From a virus: 64,000 nt of DNA. Position numbers and translations under genes: made by a program. The notes under the pieces were generated by a model, which searched no databases, had not been told where the DNA came from, and saw only the letters and a list, made by a program, of their open reading frames with translations. The number at the start of each line of letters is the position of its first letter. Position 1 is the stretch's first letter. Where the stretch lies: positions 1-64,000 of IMG/VR virus record IMGVR_UViG_3300018420_002445. One strand, written 5' to 3'. Of this stretch, positions 1-64,000 are shown piece after piece.

Positions 1-3000
1 GCACCTTTGATTGATTCTTGGAAGAAAGGCTGATCTGGATCTGCTTCGTTCAACCATGCTTCTAATCGTTTCTTACTAATCTCTGTATCATCAACTAATA
101 ACTTAATAACTTCTCTAAATGCTGTACGCCATGTAGAGAATTCATCTGTGTTATATTGTGCGATACCTGATAGTAAAGGCACACTTGCATGTTCATCATC
201 TAACGTAAAGTCTAAGCCATAACCATAGTTCTTAAGTGTTAAGTCTTTGTTATACGCAATCATAGCCTGATGTCCATAGACTAATCCATTGACTGGATTC
301 TTTGCTTCAAAGATATAATGCTTAGGTTGTTGCATTCTATCTGGTTGCCAGTTAAAGTCAAACTTGGGCGATACTTTTAGTTTAGCAAATACAGTAAACG
401 CCCAAGGTGTTTCACTTGCTTCTGCTGATGCGTGATATGCTTGTACACGACCATCAACACCATCTACTCTTACTACTCTGTTTGGTACATTTTTTGTAAT
501 TTTTTGCAGATGTTCCCAATTTTCCTCTGCTCCTTTCTCTCCGTTTGATAAGAAAACAATATCCATAGGCTTCGATAACGCAAGTCTATTGGCATTTTTA
601 ATATATGGGTATTCGTATAGTTCTCTCTTTACATGATCTTTTACTTCACGTGGAACTATAATTCTAGTTGCTCCTGTAGATTGTACTATGATGTTTTTAG
701 ACTCTGCTGTCCATAATGACATAGGTTCTTCATCAACTACTTGTATATCTTCATCTGTTTTAGACACTAGAGTTACATAAGGAAACTCGTCTATATCTTT
801 TAACGTCTTTGTATGTGTATCACTCTCAGAAACGATTACAGGCGCTCTCAGACGTTGTGTACGCAACGTTTGATTGTAGTTTATCTTCTCATAGTCTTCT
901 AATGATTCCATGTTGTCGATCAAATCACGTGTTTTATTAACGTCAATAAAGAATGTATCTCCAAACTTTTGTTTACTGCTTGGAAACACATGCAATTGGT
1001 CACGTGCAAATGGATCGCATATATAAGAGAAGTCAAAGTCACTGTAATCACAGATTGAGGATGCTATCCATATGTGATGTTCTTTACGTTTAGGTTGATC
1101 TTTAACAATCTTTTTCAACGTAGTAAGATAATCTGTGTCATGTTCGATAGTACTTACACGTTGTCTTGGTGCTTTGTCTTGTAGTTGCTTAACAACTGCT
1201 TCTGTTTGTTTATTCCCATGATCGACAACTACAATATCGTATACACATTCAGTGGCTACTGCTCTGTTTTCTTTTACAAAGTTTAAGTTGTCTAAGTGTT
1301 CGATGACATTAATGTATTTGGTGTCTTCATTAAATGTTTCTCTGTTAACCAGGTATGTTGTACCCCAATGCGACCATTGTGTACCGAACACATGTACCAT
1401 TTTCATTTGCCATGGGTTAGGATAATAATTAAAATCAAATTCTTCGTAATCTAATTCTGAATTTAAGATCCAAAGTAAACTTGTTGTTGATCTGTTTATA
1501 CATCTGCGAGTAGTTTCTACCCATGAGTTTAAGTATCTTGTTTTTTGTATGTTGGGATATCTCTCCTGTAATTTTGCAAATCGTTCTTTTGCTTCTTTGT
1601 TACCTCTATCAACATAGAACATATCTAAGTTGGCTTGTATTTCTCCTATAGAATCAGTCTCAACATAGTTAATTGTTGCATCTTTAAAGATTGCTGAGTT
1701 CACAAAATATGTTTGCGTGTTGATATTATCTTTAGAACCGAACGCATGAATATAATTAGATTGATACACATCAGGTCTCCAACTAAAGTCAAAGTCTGTG
1801 TAAACTAAATCCATATTCAATGCCCAGAATACTTCGTTTGGATGCTGTGCTACTAAATCTTCTAAAGTTGTTTCAATAAAGTAAACATCGATTTCGTCAG
1901 GTATTACATTGTCTGATTCAACGTTTTGTAAATATAATACTTTGCCATCATTGCCGGGTTGTACATACTTAGGACCGTCATCTTTACCTGCTGTACTACC
2001 GAACTGATAGATTGCAGGATCTGCTGTATCATCTGGGTGCCACGAAAAGTCAAACTTGCTAACGTCTAAGTCACCGGGCACTACCCAATGCAGACGTTTA
2101 CTGTTTGCTAACTTACGTGCTTTAATAATTCTTGTATCAACATACTTGATGTCTTTTGCACCGGGCACTGTATATGTTGGTCCACCTGTCTTTTGATGCT
2201 GTGTACCAAATTGATAAATGAACGGATCATCTTCTGCGTATGGATGCCAACTAAAGTCAAAGTCTTCGATATCTGTCGGGACTTTCCAGTTTGTTCTGTC
2301 ACCTGTATCTAATGAGTACGCAACTGGTTGCTCAATATACTTGACTTTAGTAGCACCTTGAACTGTATACTTTGGACCACCTGTTAGTGCCCACTGAGTA
2401 CCGAACTGATAAATGAAGGGCTCGTCTAAGATATCTGGATGCCATGAGAAATCAAATCCTTCAACATCAATGCCTTCTGGTATTTCCCAGTTCTTTTTGT
2501 TTGGTAATTTGTGAGCAATATTTCCTTCTACATATTTTACTTCAGTTGCACCCTCAACAATAAACTGCGGTCCACCTGTCTTTTGCCACTGCGTACCAAA
2601 CTGATAAATGTATGGTTGATCTTCAAGCGGAGATGGTCTCCAACCAAAGTCAAAATCTTTTGTATCTACATCATCAGGTATAATCCAATCTTCATCGTTT
2701 TCTTCTAATTGTGCAACTACATCGTGTACATACTTAACAGACTCTGCACCTATAACTCTATATTCGATAGTAGGCATTTCTTCTGCTGAATAAAACTTGT
2801 TACCAAACTGATAAATGAATGGCTCGTCTGTTTCATCGTGGTGCCAACTGTAGTCAAAGTCTTTAATTTTATAGTTACCTAACGTTCCCCAATGTCTATT
2901 GTTGGGGTCAGGTAATCTTTTTGATTTTATAATACGTGTGTCAATATACTTGACAGCACTCCCTTCATGTGCGCCGGGTGTGATGTATTTGTGTCCACCT

Positions 3001-5459
3001 GTCTTTTGCCATTGAGTGCCAAACTGATAGATAAACGGCTCATCTTCTGCATAAGGATGCCATGAATAGTCGAAATCATCTTCATCAATTAATTTAGGAT
3101 CAAACTCCCAATTGTCTTTACACGGCAATGCTTTTGATACTTGATCTTCTACGTATTTTACTTCTTCTGCACCCTCAACCGTATAAACAGGTCCGCCACT
3201 TAGTGCCCATTGAGTAGGAAATCTATAAATGTAAGGTGGACTTGTTGCATCTGGATGCCAACTGTAATCAAATTTATCACTATCGATATTTTCAGGCACA
3301 GTCCAGTTGTCTATTTTAGGTAATGCTTTTGCTTTAAACTGTGTTTCATATTTTACTTCAGTTGCTCCTTCTACATGATATCTTGGACCACCAGTCTTTT
3401 GCCATTGCGTACCAAACTCATGTATCATTGCTGGTTCGTTAGGATTAGGTTTCCAACTAAAATCAAACTCACTTACGTCTATGTCTTCTGGTATCTCCCA
3501 GTTTGTTTTATCATGTCCTAATGTTGCTATCAAGTCATTAACATAACTAACTTCGTCTGCTCCAATGACTCTATACTCTAACGTAGGCATTTGTTCAGCA
3601 GGATAATATTGATTACCAAACTGATAGATAAATGGCTCTGATGTTTCATCGGGATGCCAACTAAAATCAAACCCTTTAATACAATAGTTATTCAATACTC
3701 TGAAACTATTTGGATCTGCTAGTCTAGTTGCTTTTAAAATTCTTGTATCGATATATTTGATAGCACTGCCTTCATGTACACCTGGAGTAATATATTTTGG
3801 TCCACCTGTTTTTTGCCATTGAGTACCAAATTGATAAATGTACGGCTCATCTTCTGCGTAAGGGTGCCAAGAAAAATCAAATGAATCTTCTTCGATTAAC
3901 TTAGGATCAAATTCCCAATTATCTTTGCATGGCAATGCTTTTGCTACTTGTGAATCTACATATTTAATTTCTTCTGCATCATCACAACGATATACAGGAC
4001 CACCTGACATAGCCCATTGAGTTGGAAAATGATAGATGTATGGTACAGGTTCTGTTGAGTCTGGATGCCATGAGAAATCAAATTCACTTGTATCTATATT
4101 GTCAGGTATTTCCCACTTATCTTCGGTGGGTGTTGCAATTGCGTAAAAAATATTTTGATATTTTGTTTCTGTTGCACCCTCTACAGTATAGATAGGTCCA
4201 CCTGTCTTCTGATGTTGAGTACCGAACTCATGTATCATAGCCGGCTCGTTAGGATTAGGTTCCCAACTAAAATCAAATGTATATTTTTGAATGTTGTCAG
4301 GTATTGTCCAGTTATCAGCACACGGCATACGTACAGTTGTTTCTGGCATAAACTGATATTCAGTTGCTCCTTCTACTTTAAACTCTATACTAACTTTATC
4401 TTCTGCTTTATTCCATTGATTTCCCCACGCATAGATATAAGGTGGACTAGTAGGATTAGGTCTCCAACTAAAATCAAATTCATTCATGTCGATTTTTTCG
4501 TTAAACTCAAATAACTCTGGCTTTGACTTTAGTTTAGGTGTATATTCGGTAACATACTTGACTGCTTCTGCGCCTTCGACTTTGTATATAAGTGTAGGCA
4601 TAATTGTACCATCGTATAATTGATTACCAAACACATAATTAAATAGTTCTGTTTCGTTTGGATCAGGTCTCCATGTAAAGTCAAATGAATCTTCTTCAAT
4701 TTCTTCTAACACTTCCCACACAGACATATCTACTGCTAAGTCTACTGGTTTATCAATGTACTTAATTGTACCGTCATTACCAGGTACATGATATTCTAAG
4801 ATTGGTACTTGTTCTGCGGGTGCCCACTTGCTTCCCCATACATAGATAAATGGCTCTGTGTCTAATGGGTCTGGACGCCATGTAAAGTCTACTTTACTTT
4901 CATCGATAGGTTCATTAATTTTCCACCTAGACATCTGTGGTTCAAGTTCGACAATAGTATCCATATACTTGACATGTCCTACATTATCAGGCGTATGATA
5001 TTCTACAACACTTCTTTGTTCTGCTGTTGCAAATTTACTTCCCCATACATAAATGTAGGGAGGATCTGTAGGGTCTGGATGCCATGAAAAGTCAAATTTA
5101 CTCTCATCAATTGTGTCAAACAGTTTCCAGCATTGATTTTTAATAGACTTGCGTTTGATGGGTGCAACATCTGCACGATAAACTCTGATATCACTTTGTT
5201 CTTTAGCACATAACCAAGTGCCTGAATCTTTTTGATGTTGACTAGGCCATATGTTGTTGTGTTCTTCTGCCCAAACGTCTTCATCTGGTAAAAAATCAAA
5301 ATCAAATTCCCAATCAAATCCTGTGTAATCACAAAACTCATTGATTATCCAAAAGTGATCTGTCGTGGCTTCTTTGCGAGCCTCATCTATATCGAAAACT
5401 TGTCGTTCTCTAGGGTGAACGTTTGGTTTTTCACCAAAGTAAAATACGTCTCTAAGCAT
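1..5459 (-). CDS. Giant repeat protein of degenerate GT-A-like modules (partial, 3' end outside window)
   Basis: An ATG at 5459 opens a minus-strand frame that runs to base 1 without a stop, giving at least 1,819 residues. Frame was checked at 2609, 1388, 911 and 308. The N-terminus (MLRDVFYFGEKPNVHPRE) is followed by about 16 tandem modules averaging 68 residues (residues ~100-1180). Their core is a Trp, then FDFSW-x-P-D/N, then IYxFGTQW-x-K, then a VxGAxExKYV strand. From ~residue 1180 to the edge the modules become longer and begin with strands such as YDIVVVDHGN and MDIVFLSNGE, like the glycosyltransferase at 30481-31425; a TWRTAFREVIKLL segment near the edge matches AWRAGFREGVKMVL there. 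The DGD motif of that enzyme is replaced by NSEL, NMDL, SSIC or AKL. I infer a non-catalytic binding or scaffold protein; function unknown. I have seen this style of protein in cyanophage genomes. It starts 9 bases after the carbamoyltransferase stop and has no clear ribosome binding site, so translation may be coupled. Confidence 0.85.
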   Translation of the reverse strand, partial: MLRDVFYFGEKPNVHPRERQVFDIDEARKEATTDHFWIINEFCDYTGFDWEFDFDFLPDEDVWAEEHNNIWPSQHQKDSGTWLCAKEQSDIRVYRADVAPIKRKSIKNQCWKLFDTIDESKFDFSWHPDPTDPPYIYVWGSKFATAEQRSVVEYHTPDNVGHVKYMDTIVELEPQMSRWKINEPIDESKVDFTWRPDPLDTEPFIYVWGSKWAPAEQVPILEYHVPGNDGTIKYIDKPVDLAVDMSVWEVLEEIEEDSFDFTWRPDPNETELFNYVFGNQLYDGTIMPTLIYKVEGAEAVKYVTEYTPKLKSKPELFEFNEKIDMNEFDFSWRPNPTSPPYIYAWGNQWNKAEDKVSIEFKVEGATEYQFMPETTVRMPCADNWTIPDNIQKYTFDFSWEPNPNEPAMIHEFGTQHQKTGGPIYTVEGATETKYQNIFYAIATPTEDKWEIPDNIDTSEFDFSWHPDSTEPVPYIYHFPTQWAMSGGPVYRCDDAEEIKYVDSQVAKALPCKDNWEFDPKLIEEDSFDFSWHPYAEDEPYIYQFGTQWQKTGGPKYITPGVHEGSAIKYIDTRILKATRLADPNSFRVLNNYCIKGFDFSWHPDETSEPFIYQFGNQYYPAEQMPTLEYRVIGADEVSYVNDLIATLGHDKTNWEIPEDIDVSEFDFSWKPNPNEPAMIHEFGTQWQKTGGPRYHVEGATEVKYETQFKAKALPKIDNWTVPENIDSDKFDYSWHPDATSPPYIYRFPTQWALSGGPVYTVEGAEEVKYVEDQVSKALPCKDNWEFDPKLIDEDDFDYSWHPYAEDEPFIYQFGTQWQKTGGHKYITPGAHEGSAVKYIDTRIIKSKRLPDPNNRHWGTLGNYKIKDFDYSWHHDETDEPFIYQFGNKFYSAEEMPTIEYRVIGAESVKYVHDVVAQLEENDEDWIIPDDVDTKDFDFGWRPSPLEDQPYIYQFGTQWQKTGGPQFIVEGATEVKYVEGNIAHKLPNKKNWEIPEGIDVEGFDFSWHPDILDEPFIYQFGTQWALTGGPKYTVQGATKVKYIEQPVAYSLDTGDRTNWKVPTDIEDFDFSWHPYAEDDPFIYQFGTQHQKTGGPTYTVPGAKDIKYVDTRIIKARKLANSKRLHWVVPGDLDVSKFDFSWHPDDTADPAIYQFGSTAGKDDGPKYVQPGNDGKVLYLQNVESDNVIPDEIDVYFIETTLEDLVAQHPNEVFWALNMDLVYTDFDFSWRPDVYQSNYIHAFGSKDNINTQTYFVNSAIFKDATINYVETDSIGEIQANLDMFYVDRGNKEAKERFAKLQERYPNIQKTRYLNSWVETTRRCINRSTTSLLWILNSELDYEEFDFNYYPNPWQMKMVHVFGTQWSHWGTTYLVNRETFNEDTKYINVIEHLDNLNFVKENRAVATECVYDIVVVDHGNKQTEAVVKQLQDKAPRQRVSTIEHDTDYLTTLKKIVKDQPKRKEHHIWIASSICDYSDFDFSYICDPFARDQLHVFPSSKQKFGDTFFIDVNKTRDLIDNMESLEDYEKINYNQTLRTQRLRAPVIVSESDTHTKTLKDIDEFPYVTLVSKTDEDIQVVDEEPMSLWTAESKNIIVQSTGATRIIVPREVKDHVKRELYEYPYIKNANRLALSKPMDIVFLSNGEKGAEENWEHLQKITKNVPNRVVRVDGVDGRVQAYHASAEASETPWAFTVFAKLKVSPKFDFNWQPDRMQQPKHYIFEAKNPVNGLVYGHQAMIAYNKDLTLKNYGYGLDFTLDDEHASVPLLSGIAQYNTDEFSTWRTAFREVIKLLVDDTEISKKRLEAWLNEADPDQPFFQESIKG
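2030..5130 (-). repeat. In-frame ~204-nt tandem repeats (about 16 units)
   Basis: On the plus strand the complement of the FDFSW core (for example aaagtcaaa or aaaatcaaa) recurs near 5088, 4875, 4678, 4468, 4267, 4072, 3868, 3661, 3460, 3256, 3068, 2854, 2646, 2449, 2252 and 2047, a period of about 204 bases or 68 codons. Units differ in sequence but keep frame and core residues. More diverged, longer units continue at about 1790, 1430, 1030 and 360. Confidence 0.85.
2699..4326 (-). repeat. Higher-order duplication of a four-unit block (2 x ~0.81 kb)
   Basis: Units 5-8 (about 3515-4326) and units 9-12 (about 2699-3514) match unit for unit. Both blocks have, in order, a PNPNEPAMIHEFGTQ unit, an FPTQWA-SGGPVY unit, a unit with HEGSA-KYIDTRI, and an FIYQFGN unit with AEQMP or AEEMP. 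DNA similarity is high: the stretch around 4240-4277 closely matches 3430-3465. This indicates a recent in-frame segmental duplication on top of the older unit expansion. Confidence 0.8.
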
Positions 5460-5468
5460 ATTATATAC

Positions 5469-7004
5469 TTATGAAATTACGCGGGTCTTGTAAAGTTTTT
5501 CAAATCGATCTGCGTCGGATCTATCATTAACCATGGGCTCACCTCGTACATTTAATGATGTGTTTAACAAGATAGGACATCCTGTTTCTTTGTACCATGC
5601 TTCTAACAATCTACGAATACCTGTACCGTCATTTGGAACTGTTTGTACTCTACTTGTGCCGTCTTTATGTACAATAGCAGGGAACTTTTTAGGATACTTA
5701 CAAGGTGCTGTAACTTGCATATAAGGTGAGTTGTTCCAATGCGTCGGCATTTCAAAATATTCATCTACAAGTTCTTCTAGTATCATAGGAGCGAACGGTC
5801 TAAACTGTTGTCTCTTTTTAATCTTGTTTACTTCTGATTTTATCTTTGATCCTCTTGGGTCTGCTAGTAATGATCTAGTTCCCAATGCTCTAGGACCGAA
5901 CTCAGCACGTCCAGAGGCTATCCCCACAATCTTATCTTCTTTTAGTGCTTTAACAGTTTCAACAACAGGATAAACACCTACAATATCTGTACCTAAAAAT
6001 GCGTTTTTCCAATTTAATTTTTTGCCGTAGCCCAATGCCGCGGCTCCTAATGAATTACCTGCATCACCTGGATTAGGCATAATCCAAATGTTCTCAAAGT
6101 ATTGACCTAAAAATCTATTAGCAGAACAGTTAAGTGCGACTCCTCCGCCATAGACTAAGTTGTCACTCTTGTTTAATTGTCTTGCTTTGCTCATTACTAT
6201 CTTAATAAGTTTTTCTACGTATACTTGTGCTGATGCGGCTATGTCGAACTCATCTGCACCTTCTAAGAATGAATCGTCAATACCAATGTGTGTATTTTCT
6301 TTAAACAACAATGAATCTGTGTGGGCGCCGAACTTATCTTCTATGTCTTTAACATATTTAGGCTCACCATATGCGGCCACACCCATTAAAATGTATTCTT
6401 CATCTAGTGGGCGTAAACCTAATCTTGCTGTCATTGCACTATAGTATAATCCAATAGAGTTAGGATACTTAAGTGTCCACAACTTTTTATATTTTGCTTT
6501 GCCTTTTTTATTGTAATAACCTTTCCAAATAGTAGCACAATCATTTTCACCGATCGCATCTATAATAACTATAGTTGCTTCATCAAAAGATGATGTTTGA
6601 AAACTGGCTGCCGCATGACATTTGTGATGAGGGTGCGTTTGAACAAAGTGAGGTATATGTCCGTCATGCATAAAATGACCCCATTGTTTTGTAACTCTTT
6701 CATATAGAGTATTGTATATGTCAGTACCAAAAATGTCTGAAAAATTAAATGGTCCTAACTTTTGACCTGCTCTAAACTGGCGCCAGGCTTTTACCCAAGG
6801 TCGTTCATAATAGTTTACAAATAACCGGTCGCCGTTATCTACCCATTCTAATGCTTCATCGATAATTTCAGGACACAACTCTGAGTCATGTTTCTTTTTA
6901 CTATATCGTTCACTGTGACCTGCAAATAAAATGTCGCCGTTGTCGTCTACCAAAGATACGCCGGCATCATGGAATCCGCAACTAATGCCTAAATATTTTT
7001 TCAT
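5469..7004 (-). CDS. NodU/CmcH-type carbamoyltransferase
   Basis: At 511 residues this matches the O-carbamoyltransferase family (NodU, CmcH, TobZ), which transfers a carbamoyl group from carbamoyl phosphate through carbamoyl-AMP onto a sugar or antibiotic hydroxyl. Visible family landmarks are the N-terminal LGISCGFHDAG strand with HSER shortly after, the HHKCHAAASF metal/catalytic histidine loop, GGVALNCSANR, RAEFGPRALGTRS, and the C-terminal LLNTSLNVRGEPMV. Length is somewhat below the usual 550-600, with a short tail after the last motif. ATG at 7004 overlaps the stop of the 49-residue gene upstream by the ATGA arrangement, so the two are probably translationally coupled. The acceptor is unknown; glycosyltransferases nearby suggest a sugar. 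Confidence 0.93.
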   Translation of the reverse strand: MKKYLGISCGFHDAGVSLVDDNGDILFAGHSERYSKKKHDSELCPEIIDEALEWVDNGDRLFVNYYERPWVKAWRQFRAGQKLGPFNFSDIFGTDIYNTLYERVTKQWGHFMHDGHIPHFVQTHPHHKCHAAASFQTSSFDEATIVIIDAIGENDCATIWKGYYNKKGKAKYKKLWTLKYPNSIGLYYSAMTARLGLRPLDEEYILMGVAAYGEPKYVKDIEDKFGAHTDSLLFKENTHIGIDDSFLEGADEFDIAASAQVYVEKLIKIVMSKARQLNKSDNLVYGGGVALNCSANRFLGQYFENIWIMPNPGDAGNSLGAAALGYGKKLNWKNAFLGTDIVGVYPVVETVKALKEDKIVGIASGRAEFGPRALGTRSLLADPRGSKIKSEVNKIKKRQQFRPFAPMILEELVDEYFEMPTHWNNSPYMQVTAPCKYPKKFPAIVHKDGTSRVQTVPNDGTGIRRLLEAWYKETGCPILLNTSLNVRGEPMVNDRSDADRFEKLYKTRVIS

Positions 7005-7150
7005 TTGTAAATAAACGGATCTCTTTTTTTAAGTTCTGCTAAACGTTTCTTGTATTCTTTTTCACGTTTATATTTGATGTAGGGCGTCTTTAAGAAATCA
7101 GCAATCTTACGTAAGACATTTTTAATTTTATCAATTATCTTTTTAAACAT
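7001..7150 (-). CDS. Small basic protein coupled to the carbamoyltransferase
   Basis: A 49-residue frame, starting MFKKIIDKIKNVLRKIADF and ending KKRDPFIYK, lies between the SGNH-like gene and the carbamoyltransferase. It overlaps the end of the former by 16 bases and shares ATGA with the start of the latter. The protein is Lys-rich with an amphipathic helical N-terminus. It resembles the small DUF5989-like proteins that I recall next to carbamoyltransferases in phages and bacteria; that assignment is from memory. A partner or membrane-tethering role is only inference. Confidence 0.75.
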   Translation of the reverse strand: MFKKIIDKIKNVLRKIADFLKTPYIKYKREKEYKKRLAELKKRDPFIYK

Positions 7151-7893
7151 TTGTATTCCTCATTAAAGTTAATCAATTCATCAGCAAATAATTTATGCGG
7201 TTCTTCGCCGTGATGCCAATACTTTGCTTTTTCGTTGACATATCCCAGACGTTGATATTTTTGATAAAATGCTTCGTCTTTATTGTTTAACTGATAGTAT
7301 TTATTATCATCTACCAAGGGCAGAAGATTTTTGATAGCAGGTATATCATCTAAAAAGAATGGCATTGCATTTAACATCATATAAGGAATTTTATGTGATT
7401 GCAACAAATACTGTATTTGTAAGATTAATTGATATGATTGGTATTCTAAGTAAGGTTGATGATTAGCCATAAATTTGTGCAAGTCCGGAGTATATCTTTG
7501 TTCTTCTTCATCTCCACCATTCCAACCTATAATAACTTTATAAAAGTAATCACTGCTCTTTTCGTACCAATCAGTTGAATGTGATGCACTTTGATAGTTG
7601 CGTTCTGATTCACTAGGCATTTCTAATCTAGTAGGTTCTGTCCATGATACAAGTACATTGACGTTCATAGTATCTGGATTATAACAATTGTGAAACCAGT
7701 GCATTACTTGTCTACTAATACCTGTATTAGTTGCACCTACTTGTGCGATATTAACTGGTTTACGTTTTAACTTTTTAGCAACCAATGCACCGTATGAATG
7801 CAGTCTATTGTAGTCTGAATCTTCATTGCCGTCAATCTCAGATCCTGCGGCATGTGAACATCCAGCAATTAATAATATCTTTTCTTTTTTCAT
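7135..7893 (-). CDS. SGNH/GDSL-hydrolase-like protein (first of three)
   Basis: At 252 residues, it begins with a beta strand and the block I nucleophile-type motif LLIAGCSHAAGSE, in which GCS replaces the canonical GDS. Asn-containing segments follow (NIAQVGATNTGISRQVMHW), with the C-terminal HH and PHKLFADELINF as a possible block V. The same architecture occurs at 15386-16258 and 18510-19475. SGNH proteins are esterases, deacetylases or acyltransferases on lipids and glycans. ATG overlaps the preceding TGA (ATGA), with AGGAG upstream. The substrate is unknown; a sugar O-acyl modification would fit the neighbours. Confidence 0.7.
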   Translation of the reverse strand: MKKEKILLIAGCSHAAGSEIDGNEDSDYNRLHSYGALVAKKLKRKPVNIAQVGATNTGISRQVMHWFHNCYNPDTMNVNVLVSWTEPTRLEMPSESERNYQSASHSTDWYEKSSDYFYKVIIGWNGGDEEEQRYTPDLHKFMANHQPYLEYQSYQLILQIQYLLQSHKIPYMMLNAMPFFLDDIPAIKNLLPLVDDNKYYQLNNKDEAFYQKYQRLGYVNEKAKYWHHGEEPHKLFADELINFNEEYKCLKR

Positions 7894-8771
7894 GCTACTC
7901 CTCTCAATCGTTTTACGGTTTCATCATAATCTAAATAAAAACTGCCATTATATCTTTCTGTAAAATATCTCATGTTTGCTAATACATTTAATTCTGTAAA
8001 CAAATCTGTTCGTTCAAAAAGTTCCCAACCAGTATACTTACTTCGTTTATCTTGTGTCCAAGAATTTTGATTGTACAACGTTCTTTTAATGGGTATTGAC
8101 GATCTATGCGAAAACTCATTGTTTACTAACTTTTTAATAATTGGTTCTTCTAAAAACGCAAGTACTTGTTCACCTGTATATGAACCAAAATCTGAAGTGC
8201 CGGGTATTTTGCGAGATTCAAACCAATTACTATAACTGTTTATTCTTTCCATTTCTTCCCAACACCATGTTCCTTCTTCTGTTTTAATTAATTGCGGTTC
8301 ACTTGCCATAACCAATGTACCGTCTACTTTAATAAGTCCTTCCATAAGACTACACATCTGATAAGAACAACATTTAGATTCTTCTGCATTGTCATATAAT
8401 TTACCGCTTCTAATTAAATCTTCTAAATCTATATCTATTACAACTGGATCATAGTTATACTTATTGCACCAATTTAATGCATATCGTGTGTCATGTTTAT
8501 TATATTTAAAATCTTTACCATAACTTATAATTGCAACTTTAAATGGTATTTCTGCTTCTCTAAAAACATTAACCATATACTCGCCGTCGTTGCCTCCCCC
8601 AAACATAAGATGTAAATCATTATTTGATTTTTCATATAGTATGTGAGCAGATGTAGTTGCTTCTTCGTAGAATGACCCTACTCTGTTTTTTACCGGTTTA
8701 ATATCAACTGTAAACTCGTTTCCGTTACCACTGAATACTAAACAATCATCATGTACTACGCCTATTTCCAT
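7890..8771 (-). CDS. PP-loop (adenine nucleotide alpha-hydrolase) superfamily protein
   Basis: This 293-residue protein has HLMFGGGNDGEYM at about residues 53-65 after a short N-terminal beta domain. This corresponds to the SGGxDS PP-loop of asparagine synthetase, QueC and similar N-type ATP pyrophosphatases, with Gly/Asn substitutions in the loop. A Rossmann-like order follows (FKVAIISYG, then DPVVIDID). Members adenylate a carboxylate or carbonyl before amidation or thiolation. A CCSYQMC cluster lies mid-protein. The gene is joined to both neighbours (TAATG upstream, ATGA downstream), implying co-expression with the upstream 2OG/glycosyltransferase fusion and the downstream SGNH protein. 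The exact reaction cannot be told; the altered loop could mean an atypical or lost activity. Confidence 0.65.
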   Translation of the reverse strand: MEIGVVHDDCLVFSGNGNEFTVDIKPVKNRVGSFYEEATTSAHILYEKSNNDLHLMFGGGNDGEYMVNVFREAEIPFKVAIISYGKDFKYNKHDTRYALNWCNKYNYDPVVIDIDLEDLIRSGKLYDNAEESKCCSYQMCSLMEGLIKVDGTLVMASEPQLIKTEEGTWCWEEMERINSYSNWFESRKIPGTSDFGSYTGEQVLAFLEEPIIKKLVNNEFSHRSSIPIKRTLYNQNSWTQDKRSKYTGWELFERTDLFTELNVLANMRYFTERYNGSFYLDYDETVKRLRGVA

Positions 8772-10639
8772 TAAGAATGAAACTCCGTGTCATCAAAATT
8801 TGGGCTCCATGTTAGTTTTAAATATGTTTCTCTATTGTGTTCTAATATGGGCATCATTTGTTCGTACATATCATGTAGTTCTGACAGAGGTTTATCTAAA
8901 ATTGATTTAATCAACTCTAATATTTTTCTTAAACGTTCGCCGTGATCTTCAGTTTCATCATAACTTTCGTCCCAAAACTGATCAAACGTTTGATAACCAG
9001 ACTCTTTAATATACTTTAATGTATGCGGTGGTGCTAATAATATAAACGGCTTCATGTATTGTATTGGTTGCAATACTTTTTCACTATAGTTCGCACAAGA
9101 CTGTGCAAATCTAGTTTCTGTTACAATATCTACAAACACATTTCTATAAAAGTTTGCTAACATTGTTTCTTTTGTATTGTATAATGATGGTGTTTGTCCG
9201 TCTTTGTATTCTGCAACTTTAGGCCAAATTGCTTCTTGCGAATCGATTCCTATATCACTTGGTTTGTCTACAGTATAGGGTGCATTCTCTTTACATACTA
9301 AATTATTATCTGTTAACTGTTGATAAACTTCAGGTGATGTTGTCATCCATTGATCGATATCAAAATATAAATTGTCTTTTACAACATCTAATGAATCACT
9401 AAAGTACCAACTTAAATAACCATTTTCTCCTGCTAAAAAGTTTGCTAAGATTTGACGATGTTTTGTAAATCTCCAGTTCAATGATATAAAATGTTTATTG
9501 AACTTGTGCTTGTGAAAGTCTTCTTTAATCAATGCGTGTAGTCCTACAATAGGACGTTGTGACATAAGATATAGGTCTTCACATTCTAAGTTTAGTGCGT
9601 TAGCATAATGTGGATAAGATTCTTTGATTCTATATTCACCAGTCTTAACTGTAATCATCATAGGCTTTATACCATTGCGATGTTGATAACGTTGAATAGA
9701 ATCTAATTCTTTAGAACGCATTCTACTCTTATCTTCAGGAAAAGAAAACTCACTATAAAATCCCTGTGTAAATTCTTCTCCTTCATAATACGAACACATA
9801 GGTTCAAATAACCATATAGTCAATCCCCATCTATTAATTTCATCTACACCATGTTGATCATGTTCAATCTCATCAAGTTCTTTAATATAACCATTGTGCA
9901 TGTATATCATGTGAAATTGTTGTTGATCGTTTTGCGGGTTGATTAAAGGCAAGATTGATGTCTGTACAAACGGATGCGACAGTTCTGGCTTTGCATGTTT
10001 GTTAGGTACATTAATAGGAAACAAATGTTCTAGTTGTCCAACGTAAGATTCTTTACCTACTAATTGTAACATATACATTTTCTTTTTGCCTACGTTTGCA
10101 TATGATACTTTTGTATCAGCCCAAAACTTAAACCAGTCTCCCTTCTTCCAATTAGTGTGTGGTATGCCACCAATTTCTAATAGATGTCCTGGTTGCCAGT
10201 CTTCTAACATTAAGTAACCGATCATTACGTCATCAGGATCTGCTTTGTTTTCTATGCAATAATCAGTGATTGTAGGGACATGCGGGGGAATAACATCATA
10301 CTGACTTAAACGAACAAATTTAAGACCTTGATCAAACAGTCCAAATACTTTTTCTATATCATTTGCCCACGTAGGTATAGTCGGTTCAGTGTATTCTTCT
10401 ACTGTAAAATTAATTGCAGTATTTGTTAAATAACCTTCTTTGTGATACAATGATACTCTTTCGGTTGATAATGTAGGACGAGTATAAGGCAAAAGCCTAT
10501 GTTCTTTTTGCCAAGTAACTCCAAAATGACCTCTTTCAGTTTCAGTGTTAATGTTGTACCCCTTTGTTAAAAATTTCGTATGTTGATAAATTAGGATAGT
10601 CTTTATATGACCATAGTTTAGGTACACGTGCAATTGCAT
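8771..10639 (-). CDS. Fusion of a degenerate 2OG-oxygenase-like domain and a GT-B-type glycosyltransferase
   Basis: The frame from ATG 10639 gives 622 residues. Residues ~100-200 align with the intact 2OG-Fe(II) oxygenase at 14550-15134: PPHVPT against PFHTDR, and VSYANVGKKKMYMLQLVG against EHMAANLGDEDRYIMQVTG. The Fe-binding Asp and distal His and the 2OG-binding Arg are replaced. Residues ~385-610 match the glycosyltransferases at 19880-21184 and 22150-23628: LNWRFTKHRQ, then VTETRF, an EK pair, MKPFILLAPP and FDQFWDESYDE. This resembles the nucleotide-sugar half of fucosyltransferase-like GT-B enzymes. The ATG lies 92 bases inside the aminotransferase gene, so the true start is probably nearer 10550 (see findings). 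A donor-transfer role is inferred. Confidence 0.72.
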   Translation of the reverse strand: MQLHVYLNYGHIKTILIYQHTKFLTKGYNINTETERGHFGVTWQKEHRLLPYTRPTLSTERVSLYHKEGYLTNTAINFTVEEYTEPTIPTWANDIEKVFGLFDQGLKFVRLSQYDVIPPHVPTITDYCIENKADPDDVMIGYLMLEDWQPGHLLEIGGIPHTNWKKGDWFKFWADTKVSYANVGKKKMYMLQLVGKESYVGQLEHLFPINVPNKHAKPELSHPFVQTSILPLINPQNDQQQFHMIYMHNGYIKELDEIEHDQHGVDEINRWGLTIWLFEPMCSYYEGEEFTQGFYSEFSFPEDKSRMRSKELDSIQRYQHRNGIKPMMITVKTGEYRIKESYPHYANALNLECEDLYLMSQRPIVGLHALIKEDFHKHKFNKHFISLNWRFTKHRQILANFLAGENGYLSWYFSDSLDVVKDNLYFDIDQWMTTSPEVYQQLTDNNLVCKENAPYTVDKPSDIGIDSQEAIWPKVAEYKDGQTPSLYNTKETMLANFYRNVFVDIVTETRFAQSCANYSEKVLQPIQYMKPFILLAPPHTLKYIKESGYQTFDQFWDESYDETEDHGERLRKILELIKSILDKPLSELHDMYEQMMPILEHNRETYLKLTWSPNFDDTEFHS

Positions 10640-11174
10640 CGTCTAATTTATCTAAGCCTAACTGTGCTGTTTCAAATGTCATATGATAATGATATCCAAA
10701 TCTTTTGATTTCTTGGTCTGCCCATGCGGCTTCTAATTCTGGCCTACCGTCATACCTTATCTGTCTTAAAATTTCTGCATCTTCTGCATTGTCTAAAAGT
10801 ATCATACCGCCTTTACCAACACTCAAATGCTTTTTAAGTTGAAAACTTACACACATAATAGTTGATGGTATGTATGAGTTTTGTCTCCACATTGTTGCGG
10901 CATCAAATACATTAGTGTTGCCTATTTGATATAACTCTTGCCATTTTTCTGAAGTAAAATACCAATCATAACCTAACTTTTCAAACGTCATGGGTATAGA
11001 CAAATATGTCCAATTAGGACAAGTAACTTGATATTTTATTCCACGATCACCTTCATCTATCAATCTTAATGCTAACTCAATACCATGTGTGCAACAATCA
11101 ACTGCGACTGCATAGGGTGCACCGAAATAATTTGATACTCTTTCTTCTAATTGTAATATTGGATTCATCTTCAT
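10548..11174 (-). CDS. Short DegT/DnrJ/EryC1-type PLP aminotransferase
   Basis: At 208 residues, the fold is that of sugar aminotransferases: a helix with YFGAPYAVAVDCCTHGIELAL, then DAAT at residues 91-94 (Asp for the PLP ring nitrogen), then SFQLKKHLSVGKGG with the Schiff-base lysine at 114 or 115. Family members usually have 360-400 residues; this one lacks most of the C-terminal small domain. The family transfers an amino group from glutamate onto a keto-sugar nucleotide or acts as a dehydratase. It starts at ATG 11174, overlapping the stop of the radical SAM gene (CCATGA). Whether the short form is active is uncertain. Confidence 0.82.
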   Translation of the reverse strand: MKMNPILQLEERVSNYFGAPYAVAVDCCTHGIELALRLIDEGDRGIKYQVTCPNWTYLSIPMTFEKLGYDWYFTSEKWQELYQIGNTNVFDAATMWRQNSYIPSTIMCVSFQLKKHLSVGKGGMILLDNAEDAEILRQIRYDGRPELEAAWADQEIKRFGYHYHMTFETAQLGLDKLDDAIARVPKLWSYKDYPNLSTYEIFNKGVQH

Positions 11175-13483
11175 GGTAATAATTTAGGGTCAAGTTTTGG
11201 TCTGCCTTGTTGTGGTTTCTTTTTAAGAATAGAATCTAGTGTTATTGCTTGTTCCATTTCTGCTTTTTGCGGCAAGTCTAAATCTTTAGATGAATCTCGT
11301 CTTTCTGCTTTTTCTGCTAGTGTGACTTTATATTGATCTAAGTCTTCCCAGTCTCCTGTTCCTTGCCAATCTAATTCAAATGAAAAGTCGATACTTGCAT
11401 TTAATTCTTCTTCTTCACGTAGCAAGTCAGTAAAGTCTTGTCCTGACCTACCTTCATTTACGTCCCATTCTGCTTTTGCTAATTTTCTTGCACGTTTAGC
11501 AGTGTTGGCTTGTATACGTGAATAATCTTGTGCATAGAACGGACCCTTTCTGCCTTCTGGGGGCGGTTCTCTGTCATCATAAGGATTATCAATTTGATCA
11601 AATTTCATTTTAAAATCTGCTGTCCATTGACCTGCATGATCAATTTTAAAATTGTATTCAGCATTAAACATACCCGGTCCATACTGAGTGCCGAACTCTT
11701 TTAAATCTATTTCTGGATTAAATCTAATGTTTGCTGTGTATCCGCCTCTTGCTCTCCAAAGATTTCTTAAGAAAGGCCAAATCTCATTAACAAGATGATT
11801 AGCAAAAACATTGTTGTTGCCGTTCTTATCTCTTATATCTTCTTTAATAATGTGATAATCAAAGTCTTCTTCATATTCTAATGATCCTTGAAATTCTTCA
11901 TCATCTAATATTATATGGTAATGTTCTTTCTTTAACGCATCTCTAATAGGGTATGTAATAGGAACTTCTGTACAGTTTTGAAAAAAGTCTAACCACATAT
12001 GAATAAGTTTAACTCTCATCATTACATGTGTGCCGCCCATCTTAAAGTCATTTGATATCCAATGACCTTGATACTTATGCCACGACACATTGTATGCATG
12101 TGGATTTTGTCCTACGATTGTTTCAGGGCCTAAGCCGTAGCCAACACCCAATCCCATGTTGTTAATGTTATTGTTTCTGTTACGCCACATGAATGTCATA
12201 GTGTCTGAATAGTCTTGGTAGTCTTCTGTAGGGAATGCTACGATCCAGTTTGTTGCTCCCCATATACCTACTTTCTTACAGTCAATAAAGTTTTGTTCCA
12301 TTGCCTCGACAGTTACACCTTTATGCATATCATCTAATACTTTTTGTGAGCCTGACTCACAACCAAAGTTAAACATGATACAACCGCCGTCTGCTAAGTC
12401 TTGTAGATATTCTAAGTCCATACGTTTATCACAACGAGCATAACCAGTCCATTTGACTTTTAATTCTTTTGCTTTACATGCAAGTGCAAAGGCACGCAAT
12501 TCTTTAATGTTACCATTGATTAACGAGTCAATAAACCAAATAACATCTGTACCTTTATTATAATATAACCATTCGATTTCGTCAATCAAATCTACTGCTT
12601 GTCTTTGACGATATCTCCAAAAGTGTGTCTCCTCACAGAACGTACACTTTGCAGTACAGCCTCGACTAAACTCTGAGTTGACGCCGTTAGGTACATCATA
12701 CAAACTAAAATCAATTGATTCATAGTCTGGCATAGGCAAGTTATTAATATTAATTCTTTCACTTTCTGCTTGATCTAATATCTTAGGTCCGTCATGTTCG
12801 ATGCCTTCTTCGATTTCTTCTAACATGACTAAAAGATTCTTTTCACCTTCACCAATGACAACGTAGTCATAATAATCTTCGATAGCAAACCAACTTTTAT
12901 GTACGTTTGGTCCACCTACTGAAATTTTAATACTTGGATCACGTTTCTTAATTTCTTGCATCATATACTTACTAGGTTCTTCTGAAATATAATACAACGA
13001 AAAGCCTACAACATTAGGTTTCATTTCTAATATTCTTTCTATCTGTTCATCAAGCAACGGTTTAAGTATAGGATGAATGTCAGTAGTGTAAGTAGGAGGC
13101 AGCCAATGCCAAGATGACGATGGATCCCAAAGTCTGAACGGAAGTTTCTCGTTTGGCTGCCAATCTTTTCTATATTCCTGATACGCCATTGCGTTCAAGT
13201 CTATAATAGTTGTTTCATATCCTGCGGCTTTTGCAATACCTGATAGTCTTGCTAACGAAAAAGGTGGCATATATGGTGACCATTCAGGACACAATACTAA
13301 TACCATAGTAGTTTCACGTGTTTTGTAGTCTACATAAACTGGAGTTAAATTCTTTTGTTGTACTGGCTTAGCATATTCAGAAATAGCCATCATCATGTCA
13401 TGGTGTCTTGCATCTCCCACATCTGACGGCGGTTTGGGCTTTGGTTCATTTTTTCTTGCTAATGATTGTAGTGTAAAATCCAT
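11171..13483 (-). CDS. B12-binding-type radical SAM enzyme
   Basis: With the ATG at 13483 the product is 770 residues. The N-terminal ~200 residues look like a cobalamin-binding Rossmann domain (LVLCPEWSPYMPPFSLARL, then VVGFSLYYISEEPS and VVIGEGEKNLL). The radical SAM CxxxCxxC is GCTAKCTFCEE (Cys 276, 280, 283). A Lys/Glu-rich tail of ~250 residues, with RKLAKAEW-like segments, has no match I recognise. B12 radical SAM enzymes typically methylate or rearrange unactivated carbons in sugars, lipids or antibiotics. An upstream TTG at 13522 is in frame, but a TTAAATA promoter-like box (13513-13519) and GGGAG (13498-13502) argue for 13483, though the spacing of 14 bases is long. Confidence 0.88.
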   Translation of the reverse strand: MDFTLQSLARKNEPKPKPPSDVGDARHHDMMMAISEYAKPVQQKNLTPVYVDYKTRETTMVLVLCPEWSPYMPPFSLARLSGIAKAAGYETTIIDLNAMAYQEYRKDWQPNEKLPFRLWDPSSSWHWLPPTYTTDIHPILKPLLDEQIERILEMKPNVVGFSLYYISEEPSKYMMQEIKKRDPSIKISVGGPNVHKSWFAIEDYYDYVVIGEGEKNLLVMLEEIEEGIEHDGPKILDQAESERININNLPMPDYESIDFSLYDVPNGVNSEFSRGCTAKCTFCEETHFWRYRQRQAVDLIDEIEWLYYNKGTDVIWFIDSLINGNIKELRAFALACKAKELKVKWTGYARCDKRMDLEYLQDLADGGCIMFNFGCESGSQKVLDDMHKGVTVEAMEQNFIDCKKVGIWGATNWIVAFPTEDYQDYSDTMTFMWRNRNNNINNMGLGVGYGLGPETIVGQNPHAYNVSWHKYQGHWISNDFKMGGTHVMMRVKLIHMWLDFFQNCTEVPITYPIRDALKKEHYHIILDDEEFQGSLEYEEDFDYHIIKEDIRDKNGNNNVFANHLVNEIWPFLRNLWRARGGYTANIRFNPEIDLKEFGTQYGPGMFNAEYNFKIDHAGQWTADFKMKFDQIDNPYDDREPPPEGRKGPFYAQDYSRIQANTAKRARKLAKAEWDVNEGRSGQDFTDLLREEEELNASIDFSFELDWQGTGDWEDLDQYKVTLAEKAERRDSSKDLDLPQKAEMEQAITLDSILKKKPQQGRPKLDPKLLP

Positions 13484-13512
13484 ACGTTGCTTGTTTACTC
13501 CCGTTACATGTA

Positions 13513-13519
13513 TATTTAA
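13513..13519 (-). promoter_or_regulatory. Candidate late promoter box TTAAATA
   Basis: TTAAATA on the minus strand differs by one base from the core of the T4 late consensus TATAAATA. It is followed by GGGAG at 13502-13498 and the radical SAM ATG at 13483. It shares the short divergent intergenic region with a plus-strand box. Confidence 0.45.
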
Positions 13520-13564
13520 CAAAATTTCACACCTGCAATATTTTTACGACTACCCTTTTCTACA

Positions 13565-13571
13565 CTAAATA
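13565..13571 (+). promoter_or_regulatory. Candidate late promoter box CTAAATA with AGGAG
   Basis: CTAAATA at 13565-13571 precedes AGGAG (13579-13583) and the ATG at 13595. The order of box, short spacer and Shine-Dalgarno matches that at 33875-33847 on the other strand. It gives the reversed two-gene cassette its own promoter. Confidence 0.55.
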
Positions 13572-13594
13572 TTAACATAGGAGTAGTTAAACTT

Positions 13595-14557
13595 ATGTAC
13601 AGCAAAAATGAATGGGGTAAATTAAAGAAGGTAGTCGTTGGTATTGCAGATAATGCACGTATACCAGAAGTTGACACCAGCCTTCGACACATCAATTATG
13701 CTGACGTTAAAGATGAACTAGACATTCCTACAGGGAAGTACCCCCAAATAGTCGTTGATGAAGCAAATGAAGATTTAGAAACATTTGCTGACTTTTTGAG
13801 AAACGAAGGCGCGGAAGTAGTTAGGCCCGACATCACGGAGTGTAATTACTACAACTATTGTCCGCGGGATTCCGTTATTGTTTATAAAGATAAGGCTATT
13901 GCTACTCCTATGCCTCTGAGAGCCAGACGTAACGAGTACCAAGCATATGAACGTCATTTAGAAAACGTACATCCATATGATATTATACGCAGTGATGATC
14001 TTTACAACACAGAATGCTTGGGCGACCCAGACGTATTAGCATTAACAGAGGCAGAACCGGCATTTGATGCCGCTAATGTGTTACGTGCTAATGATGATTT
14101 ATTATACTTAGTTTCTAACTCCGGTAACAAATCTGGTGCAAGTTTACTACAAAGCATCGTTGATGGCAAAGTACATACAGTAGAGGGTATCTACAGTTAT
14201 ATGCACTTAGACTCGACTGTGTGCTTTCTCAGAGACGGTTTGATGCTACTTAACCCTAGTAGAGTCAAAGACGTTAATCAATTACCAGAACCATTTAGAC
14301 ATTGGGATTACATAATGTGTCCAGATCCTGTACCAATTGGACACTATGAAAATTATCGTAATTCATCAAACTGGGTAAGTATGAACTTGTTCTCAGTTAA
14401 TTCAAATTTAGTTGCACTAGAAGAAAGACAAGAACCTCTTAGAAAAGAACTAGAAAAACACGGCATTGAGTGTGCTATGTTACCTATGAGACATGCAATT
14501 ACATTGGGTGGATGCTTTCATTGTGTAACTAACGACTTAATACGTGAAGATGATTAA
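13595..14557 (+). CDS. Amidinotransferase (glycine/inosamine amidinotransferase family)
   Basis: This 320-residue protein has the five-blade guanidino-modifying fold of GATM and StrB1, which move an amidino group from arginine to an amine. Landmarks: CPRDSVIVYKD (89-99), FDAANVL with Asp158, YMHLDSTVCFL with His204, and ITLGGCFHCVTND with the probable nucleophile Cys310 (equivalent to the FHC cysteine of GATM). All three catalytic positions look intact. The acceptor amine is unknown; the nearby aminotransferase could make an amino sugar, as in aminocyclitol pathways. It is one of only two genes on the plus strand and has its own promoter-like box and AGGAG, with spacing of 11 bases. Confidence 0.9.
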   Translation: MYSKNEWGKLKKVVVGIADNARIPEVDTSLRHINYADVKDELDIPTGKYPQIVVDEANEDLETFADFLRNEGAEVVRPDITECNYYNYCPRDSVIVYKDKAIATPMPLRARRNEYQAYERHLENVHPYDIIRSDDLYNTECLGDPDVLALTEAEPAFDAANVLRANDDLLYLVSNSGNKSGASLLQSIVDGKVHTVEGIYSYMHLDSTVCFLRDGLMLLNPSRVKDVNQLPEPFRHWDYIMCPDPVPIGHYENYRNSSNWVSMNLFSVNSNLVALEERQEPLRKELEKHGIECAMLPMRHAITLGGCFHCVTNDLIREDD

Positions 14558-15134
14558 AGGCAAAGTAGAAGTTATATGGACTGAAGAAGATTATATGAAT
14601 CTTCCTTGGTTTACAAACGATGTGCATGAAGAAAAGTTTAATGCAACTGTAGAAACTAAAGGGTATGATGTAGGTGTTTCTATGTGCTTTGAAGATTTGC
14701 CTGAAGTCTTTCATAAAGTAGTAGAACAATTTGATTTCTTAGACAAAATTGTCATTGCAATTAACAAACTAGAAGTAGGTAAAATCTTACCATTTCATAC
14801 TGACAGATTCATGTCATACAAACAACGAAACAATATCAGTGATAATCAACCAATTGAACGTGTGATTGTGTTCTTACATGATCAAAAGAAAGGCCATCAA
14901 TTGTGGATAGAAGATGAAGTGTGTACGGGGCCTGCAGGATCATATTTTGGATGGGAACAAAACACTGAACATATGGCCGCTAATTTAGGCGATGAAGATA
15001 GATATATTATGCAGGTTACAGGTATTACTAAAAATCGTGTAAAAGAACCACAGCATCCTTCTGAGGGAGAAGCCTCTTTAAATTCTTATGGCGATGTTGT
15101 TATCTATCGTAATGGTACTTGGGTACGCCCTTAG
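14550..15134 (+). CDS. 2OG-Fe(II) oxygenase (Asp/Asn hydroxylase-like)
   Basis: From the ATG at 14550 the product is 194 residues. It has a complete jelly-roll dioxygenase signature: HTD (His83, Asp85) and EHMAA (His141) for iron, and RYIMQVTG with Arg151 for 2-oxoglutarate, placed as in aspartyl/asparaginyl beta-hydroxylase-like and phage 2OG proteins. It should hydroxylate a protein side chain or small molecule. It overlaps the amidinotransferase stop (ATGATTAA), so the pair is an operon. An in-frame GTG at 14544 is an alternative start. Its last bases overlap the convergent 66-residue gene by 4. The degenerate copy fused to a glycosyltransferase at 8771-10639 is a relative. Confidence 0.85.
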   Translation: MIKGKVEVIWTEEDYMNLPWFTNDVHEEKFNATVETKGYDVGVSMCFEDLPEVFHKVVEQFDFLDKIVIAINKLEVGKILPFHTDRFMSYKQRNNISDNQPIERVIVFLHDQKKGHQLWIEDEVCTGPAGSYFGWEQNTEHMAANLGDEDRYIMQVTGITKNRVKEPQHPSEGEASLNSYGDVVIYRNGTWVRP

Positions 15135-15331
15135 GCTTGTTTATCTAACATTCCCAATTCTTTTTGTAGTTTTTCTATTTCTCGTTTAAGATGCAATTTA
15201 TCGAATTTTTCTTTTTGAATGATGGAATCATCAACTCGGTTTTTGTAATCGTCTGAAACTTTTTTGTCTAATGCTCTGTGTCTGTCCATTAATACTGCTA
15301 ATCGATTACGTAGTGATTCTTTTGAACTCAT
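15131..15331 (-). CDS. Small coiled-coil protein, DUF465-like
   Basis: This 66-residue charged helical protein has the pattern MDRHRALDKKVSD followed by EKFDKLHLKREIEKLQKEL. This matches the HxxLDxxI and LKxxKLxLKDEI layout of small DUF465 (YdcH-like) proteins; the assignment is by pattern only. It has a strong Shine-Dalgarno AAGGAGGA at 15348-15341, ten bases before the ATG. Function unknown. It converges on the oxygenase gene with a 4-base overlap. Confidence 0.7.
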   Translation of the reverse strand: MSSKESLRNRLAVLMDRHRALDKKVSDDYKNRVDDSIIQKEKFDKLHLKREIEKLQKELGMLDKQA

Positions 15332-15340
15332 CGTTGGGGT

Positions 15341-15348
15341 TCCTCCTT
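15341..15348 (-). promoter_or_regulatory. Strong Shine-Dalgarno AAGGAGGA
   Basis: This is the best match to the anti-Shine-Dalgarno that I found in the window. It precedes the 66-residue coiled-coil gene. The preceding spacer (15349-15385) is AT-rich with a TATACT hexamer on the minus strand (about 15368-15373), possibly a host-type -10. Confidence 0.6.
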
Positions 15349-15385
15349 AATTTTTGAATAATTAGTATACAATAATACTTAGCAA

Positions 15386-16258
15386 TTAAGGTCTGCGTAA
15401 AATAGTTTTCTTTTTTGCAATGTCATCAACAATGCATCGTCCTAGTTGTTCGTGTCCCATTGGCGATGGGTGATTATCGTAGGGCTCGCCGCCTATACGT
15501 TCATAGTTATATCGATGACATCTAGTTTCAAGACCTAATGGATCATCTTCTAACATTGGAAAACGATCATATATGTAGTCTTGTATTTCTTGTGGCATTG
15601 CGGCAACATATTGATTAAAGTACCAGTAATAACACTCAATTCCTTTACTAGTCAAAAAATCATACAAGAATCCCATATGAAATAACCAAGTATACATTCC
15701 TTCTTGGTCAGTGTAAGTTCTATATCTGCTTTGCCCTTGTTTGATGACATCAGGATCATTATGATTTTCAGCAAATGATATAAGACCATGTGGATTTACC
15801 TTAGCCCATCGATCTAAATTATGTAAAACATCATAATTATTATTGTTTATTTTTTGCTCATGCCAAATATCTTCTTTCTGCATAGGTGACACTTGATATC
15901 TTTTTTGAAAGTCATCTTGTTCTTCTTTTTTAGGAACATAATATTCATATCTGTCTTCACATGACCATTGAATGATAACTGTAGTATTTTTTAAAGTTTC
16001 TTCGTCTTGTTCATTGACCCAATCAAATGTAGTTCTACATATACGTTGATTGCTTCCGCAACCTTCAGCAAGATTTACACATCTATCAAAGTTCATTAGT
16101 TTTTTTACGTGAGCAGGCCAAACAATGTTAGCATGTAGATAGTCTAGGTGTTCTTTAGTGCCCGGTTCATGAGGAAGATTAAATTGATTTTCTTTGCTAG
16201 GTCGATCTAATCCGCCACCATATGTCCAACTACAACCGTTAACGAATAGAGTTTTCAT
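15386..16258 (-). CDS. SGNH/GDSL-hydrolase-like protein (second of three)
   Basis: This 290-residue protein begins LFVNGCSWTYGGGLDRP, a GCS-type block I, followed by NLAEGCGSNQRICR (Gly/Asn oxyanion blocks) and a C-terminal DNHPSPMGHEQLGRCI, whose DxxHP-type motif is typical of block V. This gives a plausible Ser-Asp-His triad with Ser11. A hydrolase or acyltransferase acting on a glycan is the usual inference. It overlaps the upstream 124-residue gene by 20 bases. Confidence 0.75.
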   Translation of the reverse strand: MKTLFVNGCSWTYGGGLDRPSKENQFNLPHEPGTKEHLDYLHANIVWPAHVKKLMNFDRCVNLAEGCGSNQRICRTTFDWVNEQDEETLKNTTVIIQWSCEDRYEYYVPKKEEQDDFQKRYQVSPMQKEDIWHEQKINNNNYDVLHNLDRWAKVNPHGLISFAENHNDPDVIKQGQSRYRTYTDQEGMYTWLFHMGFLYDFLTSKGIECYYWYFNQYVAAMPQEIQDYIYDRFPMLEDDPLGLETRCHRYNYERIGGEPYDNHPSPMGHEQLGRCIVDDIAKKKTILRRP

Positions 16259-16613
16259 ATAATGCCTGTGCTTCTGGTTTTAATTGTATATCGAACATGT
16301 CTTCAAAGTATGATTGTGCATATAAAAATCCACCTTTGTCATAAAAGTCAGTATTGAATTCAAATATAACTAACGGATTGTAATCAGGCTTGTCTATAGT
16401 GTGTGCTAAAATAAAAACACTGTCTTCTCGTAAATCTTCAGGAATAGAATCAAAATCATCACTACGAACAACAAGAGTTTTATTCGCAGATTCAACTATG
16501 TCTCTGTTTAATTCTAAGACAGTTTGATGTTCGTTCATTACTTCATCATCATATTCTAGCATGTTTGCTATTTCAGATGAAAGTCCTATTAGATATATTC
16601 TTTTTGTAATCAT
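16239..16613 (-). CDS. Uncharacterised 124-residue protein
   Basis: I do not recognise the family. It is a soluble alpha/beta-looking protein (ITKRIYLIGLSSEIANMLE at the N-terminus, then TLVVRSDDF and SVFILAHTID). The alternation of strands and helices could be a small Rossmann-like domain. It overlaps both neighbours (4 bases upstream, 20 downstream), so it is co-translated between a B12 radical SAM enzyme and an SGNH-like protein. Confidence 0.7.
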   Translation of the reverse strand: MITKRIYLIGLSSEIANMLEYDDEVMNEHQTVLELNRDIVESANKTLVVRSDDFDSIPEDLREDSVFILAHTIDKPDYNPLVIFEFNTDFYDKGGFLYAQSYFEDMFDIQLKPEAQALYENSIR

Positions 16614-18538
16614 AATTTAGTTAGCCATGCTTTGCCAAAGTTTCTGCGCCTTGCAAAGAAGATTTGCTCACAAAATCTTTCAAGTGACTGTTCTTTATCT
16701 TCTGGGAAGTCAAACTCATACTCTGCCGGAGTTTCTAACTCACATTGATCTTGTAAGTAGCCAGATATGTCATGTTCAAATTGAATGTTTAATGGATAAT
16801 CTGCTTTATCTTCAAAGTTGATTAAGAACTTACGTTGAAACAACATTAAGTCTTGGAATAATTCATGTGATAATAAATCACCATATCTTTCTTTAACAAA
16901 TCTTTCGATCATATCGAATACTTGTTTGTGTTTGCTTTGTCCTTGAAGATTAATAACTGTACTATGAATTAAGTTCCAACCGTGTATCTCCATACCTTGT
17001 ATCGGTTCGTGGTCTATTTTACCATTTTCTGTCCAATTAAAGTAATGTTCTCTGATTCGTTCCATTTCATCATTTATCCATGGATCTTGTTTGATAAATT
17101 CTAACAAGTTATCATAGAAATCTTCATATTGTACGCCATGTTTCTTTTCTAAAACTCTGCTGATATAGTTAGTCATGCCATTAATGTGAAACGTATTCAT
17201 AAACCAACTAAACAACTGTGCTTCGATCATTTGATCTCTTGGCAAGTCTCTTGTTGAAGTAATAACTTCAATACCCTCTTTTACTTCATGTTCATTATAA
17301 GTGCCAACTAAGTAATCATAAACAACTCTGCCTTCCATCTTAAACATTTTCTTTTGTGTCAAATTCATTTCTGCATTTTCAAGCAATTGTGCTTGATAGA
17401 CAGTAATACCTGTATGATTTCCTGATCTATATAGTTCATAGAAGTTGTTTTTCCATGACCTCAGAGTCTCTCCGGGCAGGCCTAAGATGAGTTCTGTGTA
17501 AAGAGGTATATTATGTTCTTCACATAAGTCAAATACTTGTTCTATTTTGTTTATTTCTAAGTTTTTACGTTTGATAATATCAAGGACACCTTCGTCCATT
17601 GATTGCACTGATAAGTTAAGACCCATTTTAGATCCTCCCTCATATATCAGTTTTTTAACAATGTCTACTACTTCTTGTTTTTGATTTTTTGCCCATGCAA
17701 TTGTATATGCTTTGGGATTGTCATATTCTTTTTGTACGGCAATAAGTTTTTCTGCAATTTTCATATCACGTTCAGGGAACATACCAAAATTTGCATCTGC
17801 TAACGAAATAAAGTCACAACCGTTTTTGCCGACCCATTCTAATTCATCATATACTCTGTTAAGACAAAACTTTTTAACTTTGTTATATGTTAAACTGCCC
17901 CAATCGCAAAATGTACATTGATAAGGACAACCTCTATTTGTTTCAAGTGTGACATTCCATCTGACTTCTGGATGTTTTGCCATCAAATCTTTAAATACAT
18001 CTGTTAAATATGGACTTGGTATTTCATCTAATTCATTGATACGTTCTGGTTCTCCTGTTCTAACAGTTTTACCATCTACATTAATAAGTAAACCCGGTAT
18101 ATGTGTAAAGTCTGGCTTATCGTTTTTTAATTCTTCTAAGATTGCTTTTGCTGAACGTTCTCCCTCTTGTACTACGACAACATCTATATAGGGAAACTTT
18201 TCAAAGAACTCTGGGTCAGTAACCGGGGGTTCAGGACCACCTGCAAAAATAAAGATGTCTGGATTTGATAATTTTAATTCTCTACCAAGTACGTGATTAT
18301 ATGCACGATTCCAAATGTATGTAGAAAATCCTACGACATCACTATCGGCTAATGTTTTAATTGCTTCTTCGATAGGATCTCTGCGCCATATAAACTCACC
18401 CAACTCATAATGCTGGTTGATAGAATCAAATTGATTCACATAACTCCAAACAATGCCCGGTGAGTATGGCAAATAATATGCATTATACTCTTTGGGTCCT
18501 TGTTGAAAGTTAGGGTTTACAAAACTGACTTTTTTCAA
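16610..18538 (-). CDS. B12-binding-type radical SAM enzyme (second)
   Basis: At 642 residues, the N-terminal region reads as a cobalamin-binding domain (SDVVGFSTYIWN, then IFIFAGGPEPP and VVVQEGERSAKAIL). The radical SAM cluster motif GCPYQCTFCDWG has Cys 204, 208 and 211. LYTELILGLPGET is the conserved barrel strand of the Elp3/MiaB-like SAM core found in B12-dependent members. The family carries out methylations, cyclisations and ring contractions. It shares about 29 bases with the SGNH-like gene upstream and 4 with the gene downstream. Substrate unknown. Confidence 0.9.
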   Translation of the reverse strand: MKKVSFVNPNFQQGPKEYNAYYLPYSPGIVWSYVNQFDSINQHYELGEFIWRRDPIEEAIKTLADSDVVGFSTYIWNRAYNHVLGRELKLSNPDIFIFAGGPEPPVTDPEFFEKFPYIDVVVVQEGERSAKAILEELKNDKPDFTHIPGLLINVDGKTVRTGEPERINELDEIPSPYLTDVFKDLMAKHPEVRWNVTLETNRGCPYQCTFCDWGSLTYNKVKKFCLNRVYDELEWVGKNGCDFISLADANFGMFPERDMKIAEKLIAVQKEYDNPKAYTIAWAKNQKQEVVDIVKKLIYEGGSKMGLNLSVQSMDEGVLDIIKRKNLEINKIEQVFDLCEEHNIPLYTELILGLPGETLRSWKNNFYELYRSGNHTGITVYQAQLLENAEMNLTQKKMFKMEGRVVYDYLVGTYNEHEVKEGIEVITSTRDLPRDQMIEAQLFSWFMNTFHINGMTNYISRVLEKKHGVQYEDFYDNLLEFIKQDPWINDEMERIREHYFNWTENGKIDHEPIQGMEIHGWNLIHSTVINLQGQSKHKQVFDMIERFVKERYGDLLSHELFQDLMLFQRKFLINFEDKADYPLNIQFEHDISGYLQDQCELETPAEYEFDFPEDKEQSLERFCEQIFFARRRNFGKAWLTKL

Positions 18539-19475
18539 TGTAACCTCGTTTGTTAATAAATTTTGCTAACTCGTCAGCAATAACTCTGTAACCTTTAATA
18601 GTAGGATGTGCTCCGTCATCATTAGTAAGATACTCTGAATGTGTACTTAGGTTTCTTGGATTATATATTTCATTAAATCCTCCCCAATGTATACTTGCTG
18701 GTTTGGAAATCAAACCATCTAAGTCTACTAATTTTTCCATAAACGCAACGTACTCTACATCTGCATCATTGTGCAGATAACAAGACCAATCAAATTGTGA
18801 TACTAACGGCCCTGCATATTCTATTAACCAATTCTGTATACCGTCATGCCAATTTTTAGAATCATGCATACGTTGATTAAATGCATTGGCTAAAATAATT
18901 TTAAAATTATGTGCTTTAGCCCATGATTGTAAATTTAATAGTGCTGTCATTGTCATACATGCTACAAATTGTTCACTCCATAATTCACGTGCATAACAAT
19001 TCCAAAATTTATAATCTCCTTGATCTGATTCCATAGGCCAAGCAGTGCGCCACTTTTCATGTTTAAAATGACCTTTGTTGTATCCATCTGGTTCTTTAAA
19101 TCCCCAATGATCCATTGGTCTTGTTTGAAAGACATCAAATCTTTCAAATCCAGTTAGCATCATAATTACAATACCTTCAGAATCATTAAAATCATAATTA
19201 TTAGCAAAGTGTAATTGATTAACGGCGGCTGTATTTCCAATACCCTTGATTCCTAAATTTATAGATTTATATTCAGGAAAATGATATTTTGTTAATTGAT
19301 TAACCCAACTGTTTTCTAATTCATGTTCACGTAAGTAATAATCCGTGTCAGGTTGTCCTTTTTGTCCGGGTCTAAGTTGCGTATACCCACCGTGTGCGTC
19401 TACAACTTCTTTTGGATATCCACCTTCTCCTTGAGTCCAACTACAGCCTAAGCCAATTATATACTTTTGTTTCAT
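18510..19475 (-). CDS. SGNH/GDSL-hydrolase-like protein (third of three)
   Basis: This 321-residue protein begins IIGLGCSWTQGEGGYP (GCS block I, Ser12), then NLGIKGIGNTAAVNQL (oxyanion Gly/Asn) and C-terminal DDGAHPTIKGYRVIADELAKF, a clear DxxHP block V. It is the best of the three for a complete triad. The C-terminus overlaps the start of the radical SAM gene by 29 bases. Probably an esterase or acyltransferase on a carbohydrate; inferred from fold only. Confidence 0.78.
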   Translation of the reverse strand: MKQKYIIGLGCSWTQGEGGYPKEVVDAHGGYTQLRPGQKGQPDTDYYLREHELENSWVNQLTKYHFPEYKSINLGIKGIGNTAAVNQLHFANNYDFNDSEGIVIMMLTGFERFDVFQTRPMDHWGFKEPDGYNKGHFKHEKWRTAWPMESDQGDYKFWNCYARELWSEQFVACMTMTALLNLQSWAKAHNFKIILANAFNQRMHDSKNWHDGIQNWLIEYAGPLVSQFDWSCYLHNDADVEYVAFMEKLVDLDGLISKPASIHWGGFNEIYNPRNLSTHSEYLTNDDGAHPTIKGYRVIADELAKFINKRGYIEKSQFCKP

Positions 19476-19486
19476 GCACTATTACT

Positions 19487-19762
19487 TCACTTTTTAGCAG
19501 TCTTACGAGGCGCTTTTTTCTTTTTGGTAACAGTTTTTTTAACCGAAGAGTTTTGCACACCAGGTGTTTTAGGATCAGTGTCTTTAAACTTACCCTTAGC
19601 ACTTTTCTTAACTTTTACGTATGCTTCATCAACGTTAGGTGTTGACTTATCATCACCTTTATATTTACCTTTTGCATCTCTATTTCTAACAACGACCCAG
19701 TCTTCTTCTACTGGTGCTGGGCCAAGAGTAAAGAATGATTTTACTTTTTTCCAAAAACTCAT
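19487..19762 (-). CDS. Lys-rich small protein with histone-H1-like tail
   Basis: This 91-residue protein starts MSFWKKVKSFFTLG, continues with an acidic/neutral middle and ends in a very basic tail of repeated Lys with Pro/Ala/Thr (SSVKKTVTKKKKAPRKTAKK). An in-frame ATG lies 12 bases upstream, but GGAG (19772-19769), six bases before 19762, fixes the start here. Such tails bind DNA or other polyanions non-specifically; a nucleoid, capsid-DNA or membrane role is open. It sits alone between the glycan genes with its own AATAAATA box, suggesting late expression. Confidence 0.75.
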   Translation of the reverse strand: MSFWKKVKSFFTLGPAPVEEDWVVVRNRDAKGKYKGDDKSTPNVDEAYVKVKKSAKGKFKDTDPKTPGVQNSSVKKTVTKKKKAPRKTAKK

Positions 19763-19795
19763 AATAATCTCCATTAATTAATGTGTTCTAACATC

Positions 19796-19803
19796 TATTT
19801 ATT
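19796..19803 (-). promoter_or_regulatory. Candidate late promoter AATAAATA
   Basis: It differs in one base from the T4 late octamer TATAAATA. It lies 33 bases before the start of the 91-residue Lys-rich gene, which then has GGAG. The 76 bases between it and the upstream gene hold no other signal I trust. Confidence 0.5.
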
Positions 19804-19879
19804 CTATGATGGGTTTGCACAAACCTTTTAACTATCTACCAAACCCTCTTATCCAAGCCCGTTTAGCAGTAAGAGACTT

Positions 19880-21184
19880 CTATGTTTCATTATTACTTCC
19901 CCATATCTGTTCTAAACTTTCATCAACAGAAAAGTAATTTTGGTAGCGGTCCCACAAATCACCGCCGACATAAGATGAGTCATTTCTATAATGTATGACT
20001 ACTTCTCTAAAAAAATCTAACACCCAATGAAGTTCACTACCTGTATTATCCATATGATCAGGAGTTAAAACATTGTCTAACTTTTCTAATTTATATTCAA
20101 GAGGATCGGGTGAATTTATTCCAATGTGATGCATAATGGATTCTGTAGTTATACCGCTTCGCACAGTTGCCATATACCTAAAAAGATTACGTTGTGTTTT
20201 TGCTTTTACACTTTCCCACAATCGTTTATAATCATCAGGTGATTTATATATTTCTGACAAATGTTTTATGTTATTTACAATAGCATTAATGCGTTGTCTA
20301 TAATCAGGCCAATCATCAAAACCATAATCAAATATTTCATCATAAAGTTCTATACCCTTTTCTTTTTCTAACCATCGATGATAGCCAGGGGCGCCAACAA
20401 CTAAAAATGGTTTGTGTGCGAACAAAGGTTTACATGTTTTTTCTGACAAATAGAATTCACCTTCTTCTATTATACTTTCTGTTACAATATCAATAACACC
20501 TCTGTGGTAACTATGGGGCAATGAATTTGGCCGAAACTGCCAGCCAGAATTTAATTTAAAATCGTGTTCTGCTGGATGTGGATCTTTTAAAGGCATAAGA
20601 TAAGGCACATTTCCAATTTCTTCCCAATGTTCTGGTTGCCAGTCCGGCTGTTTTGGATATTCAACTGTAAAGTGACGATACGTAATTATACCTAAATCTT
20701 GTAGACTTTCACCGAATAATTTATTAACAGTATAACTTCTATAATGATCCGGTCTGTTGTTATAACATGTAAATAAAAGATCAGGCGAGTAGTCATCACC
20801 AATCGGTGTTAAAGTTTTGTCTTCTTGTAAGGGACAAAAATAAGCAAGAACGGTGTGATAATTAATTATGTCATAAGTTGAACATACTATTGGTACTACA
20901 TAATCAGGATAATCATATTGGTATTGTTTACATGATGTAAATGCATAGATTTTTTTTCCTGTTTTGTTACACCATTCTTCTAATTCAGATATTGCAATAC
21001 CATATATACATTTAATGTCTGATTCACTGCCACTGGCTATGATAAATCCTGCAGGATCATGTTGTTCAATTATTTTATTAAGATAATCTTTAACTTGTTG
21101 CCTTCTTTGCCACTTTGTATATTCATGACCTTGAACGTCAACTGCTGAAGTATTACGATGGTCTAATAAACACCATTTAGACAT
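19880..21184 (-). CDS. GT-B-type glycosyltransferase (fucosyltransferase-like C-terminal half)
   Basis: This 434-residue protein shares with 22150-23628 and 8771-10639 a C-terminal signature: CYNNRPDHYRSYTVNKLF, then VTESIIEEGEFYLSEKTCKP, then KPFLVVGAPGYHRWL and DEIFDYGFDD. The Glu-x-n-EK-x-x-P-KPF pattern resembles the nucleotide-sugar site of fucosyltransferase-like GT-B enzymes. The N-terminal half contains a Rossmann-like region (GFIIASGSESDIKCIYG). Donor and acceptor are unknown; the adjoining GDP-mannose epimerase suggests a GDP-hexose donor. It starts at ATG 21184, 8 bases inside the epimerase gene. Confidence 0.75.
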   Translation of the reverse strand: MSKWCLLDHRNTSAVDVQGHEYTKWQRRQQVKDYLNKIIEQHDPAGFIIASGSESDIKCIYGIAISELEEWCNKTGKKIYAFTSCKQYQYDYPDYVVPIVCSTYDIINYHTVLAYFCPLQEDKTLTPIGDDYSPDLLFTCYNNRPDHYRSYTVNKLFGESLQDLGIITYRHFTVEYPKQPDWQPEHWEEIGNVPYLMPLKDPHPAEHDFKLNSGWQFRPNSLPHSYHRGVIDIVTESIIEEGEFYLSEKTCKPLFAHKPFLVVGAPGYHRWLEKEKGIELYDEIFDYGFDDWPDYRQRINAIVNNIKHLSEIYKSPDDYKRLWESVKAKTQRNLFRYMATVRSGITTESIMHHIGINSPDPLEYKLEKLDNVLTPDHMDNTGSELHWVLDFFREVVIHYRNDSSYVGGDLWDRYQNYFSVDESLEQIWGSNNET

Positions 21185-22157
21185 CTTCTACACCGGATTC
21201 AATTTGTCCGCAAATCCAGTTATAAGTCTTTTCAATTCCAGTTTCTAAGTCTTCATCTGGCGCCCAACCAATTGTTTCTTTAATTAAATTGTTATCAGAT
21301 GTGCGACCCATAACACCTCGGGGTCCATCGATATTTTTAATTGTAACTCTTTTGTTTGATATCTCTGCGATGAGGTGTACTAATTCATTAATAGATATTT
21401 TACGTGTACTACCCAAGTTCACAGGCTCTGTGAGGTCACTTTCCATGATGCGTTGTATACCTTCGACACATTCGTCAATAAACAAAAATGAACGTGTTTG
21501 ATTGCCCGGGCCCCATACTTCGATAACGCCATCGTTATCAACCATAGCAACTTTTCGGCATAAGGCAGCCGGCGCTTTTTCTTTCCCGTTGTTCCAAGAA
21601 CCTTGAGGGCCAAAGATGTTGTGAAATCTTGCAATTTTCACATTCATATTATAACATCTTCCGTATGCTAAGTAAAGCCTTTCTGAAAATAATTTTTCCC
21701 AACCATAATCTGAATCTGGGTTTGCTGGATATGCTGTATGTTCTGCTAGATCAGGATTGTCAGGGTCTAGTTGATTGTGTTCAGGGTACATACATGCACT
21801 TGAACTATAAAATATCTTTTTAACATTGTATTTACGAGCAGACTCTAATACATTTAAATTAATTGTAGCAGAGTTATGCATAATATCTGCATCGTTTTCA
21901 CCTACAAATATATAACCTGCGCCTCCCATGTCTGCTGCCAATTGATACACTTCATCAAACTCATGTTGCGAAAAAATAAAATCAACCATTTCTGCTTGAC
22001 GTAAATCTTGTTTATAAAAATCATTTGCTCTTGTGTCTTCATATAAAGGAAACTTAAGATCAACACCTATGACTGTGTGACCTTGTGCTTTTAGGTCGTT
22101 GACTAAATGTGTGCCGATGAATCCACCTGCTCCACATACTAATATTGTTTTATTCAA
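21177..22157 (-). CDS. GDP-mannose 3,5-epimerase (extended SDR)
   Basis: This 326-residue protein has GAGGFIG (9-15) for NAD, AADMGGAGYIF, SSSACMYPE with catalytic Cys122, the YxxxK pair Tyr151/Lys155, WNNGKEKAPAALCRK with the conserved substrate lysine, VWGPGNQTRSFLFIDECVEGI, and IDGPRGVMGRTSDNNLI near the end. This order is diagnostic of GDP-mannose 3,5-epimerase, which converts GDP-mannose to GDP-L-galactose/L-gulose; broader SDR epimerases lack it. It starts at a TTG (22157) with AGGAG just upstream, inside the end of the preceding gene. Position between two GT-B genes suggests that it makes their donor sugar. Confidence 0.9.
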   Translation of the reverse strand: MNKTILVCGAGGFIGTHLVNDLKAQGHTVIGVDLKFPLYEDTRANDFYKQDLRQAEMVDFIFSQHEFDEVYQLAADMGGAGYIFVGENDADIMHNSATINLNVLESARKYNVKKIFYSSSACMYPEHNQLDPDNPDLAEHTAYPANPDSDYGWEKLFSERLYLAYGRCYNMNVKIARFHNIFGPQGSWNNGKEKAPAALCRKVAMVDNDGVIEVWGPGNQTRSFLFIDECVEGIQRIMESDLTEPVNLGSTRKISINELVHLIAEISNKRVTIKNIDGPRGVMGRTSDNNLIKETIGWAPDEDLETGIEKTYNWICGQIESGVEDV

Positions 22158-23628
22158 AATGACATCTCCTGTCTGTAGTACACCAATGGGTGTAGTCTTG
22201 GTTAAAGTTATTGGTTATGTGTTCATATATGTTATTTACTACTGCAATAGATCCAGGATCTTTAAACATTTGATAATTATGTTCTATGATAGGTTTGACT
22301 CTACGTTTAAAATCTAAAATTTGATCTGGTGTCCAAGATGCAATTTCTTGTAATACTTTTTCTATAGCAATAAATCGTTTACTTGGTTCTTCAATCGTAT
22401 CATATTCTTCATTCCAAAACTCACTAAATGTTTTAAAGCCTAAATCTCTTAGCCCTTGTACAGAACCTGCTACACCTATTATAATAAAAGGATGTTTATT
22501 ATACATAGGTTTAAATGATTTTTCTGTTAACGTACATTCATCTACATTAAAGTTTGTTTCTGTAATCAAAGATATCAATGATTGTTGATAATAAGTCTTT
22601 GTGTACCCATAGTCTTCGCACATTTTATTAATATCTTTTTCTCCATCAATTTCTAATGGGCAACGATCAATAAATCTTTGTGCTACTTCTTCTGGTATGT
22701 CAAGGTCTAAACAATCATATAATCGTATGTGGTTACCATTACGTTGATTGTTTATCTCCTCATTTACTGTGTGGTGTTGCATTTCACCATCTATTTTAGC
22801 AAAACTCATAAGTGATCGTTCAATTAAGTTGTTCTTTTCTAATATTAATGCTAAACTAGTTCTGTGTTTTCTAAATCGTCTGTTCCAAGTCAAAAACAAT
22901 TTATCAGGAACATATGAATCGTCATAAGGTGTTTCTTTGAACTCTGAAATATCTTCACCGTGATGAGATGGATCATCTTTTTTCATTTCAGTATAAAAAT
23001 TATAAAAAATTTCACGTGAGGACGCATACGGAATAACATGCATTCTATGCTCTCTGTCATTGCCTATGCGATGTCTTTTACAAAACTTTTCATAAACTGT
23101 ACTTGCATTTACAGTACCTGTCAAGTATATAATTTTATACATGGGTATTTGATGTCCACTATGAAAATATGAAAACATTGCATGTAGTTCTGTATTTGAC
23201 ATAAATGCTTCTACACTATGATCGATTAATATATAACCGTTTTTTGTAGAAACCATATGTATCAACCATTGTGGCATATGTGAAAATTCTAATACACCTG
23301 AATCTTTAATAAAATATGATGCAAAAGGTATTCTCCATGTCATAGAAAAAGGGTAAATGAACGGAGTCATTGCATCTGCTCCGATACCTTGCACTGGTGT
23401 CAACTCAAATTTATCTTTTGCTTTAGAGAACTGTTTATTCCAAACATCATCAGACCAAAAATGGCGTGATGTCATGTTTGGATTTGTGCCTTCTGCTTCA
23501 GCAGACATAGTTAGAATGTTTGGTAGTTCAGTATTCCATACGGGACCTTTGGGGCCGAACCAACTATAGACAACTTTTACTTTGTCGTCTTGGCTATGCG
23601 ATATGACTGATCGGAATTTTTCGTTCAC
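22150..23628 (-). CDS. GT-B-type glycosyltransferase (third copy)
   Basis: The chosen start is GTG 23628, preceded by AGGAGAG about ten bases upstream, giving 492 residues; a longer ATG frame from 23679 would overlap the radical SAM gene by 86 bases. The N-terminus VKVVYSWFGPKGPVWNTEL looks like a first Rossmann strand. The C-terminal half carries LTWNRRFRKHRTSLAL, then LITETNFNVDECTLTEKSFKP, HPFIIIGVAGS and FSEFWNEEYDTI, matching the two related enzymes in the island. An inferred sugar transferase; acceptor unknown. Confidence 0.75.
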   Translation of the reverse strand: MNEKFRSVISHSQDDKVKVVYSWFGPKGPVWNTELPNILTMSAEAEGTNPNMTSRHFWSDDVWNKQFSKAKDKFELTPVQGIGADAMTPFIYPFSMTWRIPFASYFIKDSGVLEFSHMPQWLIHMVSTKNGYILIDHSVEAFMSNTELHAMFSYFHSGHQIPMYKIIYLTGTVNASTVYEKFCKRHRIGNDREHRMHVIPYASSREIFYNFYTEMKKDDPSHHGEDISEFKETPYDDSYVPDKLFLTWNRRFRKHRTSLALILEKNNLIERSLMSFAKIDGEMQHHTVNEEINNQRNGNHIRLYDCLDLDIPEEVAQRFIDRCPLEIDGEKDINKMCEDYGYTKTYYQQSLISLITETNFNVDECTLTEKSFKPMYNKHPFIIIGVAGSVQGLRDLGFKTFSEFWNEEYDTIEEPSKRFIAIEKVLQEIASWTPDQILDFKRRVKPIIEHNYQMFKDPGSIAVVNNIYEHITNNFNQDYTHWCTTDRRCHFE

Positions 23629-24607
23629 TTTTAACGGTCTCTCCTGTCCATTGTTTAGGTATGATAATATCTGTACCACACATGCACATTTCTTTGTAGC
23701 ATGTAATTTCTTTAGGACCTATATTTTTAATGTCTTCTAATATATGTCCTACATCTCCGCCCATACCACAACTTGCTAAACTCATTGTACCTACAGGATT
23801 AATAAAAATACAATCGCCTACATTGCATTTCCAACCACTAAAGAAGTTCTGACTATTTACTATGATATCATTTGCATTACATACTTGCTCTGTGCCATCG
23901 TCATAACGATTGTATGATACAGTCATCTCTGTTCTTTTGTTTGGCTTAGGAACACTTTGATGTGTTTCTATGTTATGTTCTTCAATAAACTTTACTTTCT
24001 CTGGATCACTGTACTTCCATGGACCAGTTACATGTGATAGTTCATCGTAGAGAGGTGTCCATTCTAAAAAGTAATTAGGCATTACTTCTTTTAATTCGTT
24101 ACCGAACTCAACACACTCCCAAAATCTTTCTTCGTGTAATAATATTTTTGTACTTAAGTAGTTAACGTTCTCACATAACCATAGTGAGTTTTCTTTGTAT
24201 CTGTCTTTGTTTACTTGTTCTATGTGTAGACTAGCAACAATGTCATCAAATAGATATGCATGTTTTTGCCACCATTTCAAAGGTCTTGACAAATTTGTAT
24301 TAACTGCTAAAGTAGCATGTGGTAGATTTTCATATAACCATTCACAGATAGGAATAAAGTTACGCCATGCTGTTGGCTCTCCACCAGAGAAAAAGAATTT
24401 AAAGTTTTTGTACCCTGCTTTCTTATAACGTTTAACTATTTCATCTAGGTTGTTGATGTAAACGTCTAAGTTTCCGTTGTTAGGATTATCGCCCGCCCAG
24501 TTACCAGGATTACAATAACTACAACTGAAGTTGCAAAAGTTATTGACCTGCCATGTTATTGCTAAGTATGGCTCAGGTGCAAATACTTCTCTTAACTCTC
24601 TGCCCAC
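23594..24607 (-). CDS. Radical SAM enzyme (short form with Cys-rich C-terminus)
   Basis: This 337-residue protein has CNFSCSYC (Cys 25, 29, 32) near the N-terminus, FFFSGGEPT for SAM binding, and C-terminal cysteines (WKCNVGDC, ASCGMGG, CYKEMCMC) that could hold an auxiliary cluster as in SPASM/twitch proteins. The start is GTG 24607 with GGAAG upstream; an ATG does not occur before the motif. It overlaps the previous radical SAM gene by 16 bases. Substrate unknown. Confidence 0.88.
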   Translation of the reverse strand: MGRELREVFAPEPYLAITWQVNNFCNFSCSYCNPGNWAGDNPNNGNLDVYINNLDEIVKRYKKAGYKNFKFFFSGGEPTAWRNFIPICEWLYENLPHATLAVNTNLSRPLKWWQKHAYLFDDIVASLHIEQVNKDRYKENSLWLCENVNYLSTKILLHEERFWECVEFGNELKEVMPNYFLEWTPLYDELSHVTGPWKYSDPEKVKFIEEHNIETHQSVPKPNKRTEMTVSYNRYDDGTEQVCNANDIIVNSQNFFSGWKCNVGDCIFINPVGTMSLASCGMGGDVGHILEDIKNIGPKEITCYKEMCMCGTDIIIPKQWTGETVKSERKIPISHIA

Positions 24608-25872
24608 TCGTATACTTCCTTGATTTCTGGTACGATGTCTTCAAACTTTTCATCTCTATATTCATCTAGTTCGTCATTGAACTTTTTGAACTCTAGTATT
24701 CCACCTTTGTTTTCATCACCTACTGTTAAGTTATAGATGATCATTTTAAAGCCATTGTAAATGTCTACATTGTCTTTATGTTTCTCCTGATATACACGAT
24801 ACAGTTCTGCTAGTCTGCGTTTAACACTTTGTGGTAAGATCATTACGTTAGCATACCACGGGTTAGTCGCAAGATTGAATCTTGGCGAAGAGTATTCAAC
24901 ATCAATAAAGCCATTGTCAACCATGTAATCCCAGAAGTCAGGAAAATCAAAGATGTTCCAAATGGATATCGTGGGAGTTATTTGAAATTGAGCATGTGGA
25001 ACCTGCTCTTTGACCTCTCTGATATTCCTGACAATTTTTTCCCAATCGGTACCTGAACGAATGCACTCTGCGACTTCGCCATGTGCATCTAAACTCGCCC
25101 AAATCTTCAATTGCGGAAACTTTTTCCAATACGCAATCAAGTCAACATTTTTCTTATAATTAAGTGTTGAAAAGTTTGTCGTATAGGTTAATTCTACTTG
25201 ATCTGTTAGATCGTTTTCAATCCAATAATCTAAACACTCGTAATGCTCTGGAGTAATAACAATTTCTCCACCTGCAAAATAAACTTCTGTAACGTCATCT
25301 AAGTAAGGCTTAAGTTTTGACATCAACGTCATTTCATCATTGTTACTGATAACAATTTTACCTTTGTTCTTAGGGAAGTACTCATCGAATACTTCTTGTC
25401 CACGTTCATTTAAAAACTCTTGTGACCATAGTGATGAGCATGAAGGACCGCATGATCTACATTTCATATTACATATATTACTAAAACGAATATCCATATA
25501 CTTCATCTGAAACTCTTTCAGTGAGCCGTCATCGTTAGTAACATCTGCTATGTAATCAACATAGTCAAGTCCTTTACGTTTGTTATGTGACTGTCGCATA
25601 GTCCACTCGCCCATTAACTCTAAGTCATAACAACGTTTACATTCTGCTACAGGTTCATCACGCATCATCTTAGAACGTAAATCATTATACTTGTCAGAAT
25701 TCATCATCTGTATAATTGATTCATCATCTCTAAGTTCTGCTGTAGGCAACTCACTGTCTGCGACACAGCAAGGCATCACACGTTTGTCTGGCCATGCATG
25801 AAAATGTACCCAGGGTAAAACACAGAAATGCTTACCGTTTTCGACTAGATTCTTTACTACGATCTTTTCCAT
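24592..25872 (-). CDS. Radical SAM enzyme with N-terminal Cys-rich (twitch-like) region
   Basis: This 426-residue protein opens with HFCVLPWVHFHAWP, then PCC (35-36) and CKRC (78-81), and then the radical SAM motif CNMKCRSC (Cys 134, 138, 141) followed by YFAGGEI. It belongs to a set of paralogues with 26545-27795, 27792-29114 and, more distantly, 29081-30481. The N-terminal FCxxPW...CC...CxxC pattern suggests an auxiliary Fe-S cluster placed before the SAM barrel. The substrate is unknown; auxiliary-cluster members usually act on peptides or small metabolites. One base separates it from the DUF481-like gene upstream. Confidence 0.88.
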   Translation of the reverse strand: MEKIVVKNLVENGKHFCVLPWVHFHAWPDKRVMPCCVADSELPTAELRDDESIIQMMNSDKYNDLRSKMMRDEPVAECKRCYDLELMGEWTMRQSHNKRKGLDYVDYIADVTNDDGSLKEFQMKYMDIRFSNICNMKCRSCGPSCSSLWSQEFLNERGQEVFDEYFPKNKGKIVISNNDEMTLMSKLKPYLDDVTEVYFAGGEIVITPEHYECLDYWIENDLTDQVELTYTTNFSTLNYKKNVDLIAYWKKFPQLKIWASLDAHGEVAECIRSGTDWEKIVRNIREVKEQVPHAQFQITPTISIWNIFDFPDFWDYMVDNGFIDVEYSSPRFNLATNPWYANVMILPQSVKRRLAELYRVYQEKHKDNVDIYNGFKMIIYNLTVGDENKGGILEFKKFNDELDEYRDEKFEDIVPEIKEVYEWAES

Positions 25873-25873
25873 A

Positions 25874-26548
25874 TTAAAACTTTACTCCCAAAGTTATATT
25901 AAAAATACTTCTTTCTATTGGATCTTTTGTATAAACATTTTTAAGACCCACTGTTACTTTATCTGTTACACTATAATCAAATGATGTTTCGTTTCTTATG
26001 TAATCATCTTGTCCTGATTCCCATAACAACTTATTTACAAATGTAACTTTTTTGTTTAAGTTGTATGCATACCAAAGTGATGAACGTATAATAGGTTCAC
26101 TAATCTCATTTGAATTAAGGTATGCAATTGAATTTTCTATCGATGCTTTGTGATTTTCTGTTCTGAAAATTTTATATCCATGACCCATACCTATTACGAT
26201 TCTATCATTGTTATCTCTAAATTCATCGTAATCATAACTGGTAGATCCTATTACATAATGCTTTTCAGTTATAGTTCTAATTGCTTTACCACTAGTTCTA
26301 AACTTATTAATTGTTTGCTCACTGTCTTCTGATTTGTAGGCATAGTCTGCATCAAATACTCCCTGCCATATATCTGATTCCCATTTATGATCAAACGATC
26401 CTGTGAATACAATTGACTCATCGATGTTAACAAACGTTCCACCGACTTTTGCTTTTGTTTCTGCTGATGCAGTAGGCGCTAATATAATCATTGCGGCAAC
26501 TGCAAGTAATATAGTCATATCTCCTATAAATTTTAATTTCTTTTTCAT
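25874..26548 (-). CDS. Outer-membrane beta-barrel protein, DUF481-like, with signal peptide
   Basis: This 224-residue protein has a basic start, a hydrophobic stretch and an AxA site (PTASA, residue 29 then ETKAK), a standard Sec signal peptide. The mature part alternates short beta strands rich in aromatic and charged residues (HKWESDIWQGVFDADYAYKS, then RIVIGMGHGYKIF) and ends in FNITLGVKF with the terminal Phe of the outer-membrane insertion signal. The pattern is that of DUF481/YdiY-type barrels. It is tightly placed between two radical SAM genes (overlap 4 bases upstream, gap 1 downstream). A phage-encoded porin-like protein would change the host envelope; origin from a host is likely. 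Confidence 0.8.
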   Translation of the reverse strand: MKKKLKFIGDMTILLAVAAMIILAPTASAETKAKVGGTFVNIDESIVFTGSFDHKWESDIWQGVFDADYAYKSEDSEQTINKFRTSGKAIRTITEKHYVIGSTSYDYDEFRDNNDRIVIGMGHGYKIFRTENHKASIENSIAYLNSNEISEPIIRSSLWYAYNLNKKVTFVNKLLWESGQDDYIRNETSFDYSVTDKVTVGLKNVYTKDPIERSIFNITLGVKF

Positions 26549-27795
26549 TCTTCTAAATCTCGTAAACTATTGAGTTCTGGAAACACACTCCAGAAGTCCT
26601 CATCTCTTATTTTATCTATGGACGCAGTGTGTTGCATCATAATCTTTTTGTTATCTTGCCATGTATTATCTTCATTAGCAAAATTAACTGCATCTCTAAT
26701 TAAACGTGATAAACTTGTCTTGTCACCTTCAAACTTGTCAGCAAACTTTAAAGCATTCTCTGCCGCTGGTCCCTTCATTGCAGTAGGTAAACTCTTAGCA
26801 CTATAGTAACTAGGATGCACAGCAAGATATAAACTATGATACCAATCTTCTGCTCTTACAATATTCTTATCTTTAAGATATTGATAAAACTCACCGATCA
26901 TTGGGTAATTAAACATAGAGAATACTGTGTTCATTTGAAATGTTACGTAATCTAAATCTCTGAATGTAAGTAAGTTGTTTTCTACTACACCCCAGTCTGT
27001 TCCTTTACGTAACCATTCTGCTCTTTCGCCATAATGATCAACTGAACAACTTAACTCAATATTATCAAAGTGTTTCCAAAGTTCTAATATATCATGCTTC
27101 TTATATTTAATATTACTTGCGTTAGTATTATACCTTAAGACAGGTTTTTTACCACGTCTAATAAATTCTTCTAACATGACATAATGTTCGTCTGTAATAA
27201 GTGGCTCTCCACCTGCAAAATAACATAAGTCAATATTGTCAATGTGTTCTAGTGTTTCTTCTAGTACTGTTCCTGTTTGATCGTCTGCATGTATTAAGAT
27301 AGGATGTTTAGGATCGTGGTTGGCTCGCATCTCTGCTCCCCATTGCGAACTAAACTCACTGCCACATGTGCGACATTTGAAATTACATATATTAGAGAAC
27401 CTAATATCAAAGTAATGCATTCTAAAGTCATCTACTGTTCCGTCTGCTTTTGTCTGTGGTACTAATTCATCGAATCGTTTACCAAAATGTTCTTTAGAAT
27501 AGTTTCTAAAACTATGTGGACCTGCTTCTTCATGTTTGTAGCAGAAATCACATACACTATTCTTTTTATCGTTTAGCATATCTAAACGTAATTGTTTCAT
27601 TTTGTCATTGTTAAATGCTTCTTTCAATGATGTTTCTTTTGTGTTGCCAAATGGTTGTGTATAGTCATTAGAACAACAAGGATAGATATCTCCTTTAGGT
27701 GTCACGTTTAAATGCAACCAAGGAAACATACAGAATGTTTTACTTTCTTCTAATAAGTAAGTTTTGTCTACTATTGGTATACGTTCATTGCTCAT
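26545..27795 (-). CDS. Radical SAM enzyme with N-terminal Cys-rich region (paralogue 2)
   Basis: This 416-residue protein has FCMFPWLHLNVTP, PCC (40-41), CDFC (82-85), then CNFKCRTC (Cys 137, 141, 144) and CYFAGGEPLI. It is close to 27792-29114 throughout (shared FRMHYFDIRFSNICNFKCRTC versus FRMRYFDIRFSNICNFKCRTC, cut here to the motif). The downstream half keeps LRYNTNASNIKYKKHDI and RAEWLRKGTDW. Tandem duplication is the likely source. ATGA-type overlaps join it to both neighbours. Reaction unknown. Confidence 0.9.
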   Translation of the reverse strand: MSNERIPIVDKTYLLEESKTFCMFPWLHLNVTPKGDIYPCCSNDYTQPFGNTKETSLKEAFNNDKMKQLRLDMLNDKKNSVCDFCYKHEEAGPHSFRNYSKEHFGKRFDELVPQTKADGTVDDFRMHYFDIRFSNICNFKCRTCGSEFSSQWGAEMRANHDPKHPILIHADDQTGTVLEETLEHIDNIDLCYFAGGEPLITDEHYVMLEEFIRRGKKPVLRYNTNASNIKYKKHDILELWKHFDNIELSCSVDHYGERAEWLRKGTDWGVVENNLLTFRDLDYVTFQMNTVFSMFNYPMIGEFYQYLKDKNIVRAEDWYHSLYLAVHPSYYSAKSLPTAMKGPAAENALKFADKFEGDKTSLSRLIRDAVNFANEDNTWQDNKKIMMQHTASIDKIRDEDFWSVFPELNSLRDLEE

Positions 27796-29114
27796 GGTCG
27801 CAACGCCTTTGGTACTTTATACAATGCTGCCAACTCAGGGAAAGTAGTTAAAAAGTCTTCTCCCCTTAACGCATCTATTCTTTTTATTTCTTCTTTAAAC
27901 TCTACTTCTCTTTCGTTCCAAGTATCTTTAGACATTAACCATGGAATAACCTGTTGTATTTCATTTATCTGTTCTTGTCTAAAGTTTAAATCTTTCATGT
28001 AATGCATAGTTAAATGCAACTGTTCTAGTGCTTGTTCTTTATAGCCGTCAGGCAATACATGTGAAGATAAGTGTTCTGGTGATCCCATGCTATAGAGAGT
28101 CCACACAGAACTCTCAGGCGTATAAAAATGATTGTCTATCATATACTTGTAAAAGTGAGAAATAGTCAATGCATTGAATATACTGTACACAGTATTCACC
28201 TGAAAATTAACATTCTTTGCTTTCTTTAATTTTTTTAAATTTGTTTCAATTGTTTTCCATTTAGTTCCGTGTCTAATGTATTCTGCCTTTTCTCCCATAT
28301 GATCAATTGATGCATAAATTTGAACTGGCTGTTCAAAATGGTCCCATAGTTTAAAAATATCACGTTTCTTATATTTAAAATTAGATATGTTTGTATTATA
28401 CCTTAATTGAATATCTGTTTTCTTTTTCTTAATCATCTCATCAATTAACATATAATGTTCATCAGTGATTAATGGCTCTCCACCTGCAAAGTATGCAACT
28501 TCAAAATTGGGAACTTGTTTTAATACTTCTAATATAAATTCTTCTCTGTTGCCTTTTTCTAACTCTATAGCATACATAGGCAACCCTGTTTGCTCACGTG
28601 ATTCTAAATCTTCTTGTTCCCATTTAGAACTAAATGCACTGCCGCATGTACGACATTTAAAGTTGCAAATGTTACTAAAACGAATATCAAAATATCTCAT
28701 ACGAAAGTTTACAATTCTTCCTGTATTCATATCTGTTGTTTCAATTACATCGTTAAAGTAATCAGCCCATGCTTCGTTGCTTTGTGTTCTGAAACTTGGT
28801 ACACCCTGATCATCATGTTTATGGCAATTCGCACATTCAGGATTTTTGTTTCCTTTTAACATATCTAAACGCAACTTCTTCATTTTAGGAGAGTTAACTA
28901 AGTCTGCAAGACTGCTACGATTAGAGTTACCAACGCCCTGATTGTCTGCACATGATTTTGAGATGCAACAAGGAGCACCTTGTCCTGTGGGTGTAGTATG
29001 CATGTGTACCCATGGAATCATGCAGAAAGTTTCTGATCTATTAAGAAGCAAATCTTTTAGAAAGATTGCCTGCTTCTTATCTACAGCGGGTTTGTTAGGC
29101 TTACTTGCTGGCAT
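27792..29114 (-). CDS. Radical SAM enzyme with N-terminal Cys-rich region (paralogue 3)
   Basis: This 440-residue protein has FCMIPWVHMHTTP, PCC (49-50), CANC (94-97), then CNFKCRTC (Cys 150, 154, 157) and AYFAGGEPLIT. Its ends are LRYNTNISNFKYKKRD and KAEYIRHGTKWK, paralleling 26545-27795. The same FCxxPW...CC...CxxC layout suggests the same auxiliary cluster. It overlaps the fourth paralogue by 34 bases upstream and paralogue 2 by 4 downstream. Confidence 0.9.
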   Translation of the reverse strand: MPASKPNKPAVDKKQAIFLKDLLLNRSETFCMIPWVHMHTTPTGQGAPCCISKSCADNQGVGNSNRSSLADLVNSPKMKKLRLDMLKGNKNPECANCHKHDDQGVPSFRTQSNEAWADYFNDVIETTDMNTGRIVNFRMRYFDIRFSNICNFKCRTCGSAFSSKWEQEDLESREQTGLPMYAIELEKGNREEFILEVLKQVPNFEVAYFAGGEPLITDEHYMLIDEMIKKKKTDIQLRYNTNISNFKYKKRDIFKLWDHFEQPVQIYASIDHMGEKAEYIRHGTKWKTIETNLKKLKKAKNVNFQVNTVYSIFNALTISHFYKYMIDNHFYTPESSVWTLYSMGSPEHLSSHVLPDGYKEQALEQLHLTMHYMKDLNFRQEQINEIQQVIPWLMSKDTWNEREVEFKEEIKRIDALRGEDFLTTFPELAALYKVPKALRP

Positions 29115-30481
29115 AATTTATAAAAATCCATATACTCTGGATACACTGTTAATATATCTGTTTCTCTACGATCATCTAGTTCGTTAAAGAAGTTGTAAAA
29201 ATCTCTTCTACCTTCAATTAATTTGTCTTCGTCATAATGTGTATTTTCCATATAATCAACGACACGTTTGAACTTTTCATATTCTATTGTAGTAAACTTA
29301 TCACTACGTTCATTATCTACGTTGTCTTCGATAAACTTAAGTGACTCGTACATGTAAGGCATGAATTCTTCTTTAGGTAAAATATTCATATCATACTGTA
29401 AAGGTTCTTTCAAGTATGGAGTATCAAATCTAACTCTGTGTTTATCTTCTGACTTCCAATCGTACCATCCATAGATCGCACGCCATTCTAAAAACTTTTC
29501 TAATAGACTTTTAAAGTCTGTTACTGCTAACAAATTAAAAGTACACATAAATGTAACAGGAGAGTCTGTCTCTGTTAGATACGTATGTAAGTTCTGTTGA
29601 AAGAGTTCCAAGTCTAGTCCAGTTCTAATATATTCTGCTCGTTCTCCCCAGCAGTCTAAACTAGTAAACAATTTAAAACTTTCTAGTTTTTCTTCGTCAC
29701 ACAATTTCTTTACAGAACTACTTAGTTTTTTTACTAATGCATTTTTTGTACCTAAGTTACTGTTTACATTAAGTTCTAACCAAGGCATAGGTTCTTCATC
29801 GATTTGTTTTAGCAGTCTCCATGTTGATGTATGCATTGTTGGTTCTCCACCTGTTACACGTAAGATATTTAAGTCTTTACGCATAGATGGCCACCACTCC
29901 CAAAACGCATCAACATATGGATTTTCTTCTTCACGTTCAAACAGTTTCATCCAATCAACATCATTTCTATGGTTCTTTACAGTTTCAACTGGACCGAATT
30001 GTTTAATCTCACTGTGATAACTTGATGAATACTTTGGATGACAATAACCACATTTAAAGTTACACTCATTACCAAAGTTAATTTCTAAATATTCTGGATT
30101 AATATTTTGATCCCAAGGGCCATTAAGTGCTTGATCGAATCTTTCTTCTGTGAAAATAGAACCGTTACGAATATGTCTGTCTGAAATATAATCAGGACCC
30201 ATGTCTTCAACATTCCAGCAATATTGACAACCTTCTGGTCTCTCACCTGCTAACATTTGTTTGCGTTCCATTTTCTTTTCCCAAGTATTATGTAATGCAC
30301 TTGGGTTATCTTTTAATTCATGTAATGGAATTTTGTGTGGGCGAGGATGATAACAACTATGCGTTTCACCTGTTTGTAAGTACATAGTAACATGTTGCCA
30401 TTTAGCCAAACAGAATGAAGGCGTTGCTTCATTTTCAACTCTTATCTGAATTGTTTTTATTCTATCTGTTTCTTTGGACAT
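29081..30481 (-). CDS. Radical SAM enzyme with N-terminal Cys region (paralogue 4, divergent)
   Basis: This 466-residue protein has FCLAKWQHVTMYLQTG (24-39), HSCYHP, EGCQYCWN (85-88), then the motif CNFKCGYCHPKYSS (Cys 140, 144, 147) and ILRVTGGEPTMH. The second Cys site is reduced to one Cys plus His (SCYHP) instead of PCC, unlike the other paralogues. The C-terminal half has FTSLDCWGERAEYIRTGLD, in common with the group. It starts one base into the stop of the GT-A gene (shared A at 30481). Confidence 0.88.
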   Translation of the reverse strand: MSKETDRIKTIQIRVENEATPSFCLAKWQHVTMYLQTGETHSCYHPRPHKIPLHELKDNPSALHNTWEKKMERKQMLAGERPEGCQYCWNVEDMGPDYISDRHIRNGSIFTEERFDQALNGPWDQNINPEYLEINFGNECNFKCGYCHPKYSSSYHSEIKQFGPVETVKNHRNDVDWMKLFEREEENPYVDAFWEWWPSMRKDLNILRVTGGEPTMHTSTWRLLKQIDEEPMPWLELNVNSNLGTKNALVKKLSSSVKKLCDEEKLESFKLFTSLDCWGERAEYIRTGLDLELFQQNLHTYLTETDSPVTFMCTFNLLAVTDFKSLLEKFLEWRAIYGWYDWKSEDKHRVRFDTPYLKEPLQYDMNILPKEEFMPYMYESLKFIEDNVDNERSDKFTTIEYEKFKRVVDYMENTHYDEDKLIEGRRDFYNFFNELDDRRETDILTVYPEYMDFYKLCQQVSLTNPL

Positions 30482-31425
30482 TACCAGCCCTCTATTTCTC
30501 TGATAATCTCCATCTCTGTCACTAGGGGACCTAGGTTTCTTTTATCTGCGTTATAATGCCTTTTGAAAAACTTTGATTGTTCAGCATCAAGCATGTTCAT
30601 GGGTAAGCCCAACTTGGCTTTTAGTTCTACCCCAATTTCTTTTGCGGCTTCGATTGGGTCATTGTTCATATGCTGTTCCCACATATTCGGATAGTTATCA
30701 AACCATTGAATGTCTGTGTGTTCAAAATCTGTTAACATTGTCATATATGTTCCCAATCTTGCGCCGTATATTGCCCAGTCACCGTTCTCTGCATCTAAGC
30801 CTACATTCTGCCATATAGTTAGATTGTTTAAATTTTTATCTGCTACTCTACCTTTAAACTCATCTACAGTTACTAATGCTCCGCGGTCTAATACCATCTT
30901 TACGCCTTCTCTAAAACCAGCACGCCATGCTTGGAATGCTGATTTGTTAGGGTAAGTAGTTGAGTAGCAATCATACATTGCCCAGTACAATGAGTCTGCT
31001 GAGTTCATCATAAAATCAACTTGAGTTGCTTCAGAACCGTCAGTATGTTCATGCGTAGTCATATTCTCTACATAAGTTTTAGTCCATGAACTCATTCCAC
31101 CGTTGCCATAACGCAAACCATTAATATTGTTGATTGACTTCCATCTAAACTGTGCTTGTTGATATCTTGGGTCTTTATCTGTGAAATCTAGTTGAATGTT
31201 AAAGAAATCTTCTTCTGGTAAAGTGTCACCATCGATAAGAATAAATCTTTCCGTTTCACTTAACTCACCTGCGGCTTTGTGAGCCGCATCACTTCCTAAT
31301 ACGCCGTCAACTCTTTGAGCCCACGGAACCATGTTTTTAACTTGTACCCAAAATTCTTCTTTTTGTGGTTCATCGTAACTTAAATAAATTACATCTAAGT
31401 CTGCAATATCAACAATATTACTCAT
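30481..31425 (-). CDS. GT-A-type glycosyltransferase-like protein with DGD motif
   Basis: From the ATG at 31425 the product is 314 residues. DVIYLSYDEPQKEEFW (strand 1), RVDGVLGSDAAHKAA, FILIDGDTLPEEDFF with DGD at 65-67 as the metal/nucleotide-sugar DxD, RYGNGGMSSWT, and SAFQAWRAGFREGVKMVL are all features of a GT-A-like family widespread in T4-like marine phages. It is the intact relative of the modules in the giant protein at 1-5459. A GTG at 31440 is an alternative start. The stop of the 51-residue gene lies inside the first codons (ATGAGTAA). Sugar and acceptor unknown. Confidence 0.85.
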   Translation of the reverse strand: MSNIVDIADLDVIYLSYDEPQKEEFWVQVKNMVPWAQRVDGVLGSDAAHKAAGELSETERFILIDGDTLPEEDFFNIQLDFTDKDPRYQQAQFRWKSINNINGLRYGNGGMSSWTKTYVENMTTHEHTDGSEATQVDFMMNSADSLYWAMYDCYSTTYPNKSAFQAWRAGFREGVKMVLDRGALVTVDEFKGRVADKNLNNLTIWQNVGLDAENGDWAIYGARLGTYMTMLTDFEHTDIQWFDNYPNMWEQHMNNDPIEAAKEIGVELKAKLGLPMNMLDAEQSKFFKRHYNADKRNLGPLVTEMEIIREIEGW

Positions 31426-31573
31426 CAAATTTCTTTTCACCTCTGGAATAACTATCTTCAGGATTTATTTCGGCATCAGCATTTATAAATCGCATACGTT
31501 GAATTAAATCCCAATTGACATCTTTCCAATTTTCGTTAACACTTGTGTATTCTTCGTTATTAGATTTCTTCAC
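31418..31573 (-). CDS. Small GTG-started acidic protein (51 residues)
   Basis: The frame from GTG 31573 (MKKSNNEEYTSVNENWKDVN, ending RGEKKFDE) fills the gap between two genes. GGGAG sits seven bases before the GTG, inside the end of the 118-residue gene, and the stop overlaps the glycosyltransferase start, an arrangement typical of genuine coupled phage genes. The protein is acidic, without a recognisable domain. Confidence 0.65.
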   Translation of the reverse strand: MKKSNNEEYTSVNENWKDVNWDLIQRMRFINADAEINPEDSYSRGEKKFDE

Positions 31574-31916
31574 TGAATAACTCCCAATATCTACCTTTAG
31601 ATTTATTTGTTACTAGTATACTTATATCATCTACAGAAGCCAGTACACCTGATGTACTAGGCTTATATTTTTGTACACCCGCTTTACGTCTATTACGTGT
31701 AATACGACCATCGATCACTTTGATGTCAGGTCTGGCTTCTGCAAATACTCCGGCGTCGATGACTATGAAATTGCCCTCAGGCTTTTCACATGTATAAAAG
31801 TCAACGGTGCCGTCTTCTTTATAGTACAATCTAAACTCGGGATCCTCAATCTTGGGTGCTTCCCAAACAGTGATGTATTCTTCGTTATCAGTCGGGCTGT
31901 GTTTTTCATCACTCAT
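31560..31916 (-). CDS. Uncharacterised 118-residue protein
   Basis: Predicted soluble beta-rich protein (YITVWEAPKIEDPEFRLYYK, then FIVIDAGVFAEARPDIKVID). The first half reads like a small beta-sandwich with Asp/Glu-rich turns, the second half is basic (RNRRKAGVQKYKP). I do not recognise a family. It is joined to the GT-A gene upstream by an ATGA-type overlap and holds the ribosome binding site of the 51-residue gene in its end. Confidence 0.7.
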   Translation of the reverse strand: MSDEKHSPTDNEEYITVWEAPKIEDPEFRLYYKEDGTVDFYTCEKPEGNFIVIDAGVFAEARPDIKVIDGRITRNRRKAGVQKYKPSTSGVLASVDDISILVTNKSKGRYWELFSEEI

Positions 31917-32710
31917 TGAATCGACTCCTTTATTTTATCAGAAAATGATTTGATATGATAGTGAAAAGGATACGTCTGTGGGATTGTATTCACTCTCAAT
32001 GTATGTGGATAAATCTCATATACAAAAGTATCAGTCCATTTTTCTGATGCAGTACCATTAATAAATTGCTTCATGTGTATCATTGAAAATTCTTTAAAAG
32101 TTGGTAGTGTAGACTTTTCAACTCCTATAACATGACACGCATAAGCATAAACCCAGTCAGTCGTTGCTGGCTCATCTGGGTTACATTGAAGTGTGTCTCT
32201 AAACTCACTCCAATTCTCAAAGACATGTCTTACGATGTCAAAAAATTCTTTTGCTGTTTCTGACTTTTTAAAATAAGTTATAGCATTATATACGTCTGGC
32301 AGTTCATTATCGTCTATAAACCTACGGTAGGTGCGTACATGCGATATATTTTGTTTAAAGTCACGTATATGTGTAGAGACAACTAAGTCTCTTTGTTTCA
32401 GTATATCCCACCAATAGTCTATTGATGTTGGGACATATAAATCTGCTTCTAGTTTAATTGTGTGTTTATAAGGACTTGCTTCATACACTTGCCAATCGTT
32501 AATAAGTTTCCAATCACTGTCGGGTTCTAAGTCTCCATAGGGCAATGGAATAACTTTATGAAATGCTTTGCACTTTGTTTTGTCATCAGAGATTAAAGAT
32601 ACTTTTGCATCTGGCATCACTCTCATAATAGACTCTGCTAATTGTTCGGCACATTGGACATAGTTGACATCGGCAGTGTTTTGTGCTAATATAACGAAAC
32701 CCTTATCCAT
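31913..32710 (-). CDS. GT8-like glycosyltransferase-like protein (altered DxD)
   Basis: At 265 residues it aligns with 32703-33569: QVYEASPYKHTIKLEADLYV corresponds to QAYELSPYDETLVIDVDYLV there. The DxD position is EAD (88-90), with Glu in place of Asp. Other landmarks: GFVILAQNTADVNYVQCAEQ at the N-terminus and VYNAITYFKKSETAKEFFD, similar to WATVIMFKKSERAKQIFE. The two are tandem paralogues. The altered motif may reduce or alter metal binding. Start overlaps the neighbour by 8 bases. Confidence 0.75.
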   Translation of the reverse strand: MDKGFVILAQNTADVNYVQCAEQLAESIMRVMPDAKVSLISDDKTKCKAFHKVIPLPYGDLEPDSDWKLINDWQVYEASPYKHTIKLEADLYVPTSIDYWWDILKQRDLVVSTHIRDFKQNISHVRTYRRFIDDNELPDVYNAITYFKKSETAKEFFDIVRHVFENWSEFRDTLQCNPDEPATTDWVYAYACHVIGVEKSTLPTFKEFSMIHMKQFINGTASEKWTDTFVYEIYPHTLRVNTIPQTYPFHYHIKSFSDKIKESIQ

Positions 32711-33569
32711 TCATAATCCCCACAAATAAATCTTTGTTCATAACATGAAAGTCCATGTCTTTGATTAACATATATTCTTTTCTAACTTTGCTTTTCTTCC
32801 AATGATCAAACATGATTGTAAATTCTGTGTTAAAGTCATATACGTTACCGTCACAAGGTACTTGTACATCTATTTGATTTGGATATACAGAAGTATTCTT
32901 ACCTACATGAATTAAGTTCCATGGTATATAATCACTTGGTACATCTGTGTGACCATTGACAATCTTAAGTGCTATCGTTAATCCATAGTCATTACGATAT
33001 ACTCCGCCAATAAAACTATGAATGCCTGCATAGTGTTCATAATTGTTTTGTACCATTTCTAAAGTTTCAAAGATTTGTTTTGCACGTTCAGACTTTTTAA
33101 ACATAATTACAGTTGCCCATAATGTTTCGTATGTATAACCCATCTTTTCTTGTGCCGCTTCTGGATGCATGAGCATATGCGTATTGCTATGACAACAAAA
33201 CGTGTCAGATAAATCAAATGTTTTTAGTAGTGTATCAGAATTGACAAGATAGTCAACATCTATTACTAGAGTTTCATCATAAGGACTAAGTTCATATGCT
33301 TGATAACGTCCTTTGTTGATCCAAGATGTTTGATCTTTAATATTAGTTAAATCAGGCTCGACTTCAACGACACCATCAAAAACTTTTCTATCGTCTAAAA
33401 TAGTTTTATAAGTGTCTACGTCTGTAATTAAAGTTGTAGGTAAATCTAAGAATGCCTTAACTCTTTTTGCAGTATATACGGCCATATCGGCATAATTATA
33501 TTTGCTAGAATTAAATGCAAATAAAACTACGCCTCTAGTTTTTACCTCTTTCGTTCTAGTTCTTTCCAT
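32703..33569 (-). CDS. GT8-like glycosyltransferase (DxD intact)
   Basis: This 288-residue protein has GVVLFAFNSSKYNYADMA as the first strand/helix, LPTTLITDVDTY, then the DVD motif at 104-106 in ETLVIDVDYLVNSDTLL, and a C-terminal GIHSFIGGVYRNDYG segment. This is a plausible retaining or inverting GT-A enzyme using a nucleotide sugar. It overlaps the 101-residue gene by 28 bases, ending next to its paralogue. Sugar and acceptor unknown. Confidence 0.78.
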   Translation of the reverse strand: MERTRTKEVKTRGVVLFAFNSSKYNYADMAVYTAKRVKAFLDLPTTLITDVDTYKTILDDRKVFDGVVEVEPDLTNIKDQTSWINKGRYQAYELSPYDETLVIDVDYLVNSDTLLKTFDLSDTFCCHSNTHMLMHPEAAQEKMGYTYETLWATVIMFKKSERAKQIFETLEMVQNNYEHYAGIHSFIGGVYRNDYGLTIALKIVNGHTDVPSDYIPWNLIHVGKNTSVYPNQIDVQVPCDGNVYDFNTEFTIMFDHWKKSKVRKEYMLIKDMDFHVMNKDLFVGIMNG

Positions 33570-33847
33570 TCACTGTTCCACTCAGTCATTACGTTAGTAT
33601 ATGTTGTAGTAAGAGATTCTAATAATTTCAGTCTATCTACTTTTACTGGATTATCAAACGTGTCTATAACGACAAGAGTTTCATCAGAGAATGAATTAAG
33701 AAAGCCTATAGTTTGAGCATCGGCATTCCACAAACCGCCTTGTTCTGCAATGACAAGTTTGCTCTTATATTTTTCTTGTAGGTATGCTTTGGCTGAATTA
33801 TGACTGAATCTAGCCTTTGCATCTTTGATTAATTTTGTTGTATCCAT
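33542..33847 (-). CDS. Conserved phage protein of unknown function (101 residues)
   Basis: The start MDTTKLIKDAKARFSHNSAK and the middle LVIAEQGGLWNADAQTIGFL resemble a small protein I recall from the structural regions of T4-like cyanophages; function unknown there as well. The ATG at 33847 is preferred: an upstream in-frame ATG at 33865 overlaps the GGGAG ribosome binding site and lies too close to the CTAAATA promoter box (33869-33875) to be in the message. Confidence 0.75.
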   Translation of the reverse strand: MDTTKLIKDAKARFSHNSAKAYLQEKYKSKLVIAEQGGLWNADAQTIGFLNSFSDETLVVIDTFDNPVKVDRLKLLESLTTTYTNVMTEWNSEWKELERKR

Positions 33848-33868
33848 AGTAAATAATACTCCCATGAG

Positions 33869-33875
33869 TATTTAG
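33869..33875 (-). promoter_or_regulatory. Candidate late promoter CTAAATA
   Basis: CTAAATA, then five bases, then the ATGGGAG segment holding the ribosome binding site, and the ATG at 33847. The box and spacing match the plus-strand box at 13565-13571. Confidence 0.55.
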
Positions 33876-33902
33876 ATGGATTTCAAAGTGGCTGAAAAAA
33901 AC

Positions 33903-34856
33903 TTATGAGCCGGATACTGAACCTGAGATCGAAGGTGTTCCCCACGATGCAGATAAGTATGTAGTCTCAGGAAGTTGAACAGTACATGTAACAGCACTAC
34001 CACTAGTTGCTACTAAGTCATTAGGAATCTCGTCCCAAACAGAGTAGATTGTGATAACTGATCCAGTGTCACCGTTAGATCCTTGAGCACCATTAGACTT
34101 AACAATATACCTAATGAATGATGACAAGTATCCTGAAGGACCTGAGTCTGCTAACTGTGTAAATGCAGTTGCGTTTGCTGTTGTAAGTCCAAAATATCCT
34201 TTGTCTGCGTCAACAGTAGGCGTATTACCACCACCACCGACTTTAGTAATACCAGAATATGATGAACCTGAAATACTGATTGTACCTGAGTTAGGTGCAG
34301 ATACAGTAACTGTTCCTGTGTCACTTGCTAAATCTGAGAAAAGCAAGTTAATACCTGAACCAGTTGGGTGTGAAGCAGTCATTTTGATTTGACCACCTGC
34401 GTTAAAGAAGTAACGAGCGGCATCTCCTGATGCGAATGTAACTGTATGAGTGAATGTAAGACCATTCTGCCATGAACTACTACGTGTTGCTGTATCAGCA
34501 ATCGTAGATCCTTGTGATGCGGCGTTTCTTCTGTTAGTGTAAATTGTTGTTAAGTTTGTAGGGATCGCAGACAAATATGATACAGTTCCACCCGATGTAG
34601 GTGCAGTAACTGAAGTGATTGATGACCCTTGATGTGATGCAGACGATGCAGTATTAGTTACAAGAGCATTCCATTGTCCTGTTGCAACTACAGTGTCTCC
34701 GCCACTTACTTGTGATACAGCAGTTTGTCCGTATCCAGCAGTTGTGCCACCAGTTGACCAAACAGTGTTTAGTTTGTTTGCTCCGGTTTCTGGGTTACCC
34801 CCGACAAATCCATTGAAGTCTGTTGCTTCGATTAAACCATTTTGTGCGTAACTCAT
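33903..34856 (-). CDS. Probable tail-fibre or decoration protein (317 residues)
   Basis: Composition is typical of phage surface proteins: Ser/Thr/Gly-rich, little Cys or Lys, repeated beta-strand patterns (GGTVSYLSAIPTNLTTIYT, then FRYIVKSNGAQG). It starts MSYAQNGLIEATDFNGFVGG, a type of N-terminus I recall for structural proteins of marine T4-like phages. PNSGTISISGSSYSGITKVG looks like an Ig-like or fibronectin-like strand pair. Located after the fibre-like 405-residue gene, 16 bases downstream. Assignment is by composition and position. Confidence 0.6.
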   Translation of the reverse strand: MSYAQNGLIEATDFNGFVGGNPETGANKLNTVWSTGGTTAGYGQTAVSQVSGGDTVVATGQWNALVTNTASSASHQGSSITSVTAPTSGGTVSYLSAIPTNLTTIYTNRRNAASQGSTIADTATRSSSWQNGLTFTHTVTFASGDAARYFFNAGGQIKMTASHPTGSGINLLFSDLASDTGTVTVSAPNSGTISISGSSYSGITKVGGGGNTPTVDADKGYFGLTTANATAFTQLADSGPSGYLSSFIRYIVKSNGAQGSNGDTGSVITIYSVWDEIPNDLVATSGSAVTCTVQLPETTYLSASWGTPSISGSVSGS

Positions 34857-34872
34857 GTTAAGTATTCCCTAA

Positions 34873-36090
34873 TTATTTAATAGTAACAATGGCTTCTACT
34901 GTGCCAAAGTCTGTTGTTGTTTTATCTTCTAATGCTCTACCAATAACATTAAAAGCAGATGCTTCTCCGTCTTCAGCGGCTCTTGCATAACCTTCTCCAG
35001 CACTTACAAGTCGTTGACCTTTACGTACTGTTCCTAATGTTTTCACTCGTACACGTCCTGTCATTGCAACAGCAGGGTGAGTATCATTGTCACCTGCGCC
35101 GTTGTTCATTAAGAACGCCATGTTATCAGAGATAACACCGAATACGTCTTCACTTAATTCATATTTAACAGCAGTAATTTCTGCACTGCCGCCTAATTCT
35201 ACAACTGTACCAGGCTCATATACATCATCAGCACTAAATCTTTCCGCTAAGTCAGCATATGTTGCTGTAAGACGAGAACCTGTTGATAGAGTCCAATTAC
35301 CTGTAATTGTACCTGCTGTTGTGTTTGCACCAGTTGTTAATGTTGTTGCTTGAGTTTGTACTGTTAAAATATTACCGTTATATGTTGGTAAATATGAGGC
35401 TACGTTTGAGTTACTGTATGTACCTGCAAATGAGATCGGATCTCCGTTTGCATACATGTATTTGTCAGTTCTGATACCATACAAGTTACCAGAATTATTA
35501 ATGTATATACCACCTGTATCTAGCAAAAGAGCAGAAGCATTTGCACCAGTATTACCTGTTACAGTCCAAATACCTGTTAATGTGCCAGGTGTAGTTGCTG
35601 AACCTGTTGTAATTGCTGTTGTTGTTAGTGTACCGATGTTTGCTGTTGTTATACTAGCATCTGCAATAGTTGCATTTGCTGATATTGTTAAATATCCTGC
35701 TGTAAATGCATTTGCTGTAACTTCGTTTGTTGCTGTAAAATTGTTTGCTGTTGCATTGCCTGTTATGTTGACTGATCCGAATGTTGTATTACCACCTGAT
35801 GCTGTTGAAGTCAATGACAACCAGGCTAAACTATTTGATTCGCCGTCAGTTGGGCAAACTTTTAACGTAGTGTCAGATGTGTCGTACCAAATTTGACCTC
35901 TAAGAGGATTAGCAGGTGGAGTGCTGTCTGCAAAATTCTCAGTTACATGGACAAAGTTAGTATCTAAAGACTGGCCATATCCTGCGTAGTTTCTACCAGG
36001 AAGACCTAATGAAGTACTACTTGTATTAATAGTACCGTCGGCAATGGTCGTTAAGACTGTCCCATCACTTTTTACAATTGTATATGCCAT
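34873..36090 (-). CDS. Tail-fibre-like protein with trimer-type repeats and conserved C-terminal domain
   Basis: This 405-residue protein begins MAYTIVKSDGTVLTTIADGT, a form common to fibre proteins of cyanophages. The middle is beta-repeat with NATANNFTATNEVTANAFT and TITANAT-like strands, followed by a collar (YADLAERFSADDVYEPGTVV) and a domain ending in NVIGRALEDKTTTDFGTVEA that recurs at fibre C-termini. The second half has the SGNTGDNDTHPAVAMTGRV-like sheet of receptor-binding or trimerisation domains. Likely virion adhesin. GATAAATA and GGAG precede it. Confidence 0.75.
   Translation of the reverse strand: MAYTIVKSDGTVLTTIADGTINTSSTSLGLPGRNYAGYGQSLDTNFVHVTENFADSTPPANPLRGQIWYDTSDTTLKVCPTDGESNSLAWLSLTSTASGGNTTFGSVNITGNATANNFTATNEVTANAFTAGYLTISANATIADASITTANIGTLTTTAITTGSATTPGTLTGIWTVTGNTGANASALLLDTGGIYINNSGNLYGIRTDKYMYANGDPISFAGTYSNSNVASYLPTYNGNILTVQTQATTLTTGANTTAGTITGNWTLSTGSRLTATYADLAERFSADDVYEPGTVVELGGSAEITAVKYELSEDVFGVISDNMAFLMNNGAGDNDTHPAVAMTGRVRVKTLGTVRKGQRLVSAGEGYARAAEDGEASAFNVIGRALEDKTTTDFGTVEAIVTIK
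34874..34880 (-). promoter_or_regulatory. Weak late promoter-like box TTAAATA
   Basis: TTAAATA overlaps the end of the upstream 405-residue gene and is followed by AGGGA (34870-34866) and ATG 34856. It is one base off the late core and could be chance in this AT-rich DNA. Confidence 0.35.
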
Positions 36091-36113
36091 TTTCTAATTC
36101 ACTCCGTTAATAT

Positions 36114-36121
36114 TATTTATC
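36114..36121 (-). promoter_or_regulatory. Candidate late promoter GATAAATA
   Basis: GATAAATA differs in one base from the T4 late octamer and lies 24 bases upstream of the fibre-like gene at ATG 36090, with GGAG at 36105-36102 between. It is the clearest promoter-ribosome binding site pair of this group. Confidence 0.6.
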
Positions 36122-36742
36122 TTAAATGGTAACTAAATTAGTTAGAGATTGTATCCTAACCGTGTAATCTATCTGTATTTGCCTATTCAAGGACTTTTGG
36201 ACAGGGTGAAAGATTACATGAGTTAAAAGTCTTGTAATTACGTTCCCGTTTGCGTCTGTTCCGTAGTTTGCTAATAGCCCTAATTCATCAAATATGAAGT
36301 TGGAATCAGTTTGCGTACTATTATCAAATGCGGCTTGTCCTGCAGGTTCTCCATAATCTAGTAAACATTGTACTAAGATATCTGTGTACACACGACCTGT
36401 TGTGTGAAACACTGTCATTTTATTTCTTGTTGGGTCTAAGTTAAAAACACTTGTATCGTCTACAATTTTTGCATATGTTTGGTTATATAATGCCGCATTT
36501 TGACCCGTAGTATTAGGTGGTAGATATGTAATCACACCTGTTTCATCAACAGAGGCTCCACCATTACCGAATGCCATTTGATATATTTCACCATAACCTC
36601 TACTAGACAATGTATCAGCAATTGCTTCTGACATGTTTTCGTAGTTAATTGCGTTCTTTGCTTCTTGTAAAATTTCGCCGGTGTTATAGTCTCTGATCGT
36701 CAGGAACCCTTCCATTTTTAGAATTTGTTGATCACCGGACAT
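36122..36742 (-). CDS. Virion structural protein (206 residues), fibre/baseplate-associated
   Basis: This 206-residue protein has ILKMEGFLTIRDYNTGEILQ, IADTLSSRGYGEIYQMAFGN and NKMTVFHTTGRVYTDILVQCL, features I recall from a conserved structural protein of T4-like marine phages. Its role is not known. Position right after the giant baseplate-type gene and before the fibre genes supports a tail-tip role. Start shares TAATG with the end of the 51-residue gene. Confidence 0.7.
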   Translation of the reverse strand: MSGDQQILKMEGFLTIRDYNTGEILQEAKNAINYENMSEAIADTLSSRGYGEIYQMAFGNGGASVDETGVITYLPPNTTGQNAALYNQTYAKIVDDTSVFNLDPTRNKMTVFHTTGRVYTDILVQCLLDYGEPAGQAAFDNSTQTDSNFIFDELGLLANYGTDANGNVITRLLTHVIFHPVQKSLNRQIQIDYTVRIQSLTNLVTI

Positions 36743-36897
36743 TAACTATCTCCTCGCACTTGCACTAATACTTCTTCAGTATTAGGATCAGTGATTTTAA
36801 GGCTTGAAGAAAAGTAAATTCCACTGTTTTCATTGGGTTTTACTTCTTTCGGCTCTTGGTTCTCTGATTTATTATCGTTCATCTCTTTATTTATCAT
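36742..36897 (-). CDS. Small protein (51 residues) between giant structural gene and 206-residue gene
   Basis: The frame MINKEMNDNKSENQEPKEVK... ends VQVRGDS and closes the gap between two structural genes: its ATG overlaps the giant gene's stop (TAAATGA), and its stop overlaps the next start (TAATG). The first half is charged and disordered, the second half beta-like (GIYFSSSLKITDP). GGAT about nine bases upstream is a weak ribosome binding site; an in-frame ATG at 36882 is an alternative start. Coupling makes it a probable real gene. Confidence 0.7.
   Translation of the reverse strand: MINKEMNDNKSENQEPKEVKPNENSGIYFSSSLKITDPNTEEVLVQVRGDS
36888..36895 (-). promoter_or_regulatory. Late promoter-like GATAAATA at the end of the giant gene
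   Basis: The octamer is embedded in the first codons of the 51-residue gene, just after the giant gene's stop. If used, transcription would start near 36882, where a second in-frame ATG lies, so it could serve the small gene and the 206-residue gene below. Confidence 0.4.
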
Positions 36898-39800
36898 TTA
36901 CGTTATATCCGTATGTAGAAATTGTGCAGGAACAGTTTCTGATATTGATAATGGATCTCCTTCTACTGTATTAAAGTTATAAGAGTTCCAACTTTGATCA
37001 ATATATAAGTCAGGTAAGCGGTTATTGCTTAATAAACTGAACACTTCTGTATATTTTGCAATGTATTCTTGGACTGCTGTGCCGTTTGCGCCGCGTTGTA
37101 ATCCAGTTACTGAATTATTATTAAAGTCTACACTACTAAATTTAATTTGCTCTCCATTAATATACAACACATTACCTTCTAATGATGTAATTGTCAATGA
37201 ATCTCCTGCAGAAATATATGTACCATCTGTGATTTTTAAGATAGGTGCAAGTTCTTCAATAACAACTTCATATGTATCAGTGTCTAATGTGTTTCCAGTA
37301 GTATTATTTAGAACAGTTACACCACTCAAAATGTTTTTGTCTGAGTTTAGTCCAATTGAATAGATATTGTTGATCGGAGTAGGTGCAGTTCTTTCTTCTA
37401 CTAAATTATCAGTCACTCTAGTTACATCACCTAAGTAAATTACTTGTGATAGAGGGAAGATAGGTTGTGCTAACCAAGTTCTACTTTGAGTATTTGCTCT
37501 ATAAATTGACTGAGTACTCTCTGCATTCACTGCATTTAAATAAATTTCTTCGTCAGGTGTTGAGTGCGGTATCATATTGGTTATAACAACAACATCACCT
37601 GGTGCAATGTCGGTTAAAAGACTTACTTCATTGTCTTCATCTAGTCTTAGTCTACTTGTTGGTAAACGGTAACCATTAACTGTAACCCAAAGTCTTTCAA
37701 CATTTGTTTGTTCCCATTGTGTTACATTCATAACACCTGTATCATTAGTCAAAGACACTTCAACAGTTGCATTTCTAGTCAAGCCAACAGTAAATTCAGT
37801 ATTGCTTAATATTTGCTTGATATAATAAGTCGTACCCTGTATTAATCCACCTAATACTGAAGAACCTGCTACTTGTCCTTGTTGTGAGAATATAACTTCA
37901 TTATTAACAACAAGTTGACTTGTATCTTGGCATGTGATTCTATTTGTAGTTGCTGTTGCAGTTGCTTGTGTAGTAACTAAGAAGAATGTTCCTTGTTTCC
38001 AAACATAACCACCTGATATATATGTTGATACACCAGTAACTGGGTAATTGACTGCATCTAATGCTGGATTGTATACTTGTGTATAAATTTCAAATCTATA
38101 TTGATCGAACACTCTTGCATAATATGAGTTACCGTTCAATTCAACAGCACCATATACACCATCAATTTTTACTAATTGATCAGTTGCTAATGAGTGAGGA
38201 ATACCCGTTGTAATTCTTGTTGTTGGGTTACCTCCTACTGTTGTAACCATTAACCCGGTTGCTGTAGATAATACAACTTGTGCACCTGTTTGATCTTTAA
38301 TAGTTGCAGTTGTAGCATCTATAACATTTTCTACAAAGTAAACTTGTCCTTGTTCTAGTCCACCAAAGTCATTTCCTTGGAAATAAATTTGTTGATCAAC
38401 AGCAAAACCTGTTGTAGAATCAAATGTAATTTCATTTGATGTCGCGGTTGTAGCAGTTGCCTGAACAACAGCAAGAGGATTTTCTTGTCCAGTTTCGATG
38501 TTTGTAATATTTGCGACTGTGATAGCATTTGAACTACCTACCATTGATCCTGTATCAGTTGTCACTGTAACTGGAGTACCGCCTACTTGTAATGAAATTG
38601 TAAACGTAGTTGCATCAATAATCTCTAAGATATAATATGTTACACCTGCTGTAATACCACCTATAGTTGGATTAGAGAATACAATTGGTTCGTCTTCCGC
38701 TAAGACCGATGTGTCAGCACATGTTAAGTAATCTAATAATTCATCATACAAGACAACTGTAGGTGTATCTTGGTCGTATGTCTCTACATCAGGAGTATCT
38801 TCGTCAAATGTACCTTCTAAATGAGTAGTTGCTGTAACTGTAATAGTCGTAAATGAACTGCCTGATGTACCTGAAATACCGTATTGTGTTGTTAGATATT
38901 GTCTTTCAGTATTATTATATGTTAAGACAGAAACTTTTGCTCCAAGTGCGGGAGGTGAATTAAACAGAACTGTGTTTGATCCGTCATCGATAGTATATGA
39001 CGTATTTGTTTGTCGCAGACCATCGATTTCAACAATTGCGTTGTGTGGATTGTCTCCTCCATTGTAATTGTTCATTGGGAAGGATGCTTGTGATCCATTA
39101 CCAACATATTCTTGTATTTCTGGTAGAGAGTATCCGTACTGTGATGGATCTCCTGAATCTCCAAATATTGTGTAAACAATGTAATCGTCAGCATTGTTAT
39201 AGCCACTTGGATTTGCTAGTACAAGTTCTGCTTGTATACCATTTGGCTGTATGCCTATTGCATAATCATTAGTTACATAAGATGAGATTCCTGCTGAATC
39301 AGTTAAAGTAACAGCAGGGCCACCGTCAGTTTCTGAAATTGTAAATTCATTGTTATCTATAATTGATTCAATATAATAAACAGTATTTGGTGTAATATCT
39401 GAACCAAACATATCTGCCGCAAATTGTATTCTGTTACCCACAGATAAACCTAATGTAGTGCCTGTCGTAATCGCATTATTAGATGCTTTAGTTTTACTTA
39501 CAGTATTTGTCAAACCTAATACTAATCTATTACCATTGTGATATACGAGAGGATCAGTCCATACTGTACCTGTTCCGGTTTGAACATTAACAAGCATAGA
39601 TCCAGTTGCATCAGTTAACGATTTAATCGGACCTGCTAATCCTGTACTTGAATCATAACTTTCTGATATTGTAATAGAATTTGTTGCTGTAGAAATAGAC
39701 TTAACATAATAAGTTGTGTCTTCTGCTACTCCGCCGAATACTACTCCTTGGAATGATATTGCTTCGTTTGCTGTAAATTTAGTTACACTTTCACATACAA

Positions 39801-42800
39801 TCGTATCACCTGCGGCAATAGTTTCAATTGCTTCTACTTCAATTGCATTTGACCCGGGTCTGATTGCTCCTGAACCCTGGAAGAATGATGCACTATAATT
39901 ACAGTTTAAATAGATGTCGTTAAAGCCTGTTGATGCAATTTCTCTAATAGGATCAGTATCAGTATTACCTTTAACTATTTGATTACCATTACCTACTTCA
40001 TAAACATCTATACGCAATGATTCTTTTGGTGCAAATGATAGTGGAGTATTCAACGTAATTACTTTTGTAACCCAATTAATAGAGTATTCACTTGTTGCTA
40101 ATCCAGTTCCTAAACCAGTTGCTGGATCAATGATTTGTATTGACATATCTATTGGATATTGAACAAACTGATCAAAACTATAATCAACTTGGAATTCAGT
40201 TGTAGGTGCAACAACTCTACTTACAACATTAAATCCTGTATGAGAATATTCAGTTACGTCCCAAACTGTGCCAGGACGAGTAACTACAGTTAAGTTTACA
40301 TTGTCTTTAATTAGACCCGGCACTAATTCTTCTGGACCGTAACCAGATGTAAAGTCTTCGCCTTTAACATCATAAACAGGTGCTTCTACTGTAAATGCAC
40401 TTGTCGATGTCCAAGTAACACCTGAGTCTGTAGATTGTAAAATAGTATTGTTGTCACCAACAACTATAAATGTGTCTGTTTCAGATGCATATGTAACGCC
40501 ATTCAAGTCTTGTGTTGTACCTGATGTTTGTGTTGTCCAACGTAAGCCATTTGTTGATGTTTGAATTCTACCGTTATCTCCAACTGTCATCCAAATACTA
40601 TCAGCATAAATCACATCACGCAAGTTATCTGAATTTGCATCATACAAATACATTCTTGCTTGTAATGGAATAACATCATCTACTAATGTTACTTGTGATG
40701 TTAGTCCTGAATCAGTATATATTTCTACTTGTGTAGAACTTACAATGTTTATATAATAAGTTGTATCTACTAACAATCCACCGAATGAATTAGTAACTCT
40801 AATAGGATCTGCATTTACAAACCCGGCTGTGTTAGTGATGTTAAGTTCGTTAGAAGATTCATTTATAGATACGATTCCTACTTCATTAATTCCTGTCCAG
40901 TCGCCGCCGTTAGATGTTTGATACTTAACATCATTTTCACCAACTGCAATTGCAATTGTGCCGTTACTTGCTACGCCATACAATCCGTTTGGAGTAAGTT
41001 GAGGTCCGTCTTGCCAATACTCTCCAGTTGGTTCATATGAGTATGCAATAATATTAGTATCGATTAATTCTGTTATTCCAGTTGAGTAATCATATTTTTT
41101 ACCTTTACCAACTGCAATAAATCCGCCAAAGTCTGTAGTGTCAATTGAATTGACTCCGTATAAAGTTACTGCTAATGGTGTGTCATATGTTTTTCTTTCT
41201 GACCATACATATGTATCAGGAGAGTTTACAATACTATCTCCAACACTGACATAATAATTATTTCTATATGCTGTACTTTGTAACGACAACGCCGCAATAG
41301 ATAATGATGTTGATGAATATGGTGTTGTATCATATGGTAACGCACCATACGGTGTAAACCAACCGTTTGTTGTCCATGTAACACCATCGTTTGATCTGTA
41401 AACTGGTGTTGCAGTATTTGTAGTTGTCATTACATATAAACCACCACCATATACTATATCAGTTGCATCAACAACAATATTTGAAATTTGTTTTGTTGAC
41501 CAACTTTGTCCATTGATAGATGCAATAACACCTGAATACTTGTCAAAATTAGCAGATGCTATATAATTAATTCCGTTCCATAAAACACCTGTAATTGAAA
41601 CTCCTGTTGGATAGAACGGCTCATCTTTTAATATAGTGTCTATTGCAAACTGATCTTCAGGTGCAAATGCATTACCTAAATAAACTGCATTTGGATATGT
41701 TGTTCCTGCAAATAATTGATTTAAATCAACGCCTGGCATATTGATATTAGGTTGATAATAGCCTTCTACTCTGTCAAGTGCATTTAAAATTCTATTGTCT
41801 GATCTTAATTCTTCCCACTTACCAATAACAAACTCTGGGTCGTTGTTAGAAATAACACAACGATAAACCCTATCTAAGTATTTGATAATAGACTGATTAA
41901 AGTAGAATGGTTCTGGTAAGAATGCATAACTACCTGGTTTAGATAAAGTAAGACCTGTAATAGAAACTGTTGTAATTACATTGACCGCAGTACCACCTGG
42001 GTTTGTTGATATTGTAATTTCATTTGTGCTTGTATCAATTGTTTTAATGTAGTAAGACGTTGATACTTCTGCATCGATTGAATTGCTCGGTATTGTTCCT
42101 GCAAATATTACTTCATCATTTAATGAAAATCCAGTTACATCTGTTAATGTAATTGAATCTGTGCCCGATGTGCAACCTGTTACATCAGTTGTTGTAAATC
42201 CATTAAAGTCAAATCCGATACCAGTAACTGGCACAGTCATTCTTGCATCTGAATACACTTCTAATTGATTTTGACTTATAACTTTTAAATAATAATCTGT
42301 TGTAAGATCGTTGGGTTCACCTGATACTATCAAACTTGTAATTGCGCCGTCATCGTCAACCTCATTGACTTGCAAAGTAGCATCATTGAGAGGAGATGTT
42401 CCTCCTAATTCTGTTCCTGCAATAGTGATAATATTATCGATTGCATATCCTTCACCTGCATTTGATAAAATTACTCTATAACCACCTAATTTATATCCTA
42501 TATCAAAGATTGCATCTGTTGTTGGTGCTTGAGATAAACTAAATGTAGTGTTCGTGTCTGATACAGTAACATCTTGTGTTCCACCTGATGTTGTTGATAA
42601 TCTAATCCAAGGGTTACCAGTACCAATCATTGGACCATTGTCATTTTGTAATACAAATGTGCTTCCGCCTACGAGTTCTGAGATTGTAAATTGAGTTGCA
42701 TTATCAATCGACTTGACATAATACTCATCTCCAACTATAATATTACCTAAACCGACACCCGTAAATGTGATCGGCATGTTTACCCATAGTGAAGAAGTAT

Positions 42801-45800
42801 CTGCACATGTAATTCTATTTGTACTTGATGAAGTAGATGTACAATCTACACTTATGTATGTACTTTCATCTCCGTCTGTTGAAAAATCAAACAAGTAATA
42901 TGTTACACCAGTAGAAAGTCCTGATCCGCCTGGAACAGAATTAAAGACAATAGGCATCCCGGCATAAAAATTAAATGTTCCTTTGTCTTGGTCACTTAAT
43001 GCAATTCTGTTGTCTGTGCCTTGTGCGTTGTCACCTGCAATAGTAGCATAACATGTTCTATCAAGTGTATTTGTTAACACTCCTGTATTGATGTCTGTAT
43101 AGTATGCAGACGTATTATACATTGTAAACTTCTGGCCGTCAACCTGACCCGGTGATACGGGAAGTGAAACGTGCATTAACATAGAACCAGTTGCTGTACT
43201 TAATTCTACTGTATCTTTCTGATTGGTTAATAATGCTGAGCCTGTTGTTACTGTAGATAAGGTTAGTGGCGATACGTTTACACTAACTCCAATTTTTAAT
43301 TCAGTTGTTGACACAATTTCATTTACATAGTATACTGTACCTGATGTAATTCCGCCAAAGTCTGTAATTTTATTACCACTTGCATCCAGCATCATATTAA
43401 ATATAACTGGATCATTTACTGAGAAGCCTGTAGTGTCAGCAACAGTAATAACATCTGTGGTAGCAGTTGTAGCACTCACTGTGGTTGTCAGAGCCGTTTC
43501 TGTAGTACCTAACGTGATTGTTTGCTCGTCTACTACTGTTGTTACATAGTATACATCATTTTCTTCTATGCCGCCAAATACGTCACCAGTAAAGAATAAT
43601 GAAATGCCTTGATAAAATCCATCAGTGCCGCCTGTACCTACAACACTTTGTGGAATAGTAACTTTGTTAGTAACTGCTTCTGTTGCTGTTGCTGTCAGTA
43701 AGCCTGGGTAATTAAGAGTAACTACTGCTGTATCCGTGACTTCACCTGCATATGCAAACATACCTGCACTTGGTGCAGTTGCATCTGGTAGAGTTTTAAC
43801 TGCTCCACCGGGTGTTTCACTGATTGTAAAGTCTGTTACATTGACAACAGACTCTACATAATAGACTTGCTCATCAACAATGCCACCGATTACTGCTCCA
43901 GTAAATTTAATTGGCATACCTACATAAAAACCTATAGTTGAGCCTGATGCATTAAGTTCACCATTGTTTTCATCGTAAGGATCTAATCTAATAAGATTGC
44001 CTGTTGCTTCTGTTAACTCTACTGTGCGTTTAAATTCTGTATAATAAACGTCATTATCATTAGTAACATTAACTATTTCAAAAATTGCACCTTGGGCTGA
44101 TGCAGATATGTCTGCTATCGGCGGTTGTGTTGCTTGTAATGAGATAGACGAACTTGAAACGTTTTCACTGTTAAAATAAGACCCTGCAAAGAATGAACCA
44201 TAAAAAACATTTGCTTCCCAATCTAAAATTTGGCTAGTATAAGTTGTTCTATCAAAACGGATTGCAATTTCATTTTCTCTTGTAGGTACTGAACTTGTAA
44301 TTGCAGATGCTTTTGCACCCAAATTAAGAGCAAAGTCACCGTCTGTATTTCCTGCACTAAGTTTTACTCTATTTGTTTCATTAACTGCATCATCATAACT
44401 AGTATACAATCCAACTATAGTTGTTGGAGTTGTTTCTAATACATTGATGTAGTACCATTGTCCGTTGACTAATCTATCTACTGAGGCTCCAGTAGTACTA
44501 TCATCTTTATATTGTATTAAATTACCAGTTTGCAAACTTGGTGCAAACAATTTAATCGTGTGCAACGTAGAGTTAATATCATCATTAGTAAAGAAATATT
44601 GCTCTGCTGGTGCAATTCTAATTTCTGGTAATACAGCATACCCTTCTCCGGGATTTATTACGTTCACACTGATTACACTATCAACACTCATTACTGCTTC
44701 AAGTTCTGCTTCAACTCTTGGTGCTGGATATTTTTCTAAATCAATGTATGCTGTTATCTTGGGCGGTTCTATATAATTTTTTCCACCGTCAAGTATTACC
44801 ACTGCAGGCAAATCAATAATAATTTTTGCGCCAGGTAAATGTGTAGTCGGAGTAGTTCCGTTTAAGCCTCTTTGTAATCCACCAAGAGTATTTAAAGCAC
44901 GATCAACAAAAGAGTAACTTATAATTTCGTCATCTATTTGTATTGTGCCGTTAATCGGGAAACCCTGAGCATTATCTACCATTATTAAAACTGAACCAAT
45001 TGTCATATATTCATTTAATTCAGTTATTTCGTAATCTGTTTGTCCAACTATAGATAATCCATAGTTGTTATACCAATTTTGATATTGTTCTTTTTGCCAT
45101 ATGGCGTCAGTTGGTAAGAATTCATTTGTTCCGTCAACGTTTTCGTATACTAATTGAGGAGAAATATAAGATTGAGTTGACTCATTCCATTCAGCAGGTA
45201 AATCAAAGTCTGTTATGTTTCCTGCATATGTATCGATACCGGTATACTTAAATAAGAAGTCTTTAATTACTACATGATAGGGTTTTGCTTCATTAATATA
45301 CCCAGACAAGAACTCTTGGTTGTCTTGTTGATAATTCTGAATTGGTTTTAGTTCTCTAATAACATGAGATACATCTACTAACGATGTTTTATTCAACCAA
45401 GGTAAATAGTTTTGTGATTCATCTGTTTCACTTTGAATATATTCAAACAAAATAATTAATGACTTGTTTCTAAATTCAACTAATTCATCAATATAAATTT
45501 GTTCGTTTAATGCACGAATAATCCAACGTGTTTCTTCACTTGGATATTCATCAAAATCTGTTGTGTCAAAGAAATTATCTCCGAAACCTGTTTTGCCTGC
45601 GGCGTAGTCCCAAAGATATGTTTTAAATTGTATTGTTCCGTTTTCTAAACCTATACGAGTCCAAACACTGTTACCATCGTAACGATACATTTCCCATTTA
45701 CTGTCGCCGTTTGCTTCTACTGTAGCAATAGTGTTTATATCTACATTTAGTTTTGCAAGGTCTGCATAGGTTGCAACACTAACCGTTGATTTAGTATTGT

Positions 45801-48800
45801 TGTTATATTGTCCTACAGGGTTAGTTGTAGGTAACCACCAATTAACATACTGCCAATAATCTGCTGTGTCGTAAAATTCTCCAGTAGCAAATAAGTATGT
45901 TGCATCTTGTCTTGTTTCTGAAATTGGATATTCAGCAAGAACTTTGTTTGCATATTCTAAATAATTTTTTAACCCTAAGAATCTACTAAAGAAGAAACTT
46001 TGTCTTGGACGTGCTAATACTCCTGACTGCACTGCTTTTGGTAAATATGGATTAGGTACAACTTCACCCACTTCATCTACACCCGATAATGAATCTAGTA
46101 AACGATCATAAAGACCTTCTGGTCTGTTAGTTGAAGTTTGTGGACCGAATTTAGGTAGACCCGGTAAGAAATCATCTGGCTCACCGGCTTTAATTAAATT
46201 AAATTCTTGGTGTGAAGGATCGTCATTGTTTCCTTCTGCATATCCTATATGGAATACACTATCAGTTGTGTTTATATAAGGTTGTGTATTATATAAAGCA
46301 AACGTATTTTGTAATAAAGGTGCAAAGTATGCGATGCCGGATCTAGTAGGATTAGCAATGTATGTTTGCAATGTAGCATCACTTAATGTTTTGCCTATAG
46401 ATGTTTCTACTACATTTGTATTGCGTACCCAGAAATAGTAACAAGGTTGAACAGTGTTGGTTGCATTAATATCTGTTTCAACACTATACTTTGTATTTGA
46501 TTTCGGTACGCCCGGGCCACGATATTGTGCGGGTGGTCTAGTTGATTTTACCCAAGTATAACATGCAACTTGAGAGCCTGGGAATACTCTACCCCAAAAC
46601 CTAGCATTGTATGCTACATCATTTTGATGATAATTCATCCATCTTACTTTTGATGTATCAAACCAAATATGACCCTTTTGATTTGCACCCCAAGTTAATC
46701 CTGAATTTAGTTCTCCTACAGCACTATTATATGTTGCTGGATCGACACTATTAATATAGTCGATATTTTCTCTGACTGCACCTAATAATTTTTCTTGCAT
46801 CGGATCCATATAATCTAAATTGATTAATGTATCATTTGTTTCTGCACTATAAACTTGTGAATTTTGTATTCTACTGATGTCTACTATAGGGGAAGACTGT
46901 CTATAAAGTGCCCAGTCTTTAGCAGTACCTGAATTTTTAAATAGTGTTATCTGTCCTTCTAAGTCACCGACACTTAAGTTCGGTGTACCAATAATAACTT
47001 GATTGTTAGTAAAGTCTAATGCAGTTGCGTATTGAGGTTCAAAGCCATAATTTTGCTCTTGGCTATTTAAGTTTTGTGCATATATAAACTTGCCAGGATC
47101 AGCAATTGATCCGTTGTAGTTTGCAAGATAATCATACATGTAAAGTGCGCCTGCATTATCCCATGTATCTACCCAACGAGTTGCATTGTTATCAAAAATT
47201 GTATCGTTGTCTAAATTTTCATCATCAATAAAGTCAAACGTAGTTGCTAAAAATCTTGTTGATACTGGCGCAGAAATTACTACTGAATCACTTTCATTAA
47301 ATTTAATTGTGTTACCAAATAATGTTCTGCTTACATTATGAGGTGCAAAGATTGTTTGTGTTTCTGAATATATTTCTAATCCAAGTTCACTGAATGTATT
47401 TGTATTCGGTGCTTGTAATAATAATTTTTCATTTACTAATGCTAAACTTGCATCAATGATTGAAATAATAAGTTTACCATCGGATGCACTTGCAGTTATA
47501 TTTGTAATACCATATTGATTGATAAGATTTGCAACCGTTGTTGCATTGCTACCACTTGCTAACTCTACAAGATAACCATTAATTAGTAGTTTTCTATCGG
47601 CTGTAAGTAAGCAATCACTAGTACCTATGACAGTGCCATATTTGCCTCCGCCATTAGTATATCTATAAACAGTACCGTCTGTTTGTTTTTCGCCGTTGAT
47701 TCTTATTTCACCGGGTGCACCTATTAAAAGTTCACTACCATATGAAGTCATGTCAGAATCATAACCCATAAATGTACCAACTCTTTCATCAGCATATGAC
47801 ACCATTGTCTGTACCCATTGAATATTACGAGTACTAATATTAATAATGTCTCCTGCTCTAATATCACCAAAGTATCTAAAGTCTGATGTACCGCCACCAA
47901 CTGCATAATTGTCGTCATCAACAACTGTGCCATTTACCGAAACTAGTAAAGGTTCTGTTTGTACGTAGATATCAAAGTTAACAGTATCATTCGTAAATGT
48001 TAAAGTAGAAGAACTTGATCTGCTTTCTTTTAATTTAAATGTGTTACCAGAAATATCAGACAAGTAATAGACTTGATTAGGTGTAATTCCTGTATCTCCA
48101 AAATCTCCGCCTTCATTGAATGCTACAGGATCATTATTATTAAATCCTGTCATTGTTGCGTTAGCAGTAATAACACTTGATGCTACTGCACTTGCACTTC
48201 TACTTGTAAACGATGTAGTCCATGCTAATGGATACTGTTGTGGTTGATTGGGTATTGCAGTGTATTGTGATTCTATATTTTGTACTAAACGTGAGTACAC
48301 AAAATTCTTACCCCAATTAACTTTTGAAGTTGGAGAAGGGGTATTAGGCGCGCCAATCGATATAGTGTCTCCATTGCTATCACAACTTACAGAAAAACCA
48401 AAGTTATCTCCTGCAGTTGCATTAACTGGGGCGAGAGTGCCATCGATATCACTTAACGCCTCATATGAAATTTGATTTGCTGTACCGGTGCCTGTTCCTA
48501 CGCCAGTTGCATTAAAAATTATTCCTACTTTGTTTTCTACAGCACCTATTGCTGTAAAGTCAGTTGTTCCTACAGCAGTAATTTCATATGTTTCACCTAT
48601 ATTAAAGTACCCTGCAGTTAAAGGTATGCGTTGTCTTCCATATACTTGTACTGAATTATTACTAGGGTTACCAGCAAAAATAAAGTTTTGATCATTACTG
48701 ATTGCAAGACTTGTACCTGAACTAAATGTTGCTGTAAAAGATTGCAACTCTAAGATGTCATCAGTTAATACAGAATCATTTAAAGTATAAATTCTAAGTG

Positions 48801-51800
48801 TTGATGTAGTTAATGATGTTTCGGGTTCACTAATAACAAATAAATTATCAGAGTATGCAATTGCTGTACCGAATGATGCAGACTCTGTTAAAAGACTTCC
48901 GGTGTCTTCATCAAATGCATTTGTTTGAGGATTTAAACCATAACGATAAACTTTACCTGCGGCTGAGTCTCCTATTAAATAACCCATTCTTGGAGTGTAT
49001 GCTACCGAACTACCGAACTCTTGTCCATCAGTACGATTTAAATTGTTTGTTAAACTATAATTAATTGATTTACGATATACTCCCCAATCGCCATCACTTG
49101 CTTCGTCTACCCAAACAGTATTTTTTGAAAACTCTGCTTCAAGTAAATCTAAATCTACAATTTCTCCTGGCTTTGATACACGTTGATCAACAAATGTCAA
49201 TCCTAATCCAGATGCATTAATTGGAAACGTTGATGCATTTTCTAAATCTAATGTTAAGTTAATTATAATTTGATTATTATTAGGAACCTTAGTTACAATA
49301 TAATATCCATTAACATTTGGTGATACTTCTATAAATGCTACTGCATCTAATACCGACAAGCCATGTCTTTGTCTAAATGTAACTGTAGTCGTATTGTCAT
49401 TATTTGGTTGTACTTGTGAAACTTGTCCAACTGGCTTAATTGAATAGACTCTCCAGTGTTCTTTAAAGTTAGCAATCCACATATAATCTCTTACATAAAA
49501 TTGCTGAAGAGGAATACGTCTACCATTAACATTAGTTGCTCTATTACTTAAAGACCTAAAGTCATAAGCGGCCATTTTGACATCGTTATAATTTACAAAA
49601 CCTGCAGTAGGGTAAAGACTTAGTGGGTCTTCACTTTGTAATGTAGATAAAATATTAGGACCTTCAATAGGTCTTGCATAGTTAAATAAATTGTGTACTG
49701 ATACTTCTTGTTGAGAGCCAATTGTTGGCATACCTTCAGTTAAAGATACAATCCCTGGATTACCTGTTAATTTTGCTTGATCTAATTTAAAGTCAACAAA
49801 ATTGTTGTTTAATGTTCCGCCGAACTCTCCAGACAGAATAGCCCAGTTTTCATAAACATCATAATCAATGCCACCAGTAGGTAATTGCGTTCCTTTAAAT
49901 GCTGATACTGCGTTTGTTGTACCTTTAGTTTCAATTAAATTTTTATAAACGTTTACCTGAGTAATATCTGATAAATTTACACTTGCCAAATAATCTCTAG
50001 GTCTAAAGCCAATTAATGAAAATGACAATTGATCAGCATCGTTTTCTAAGTTTGCTTTTGTACTATTATAGTACAGTGTACTTTCATAAGAACGTGTTGC
50101 AGAGTTAGGCAACAAGCCTTTTTGTATGTCATTATAATCTGTTTCTGTCCAGTCAAGTTCTACAAATGTGGCACTTGGTTCGATTGTTTTATTAGCAATA
50201 AAATATTTGTTTTTGTATCTAACAATTTCACCTTTTGCATATTTAAATGCAACTTGCCATTCTTTAATATTATCTTGGTTAAGAATAAAACCAGAAGCAT
50301 TAACTGTGCCATTCCATTCAGCAGTTTTAGTACCGCGTAAGTAAATACGATTCTGTCTTAAGCCTGTTACCAAATTATAAATGACATCATTGAAAACTGT
50401 ATTGTTATCGAATACAATACCATGTTCGATACTAGACATATTGAATTGACCATATCCCATAGTATCGCCTACATTCAAAGTTTTAACTTGGAACTTAGTG
50501 TCTAATCTTTCTATTGCTAAATCTTTAGTTGCAATAGGATACAAGTTTTGATTTAATAAAAAGTTATCTTGTTCGACTGTAAGTGGCTGAACAACAAGAC
50601 TATCTTTTTCAATTTTTAAATTTTGTGCAGACGGATTGACTGTTATAATTGACCCGTTTTCCCAATTAAATTGTGTCCAATAGAGATACTCTCGTATCAT
50701 TGTGTTCCAATTTATTTCTGCACCGTTTTCAATTAAATCAAACTTCATACCCTTACGTTGTAACCAAGCGCCATAACTTGCTAAGAATTGTGAAAGGGCT
50801 TGATATGTATAGAACTGTGTACCGTAAGGGACAATTTTTTCATCTGTTTTGGATTGGGTATAGTCGTTTGCAATTTCAACTACATATTCGTCTACTTCGA
50901 CTTTACTTTTGTTTCCATTACTAATAGGAGTATCGGTAGTAAAGTATGCTTGATCTTGTGAATTACCAAATACTTTCCAACCGTTTGGTACAATTTGAAT
51001 TAGAACACTTGAAAATTTAATTTGATCGTTAGGTTGATTGTCGTGTAACAATACAGCATAACTTTCATCTGGTATCAACAATGATGAATTATCAGAGTTA
51101 GGCGTTGCTTTTTCTACAAAGAATTTTAATAATGTCTTATCACTAAAGCCTGCTAGTCTATAAATTAAACGAACATCTACGTTGTTTAATACTCTTGTAA
51201 TATCTACAGTTGCATCCACGCCTTGTTGTTTTTCAAAATCAACAATCCAGTTTATATAACTTGTTTTTGCGGTACCGTTTCCATAAATATCAATTGCACT
51301 AATGTTTAAATGACTTCGATCATTTACTAGATACTGATTAAATTCTGTGTTAAATTTGTAGTTGTCTAAGTCTGCTCCTAAGTTAAAAAACTGTGAAGGC
51401 TTAGTTAATGCAAATATTCGCATTAAGTCGAACGGATAAGATGAACTTCTTCTGTATGAGAATTCTGCCGGAGCGTCATCTCCTACTTTCCAATCACGTT
51501 GTAGAGTGTTAGAATCATATGCACCTACTAGTGCATCAAACGGAGATAAAAGATCACCATGTTCATCTACAGGAATAATTTTGCTTAAGCCTGGTCGTTT
51601 TAATTCATCAATAGTAATACTTGTTGTTCCACCTGCATTATAAATAATACCTGCTTCGATGTCTCCCCACATAATACCGTTTTCACTTGTGTACGGAGCA
51701 GGTCCATAACGACTAGTCCACCAACTAGGCATTTCAGTAAATCCTAACATTTCCCATGGTGCTATGTTTGGCTGAGATGTTCCATAGAAATATTCATAGA

Positions 51801-54800
51801 TACCTCTCCAATAACCTTGATCAATTGGTGTATTAGTTAGTTTATTTCCTGATTGAAAATAGTTCCAACTAAATTGATTGCTTTTGGTATATCCTGTTTG
51901 TGTTTTATAATCGATTCTATTTTGTCCAGCCCAATTTAAAAACTGTGAACTGTAAATTTTTAAATAGTCTTCAGTCGAATATGTTGACTCTCTAAAGAAT
52001 CCAGGTAGCACTTCATAACGTTCAATAGGAACAAGTGTGCTTAATTTAATATTATTATAAATTCTAGTTTCAAATTCTAATAATGCTTGATCTCTAAAAT
52101 CAGTAAGACCTGTTTCTGGAGTATAATCAATAGTATACAAAGATGTATACGACCCATCATGTCCTCTCAACATATATGTTGGTGTTTGATAATTCGGATC
52201 TAATACTACTTCAGGTTTCCATTTAGGATACATGCCCAATTTACTAGGAGTGTTAGGTACAAAGTTACCATATGTTTGATTGTATTCTTTAATAGTAACA
52301 ACATCACCTGCTTGTAAATCTTTTGTTACTGTCAATGAAGGCGCAGTTGTTGATACAACATAATCTACATCTCTAATCAACTGAGATGTCGTAGTAACGC
52401 CTGAAGTTGTCCTTGTGAGATAAACTAAGACACCTTTATAATTTGCTTTAGTAAAGTCATACGTTTGGGCTAGAGGGTAAATGGACTCTTGCAATGCGTT
52501 TGCAAACGTATATGTATTTGTTTTGTAGGGTGCTTGTGATGGTAACATGTCTGACCAAAAGAAAGAATCTTGTTCAGACTTTGCTGATACCATTTGTTCT
52601 AATGCTGTATCTAAAATATAACTAGGTTCAAATCTACGTTCCCATTCGATATCATTTACAGTTTTTACAAGTTGTTGCTTGTATTGAATATATTGATCAG
52701 AATTGTATTGGAGTGCATTAAACAAATTATGTTCAGACTTACGCAAGAACACACTAGGCAATACCAATGATGCAGAGTTTTGAATAATCTTTGTGCCGTA
52801 CGGCACTAAATTACCTAAGTCTCTTAAATTGTTTGATCCAAAGATTGTACCTTCTGAGTTTGGATTGTTAATAAAGATGTCTTGGTATTGTGATCTAATG
52901 TCACCAATGTCTGCAATTTCTAAATCTGTATTAAAAGGGTTGTTACTTAAATTAATAGGTATACTATAATATGCAGTATCAGATGTTTGATTACTGAGTA
53001 CTAAAATTTGTACAGGTGTATCTACTGTTGGTGCAGTATTTAATTTAATTTTTGTTGTCGTGTCTGTTTCAGTAACTGTGTATGTAGACTCTAATTGATA
53101 CACATTGTTTACATACACTTGTATGCGTGGCCATGAGTCATCAGACTCAGGAATCACAGCAACATCACACGTGAACGAGGCTTCGGACCCTTTACTATAT
53201 TCTAATTCAAATATTTGATACTGAACTGAGGGGGCAAGTGCTGTTTGCCAGCCCAACTCACGTGTTTTGTCAGTCCGTGTAGTATAATTATACACGTAAC
53301 CTGTATTGACTTTTTCAGTTACTGGCGTTGATCCAGTAACATATGAAAAAGAGTCAACATTAAGAGAGCAATCAAAACTAATATCTCCCACATTGTCTAC
53401 TGCCGAGTAACGTAATGGGAAGCCAAGTATAGCATCGTTGACTCCTGTACCTCTACCGTAAGCAAATAGTTTATTACCTAAAAATGATGTGCCTTGATAG
53501 ACTGAAGCATCTCCAAATGATACTCCGTCTTTGTCAAAGATATCAAATTGCGGTGCTTGGTTGACTGTAAGTTTTTGTTGTGCTTCTTCCCATGCTGTTC
53601 CATCAAACCAAAAAGTAGAACCTTGATAATTATATCCTCTGAGTGCTACTGTTTGATCGTCAACTAAACAAAGAGAATCTTCTGCTTCAGTCAAAGTTAT
53701 AACTGGTGTAGATCCAAATGTAATCGTTGAGAAACCAACAACATAAATTTTATTTCTAACTTCTAAATTAGTGTCTGCTGTAAAAACAATTCTTGCACCA
53801 GAGAATAATTCATAATTGTTTACTGTTGTGTCACTACCTACAATTGATACGTTTGTTTGACCAACTACTGTTGAGTTAGCAAACTCAACTGTTAAAACAG
53901 TATTAGTACCAACTTCTTCAATATTGGTAATTTGCGTGTTGTTTGGTAATGCAAAGTTAGAGTCTGTTACATACATATTAACATCAAATGATGTAAAGAT
54001 ATCTGCTGTAGGAATAGTAATCGTTGTGCTGGTTCCTGTAACCCCTGCAATTGTCGCAGTGTAACTTGTATATGTTTCGATGTCAGGATAATATTGTTGT
54101 TTGTTTGCAACTTGATCAAATGCATTTGTTGTTCTTGTATCAATAAAGTCTACTGGTGCTTTGGCATTTGTACCAGCATCAAATAGTTTTAAGTTTGGAT
54201 AAAACTCAATAATCGGACGTTTTGCTTTGTTTGCTCCTGTTGCATAAGTCGTAACAATCGACGGATCTTCATTATAATCAGCAGTTGCATTTATGACATC
54301 AATGTGAAACCATCTATTAGAACGTGACCATGCATTTCTGTTAATAGAGTTTCTACCGATTGTAATATAATCTTGGTCGACAGGAATAAACAATTCTGTA
54401 TCAAAGTTACCAATCGAATATGGCAACGAGTCATAAGGAATATAATTTGTTCCTGTAAAATCCTCAGGTACTGTTAGGTCTGTTGTAGGAATCAAATTAA
54501 TAGATTCGCCAACACCTTGAACATAATATTCACCTGTCAAATATTTTGACGGTACAACGTCTCCGTCAAATTGTACTTTTAATCCGTTTGTAAATACAAC
54601 TTCATTTGTTGATGTAAATGTTTTTTGACCTATAATATCTTCGTCAACGTTTAATGTGTTTGTTAAATTACTTTCAATTAATTTAATTGTACCAACTTTA
54701 TTTGGGTTTGTGCCATCTTGGTAATATAATGTATCTAACAATGCTGAAAGATAAGGTATCTTTGTAATTTCACCACTTAGTGATCTATAAAAATCTAAGC

Positions 54801-56190
54801 CAATAAATTCTGTACCAAATTGAGCAGTAATTTTTTCTTCAGTTGGAATAACTCCAGCCGGAATCAAACGAATTGTAGGATCTGATGAATCTCCTACGTA
54901 TGTGATTGTATAAAAATTTTCATTAACATTTGTGTAAAAACCTTCTTCCCACAAACCTTCATTAATGTTTGCTACCATTGAACCTGTTTCAGCAACTAAG
55001 GTTAATGTTGGACCGTTTAGTGTTAATGAAATAGTAAAGGATGTTGAATCGATAATATCTTTTACATAATAAATCGTATCTACATCTAATCCACCAATTA
55101 ACGGATCATTTGCAGGTACTGCTGTAAAGGTAACAGTCTGATTAGCAACTAAATCATCTGTTGTTCCAGATGATAATTTAAGTTGTGATGTTGTAGTTTC
55201 ATCAATTGCTAATGTTACAGGAGCAACAATCTCTGGTGATGTTAGATTGACATCATAGTTTGCTCCACTCTCATCAAAGAATGATTGAACAAATCCTACT
55301 TCGTTAGGTTCTTCTGTTTGATAGAACATAACAGTAAGACCTTCTAATGACGTTACACCATCAATGTTTCCTACTTGACTAACTGTTAAGCCGTTAATTT
55401 CTGAAAATAGTTTTGTACTAACAACACCTACTGTGTTTTCTCCGGGGAACAAAAAGTCATTTTGTGCTTCTCTACTAGGAACAGTAAATGTTACATAACC
55501 TGAAGTCGCACCATTATTGTTAACACCTAAAATTTCTCTTGTGTTTTGTGCACCGTCCATGCCCGTAACACCAGGTACACCTTGTATCCAAAATTGAGTT
55601 TCTTGGTTGATTGCAAATCTATATGACCCGCCACGTAATAAAGTAAGAGTAGGATTAAGAGAACCTGATGCAGTACCTAATGCTCTAATACTATATGCAT
55701 TTGCTGTGTCTGTTACAATATAATCAGACTCTGAAAATACTGTTGCACTAGCAACTGTAACTGCTGGGGGACCGTCTGGTATCCAGTAGTACTGATTAAA
55801 GTTAATTAATTTATCTAAGTCTGTAAAAGAGTCCCATGAATAAAATTGACTATTAAACAAACGAGAATTATCTAATGTTACTCCACCTTTAAGTTGTAAT
55901 GCATCAATAAGTTCTGGATAAGTTAAAAAGTCTTTAGCAGTAGATTGGTTTTCATTTAAGAATGCAGTACCGGGTGCAAGTTGATAATCTGTTCTTGTTT
56001 TGTTTGGTTCAGTTACATAGTAATCTTTTGCGTTAACACCATAACCAAACTTACTTCCAACATAACCTTGCAACGTTTCTGTTTTGGGTTCATTGACTAA
56101 CTGATCTAATGTTGCACCTAAAAACTGTGCATTGGTAGAGGTTTTAAATATCTCTGGTAAAAACTCTAATGTCCTGATCTTTTGTGCCAT
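36898..56190 (-). CDS. Giant virion structural protein (6,430 residues), in the gp7 position
   Basis: One uninterrupted frame of 19.3 kb. The N-terminus (MAQKIRTLEFLPEIFKTSTN, then FLGATLDQLVNEP and AFNENQSTAKDF-like text) matches the start of large structural proteins I recall from T4-like marine phages. The region about residues 2390-3100 has FG-GAP-like propeller text (FGSSVAYTPRMGYLIGDSAA, VIIGTPNLSVGDLEG). Residues ~3600-3780 hold KPYHVVIKDFLFKYTG and GLQRGLNGT, a motif repeated at ~6370 as GLQRGANGT. Residues ~4860-5270 contain BNR/Ycf48-like propeller text (VGDNGRIQTSTNGLRWTTQT, ILQSTDSGVTWTST). Dozens of YYVKxIxxxxxFTIS repeats fill ~350-400, 4100-4730 and 5500-6150. Directly downstream of gp6, as T4 gp7 is, so probably a baseplate-wedge or tail-tip component; homology to gp7 itself is not visible. 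Confidence 0.9.
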   Translation of the reverse strand: MAQKIRTLEFLPEIFKTSTNAQFLGATLDQLVNEPKTETLQGYVGSKFGYGVNAKDYYVTEPNKTRTDYQLAPGTAFLNENQSTAKDFLTYPELIDALQLKGGVTLDNSRLFNSQFYSWDSFTDLDKLINFNQYYWIPDGPPAVTVASATVFSESDYIVTDTANAYSIRALGTASGSLNPTLTLLRGGSYRFAINQETQFWIQGVPGVTGMDGAQNTREILGVNNNGATSGYVTFTVPSREAQNDFLFPGENTVGVVSTKLFSEINGLTVSQVGNIDGVTSLEGLTVMFYQTEEPNEVGFVQSFFDESGANYDVNLTSPEIVAPVTLAIDETTTSQLKLSSGTTDDLVANQTVTFTAVPANDPLIGGLDVDTIYYVKDIIDSTSFTISLTLNGPTLTLVAETGSMVANINEGLWEEGFYTNVNENFYTITYVGDSSDPTIRLIPAGVIPTEEKITAQFGTEFIGLDFYRSLSGEITKIPYLSALLDTLYYQDGTNPNKVGTIKLIESNLTNTLNVDEDIIGQKTFTSTNEVVFTNGLKVQFDGDVVPSKYLTGEYYVQGVGESINLIPTTDLTVPEDFTGTNYIPYDSLPYSIGNFDTELFIPVDQDYITIGRNSINRNAWSRSNRWFHIDVINATADYNEDPSIVTTYATGANKAKRPIIEFYPNLKLFDAGTNAKAPVDFIDTRTTNAFDQVANKQQYYPDIETYTSYTATIAGVTGTSTTITIPTADIFTSFDVNMYVTDSNFALPNNTQITNIEEVGTNTVLTVEFANSTVVGQTNVSIVGSDTTVNNYELFSGARIVFTADTNLEVRNKIYVVGFSTITFGSTPVITLTEAEDSLCLVDDQTVALRGYNYQGSTFWFDGTAWEEAQQKLTVNQAPQFDIFDKDGVSFGDASVYQGTSFLGNKLFAYGRGTGVNDAILGFPLRYSAVDNVGDISFDCSLNVDSFSYVTGSTPVTEKVNTGYVYNYTTRTDKTRELGWQTALAPSVQYQIFELEYSKGSEASFTCDVAVIPESDDSWPRIQVYVNNVYQLESTYTVTETDTTTKIKLNTAPTVDTPVQILVLSNQTSDTAYYSIPINLSNNPFNTDLEIADIGDIRSQYQDIFINNPNSEGTIFGSNNLRDLGNLVPYGTKIIQNSASLVLPSVFLRKSEHNLFNALQYNSDQYIQYKQQLVKTVNDIEWERRFEPSYILDTALEQMVSAKSEQDSFFWSDMLPSQAPYKTNTYTFANALQESIYPLAQTYDFTKANYKGVLVYLTRTTSGVTTTSQLIRDVDYVVSTTAPSLTVTKDLQAGDVVTIKEYNQTYGNFVPNTPSKLGMYPKWKPEVVLDPNYQTPTYMLRGHDGSYTSLYTIDYTPETGLTDFRDQALLEFETRIYNNIKLSTLVPIERYEVLPGFFRESTYSTEDYLKIYSSQFLNWAGQNRIDYKTQTGYTKSNQFSWNYFQSGNKLTNTPIDQGYWRGIYEYFYGTSQPNIAPWEMLGFTEMPSWWTSRYGPAPYTSENGIMWGDIEAGIIYNAGGTTSITIDELKRPGLSKIIPVDEHGDLLSPFDALVGAYDSNTLQRDWKVGDDAPAEFSYRRSSSYPFDLMRIFALTKPSQFFNLGADLDNYKFNTEFNQYLVNDRSHLNISAIDIYGNGTAKTSYINWIVDFEKQQGVDATVDITRVLNNVDVRLIYRLAGFSDKTLLKFFVEKATPNSDNSSLLIPDESYAVLLHDNQPNDQIKFSSVLIQIVPNGWKVFGNSQDQAYFTTDTPISNGNKSKVEVDEYVVEIANDYTQSKTDEKIVPYGTQFYTYQALSQFLASYGAWLQRKGMKFDLIENGAEINWNTMIREYLYWTQFNWENGSIITVNPSAQNLKIEKDSLVVQPLTVEQDNFLLNQNLYPIATKDLAIERLDTKFQVKTLNVGDTMGYGQFNMSSIEHGIVFDNNTVFNDVIYNLVTGLRQNRIYLRGTKTAEWNGTVNASGFILNQDNIKEWQVAFKYAKGEIVRYKNKYFIANKTIEPSATFVELDWTETDYNDIQKGLLPNSATRSYESTLYYNSTKANLENDADQLSFSLIGFRPRDYLASVNLSDITQVNVYKNLIETKGTTNAVSAFKGTQLPTGGIDYDVYENWAILSGEFGGTLNNNFVDFKLDQAKLTGNPGIVSLTEGMPTIGSQQEVSVHNLFNYARPIEGPNILSTLQSEDPLSLYPTAGFVNYNDVKMAAYDFRSLSNRATNVNGRRIPLQQFYVRDYMWIANFKEHWRVYSIKPVGQVSQVQPNNDNTTTVTFRQRHGLSVLDAVAFIEVSPNVNGYYIVTKVPNNNQIIINLTLDLENASTFPINASGLGLTFVDQRVSKPGEIVDLDLLEAEFSKNTVWVDEASDGDWGVYRKSINYSLTNNLNRTDGQEFGSSVAYTPRMGYLIGDSAAGKVYRYGLNPQTNAFDEDTGSLLTESASFGTAIAYSDNLFVISEPETSLTTSTLRIYTLNDSVLTDDILELQSFTATFSSGTSLAISNDQNFIFAGNPSNNSVQVYGRQRIPLTAGYFNIGETYEITAVGTTDFTAIGAVENKVGIIFNATGVGTGTGTANQISYEALSDIDGTLAPVNATAGDNFGFSVSCDSNGDTISIGAPNTPSPTSKVNWGKNFVYSRLVQNIESQYTAIPNQPQQYPLAWTTSFTSRSASAVASSVITANATMTGFNNNDPVAFNEGGDFGDTGITPNQVYYLSDISGNTFKLKESRSSSSTLTFTNDTVNFDIYVQTEPLLVSVNGTVVDDDNYAVGGGTSDFRYFGDIRAGDIINISTRNIQWVQTMVSYADERVGTFMGYDSDMTSYGSELLIGAPGEIRINGEKQTDGTVYRYTNGGGKYGTVIGTSDCLLTADRKLLINGYLVELASGSNATTVANLINQYGITNITASASDGKLIISIIDASLALVNEKLLLQAPNTNTFSELGLEIYSETQTIFAPHNVSRTLFGNTIKFNESDSVVISAPVSTRFLATTFDFIDDENLDNDTIFDNNATRWVDTWDNAGALYMYDYLANYNGSIADPGKFIYAQNLNSQEQNYGFEPQYATALDFTNNQVIIGTPNLSVGDLEGQITLFKNSGTAKDWALYRQSSPIVDISRIQNSQVYSAETNDTLINLDYMDPMQEKLLGAVRENIDYINSVDPATYNSAVGELNSGLTWGANQKGHIWFDTSKVRWMNYHQNDVAYNARFWGRVFPGSQVACYTWVKSTRPPAQYRGPGVPKSNTKYSVETDINATNTVQPCYYFWVRNTNVVETSIGKTLSDATLQTYIANPTRSGIAYFAPLLQNTFALYNTQPYINTTDSVFHIGYAEGNNDDPSHQEFNLIKAGEPDDFLPGLPKFGPQTSTNRPEGLYDRLLDSLSGVDEVGEVVPNPYLPKAVQSGVLARPRQSFFFSRFLGLKNYLEYANKVLAEYPISETRQDATYLFATGEFYDTADYWQYVNWWLPTTNPVGQYNNNTKSTVSVATYADLAKLNVDINTIATVEANGDSKWEMYRYDGNSVWTRIGLENGTIQFKTYLWDYAAGKTGFGDNFFDTTDFDEYPSEETRWIIRALNEQIYIDELVEFRNKSLIILFEYIQSETDESQNYLPWLNKTSLVDVSHVIRELKPIQNYQQDNQEFLSGYINEAKPYHVVIKDFLFKYTGIDTYAGNITDFDLPAEWNESTQSYISPQLVYENVDGTNEFLPTDAIWQKEQYQNWYNNYGLSIVGQTDYEITELNEYMTIGSVLIMVDNAQGFPINGTIQIDDEIISYSFVDRALNTLGGLQRGLNGTTPTTHLPGAKIIIDLPAVVILDGGKNYIEPPKITAYIDLEKYPAPRVEAELEAVMSVDSVISVNVINPGEGYAVLPEIRIAPAEQYFFTNDDINSTLHTIKLFAPSLQTGNLIQYKDDSTTGASVDRLVNGQWYYINVLETTPTTIVGLYTSYDDAVNETNRVKLSAGNTDGDFALNLGAKASAITSSVPTRENEIAIRFDRTTYTSQILDWEANVFYGSFFAGSYFNSENVSSSSISLQATQPPIADISASAQGAIFEIVNVTNDNDVYYTEFKRTVELTEATGNLIRLDPYDENNGELNASGSTIGFYVGMPIKFTGAVIGGIVDEQVYYVESVVNVTDFTISETPGGAVKTLPDATAPSAGMFAYAGEVTDTAVVTLNYPGLLTATATEAVTNKVTIPQSVVGTGGTDGFYQGISLFFTGDVFGGIEENDVYYVTTVVDEQTITLGTTETALTTTVSATTATTDVITVADTTGFSVNDPVIFNMMLDASGNKITDFGGITSGTVYYVNEIVSTTELKIGVSVNVSPLTLSTVTTGSALLTNQKDTVELSTATGSMLMHVSLPVSPGQVDGQKFTMYNTSAYYTDINTGVLTNTLDRTCYATIAGDNAQGTDNRIALSDQDKGTFNFYAGMPIVFNSVPGGSGLSTGVTYYLFDFSTDGDESTYISVDCTSTSSSTNRITCADTSSLWVNMPITFTGVGLGNIIVGDEYYVKSIDNATQFTISELVGGSTFVLQNDNGPMIGTGNPWIRLSTTSGGTQDVTVSDTNTTFSLSQAPTTDAIFDIGYKLGGYRVILSNAGEGYAIDNIITIAGTELGGTSPLNDATLQVNEVDDDGAITSLIVSGEPNDLTTDYYLKVISQNQLEVYSDARMTVPVTGIGFDFNGFTTTDVTGCTSGTDSITLTDVTGFSLNDEVIFAGTIPSNSIDAEVSTSYYIKTIDTSTNEITISTNPGGTAVNVITTVSITGLTLSKPGSYAFLPEPFYFNQSIIKYLDRVYRCVISNNDPEFVIGKWEELRSDNRILNALDRVEGYYQPNINMPGVDLNQLFAGTTYPNAVYLGNAFAPEDQFAIDTILKDEPFYPTGVSITGVLWNGINYIASANFDKYSGVIASINGQSWSTKQISNIVVDATDIVYGGGLYVMTTTNTATPVYRSNDGVTWTTNGWFTPYGALPYDTTPYSSTSLSIAALSLQSTAYRNNYYVSVGDSIVNSPDTYVWSERKTYDTPLAVTLYGVNSIDTTDFGGFIAVGKGKKYDYSTGITELIDTNIIAYSYEPTGEYWQDGPQLTPNGLYGVASNGTIAIAVGENDVKYQTSNGGDWTGINEVGIVSINESSNELNITNTAGFVNADPIRVTNSFGGLLVDTTYYINIVSSTQVEIYTDSGLTSQVTLVDDVIPLQARMYLYDANSDNLRDVIYADSIWMTVGDNGRIQTSTNGLRWTTQTSGTTQDLNGVTYASETDTFIVVGDNNTILQSTDSGVTWTSTSAFTVEAPVYDVKGEDFTSGYGPEELVPGLIKDNVNLTVVTRPGTVWDVTEYSHTGFNVVSRVVAPTTEFQVDYSFDQFVQYPIDMSIQIIDPATGLGTGLATSEYSINWVTKVITLNTPLSFAPKESLRIDVYEVGNGNQIVKGNTDTDPIREIASTGFNDIYLNCNYSASFFQGSGAIRPGSNAIEVEAIETIAAGDTIVCESVTKFTANEAISFQGVVFGGVAEDTTYYVKSISTATNSITISESYDSSTGLAGPIKSLTDATGSMLVNVQTGTGTVWTDPLVYHNGNRLVLGLTNTVSKTKASNNAITTGTTLGLSVGNRIQFAADMFGSDITPNTVYYIESIIDNNEFTISETDGGPAVTLTDSAGISSYVTNDYAIGIQPNGIQAELVLANPSGYNNADDYIVYTIFGDSGDPSQYGYSLPEIQEYVGNGSQASFPMNNYNGGDNPHNAIVEIDGLRQTNTSYTIDDGSNTVLFNSPPALGAKVSVLTYNNTERQYLTTQYGISGTSGSSFTTITVTATTHLEGTFDEDTPDVETYDQDTPTVVLYDELLDYLTCADTSVLAEDEPIVFSNPTIGGITAGVTYYILEIIDATTFTISLQVGGTPVTVTTDTGSMVGSSNAITVANITNIETGQENPLAVVQATATTATSNEITFDSTTGFAVDQQIYFQGNDFGGLEQGQVYFVENVIDATTATIKDQTGAQVVLSTATGLMVTTVGGNPTTRITTGIPHSLATDQLVKIDGVYGAVELNGNSYYARVFDQYRFEIYTQVYNPALDAVNYPVTGVSTYISGGYVWKQGTFFLVTTQATATATTNRITCQDTSQLVVNNEVIFSQQGQVAGSSVLGGLIQGTTYYIKQILSNTEFTVGLTRNATVEVSLTNDTGVMNVTQWEQTNVERLWVTVNGYRLPTSRLRLDEDNEVSLLTDIAPGDVVVITNMIPHSTPDEEIYLNAVNAESTQSIYRANTQSRTWLAQPIFPLSQVIYLGDVTRVTDNLVEERTAPTPINNIYSIGLNSDKNILSGVTVLNNTTGNTLDTDTYEVVIEELAPILKITDGTYISAGDSLTITSLEGNVLYINGEQIKFSSVDFNNNSVTGLQRGANGTAVQEYIAKYTEVFSLLSNNRLPDLYIDQSWNSYNFNTVEGDPLSISETVPAQFLHTDIT

Positions 56191-56205
56191 ATTTTATTTA
56201 CAACC

Positions 56206-59200
56206 TTAAGACTGCATTGTCGCAGGAGTTAATGCTGGAACAATTACTATATCTTCTGTAGTAGCCGCATTTACAAATATTTCATACGGTCTACATTTAA
56301 TTTCATATAAATCACCAAATAATTTTTCTGGATCATCTGAAACAAGTATAACTGAACTCACTAATTCTCCTATTTGTTCATGTAGATACGCACTTAATTC
56401 TGAAAAGAAAAAAGTATCGCCAAAGTTCCAATTGTTGATATCAAAATAGTTATCCATTGTTGCTAATACAGAACTTCTTATTTCACTATTAGATGCATTT
56501 GTTGACTGTGATTTCACCACTTTAATAGTTGCTCTTAATGATTGATCTGCTTTAGGGCCAAACAATGGCTTAAACGTGACACTATTTAATATAACTGAGT
56601 CTGATAGCATTTTATAATTTTGTACTAAAGGATATTCAGTATTCAATTCATTTAATGTTGGTTGTTCAGGTTCTTTAACTGTGTCCGTTGTGTCTTTAAT
56701 ATAGTTGCTGTATGCAGTATAGTATGATTGTGTTACTACATAAAGATCAATAATATTTGTTGTCGCCGGATCAATACGTGTAGTGTTATTAGCATTATGT
56801 CTATATTGATAGTCTAATCCTTGTCTGCCTGATTTAATAGAATAATCTAATTGTTCAGTCATAATATAATTAGGCGTTGTTATTGTAGGATCTTGTACCG
56901 ACTTATAAAATTTGTTTTCATTAAAGGCATAAAATAATTGTCCTACAGGGAATTCATATTTAACAATTTCAATTTGATTTTTAGTTCCATAAGTATAAAC
57001 AACATCTGTACTTGGTACGATTAATTGTCTGGTTAAATTAACTGGATCTGTTATTGTTCTAAAGAAAACATAAACGCCTGTATTGGCTCCGTTATTTACA
57101 TACCCAGTAATATCATTAAAGAAGTCAGGGTCTAATATTAATTGACCATTGTTGACATCAGTTGCGGCAACTTCAACTTGGAAGTCATTGACGTATCCAT
57201 CACTTTCGACAGTTTGTCCTAATATATTAACTTTAGTGTCTGCGCCTAGTGCGGTTGCTGTATTAAACACTGTATTAATACCTAATACATTAATAAAGTC
57301 TTGTATAATTTTACCTGTAAACGGATCATATACTAATTCATCTTTGCTATAAGTAAATCTTGTATCTGCAACACTACCAAAATAATATGTAAGTGATCGG
57401 TAAGATACTGTATAACGATTGTTTCCTAAACTTGTAAACTTAACAAAATAATTTGCATTTGATGCAGAACCAATTGACCAACGTTCTTGGTTAACTAATA
57501 ATGAATTATTAAAAATTAAAGTAAAGTCTTGTTGTAATTCAATTTTAAGAATTGCTTCTTGTATAATCTCAGAAGACAAAGAGTTATCAAATACAGGAAT
57601 AAGTTCTGTAAGTATTACGCCATCGGGTACATATCCATTTACTGTTACTGGTCCTTGACCGTTTGCAAATGTTCCTTCTCCGTTATTATTACCATCACCC
57701 ACAACATTTAATACTGTTGACCATATATAATTCTTTTCTCCACCTGTAGGTACACCTGCAACTAAACGATTGTCTGCATCGAAATAATACCCTGTAGGTG
57801 CATTAAATTTTAATAACGCACCTTTAGTTGCATATTTTGCATTGGTCGTTGTAAATGTTCCTATAGGTTGAGGTCGTTCTATTGTTCCGTCAAGTGAGTA
57901 AAAATATCCTGTTTCACTTGATGCATCAACTGAACTTGTTTTCCAATATAAAGTATTTCCACCACCTGTGCCTGGATAAGCATAACGAGTATAATTTTGA
58001 ATGTAATATTGATTAGCACGATTTAATGCAAGTACAGATGCTAAATCATCTGTAAAAAATTGAATAATATCTGATGTATTATTTACTTGTAACGTTAAAA
58101 ATCCATCTACGTTATCTTGGTATAGTGCTCCGTCATCTCCAAACGAATTTGTGCTTGAATACTTTCCTGTTGGATCAAGCAAGTCTAAGTTTTTAGATAC
58201 ACCAACTGAACTTCTATTAATTGCTTTTGACTTAATAATAGAGTTATATAAAGTGTATGGGAAGTTTGTATAATCTTCACCATTAACCATTCGATTTTGT
58301 GTGTAATATCTTGTCGGTGCTCTTTGTTTAATTTGTGCTAATGGTTCTCTTGCTTGTGCATTTGTTACTGCAACAGGCAATTGAAAATTTATAGATAGAG
58401 TCTGAGTACTGCCTGTTCGATCAACATAGTTAATAGAAACACTTACGCCGTTCATTTCTGAAGGGTCAATAGTATATGTTAGTGCGTTACTTGATCTTAC
58501 ATATGCTCTAAAATTACCTACGGGCATTTCTGAAAACACACCATCACCAAATACATATGTGACTTGATCGTTTACACGTGAGTTTACAGAAAATATTTTC
58601 TTGTTACTTGACTCAGTTTGTAAGTAAGCATCAGCATAAACATTTTCTACTTGTGTCCATGAACCTAATGTGTTATCCGCGTTTAATTGATACAACCATG
58701 TATCAGTTTCATTGACACCTGCAACATCAACATTAATTGTTTGGTTTGAAATTTGTTGCTGGAAATTAAAATTAAAAGGAGTCAATGATCCTTGTTTAAA
58801 GAAAAACATAAATCCTGTATTAGGACTACCAAAACCTAATCTGTCATTTCTATATAACATATTAATTTTATTAGTAGGTTTAGGTGGAAGTTCATAGACA
58901 TAATTTTCATCTAATGACGTTGCACTTACCAATTCAAAATTCATACCCTTACCGTCTACTTGTGAAGTAAAAGGTACAATAGGCATTGTTCCTTCTGGCA
59001 ATCTTATTCCATATTCACTTGTTCTAACACCTAAAATATCAGAACTGTTTCCTGGACGTCCTATTCTTTGCGAATCTACCATAGCCGCATTGAATATCGT
59101 GTTCATTTGATCTAACCAATTAGTGTTAGACGGATCATTCCAACTTATTGGAGTATTACTTAAATTGACACCATTTGCATCTCTAACATTTTCAGTTGTT

Positions 59201-59571
59201 CTGATAGAAGATACTTTTAGATAACCAGATGCACATGAGTTTCTTTTAGGTGTGTATCCAACTAAGTCTGCTAATTTTACTACAGAGTCTCTGCGTTCGG
59301 CCGTGTCGATGAAATTTTCACGTGTGTTTAAATCGTTTCTAAAGGCAAGACCTTGACCCATAAAAGCCATGATATCAAGTAGAGCAATGAACTCCGAACT
59401 TTCGATATAATCATTGTAGGTTTCAGGATAATAAAGTCTAATATAGTCGATAAAACTTTTTCTTAGAGTTTCATAATCATATGATCGAAAGTCTGCCTCA
59501 CGAAAGGTTTCGTAGATTGCTTTCCAATCATTTACTCCAAAGAGTCCTGATTGCCTTGAACTTGTAGCCAT
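56206..59571 (-). CDS. 6: Baseplate wedge protein gp6
   Basis: The product is 1,121 residues from ATG 59571; an in-frame TTG at 59589 would add six residues but the ATG has GGGA upstream and fits homologues (MATSSRQSGLFGVNDWKAIY). N-terminal WKAIYETFREADFRSYDYET, SEFIALLDIMAFMGQGLAFRN and RRDSVVKLADLVGYTPKRN are gp6 landmarks. The C-terminal half (FFFSELSAYLHEQIGELVSS, then SVILVSDDPEKLFGDLYEI) matches the conserved end. T4 gp6 is 660 residues, so this one is strongly enlarged in the middle. gp6 forms the iris ring of the baseplate with gp7 and gp53, next to gp25. Confidence 0.93.
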   Translation of the reverse strand: MATSSRQSGLFGVNDWKAIYETFREADFRSYDYETLRKSFIDYIRLYYPETYNDYIESSEFIALLDIMAFMGQGLAFRNDLNTRENFIDTAERRDSVVKLADLVGYTPKRNSCASGYLKVSSIRTTENVRDANGVNLSNTPISWNDPSNTNWLDQMNTIFNAAMVDSQRIGRPGNSSDILGVRTSEYGIRLPEGTMPIVPFTSQVDGKGMNFELVSATSLDENYVYELPPKPTNKINMLYRNDRLGFGSPNTGFMFFFKQGSLTPFNFNFQQQISNQTINVDVAGVNETDTWLYQLNADNTLGSWTQVENVYADAYLQTESSNKKIFSVNSRVNDQVTYVFGDGVFSEMPVGNFRAYVRSSNALTYTIDPSEMNGVSVSINYVDRTGSTQTLSINFQLPVAVTNAQAREPLAQIKQRAPTRYYTQNRMVNGEDYTNFPYTLYNSIIKSKAINRSSVGVSKNLDLLDPTGKYSSTNSFGDDGALYQDNVDGFLTLQVNNTSDIIQFFTDDLASVLALNRANQYYIQNYTRYAYPGTGGGNTLYWKTSSVDASSETGYFYSLDGTIERPQPIGTFTTTNAKYATKGALLKFNAPTGYYFDADNRLVAGVPTGGEKNYIWSTVLNVVGDGNNNGEGTFANGQGPVTVNGYVPDGVILTELIPVFDNSLSSEIIQEAILKIELQQDFTLIFNNSLLVNQERWSIGSASNANYFVKFTSLGNNRYTVSYRSLTYYFGSVADTRFTYSKDELVYDPFTGKIIQDFINVLGINTVFNTATALGADTKVNILGQTVESDGYVNDFQVEVAATDVNNGQLILDPDFFNDITGYVNNGANTGVYVFFRTITDPVNLTRQLIVPSTDVVYTYGTKNQIEIVKYEFPVGQLFYAFNENKFYKSVQDPTITTPNYIMTEQLDYSIKSGRQGLDYQYRHNANNTTRIDPATTNIIDLYVVTQSYYTAYSNYIKDTTDTVKEPEQPTLNELNTEYPLVQNYKMLSDSVILNSVTFKPLFGPKADQSLRATIKVVKSQSTNASNSEIRSSVLATMDNYFDINNWNFGDTFFFSELSAYLHEQIGELVSSVILVSDDPEKLFGDLYEIKCRPYEIFVNAATTEDIVIVPALTPATMQS

Positions 59572-59590
59572 AGTTTTTCCCTGTTTCAAG

Positions 59591-59598
59591 TATTTATC
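59591..59598 (-). promoter_or_regulatory. Late promoter-like GATAAATA before gp6
   Basis: Located 20 bases upstream of the gp6 ATG with a CAGGGA ribosome binding site between, in the 49-base gap after gp25. Seven of eight bases match TATAAATA. Confidence 0.6.
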
Positions 59599-59620
59599 TT
59601 TATGGAAAAACCGACTTTTT

Positions 59621-60070
59621 TTATACTACTGAGGCAGTATTTGTTTCAGAATCAAAGAATAATGCTAGGTCTCCAGCATTATTATACGGAGAAATAGAGA
59701 GTTGTACTTCTATTAAAATGCCATTATCTCTAGGAGAAACTAGTATTGTATTGATAGTAAGACGCGGATCTAATCCGGCAACTCGTCTAACTTCATTTTG
59801 TATGGCTGTTTGAACATCACTTGTGTTAGGATCAAAAACAAAATCCCATAAAGTAGTACCATAACTCGGTTTACCTACTTTTTCTCCTCGTCTAATATTA
59901 AGTGCGTTAACTAAATCTTGTATAACAAGTTGTTCATCGGTTAATCTGAACTTTTTACCAAAGACTATAGGATTAGTTATGCCGTTGGCTTCCCCGTCAA
60001 TAGCCGGGACAGGGTTAACTGTTCGTGCTTTGTCTGCATTTATTGTTGAAAAACCTATGTAAGTTGCCAT
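59621..60070 (-). CDS. 25: Baseplate wedge protein gp25
   Basis: This 149-residue protein has MATYIGFSTINADKARTVNP, KFRLTDEQLVIQDLVNALN, GEKVGKPSYGTTLWDFVFDP and RVAGLDPRLTINTILVSPRD, the whole length of the GPW/gp25 (IraD) fold. T4 gp25 is 132 residues. It links the wedge to the tail sheath and is the conserved baseplate subunit of contractile injection machines. It lies 50 bases upstream of gp6, in T4 order. Confidence 0.95.
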   Translation of the reverse strand: MATYIGFSTINADKARTVNPVPAIDGEANGITNPIVFGKKFRLTDEQLVIQDLVNALNIRRGEKVGKPSYGTTLWDFVFDPNTSDVQTAIQNEVRRVAGLDPRLTINTILVSPRDNGILIEVQLSISPYNNAGDLALFFDSETNTASVV

Positions 60071-60075
60071 AATAC

Positions 60076-60083
60076 TATTTATA
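60076..60083 (-). promoter_or_regulatory. Exact T4 late promoter octamer TATAAATA before gp25
   Basis: A perfect match to the T4 late consensus. It ends only five bases before the ATG of gp25. With usual T4 spacing the transcript would start at about the ATG, making a leaderless or near-leaderless gp25 message; AGGG lies upstream of the octamer and would not be transcribed. Confidence 0.65.
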
Positions 60084-60088
60084 CCCTA

Positions 60089-63000
60089 TTATTTTAGTAC
60101 CCATTTACTACCATTATAAATCCACTTAAGTGAGGCACCGCCTAGATAACCAGTAACATAGTTCTCATTGATTGTAATAACTCCGCCGCCGCCGCCTGTT
60201 GTACCAGTATAGCCTGCACTTCCGCCTTCTGAACCACCTGCATCTACATTATCAGCATCTGAGTTATCTGATGTTAGTGGACCATCTCCGATATCTTCGC
60301 CTTCGACACTTTCAACTGTATTTTCTGGTGCAGGATATCCTGTTATAACAGGCGTATAATCAGTAGTAAAGGGTTCAGTTTTAAATTGTGTCTTTTTCTT
60401 CGGTACAAATGTTTTTGCAATAGTTGCTAATATGTTTGAGTATGTTGTATCATCATAATCATTAGGGTTCAAGCCTTGAATGCCTTCAAGTATTGCGGCA
60501 TTAAAATAATCTTCGTTGTCCGGGCCTGCAGCCTCGGCGCCGGGTGTTAATATACCGTCACCATCCTGATCAGTAGCATACCCACCTCCAAGTTGAGCAT
60601 TAGACCAAGCCTTAAGACTATTTTCTATAGCACTGAATGGATTTGTTGCTGGGGCAACAGAATTGTCTACATCAATACTAGCAAATAGTGCTTCTGCGGC
60701 TTCGATTTTTGTTACCAAGTTTGTATATGTAGATGATGTTGCGGCCGCTTCGTATGCCGCTTGAGCCGCTGTAATTTCAGGTGACCCTGCAGGGAACGTT
60801 GTTTGTACTTCAAATAGTTTTGCTTGTTTCTTAGCAATTCCTTTAGATAAAACACTTAATGTTTGTATATCTTTTGACAGTTCTTTTCTTACTGCTAGTA
60901 GATTGCTAGCCGCAGTGAGTGTACCTTGAGGTATTTCTCCTAATAAGTTAGGTCTAGGTACAATTGGATCTAACACACTATCTATTAAGGATGTAATAGA
61001 AGATCGATCATATGTATTGACTGCAACAACAGGTAGTTTAATAGTAGACCCTCCACCTGCAGTCAAAGATGACAACGCAGATTGCAGTGCGGCTGATGCT
61101 CCAGGACTTAACGCATTTGAAAGCGGTCCCTCTATAGCACCTGTCAATTGTTTTGTCATAGAACTAAAAGTATCTTTGACATCTCCTAAACCAGTCCAGT
61201 TTTGATTACCCCATACAGCGGCGCCGACATCGCTGCCGCTGAATGCCAAGGCCCCTACTCCCTTTAGACCTTCAGTAACATCTTCTATGCCGTCTGCAAT
61301 TGGATTAACTGCACCGACAGCATTGTTTACAACTGCGCCTGCTAGTTTTTGTCCACCAGGTAATTGACTTACACCGGATGCGATAGTTCCTGCAATTTTT
61401 GATGATTGTCCTTGTTGTACTTGCCTTGCCGCGGCTCCTAATGTTCCTTGAACTGCTAAAGTTTCTGCACTGACTCCAGAAGCATTCAAGGCATTTATAG
61501 ATTCGCTAATTGCGGCTTTAGCCGCATCGTCACCAGATGCGGCAATTGCGGCAACTGCTCCTGCTTGAGTCGTTAACACGCCTGTAATTCCGTCAGTTAC
61601 TCTAGGTCTAGTTCCTAATTCTGCATCAGGCACAACTCCTTGTGTAATGAATGGGGCCGTTCCATCGCCCAACGCCGTTGCAAGGTCTGAATCAATTGAG
61701 TCTGCAAGTGCTAAATCTAATCCCGTCATACCAGCACTTGCTCCGGCGACGCCGGCTGCGGCTGCGCCTGCAGTTGCTACTAAATCAACAGGAACGTCAG
61801 CAGGTAAAACAGGGAATGAATTAACGATAGATTTAAATGATGATGCCGCCGCTCCTATATTTAGATCGGCACCGACACCTGGTAAATCAAGACCGCTGTT
61901 ACTAAGTGTATCTAATGCTGATACAATGCCACCACCGGCACCTGACAAAGCAGATGCTATCATTGCTGATGAACCGCTTTTCATTTTTGATAGTACTTCG
62001 GCTTTGGCTCCTGAAACACTTAGATCACTTCCTTGACTTTTATAACTGGTAATTATGCTCCCTACATCTTGTGCATTTTCTGCTACATTTCCTTTATCTG
62101 CTAATGTTGTTGCTGTACCCTGTACAAGTGCCCCGATACCGCCTGAGTTTTCTTTACCTGATATGGCTTTTATTTCTTGTAATGCTTTTTGTCCTTTCTG
62201 TAATACTTGTACTGAAGATTTTGCCTGTGCTCCTGTAGAATTTGTAAATTGTTCTAATGTGTTAACACCATCTTTTCCAGTAAATGCAGTTGATGGCATA
62301 ACTGATGATAATTTATCGGGACTAATAAAGCCATCAAAATCACCATTTGCTTGTACGTTTTCACTGCTAACTAGTTTCCCGGCGTTCGCCGCAATCAAAG
62401 TATTAACCATAGTATCGGCGCCTGGCTTAAGAATGCCGCCTGCCGCCATTTGCGATGGGGTTTGACCAAATACACCTATGACTGCTGTTGATGAGGCTGT
62501 TGTTGAATTAACTCCATTAACAGAGTTAATGTCTGTAACTACCGCTTTAAGTTGACCTCCTGCCCCTCCTATACCAAAATCTGAAGCAGTATCTTGTGCT
62601 ATGCTACCTAACATTTGTGCTGTAGCATTTTTATCTATTGCATCACTAATGCTACCCACTTCATTAATTGTTGCGGCAGTTGAAGGGTTGGTTAAGGCTG
62701 TTGTTCCTCCTAAATCTCCGGCCAAGTCTGCATTTAAATCTGCTACTGTCTCTGGTGGTTCTGCAGGAAGTGCGCCAGATGCTGAAGGGTCAACTTGTAC
62801 ATCTGCTCCCTGATTTGCATTCATCCAAGGCATATGAGCAGGTGCACGTGAAGTAATACTTGGAAGTTTTGCTAGTGCGGCAGCCCAGCCCTTGACATCA
62901 TCAAATAATGTGTCTGGGTGCATGACAACTTCTATAGGCTCAACTTCATCTGGTGATAAACTTGCGGCTCCGTCGTTTAAATGTATTTTTGTACCTTCGT

Positions 63001-64000
63001 TAAAAATTTCAGCATCGGATTTTATTCCTACTTGCCCGGTAGCAGCCATTGCAAGTGCGGCGTCTGCTTTAAATTTTAAGTTTTGTAATGCATATAAACT
63101 GTAGTCTTCTCCTACTCTTTGTTTAAATACCTTATCAGTATTCATTGTAGTATTTTCAGATGCGTTTATGTTTACGTTTTTTGCATTTAAGTTAAGTGTT
63201 TCGTCTGCATGTAAGTTGAGATCACCCTGAGTACGTAGGTTAATAGAGTTTGTACTAAAGACATCTACAGTACCTTCTTTTCCCAATTCAATATATGATT
63301 GCCCATTTGCATGTAAGATAGATAACATTTGTCCGTCATCACTCATCAGTATTTGATGACCTAATGATGTACGTAATCTAATTAATTGATCTCTACCAAT
63401 GATGTCTCCATCATCCATGACAAGTGAGTGTCCACCTCGTCTTGTTACTACTCTAAAGTCTTGTGGATCATCTCCTAATTTACCTGCAATGTCTTCATCT
63501 GTTGCACCGCCTATATAAACAGGACGACCCGGAGTGCTTACGCCCCACCCTACTCTACTTGATGCTTCTCTTGTTGCACTTGAGCCTATAGGACCTCTAT
63601 ACTTGTCTCTTAGAACACCTTGTTGTTGCATAATAGATGCAGTAAAACTATGAACTGGTTTTGCGTCTTTTAAATAATTAACACTGTCTGCAATATCTTT
63701 GTTGTTTGTGTTGATATTAGTAGTGGGTAATCTTGTTGCACCACCATATGACGCCGCTTCTGCTCCGTTAAGAGTTACATTTTCCGATGCACCTATCGCA
63801 GGTATCATCGATAATGTTTCTGGTTTAGGTATTGTTCCTATATAAAATCCATAGTTAGGATCACCATTAACAAATATACAAATAACTTGAGTTTGTTTAT
63901 CTGGTGGTGCATTCCATTGTCCATAAGAACTAGGGTTTTGGGTATATGATCCATACTCTCCTATCTCGTCTGGACCTAAAGGCGCTGTTTGCCCTGCAAA
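60089..64000 (-). CDS. 5: Baseplate hub/spike protein, gp5-like (5' end outside window)
   Basis: The frame is open from the right edge (base 64000) to the stop at 60089, 1,303 codons; the ATG at 63808 is internal. Upstream of it, TQVICIFVNGDPNYGFYIG is the OB-fold text of T4 gp5/VgrG. Next come RRGGHSLVMDDGDIIGRDQL and LRTSLGHQILMSDDGQ, the gp5C linker, then the needle beta-helix repeats near 63100-63330 (INLRTQGDLNLHADETLNLN, NAKNVNINASENTT). The rest is a long Ala/Ser/Gly-rich extension without lysozyme motifs, ending in a Gly-rich tip and ASLKWIYNGSKWVLK. No lysozyme domain is visible in the part present; one could lie outside. It forms the membrane-piercing spike, upstream of gp25 as in T4. 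Confidence 0.88.
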   Translation of the reverse strand, partial: FAGQTAPLGPDEIGEYGSYTQNPSSYGQWNAPPDKQTQVICIFVNGDPNYGFYIGTIPKPETLSMIPAIGASENVTLNGAEAASYGGATRLPTTNINTNNKDIADSVNYLKDAKPVHSFTASIMQQQGVLRDKYRGPIGSSATREASSRVGWGVSTPGRPVYIGGATDEDIAGKLGDDPQDFRVVTRRGGHSLVMDDGDIIGRDQLIRLRTSLGHQILMSDDGQMLSILHANGQSYIELGKEGTVDVFSTNSINLRTQGDLNLHADETLNLNAKNVNINASENTTMNTDKVFKQRVGEDYSLYALQNLKFKADAALAMAATGQVGIKSDAEIFNEGTKIHLNDGAASLSPDEVEPIEVVMHPDTLFDDVKGWAAALAKLPSITSRAPAHMPWMNANQGADVQVDPSASGALPAEPPETVADLNADLAGDLGGTTALTNPSTAATINEVGSISDAIDKNATAQMLGSIAQDTASDFGIGGAGGQLKAVVTDINSVNGVNSTTASSTAVIGVFGQTPSQMAAGGILKPGADTMVNTLIAANAGKLVSSENVQANGDFDGFISPDKLSSVMPSTAFTGKDGVNTLEQFTNSTGAQAKSSVQVLQKGQKALQEIKAISGKENSGGIGALVQGTATTLADKGNVAENAQDVGSIITSYKSQGSDLSVSGAKAEVLSKMKSGSSAMIASALSGAGGGIVSALDTLSNSGLDLPGVGADLNIGAAASSFKSIVNSFPVLPADVPVDLVATAGAAAAGVAGASAGMTGLDLALADSIDSDLATALGDGTAPFITQGVVPDAELGTRPRVTDGITGVLTTQAGAVAAIAASGDDAAKAAISESINALNASGVSAETLAVQGTLGAAARQVQQGQSSKIAGTIASGVSQLPGGQKLAGAVVNNAVGAVNPIADGIEDVTEGLKGVGALAFSGSDVGAAVWGNQNWTGLGDVKDTFSSMTKQLTGAIEGPLSNALSPGASAALQSALSSLTAGGGSTIKLPVVAVNTYDRSSITSLIDSVLDPIVPRPNLLGEIPQGTLTAASNLLAVRKELSKDIQTLSVLSKGIAKKQAKLFEVQTTFPAGSPEITAAQAAYEAAATSSTYTNLVTKIEAAEALFASIDVDNSVAPATNPFSAIENSLKAWSNAQLGGGYATDQDGDGILTPGAEAAGPDNEDYFNAAILEGIQGLNPNDYDDTTYSNILATIAKTFVPKKKTQFKTEPFTTDYTPVITGYPAPENTVESVEGEDIGDGPLTSDNSDADNVDAGGSEGGSAGYTGTTGGGGGVITINENYVTGYLGGASLKWIYNGSKWVLK

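What the first reader, a model, noticed from the sequence alone, without database searches (positions are those of the whole stretch)
1..5459. Overlooked open-ended giant gene built from glycosyltransferase-derived modules
The first 5.4 kb looks gene-poor if only complete frames are counted, but one minus-strand frame from ATG 5459 runs without a stop to the edge, at least 1,819 residues. The modules of ~68 residues align with the second half of the intact GT-A-like enzyme at 30481-31425 (Trp strand, metal-site turn, FDF/LDF strand, VH-FG-QW strand). The C-terminal modules also regain strand 1 (YDIVVVDHGN, MDIVFLSNGE) and end with TWRTAFREVIKLL, as in that enzyme. A polymer of ~20 half-GT domains is a most unusual protein form. 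Seen: frame, repeats, shared motifs. Inferred: descent from a GT.
Basis: partly seen in the sequence, partly recalled or inferred. Interest (0 to 1): 0.9.

Follow-up and report, generated by a model that had tools for sequence, protein, structure and literature searches.

The report
Phage protein of dead sugar-enzyme fragments
A group of very large aquatic phages carries a giant protein made mostly of one fragment of a sugar-transferring enzyme (a glycosyltransferase) repeated one to more than thirty times; the enzyme's metal-binding catalytic motif has been lost, so the phage seems to have turned an enzyme into a long non-catalytic building or binding rod.

Summary
The minus-strand frame from ATG 5459 is open to base 3 and stops only because the contig ends. 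Near-identical relatives give the full gene: 1,855 aa, just 36 residues more. It is a real gene: 77 related viral loci, dN/dS 0.03-0.14. The GT reading is supported and refined. The last domain (D4) is a whole GT-A domain that lost its DXD motif: it matches an intact GT family (profile probability 99.9%) and the window enzyme at 30481-31440 (98%), and every top PDB fold match of the C-terminal model is a GT-A glycosyltransferase. D2 and D3 keep the GT N-half; D1 and the N-domain a shortened form; 16 central ~68-aa modules only the middle segment (GT residues ~44-97 of 225). The link from modules to GT is a chain of profile matches, not superposition. Module number varies (1 to ~33; length = 593 + 68 x matches, r = 0.997). 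A second array type in other marine phages uses the same GT segment and ends in an intact GT. The phage lineage is related to RaK2/PA5oct jumbo phages. Best guess at function: a non-catalytic scaffold or glycan-holding rod working with the phage's own GTs and a carbamoyltransferase. Descent is well supported; function is inferred.

The parts
5145..5459 (-). N-terminal domain (res 1-105): shortened GT-like unit, strand 1 - helix - strand 3, motif FWIINEF in place of FW(V/I)VDGD
   Evidence: profile match to D1 93.4%, E 2.5e-7; secondary structure, but model confidence is below 50 for residues 41-101
1914..5144 (-). central array of 16 modules of ~68 aa (res 106-1182), W.I..ID...FDFSWHPDP..PPYIYxFGxQ....GG..Y.V.GA...KY
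   Evidence: hmmsearch; AF2 pLDDT >90 over most of the first five modules; profile match to D1 99.2%, D2 96.7%, D4 62.8%
1629..1889 (-). D1 (res 1191-1277): shortened GT-like unit, strand 1 - helix - strand 3, DXD site N-x-D/N and variants
1245..1628 (-). D2 (res 1278-1405): degenerate GT-A domain with the N-half (b-a-b-a-b), DXD replaced by NSE
   Evidence: match to the intact GT family 93.6%; fold; DXD
570..1241 (-). D3 (res 1407-1630): degenerate GT-A domain plus an extra ~100-aa part, DXD replaced by (A/C)S(S/T)
   Evidence: match to D2 98.1% and to the intact GT family 77.2%
3..566 (-). D4 (res 1632-1819 here, to 1855 in orthologs): GT-A domain over the whole length of the intact GT, VDGD replaced by VFAK, with the TWRTAFREVIKLL helix; cut by the contig end
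   Evidence: match to the intact GT family 99.9%, E 1e-35 and to the P2 family 98%, E 1e-13
5469..7004 (-). Nol/NodU-like carbamoyltransferase, 9 bp upstream; the same gene directly precedes the giant gene in most related loci
   Evidence: PHROG 1601, E 5.7e-93; synteny
30481..31440 (-).
   Evidence: no Pfam or PHROG GT match on its own

Best explanation
The gene encodes a giant, non-catalytic derivative of a phage-encoded GT-A glycosyltransferase. One whole but dead GT domain sits at the C-terminus; before it come progressively reduced copies; the bulk is an array of the middle GT segment (the strand that led to the metal site and the sheet after it), copied in steps of whole modules. Shown: homology chain, loss of DXD in the GT-like units, purifying selection, whole-module length variation, gene context. 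Inferred: the array is a long rod of glycan- or acceptor-holding units that serves as a scaffold for the co-encoded active enzymes (P2 GT, other GTs, carbamoyltransferase, radical-SAM sugar enzymes) while the phage builds or attaches a glycan, perhaps on its own tail or fibres. Estimated confidence about 0.92 for GT-A descent and loss of the catalytic motif, about 0.4 for the scaffold role; the figure below is for the whole statement.
For: GT-A fold: the top PDB matches are chondroitin polymerase, heparosan synthase, ArnC and WrtF (best E 6e-5, probability up to 1.0). Homology chain with decoys. DXD intact in 59/59 P2 and in 56 of the 57 intact-family sequences where the motif pattern found the site, absent in N and D1-D4 of the giant family. 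dN/dS 0.03-0.14. Length follows module count, r = 0.997; near relatives differ by blocks of 201 nt or 948 nt. In other marine phages a related array (up to 1,182 aa) is fused to an intact GT, so an array working beside a GT is a natural arrangement. The giant gene follows a sugar carbamoyltransferase in most loci and lies in a radical-SAM/aminotransferase/epimerase cluster; in L230 an array-GT lies among tail and virion genes. 29 of 32 P2 contigs tested carry the giant gene; two more show modules at the contig end and one ends before the expected place.
Against: No binding, assembly or expression data exist. The modules have not been superposed on a GT; the model holding them has no PDB match. 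Direct module-to-intact-GT profile probability is only 19.9%. P2 lies ~25 kb from the giant gene, so linkage to it is loose.
Confidence: 0.42

Rival explanations
1. It is a virion part: a fibre or surface rod of lectin-like modules that binds host or environmental glycans, its length set by module number.
For: Whole-module length variation; regular ~68-aa modules modelled with high confidence; strongest self-similarity at four modules in 14 of 28 arrays; related array-GT genes lie among tail genes in L230.
Against: In this lineage the gene is in the sugar-enzyme cluster, far (over 30 kb) from the baseplate genes, and directly follows a carbamoyltransferase; related arrays carry an intact GT, unusual for a fibre.
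Confidence: 0.25
2. The array is a molecular ruler: it sets the chain length of a phage-directed glycan by holding the growing chain, with catalysis by separate GTs.
For: Module number varies while termini are conserved; arrays fused to a GT exist.
Against: No chain-length data; no proof that modules bind glycan; the analogy is recalled, not tested.
Confidence: 0.12
3. The repeats are a substrate: the neighbouring SPASM radical-SAM enzymes modify the repeated aromatic/Asp/Pro motifs.
For: Several SPASM/radical-SAM genes in the same cluster.
Against: SPASM-type genes (family 5) were seen near the giant gene in only 19 loci, and the modules descend from a folded enzyme.
Confidence: 0.06
4. A still active multi-domain glycosyltransferase that works without DXD.
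For: Some GT-A enzymes act without a canonical DXD (general knowledge); N-x-D/E remnants in D1 and D2.
Against: The five larger GT-like units lost the motif in different ways, whereas the intact relatives keep it.
Confidence: 0.1

Closest known systems
Intact marine-phage GT family with VDGD (here called GTM, e.g. L170 second domain, L236)
   Same: whole-length homology with D4: strand 1, KNPVNDLEYG-type segment, WRSAFRE helix
   Different: intact metal motif, often a single domain, no array in the smallest members
Array-GT proteins of other marine phages (L227-L231, 1,182 aa; L235, 1,060 aa)
   Same: repeats of the same GT segment (GT residues 42-106)
   Different: ~100-aa modules that keep strand 1 and one helix (by sequence), and an intact C-terminal GT
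A0A6J5LK21 and A0A6J5L5L5, 'Uncharacterized protein', uncultured Caudovirales phage
   Same: 39% and 36% identity, query TM 0.83 over 665 alignment columns of the C-terminal model: direct family members
   Different: shorter (804 and 1,076 aa in the library); no function recorded
Bifunctional GT-A polymerases (E. coli K4 chondroitin polymerase, P. multocida heparosan synthase)
   Same: GT-A fold, more than one GT-A domain in one chain (domain count from general knowledge)
   Different: two active domains, no repeats, 6-9% identity

Membership tests
GT-A fold glycosyltransferases | GT-A fold (alternating b-a-b N-half followed by the DXD strand and mixed sheet) | tested here: met
   D2-D4: AF2 model and Foldseek, top PDB matches all GT-A
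GT-A fold glycosyltransferases | DXD-type metal motif | tested here: not met
   absent in N, D1, D2, D3, D4
GT-A fold glycosyltransferases | glycosyl transfer activity | not testable with these tools
   needs biochemistry
GT-A fold glycosyltransferases | fold of the central modules | tested here: inconclusive
   strand order fits, profile chain, but the model with modules has no PDB match and no superposition was possible
Intact phage GT family (GTM) | whole-domain sequence homology | tested here: met
   D4 99.9%, E 1e-35
Intact phage GT family (GTM) | V-D-(G/A)-D motif | tested here: not met
   D4 has TVFAK there in 32 of the 37 sequences where the site was found, and other -(A/G)K variants in the remaining five
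Phage tail fibres | found in the virion | not testable with these tools
   no proteomics; gene context ambiguous

The most novel reading that the evidence does not exclude
A repeat-protein class born from an enzyme: a ~60-residue piece of a GT-A domain became a stand-alone unit that polymerises into rods of 1 to ~33 copies in jumbo phages, with the intermediate stages (active GT, dead GT, shortened GT, bare segment) still present in one protein and its relatives.
Probability: 0.6. Interest if true: 0.85.

Novelty: new variant of a known kind. Interest (0 to 1): 0.74.

Why it matters
It would be an unusually complete record of how a catalytic domain turns into a structural repeat, with the stages side by side in extant sequences. 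It also concerns a gene that seems to be core to an uncultured group of aquatic jumbo phages and points to glycan building as an investment of theirs. No Pfam or PHROG family and no PDB sequence covers it, and my searches of the paper library found no description of it.

Tried and rejected
tblastn of the giant protein, its C-terminus and the intact GT against INPHARED phages: no match; P2 gave only chance-level hits. Bacterial genomes: none by pattern scan. Profiles A1 and A3 against PA5oct, Atu_ph07 and RaK2: none (no positive control among them). My first module-versus-D4 comparison (94%) was circular, because the module set held the D4 stretch; it was redone without the C-terminal units (62.8%). 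The D1-versus-D2 value of that table (100%) is probably inflated by rows with misplaced boundaries and is not used. Foldseek of the N-terminal model gave no match. A late-promoter search (TATAAATA) was not informative for this operon. Moraphages, a published aquatic jumbo lineage, were read for a link; none was found (PMC12619734). I recalled a similar cyanophage family from memory; the phage collection did not confirm it, so it is not used.

Full report
Observation. The minus-strand frame from ATG 5459 to base 3 is open for 1,819 codons. The window starts at the first base of a 69,973-bp linear virus contig, so the missing end is a contig end, not a missing stop. A scan of viral contigs returned 77 loci. 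The close orthologs L010, L011 and L013 contain the whole gene, 1,855-1,856 aa. Substitutions are mostly at third positions, dN/dS 0.03 (L010/L011), 0.08 (L010/L013), 0.11 (L010/L014), 0.14 (L010/L029) and 0.13 (L034/L048).

Anatomy. From the N-terminus: an N-domain (1-105), 16 central modules (106-1182), and four larger units D1-D4. AF2 models from 45-row alignments have mean pLDDT 83.5 (N-terminal 480 aa; modules mostly above 90, N-domain residues 41-101 mostly below 50) and 84.6 (C-terminal 690 aa). Secondary structure shows a gradient: D2, D3 and D4 have b-a-b-a-b before the site of the metal motif; N and D1 have b-a-b; central modules begin at the strand before that site and keep about three further strands.

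Origin. Foldseek of the C-terminal model against the PDB gives 11 matches at E <= 0.001, all GT-A glycosyltransferases: K4 chondroitin polymerase, heparosan synthase 2 and ArnC. Because several domains are in the query, global TM scores are low, so the E-value, the probability and the uniform identity of the matches are what count. By profile, D4 matches the P2 family (98.1%, E 9.5e-14). A profile search of P2-bearing contigs with the C-terminal alignment led to a 550-aa protein in three contigs that has two intact GTs in tandem, one P2-like and one D4-like. The D4-like half belongs to a family found in 208 stretches of viral contigs; D4 matches that family at 99.9% (E 1e-35), D2 at 93.6%, D3 at 77.2%, D1 at 58.8%, central modules at 19.9% (E 0.0011, collinear, GT residues 44-97). 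Central modules match D1 at 99.2%, D2 at 96.7%, D4 at 62.8% and D3 at 56.2%. Forty-five decoys (15 other phage families, 30 column-shuffled profiles) gave at most 1.9% for modules; the highest decoy for any query was 20.7% (D2 against family 26, the thymidylate-synthase-like neighbours). I take descent of D2-D4 as established, and descent of N, D1 and the central modules as well supported by the chain but not shown by superposition.

Loss of catalysis. In P2 all 59 sequences have DGD; in the intact family 56 of the 57 where the pattern found the site have DGD or DAD (24 not found). At the same site the giant family has NEF/NEY/NEH (N; one DEF), N-x-D/N/E and variants (D1), NSE (D2), (A/C)S(S/T) (D3) and FAK-like (D4). 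Not every sequence was caught by the motif patterns.

Array dynamics. In 58 proteins with both ends, length = 593 + 67.8 x module matches, r = 0.997, with 4 to 33 matches. About three matches per protein belong to D1, D2 and D4, so the array is 1 module in L171 (855 aa) and about 30 in L027; L019, whose 3,084-aa frame was not in that set, has 36 matches, about 33 central. Close relatives differ by blocks: L065/L066 by 201 nt (one module), L050/L072 by 948 nt (12 versus 7 matches). Fourteen of 28 arrays show their strongest self-similarity at a spacing of four modules, several beyond all 500 shuffles, so duplication often works in four-module blocks or structure favours that period. Assembly errors in repeats could affect some counts.

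A second array. In L227-L231 (1,182 aa) and L235 (1,060 aa) repeated ~100-aa modules precede an intact GT. They match the intact GT at residues 42-106 (90.7%) and D1 at 80.2%. The same GT segment is thus used as a repeat in two arrangements; whether the arrays share an ancestor is not settled.

Setting. The contig has gp55/gp47/gp46-type genes next to baseplate genes in the order seen in PA5oct, Atu_ph07 and RaK2; gp47 is 49% identical to that of PA5oct-like phages. These isolates gave no match to the giant gene. A Nol-like carbamoyltransferase directly precedes the giant gene in most loci: family 3 is present in 57 places. Upstream lie DegT aminotransferase, B12/SPASM radical-SAM and epimerase genes. 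P2 lies ~25 kb away, between the radical-SAM genes and structural/baseplate genes. Of 32 P2 contigs searched, 29 have the giant gene, two show modules at the contig end and one ends too early; of 44 giant-gene contigs, 34 have P2, and the remaining ones that I checked by position are cut before the expected place. In L230 the array-GT gene lies among fibre-like, tail-sheath and head-tail adaptor genes.

Function. A dead, expanded GT array beside a sugar carbamoyltransferase and active GTs is most simply read as a non-catalytic scaffold or glycan-holding rod for glycan assembly, possibly on the virion. This is inference. A virion fibre, a chain-length ruler, a radical-SAM substrate and a DXD-less active enzyme remain open. 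A published account of jumbo cyanophage sugar clusters mentions GTs and carbamoyltransferases as outer-polysaccharide or metabolite systems (PMC7824862), but the passages I read do not mention such arrays.

Noticed in passing
window 7001-7150 (-): A 49-aa basic micro-ORF ending ...KREKEYKKRLAELKKRDPFIYK overlaps the start of the carbamoyltransferase gene (ATGA) and is conserved in many loci; a relative's version had no match in phage records.
   Followed up: partly
window 36898-56190 (-): A 6,430-aa open frame between the sugar cluster and the baseplate genes, probably a giant fibre or structural protein; only one sub-threshold Pfam match in its C-terminal part.
   Followed up: no
window 24592-30481 (-): A row of SPASM/radical-SAM genes (24592-25872, 26545-27795, 27792-29114, 29081-30481) with a DUF481 gene (25874-26548) among them.
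   Followed up: no
L170 (minus strand, 550-aa frame): Tandem of two intact DGD glycosyltransferases, one P2-like and one D4-like, a living intermediate between the single enzymes and multi-unit proteins.
   Followed up: yes
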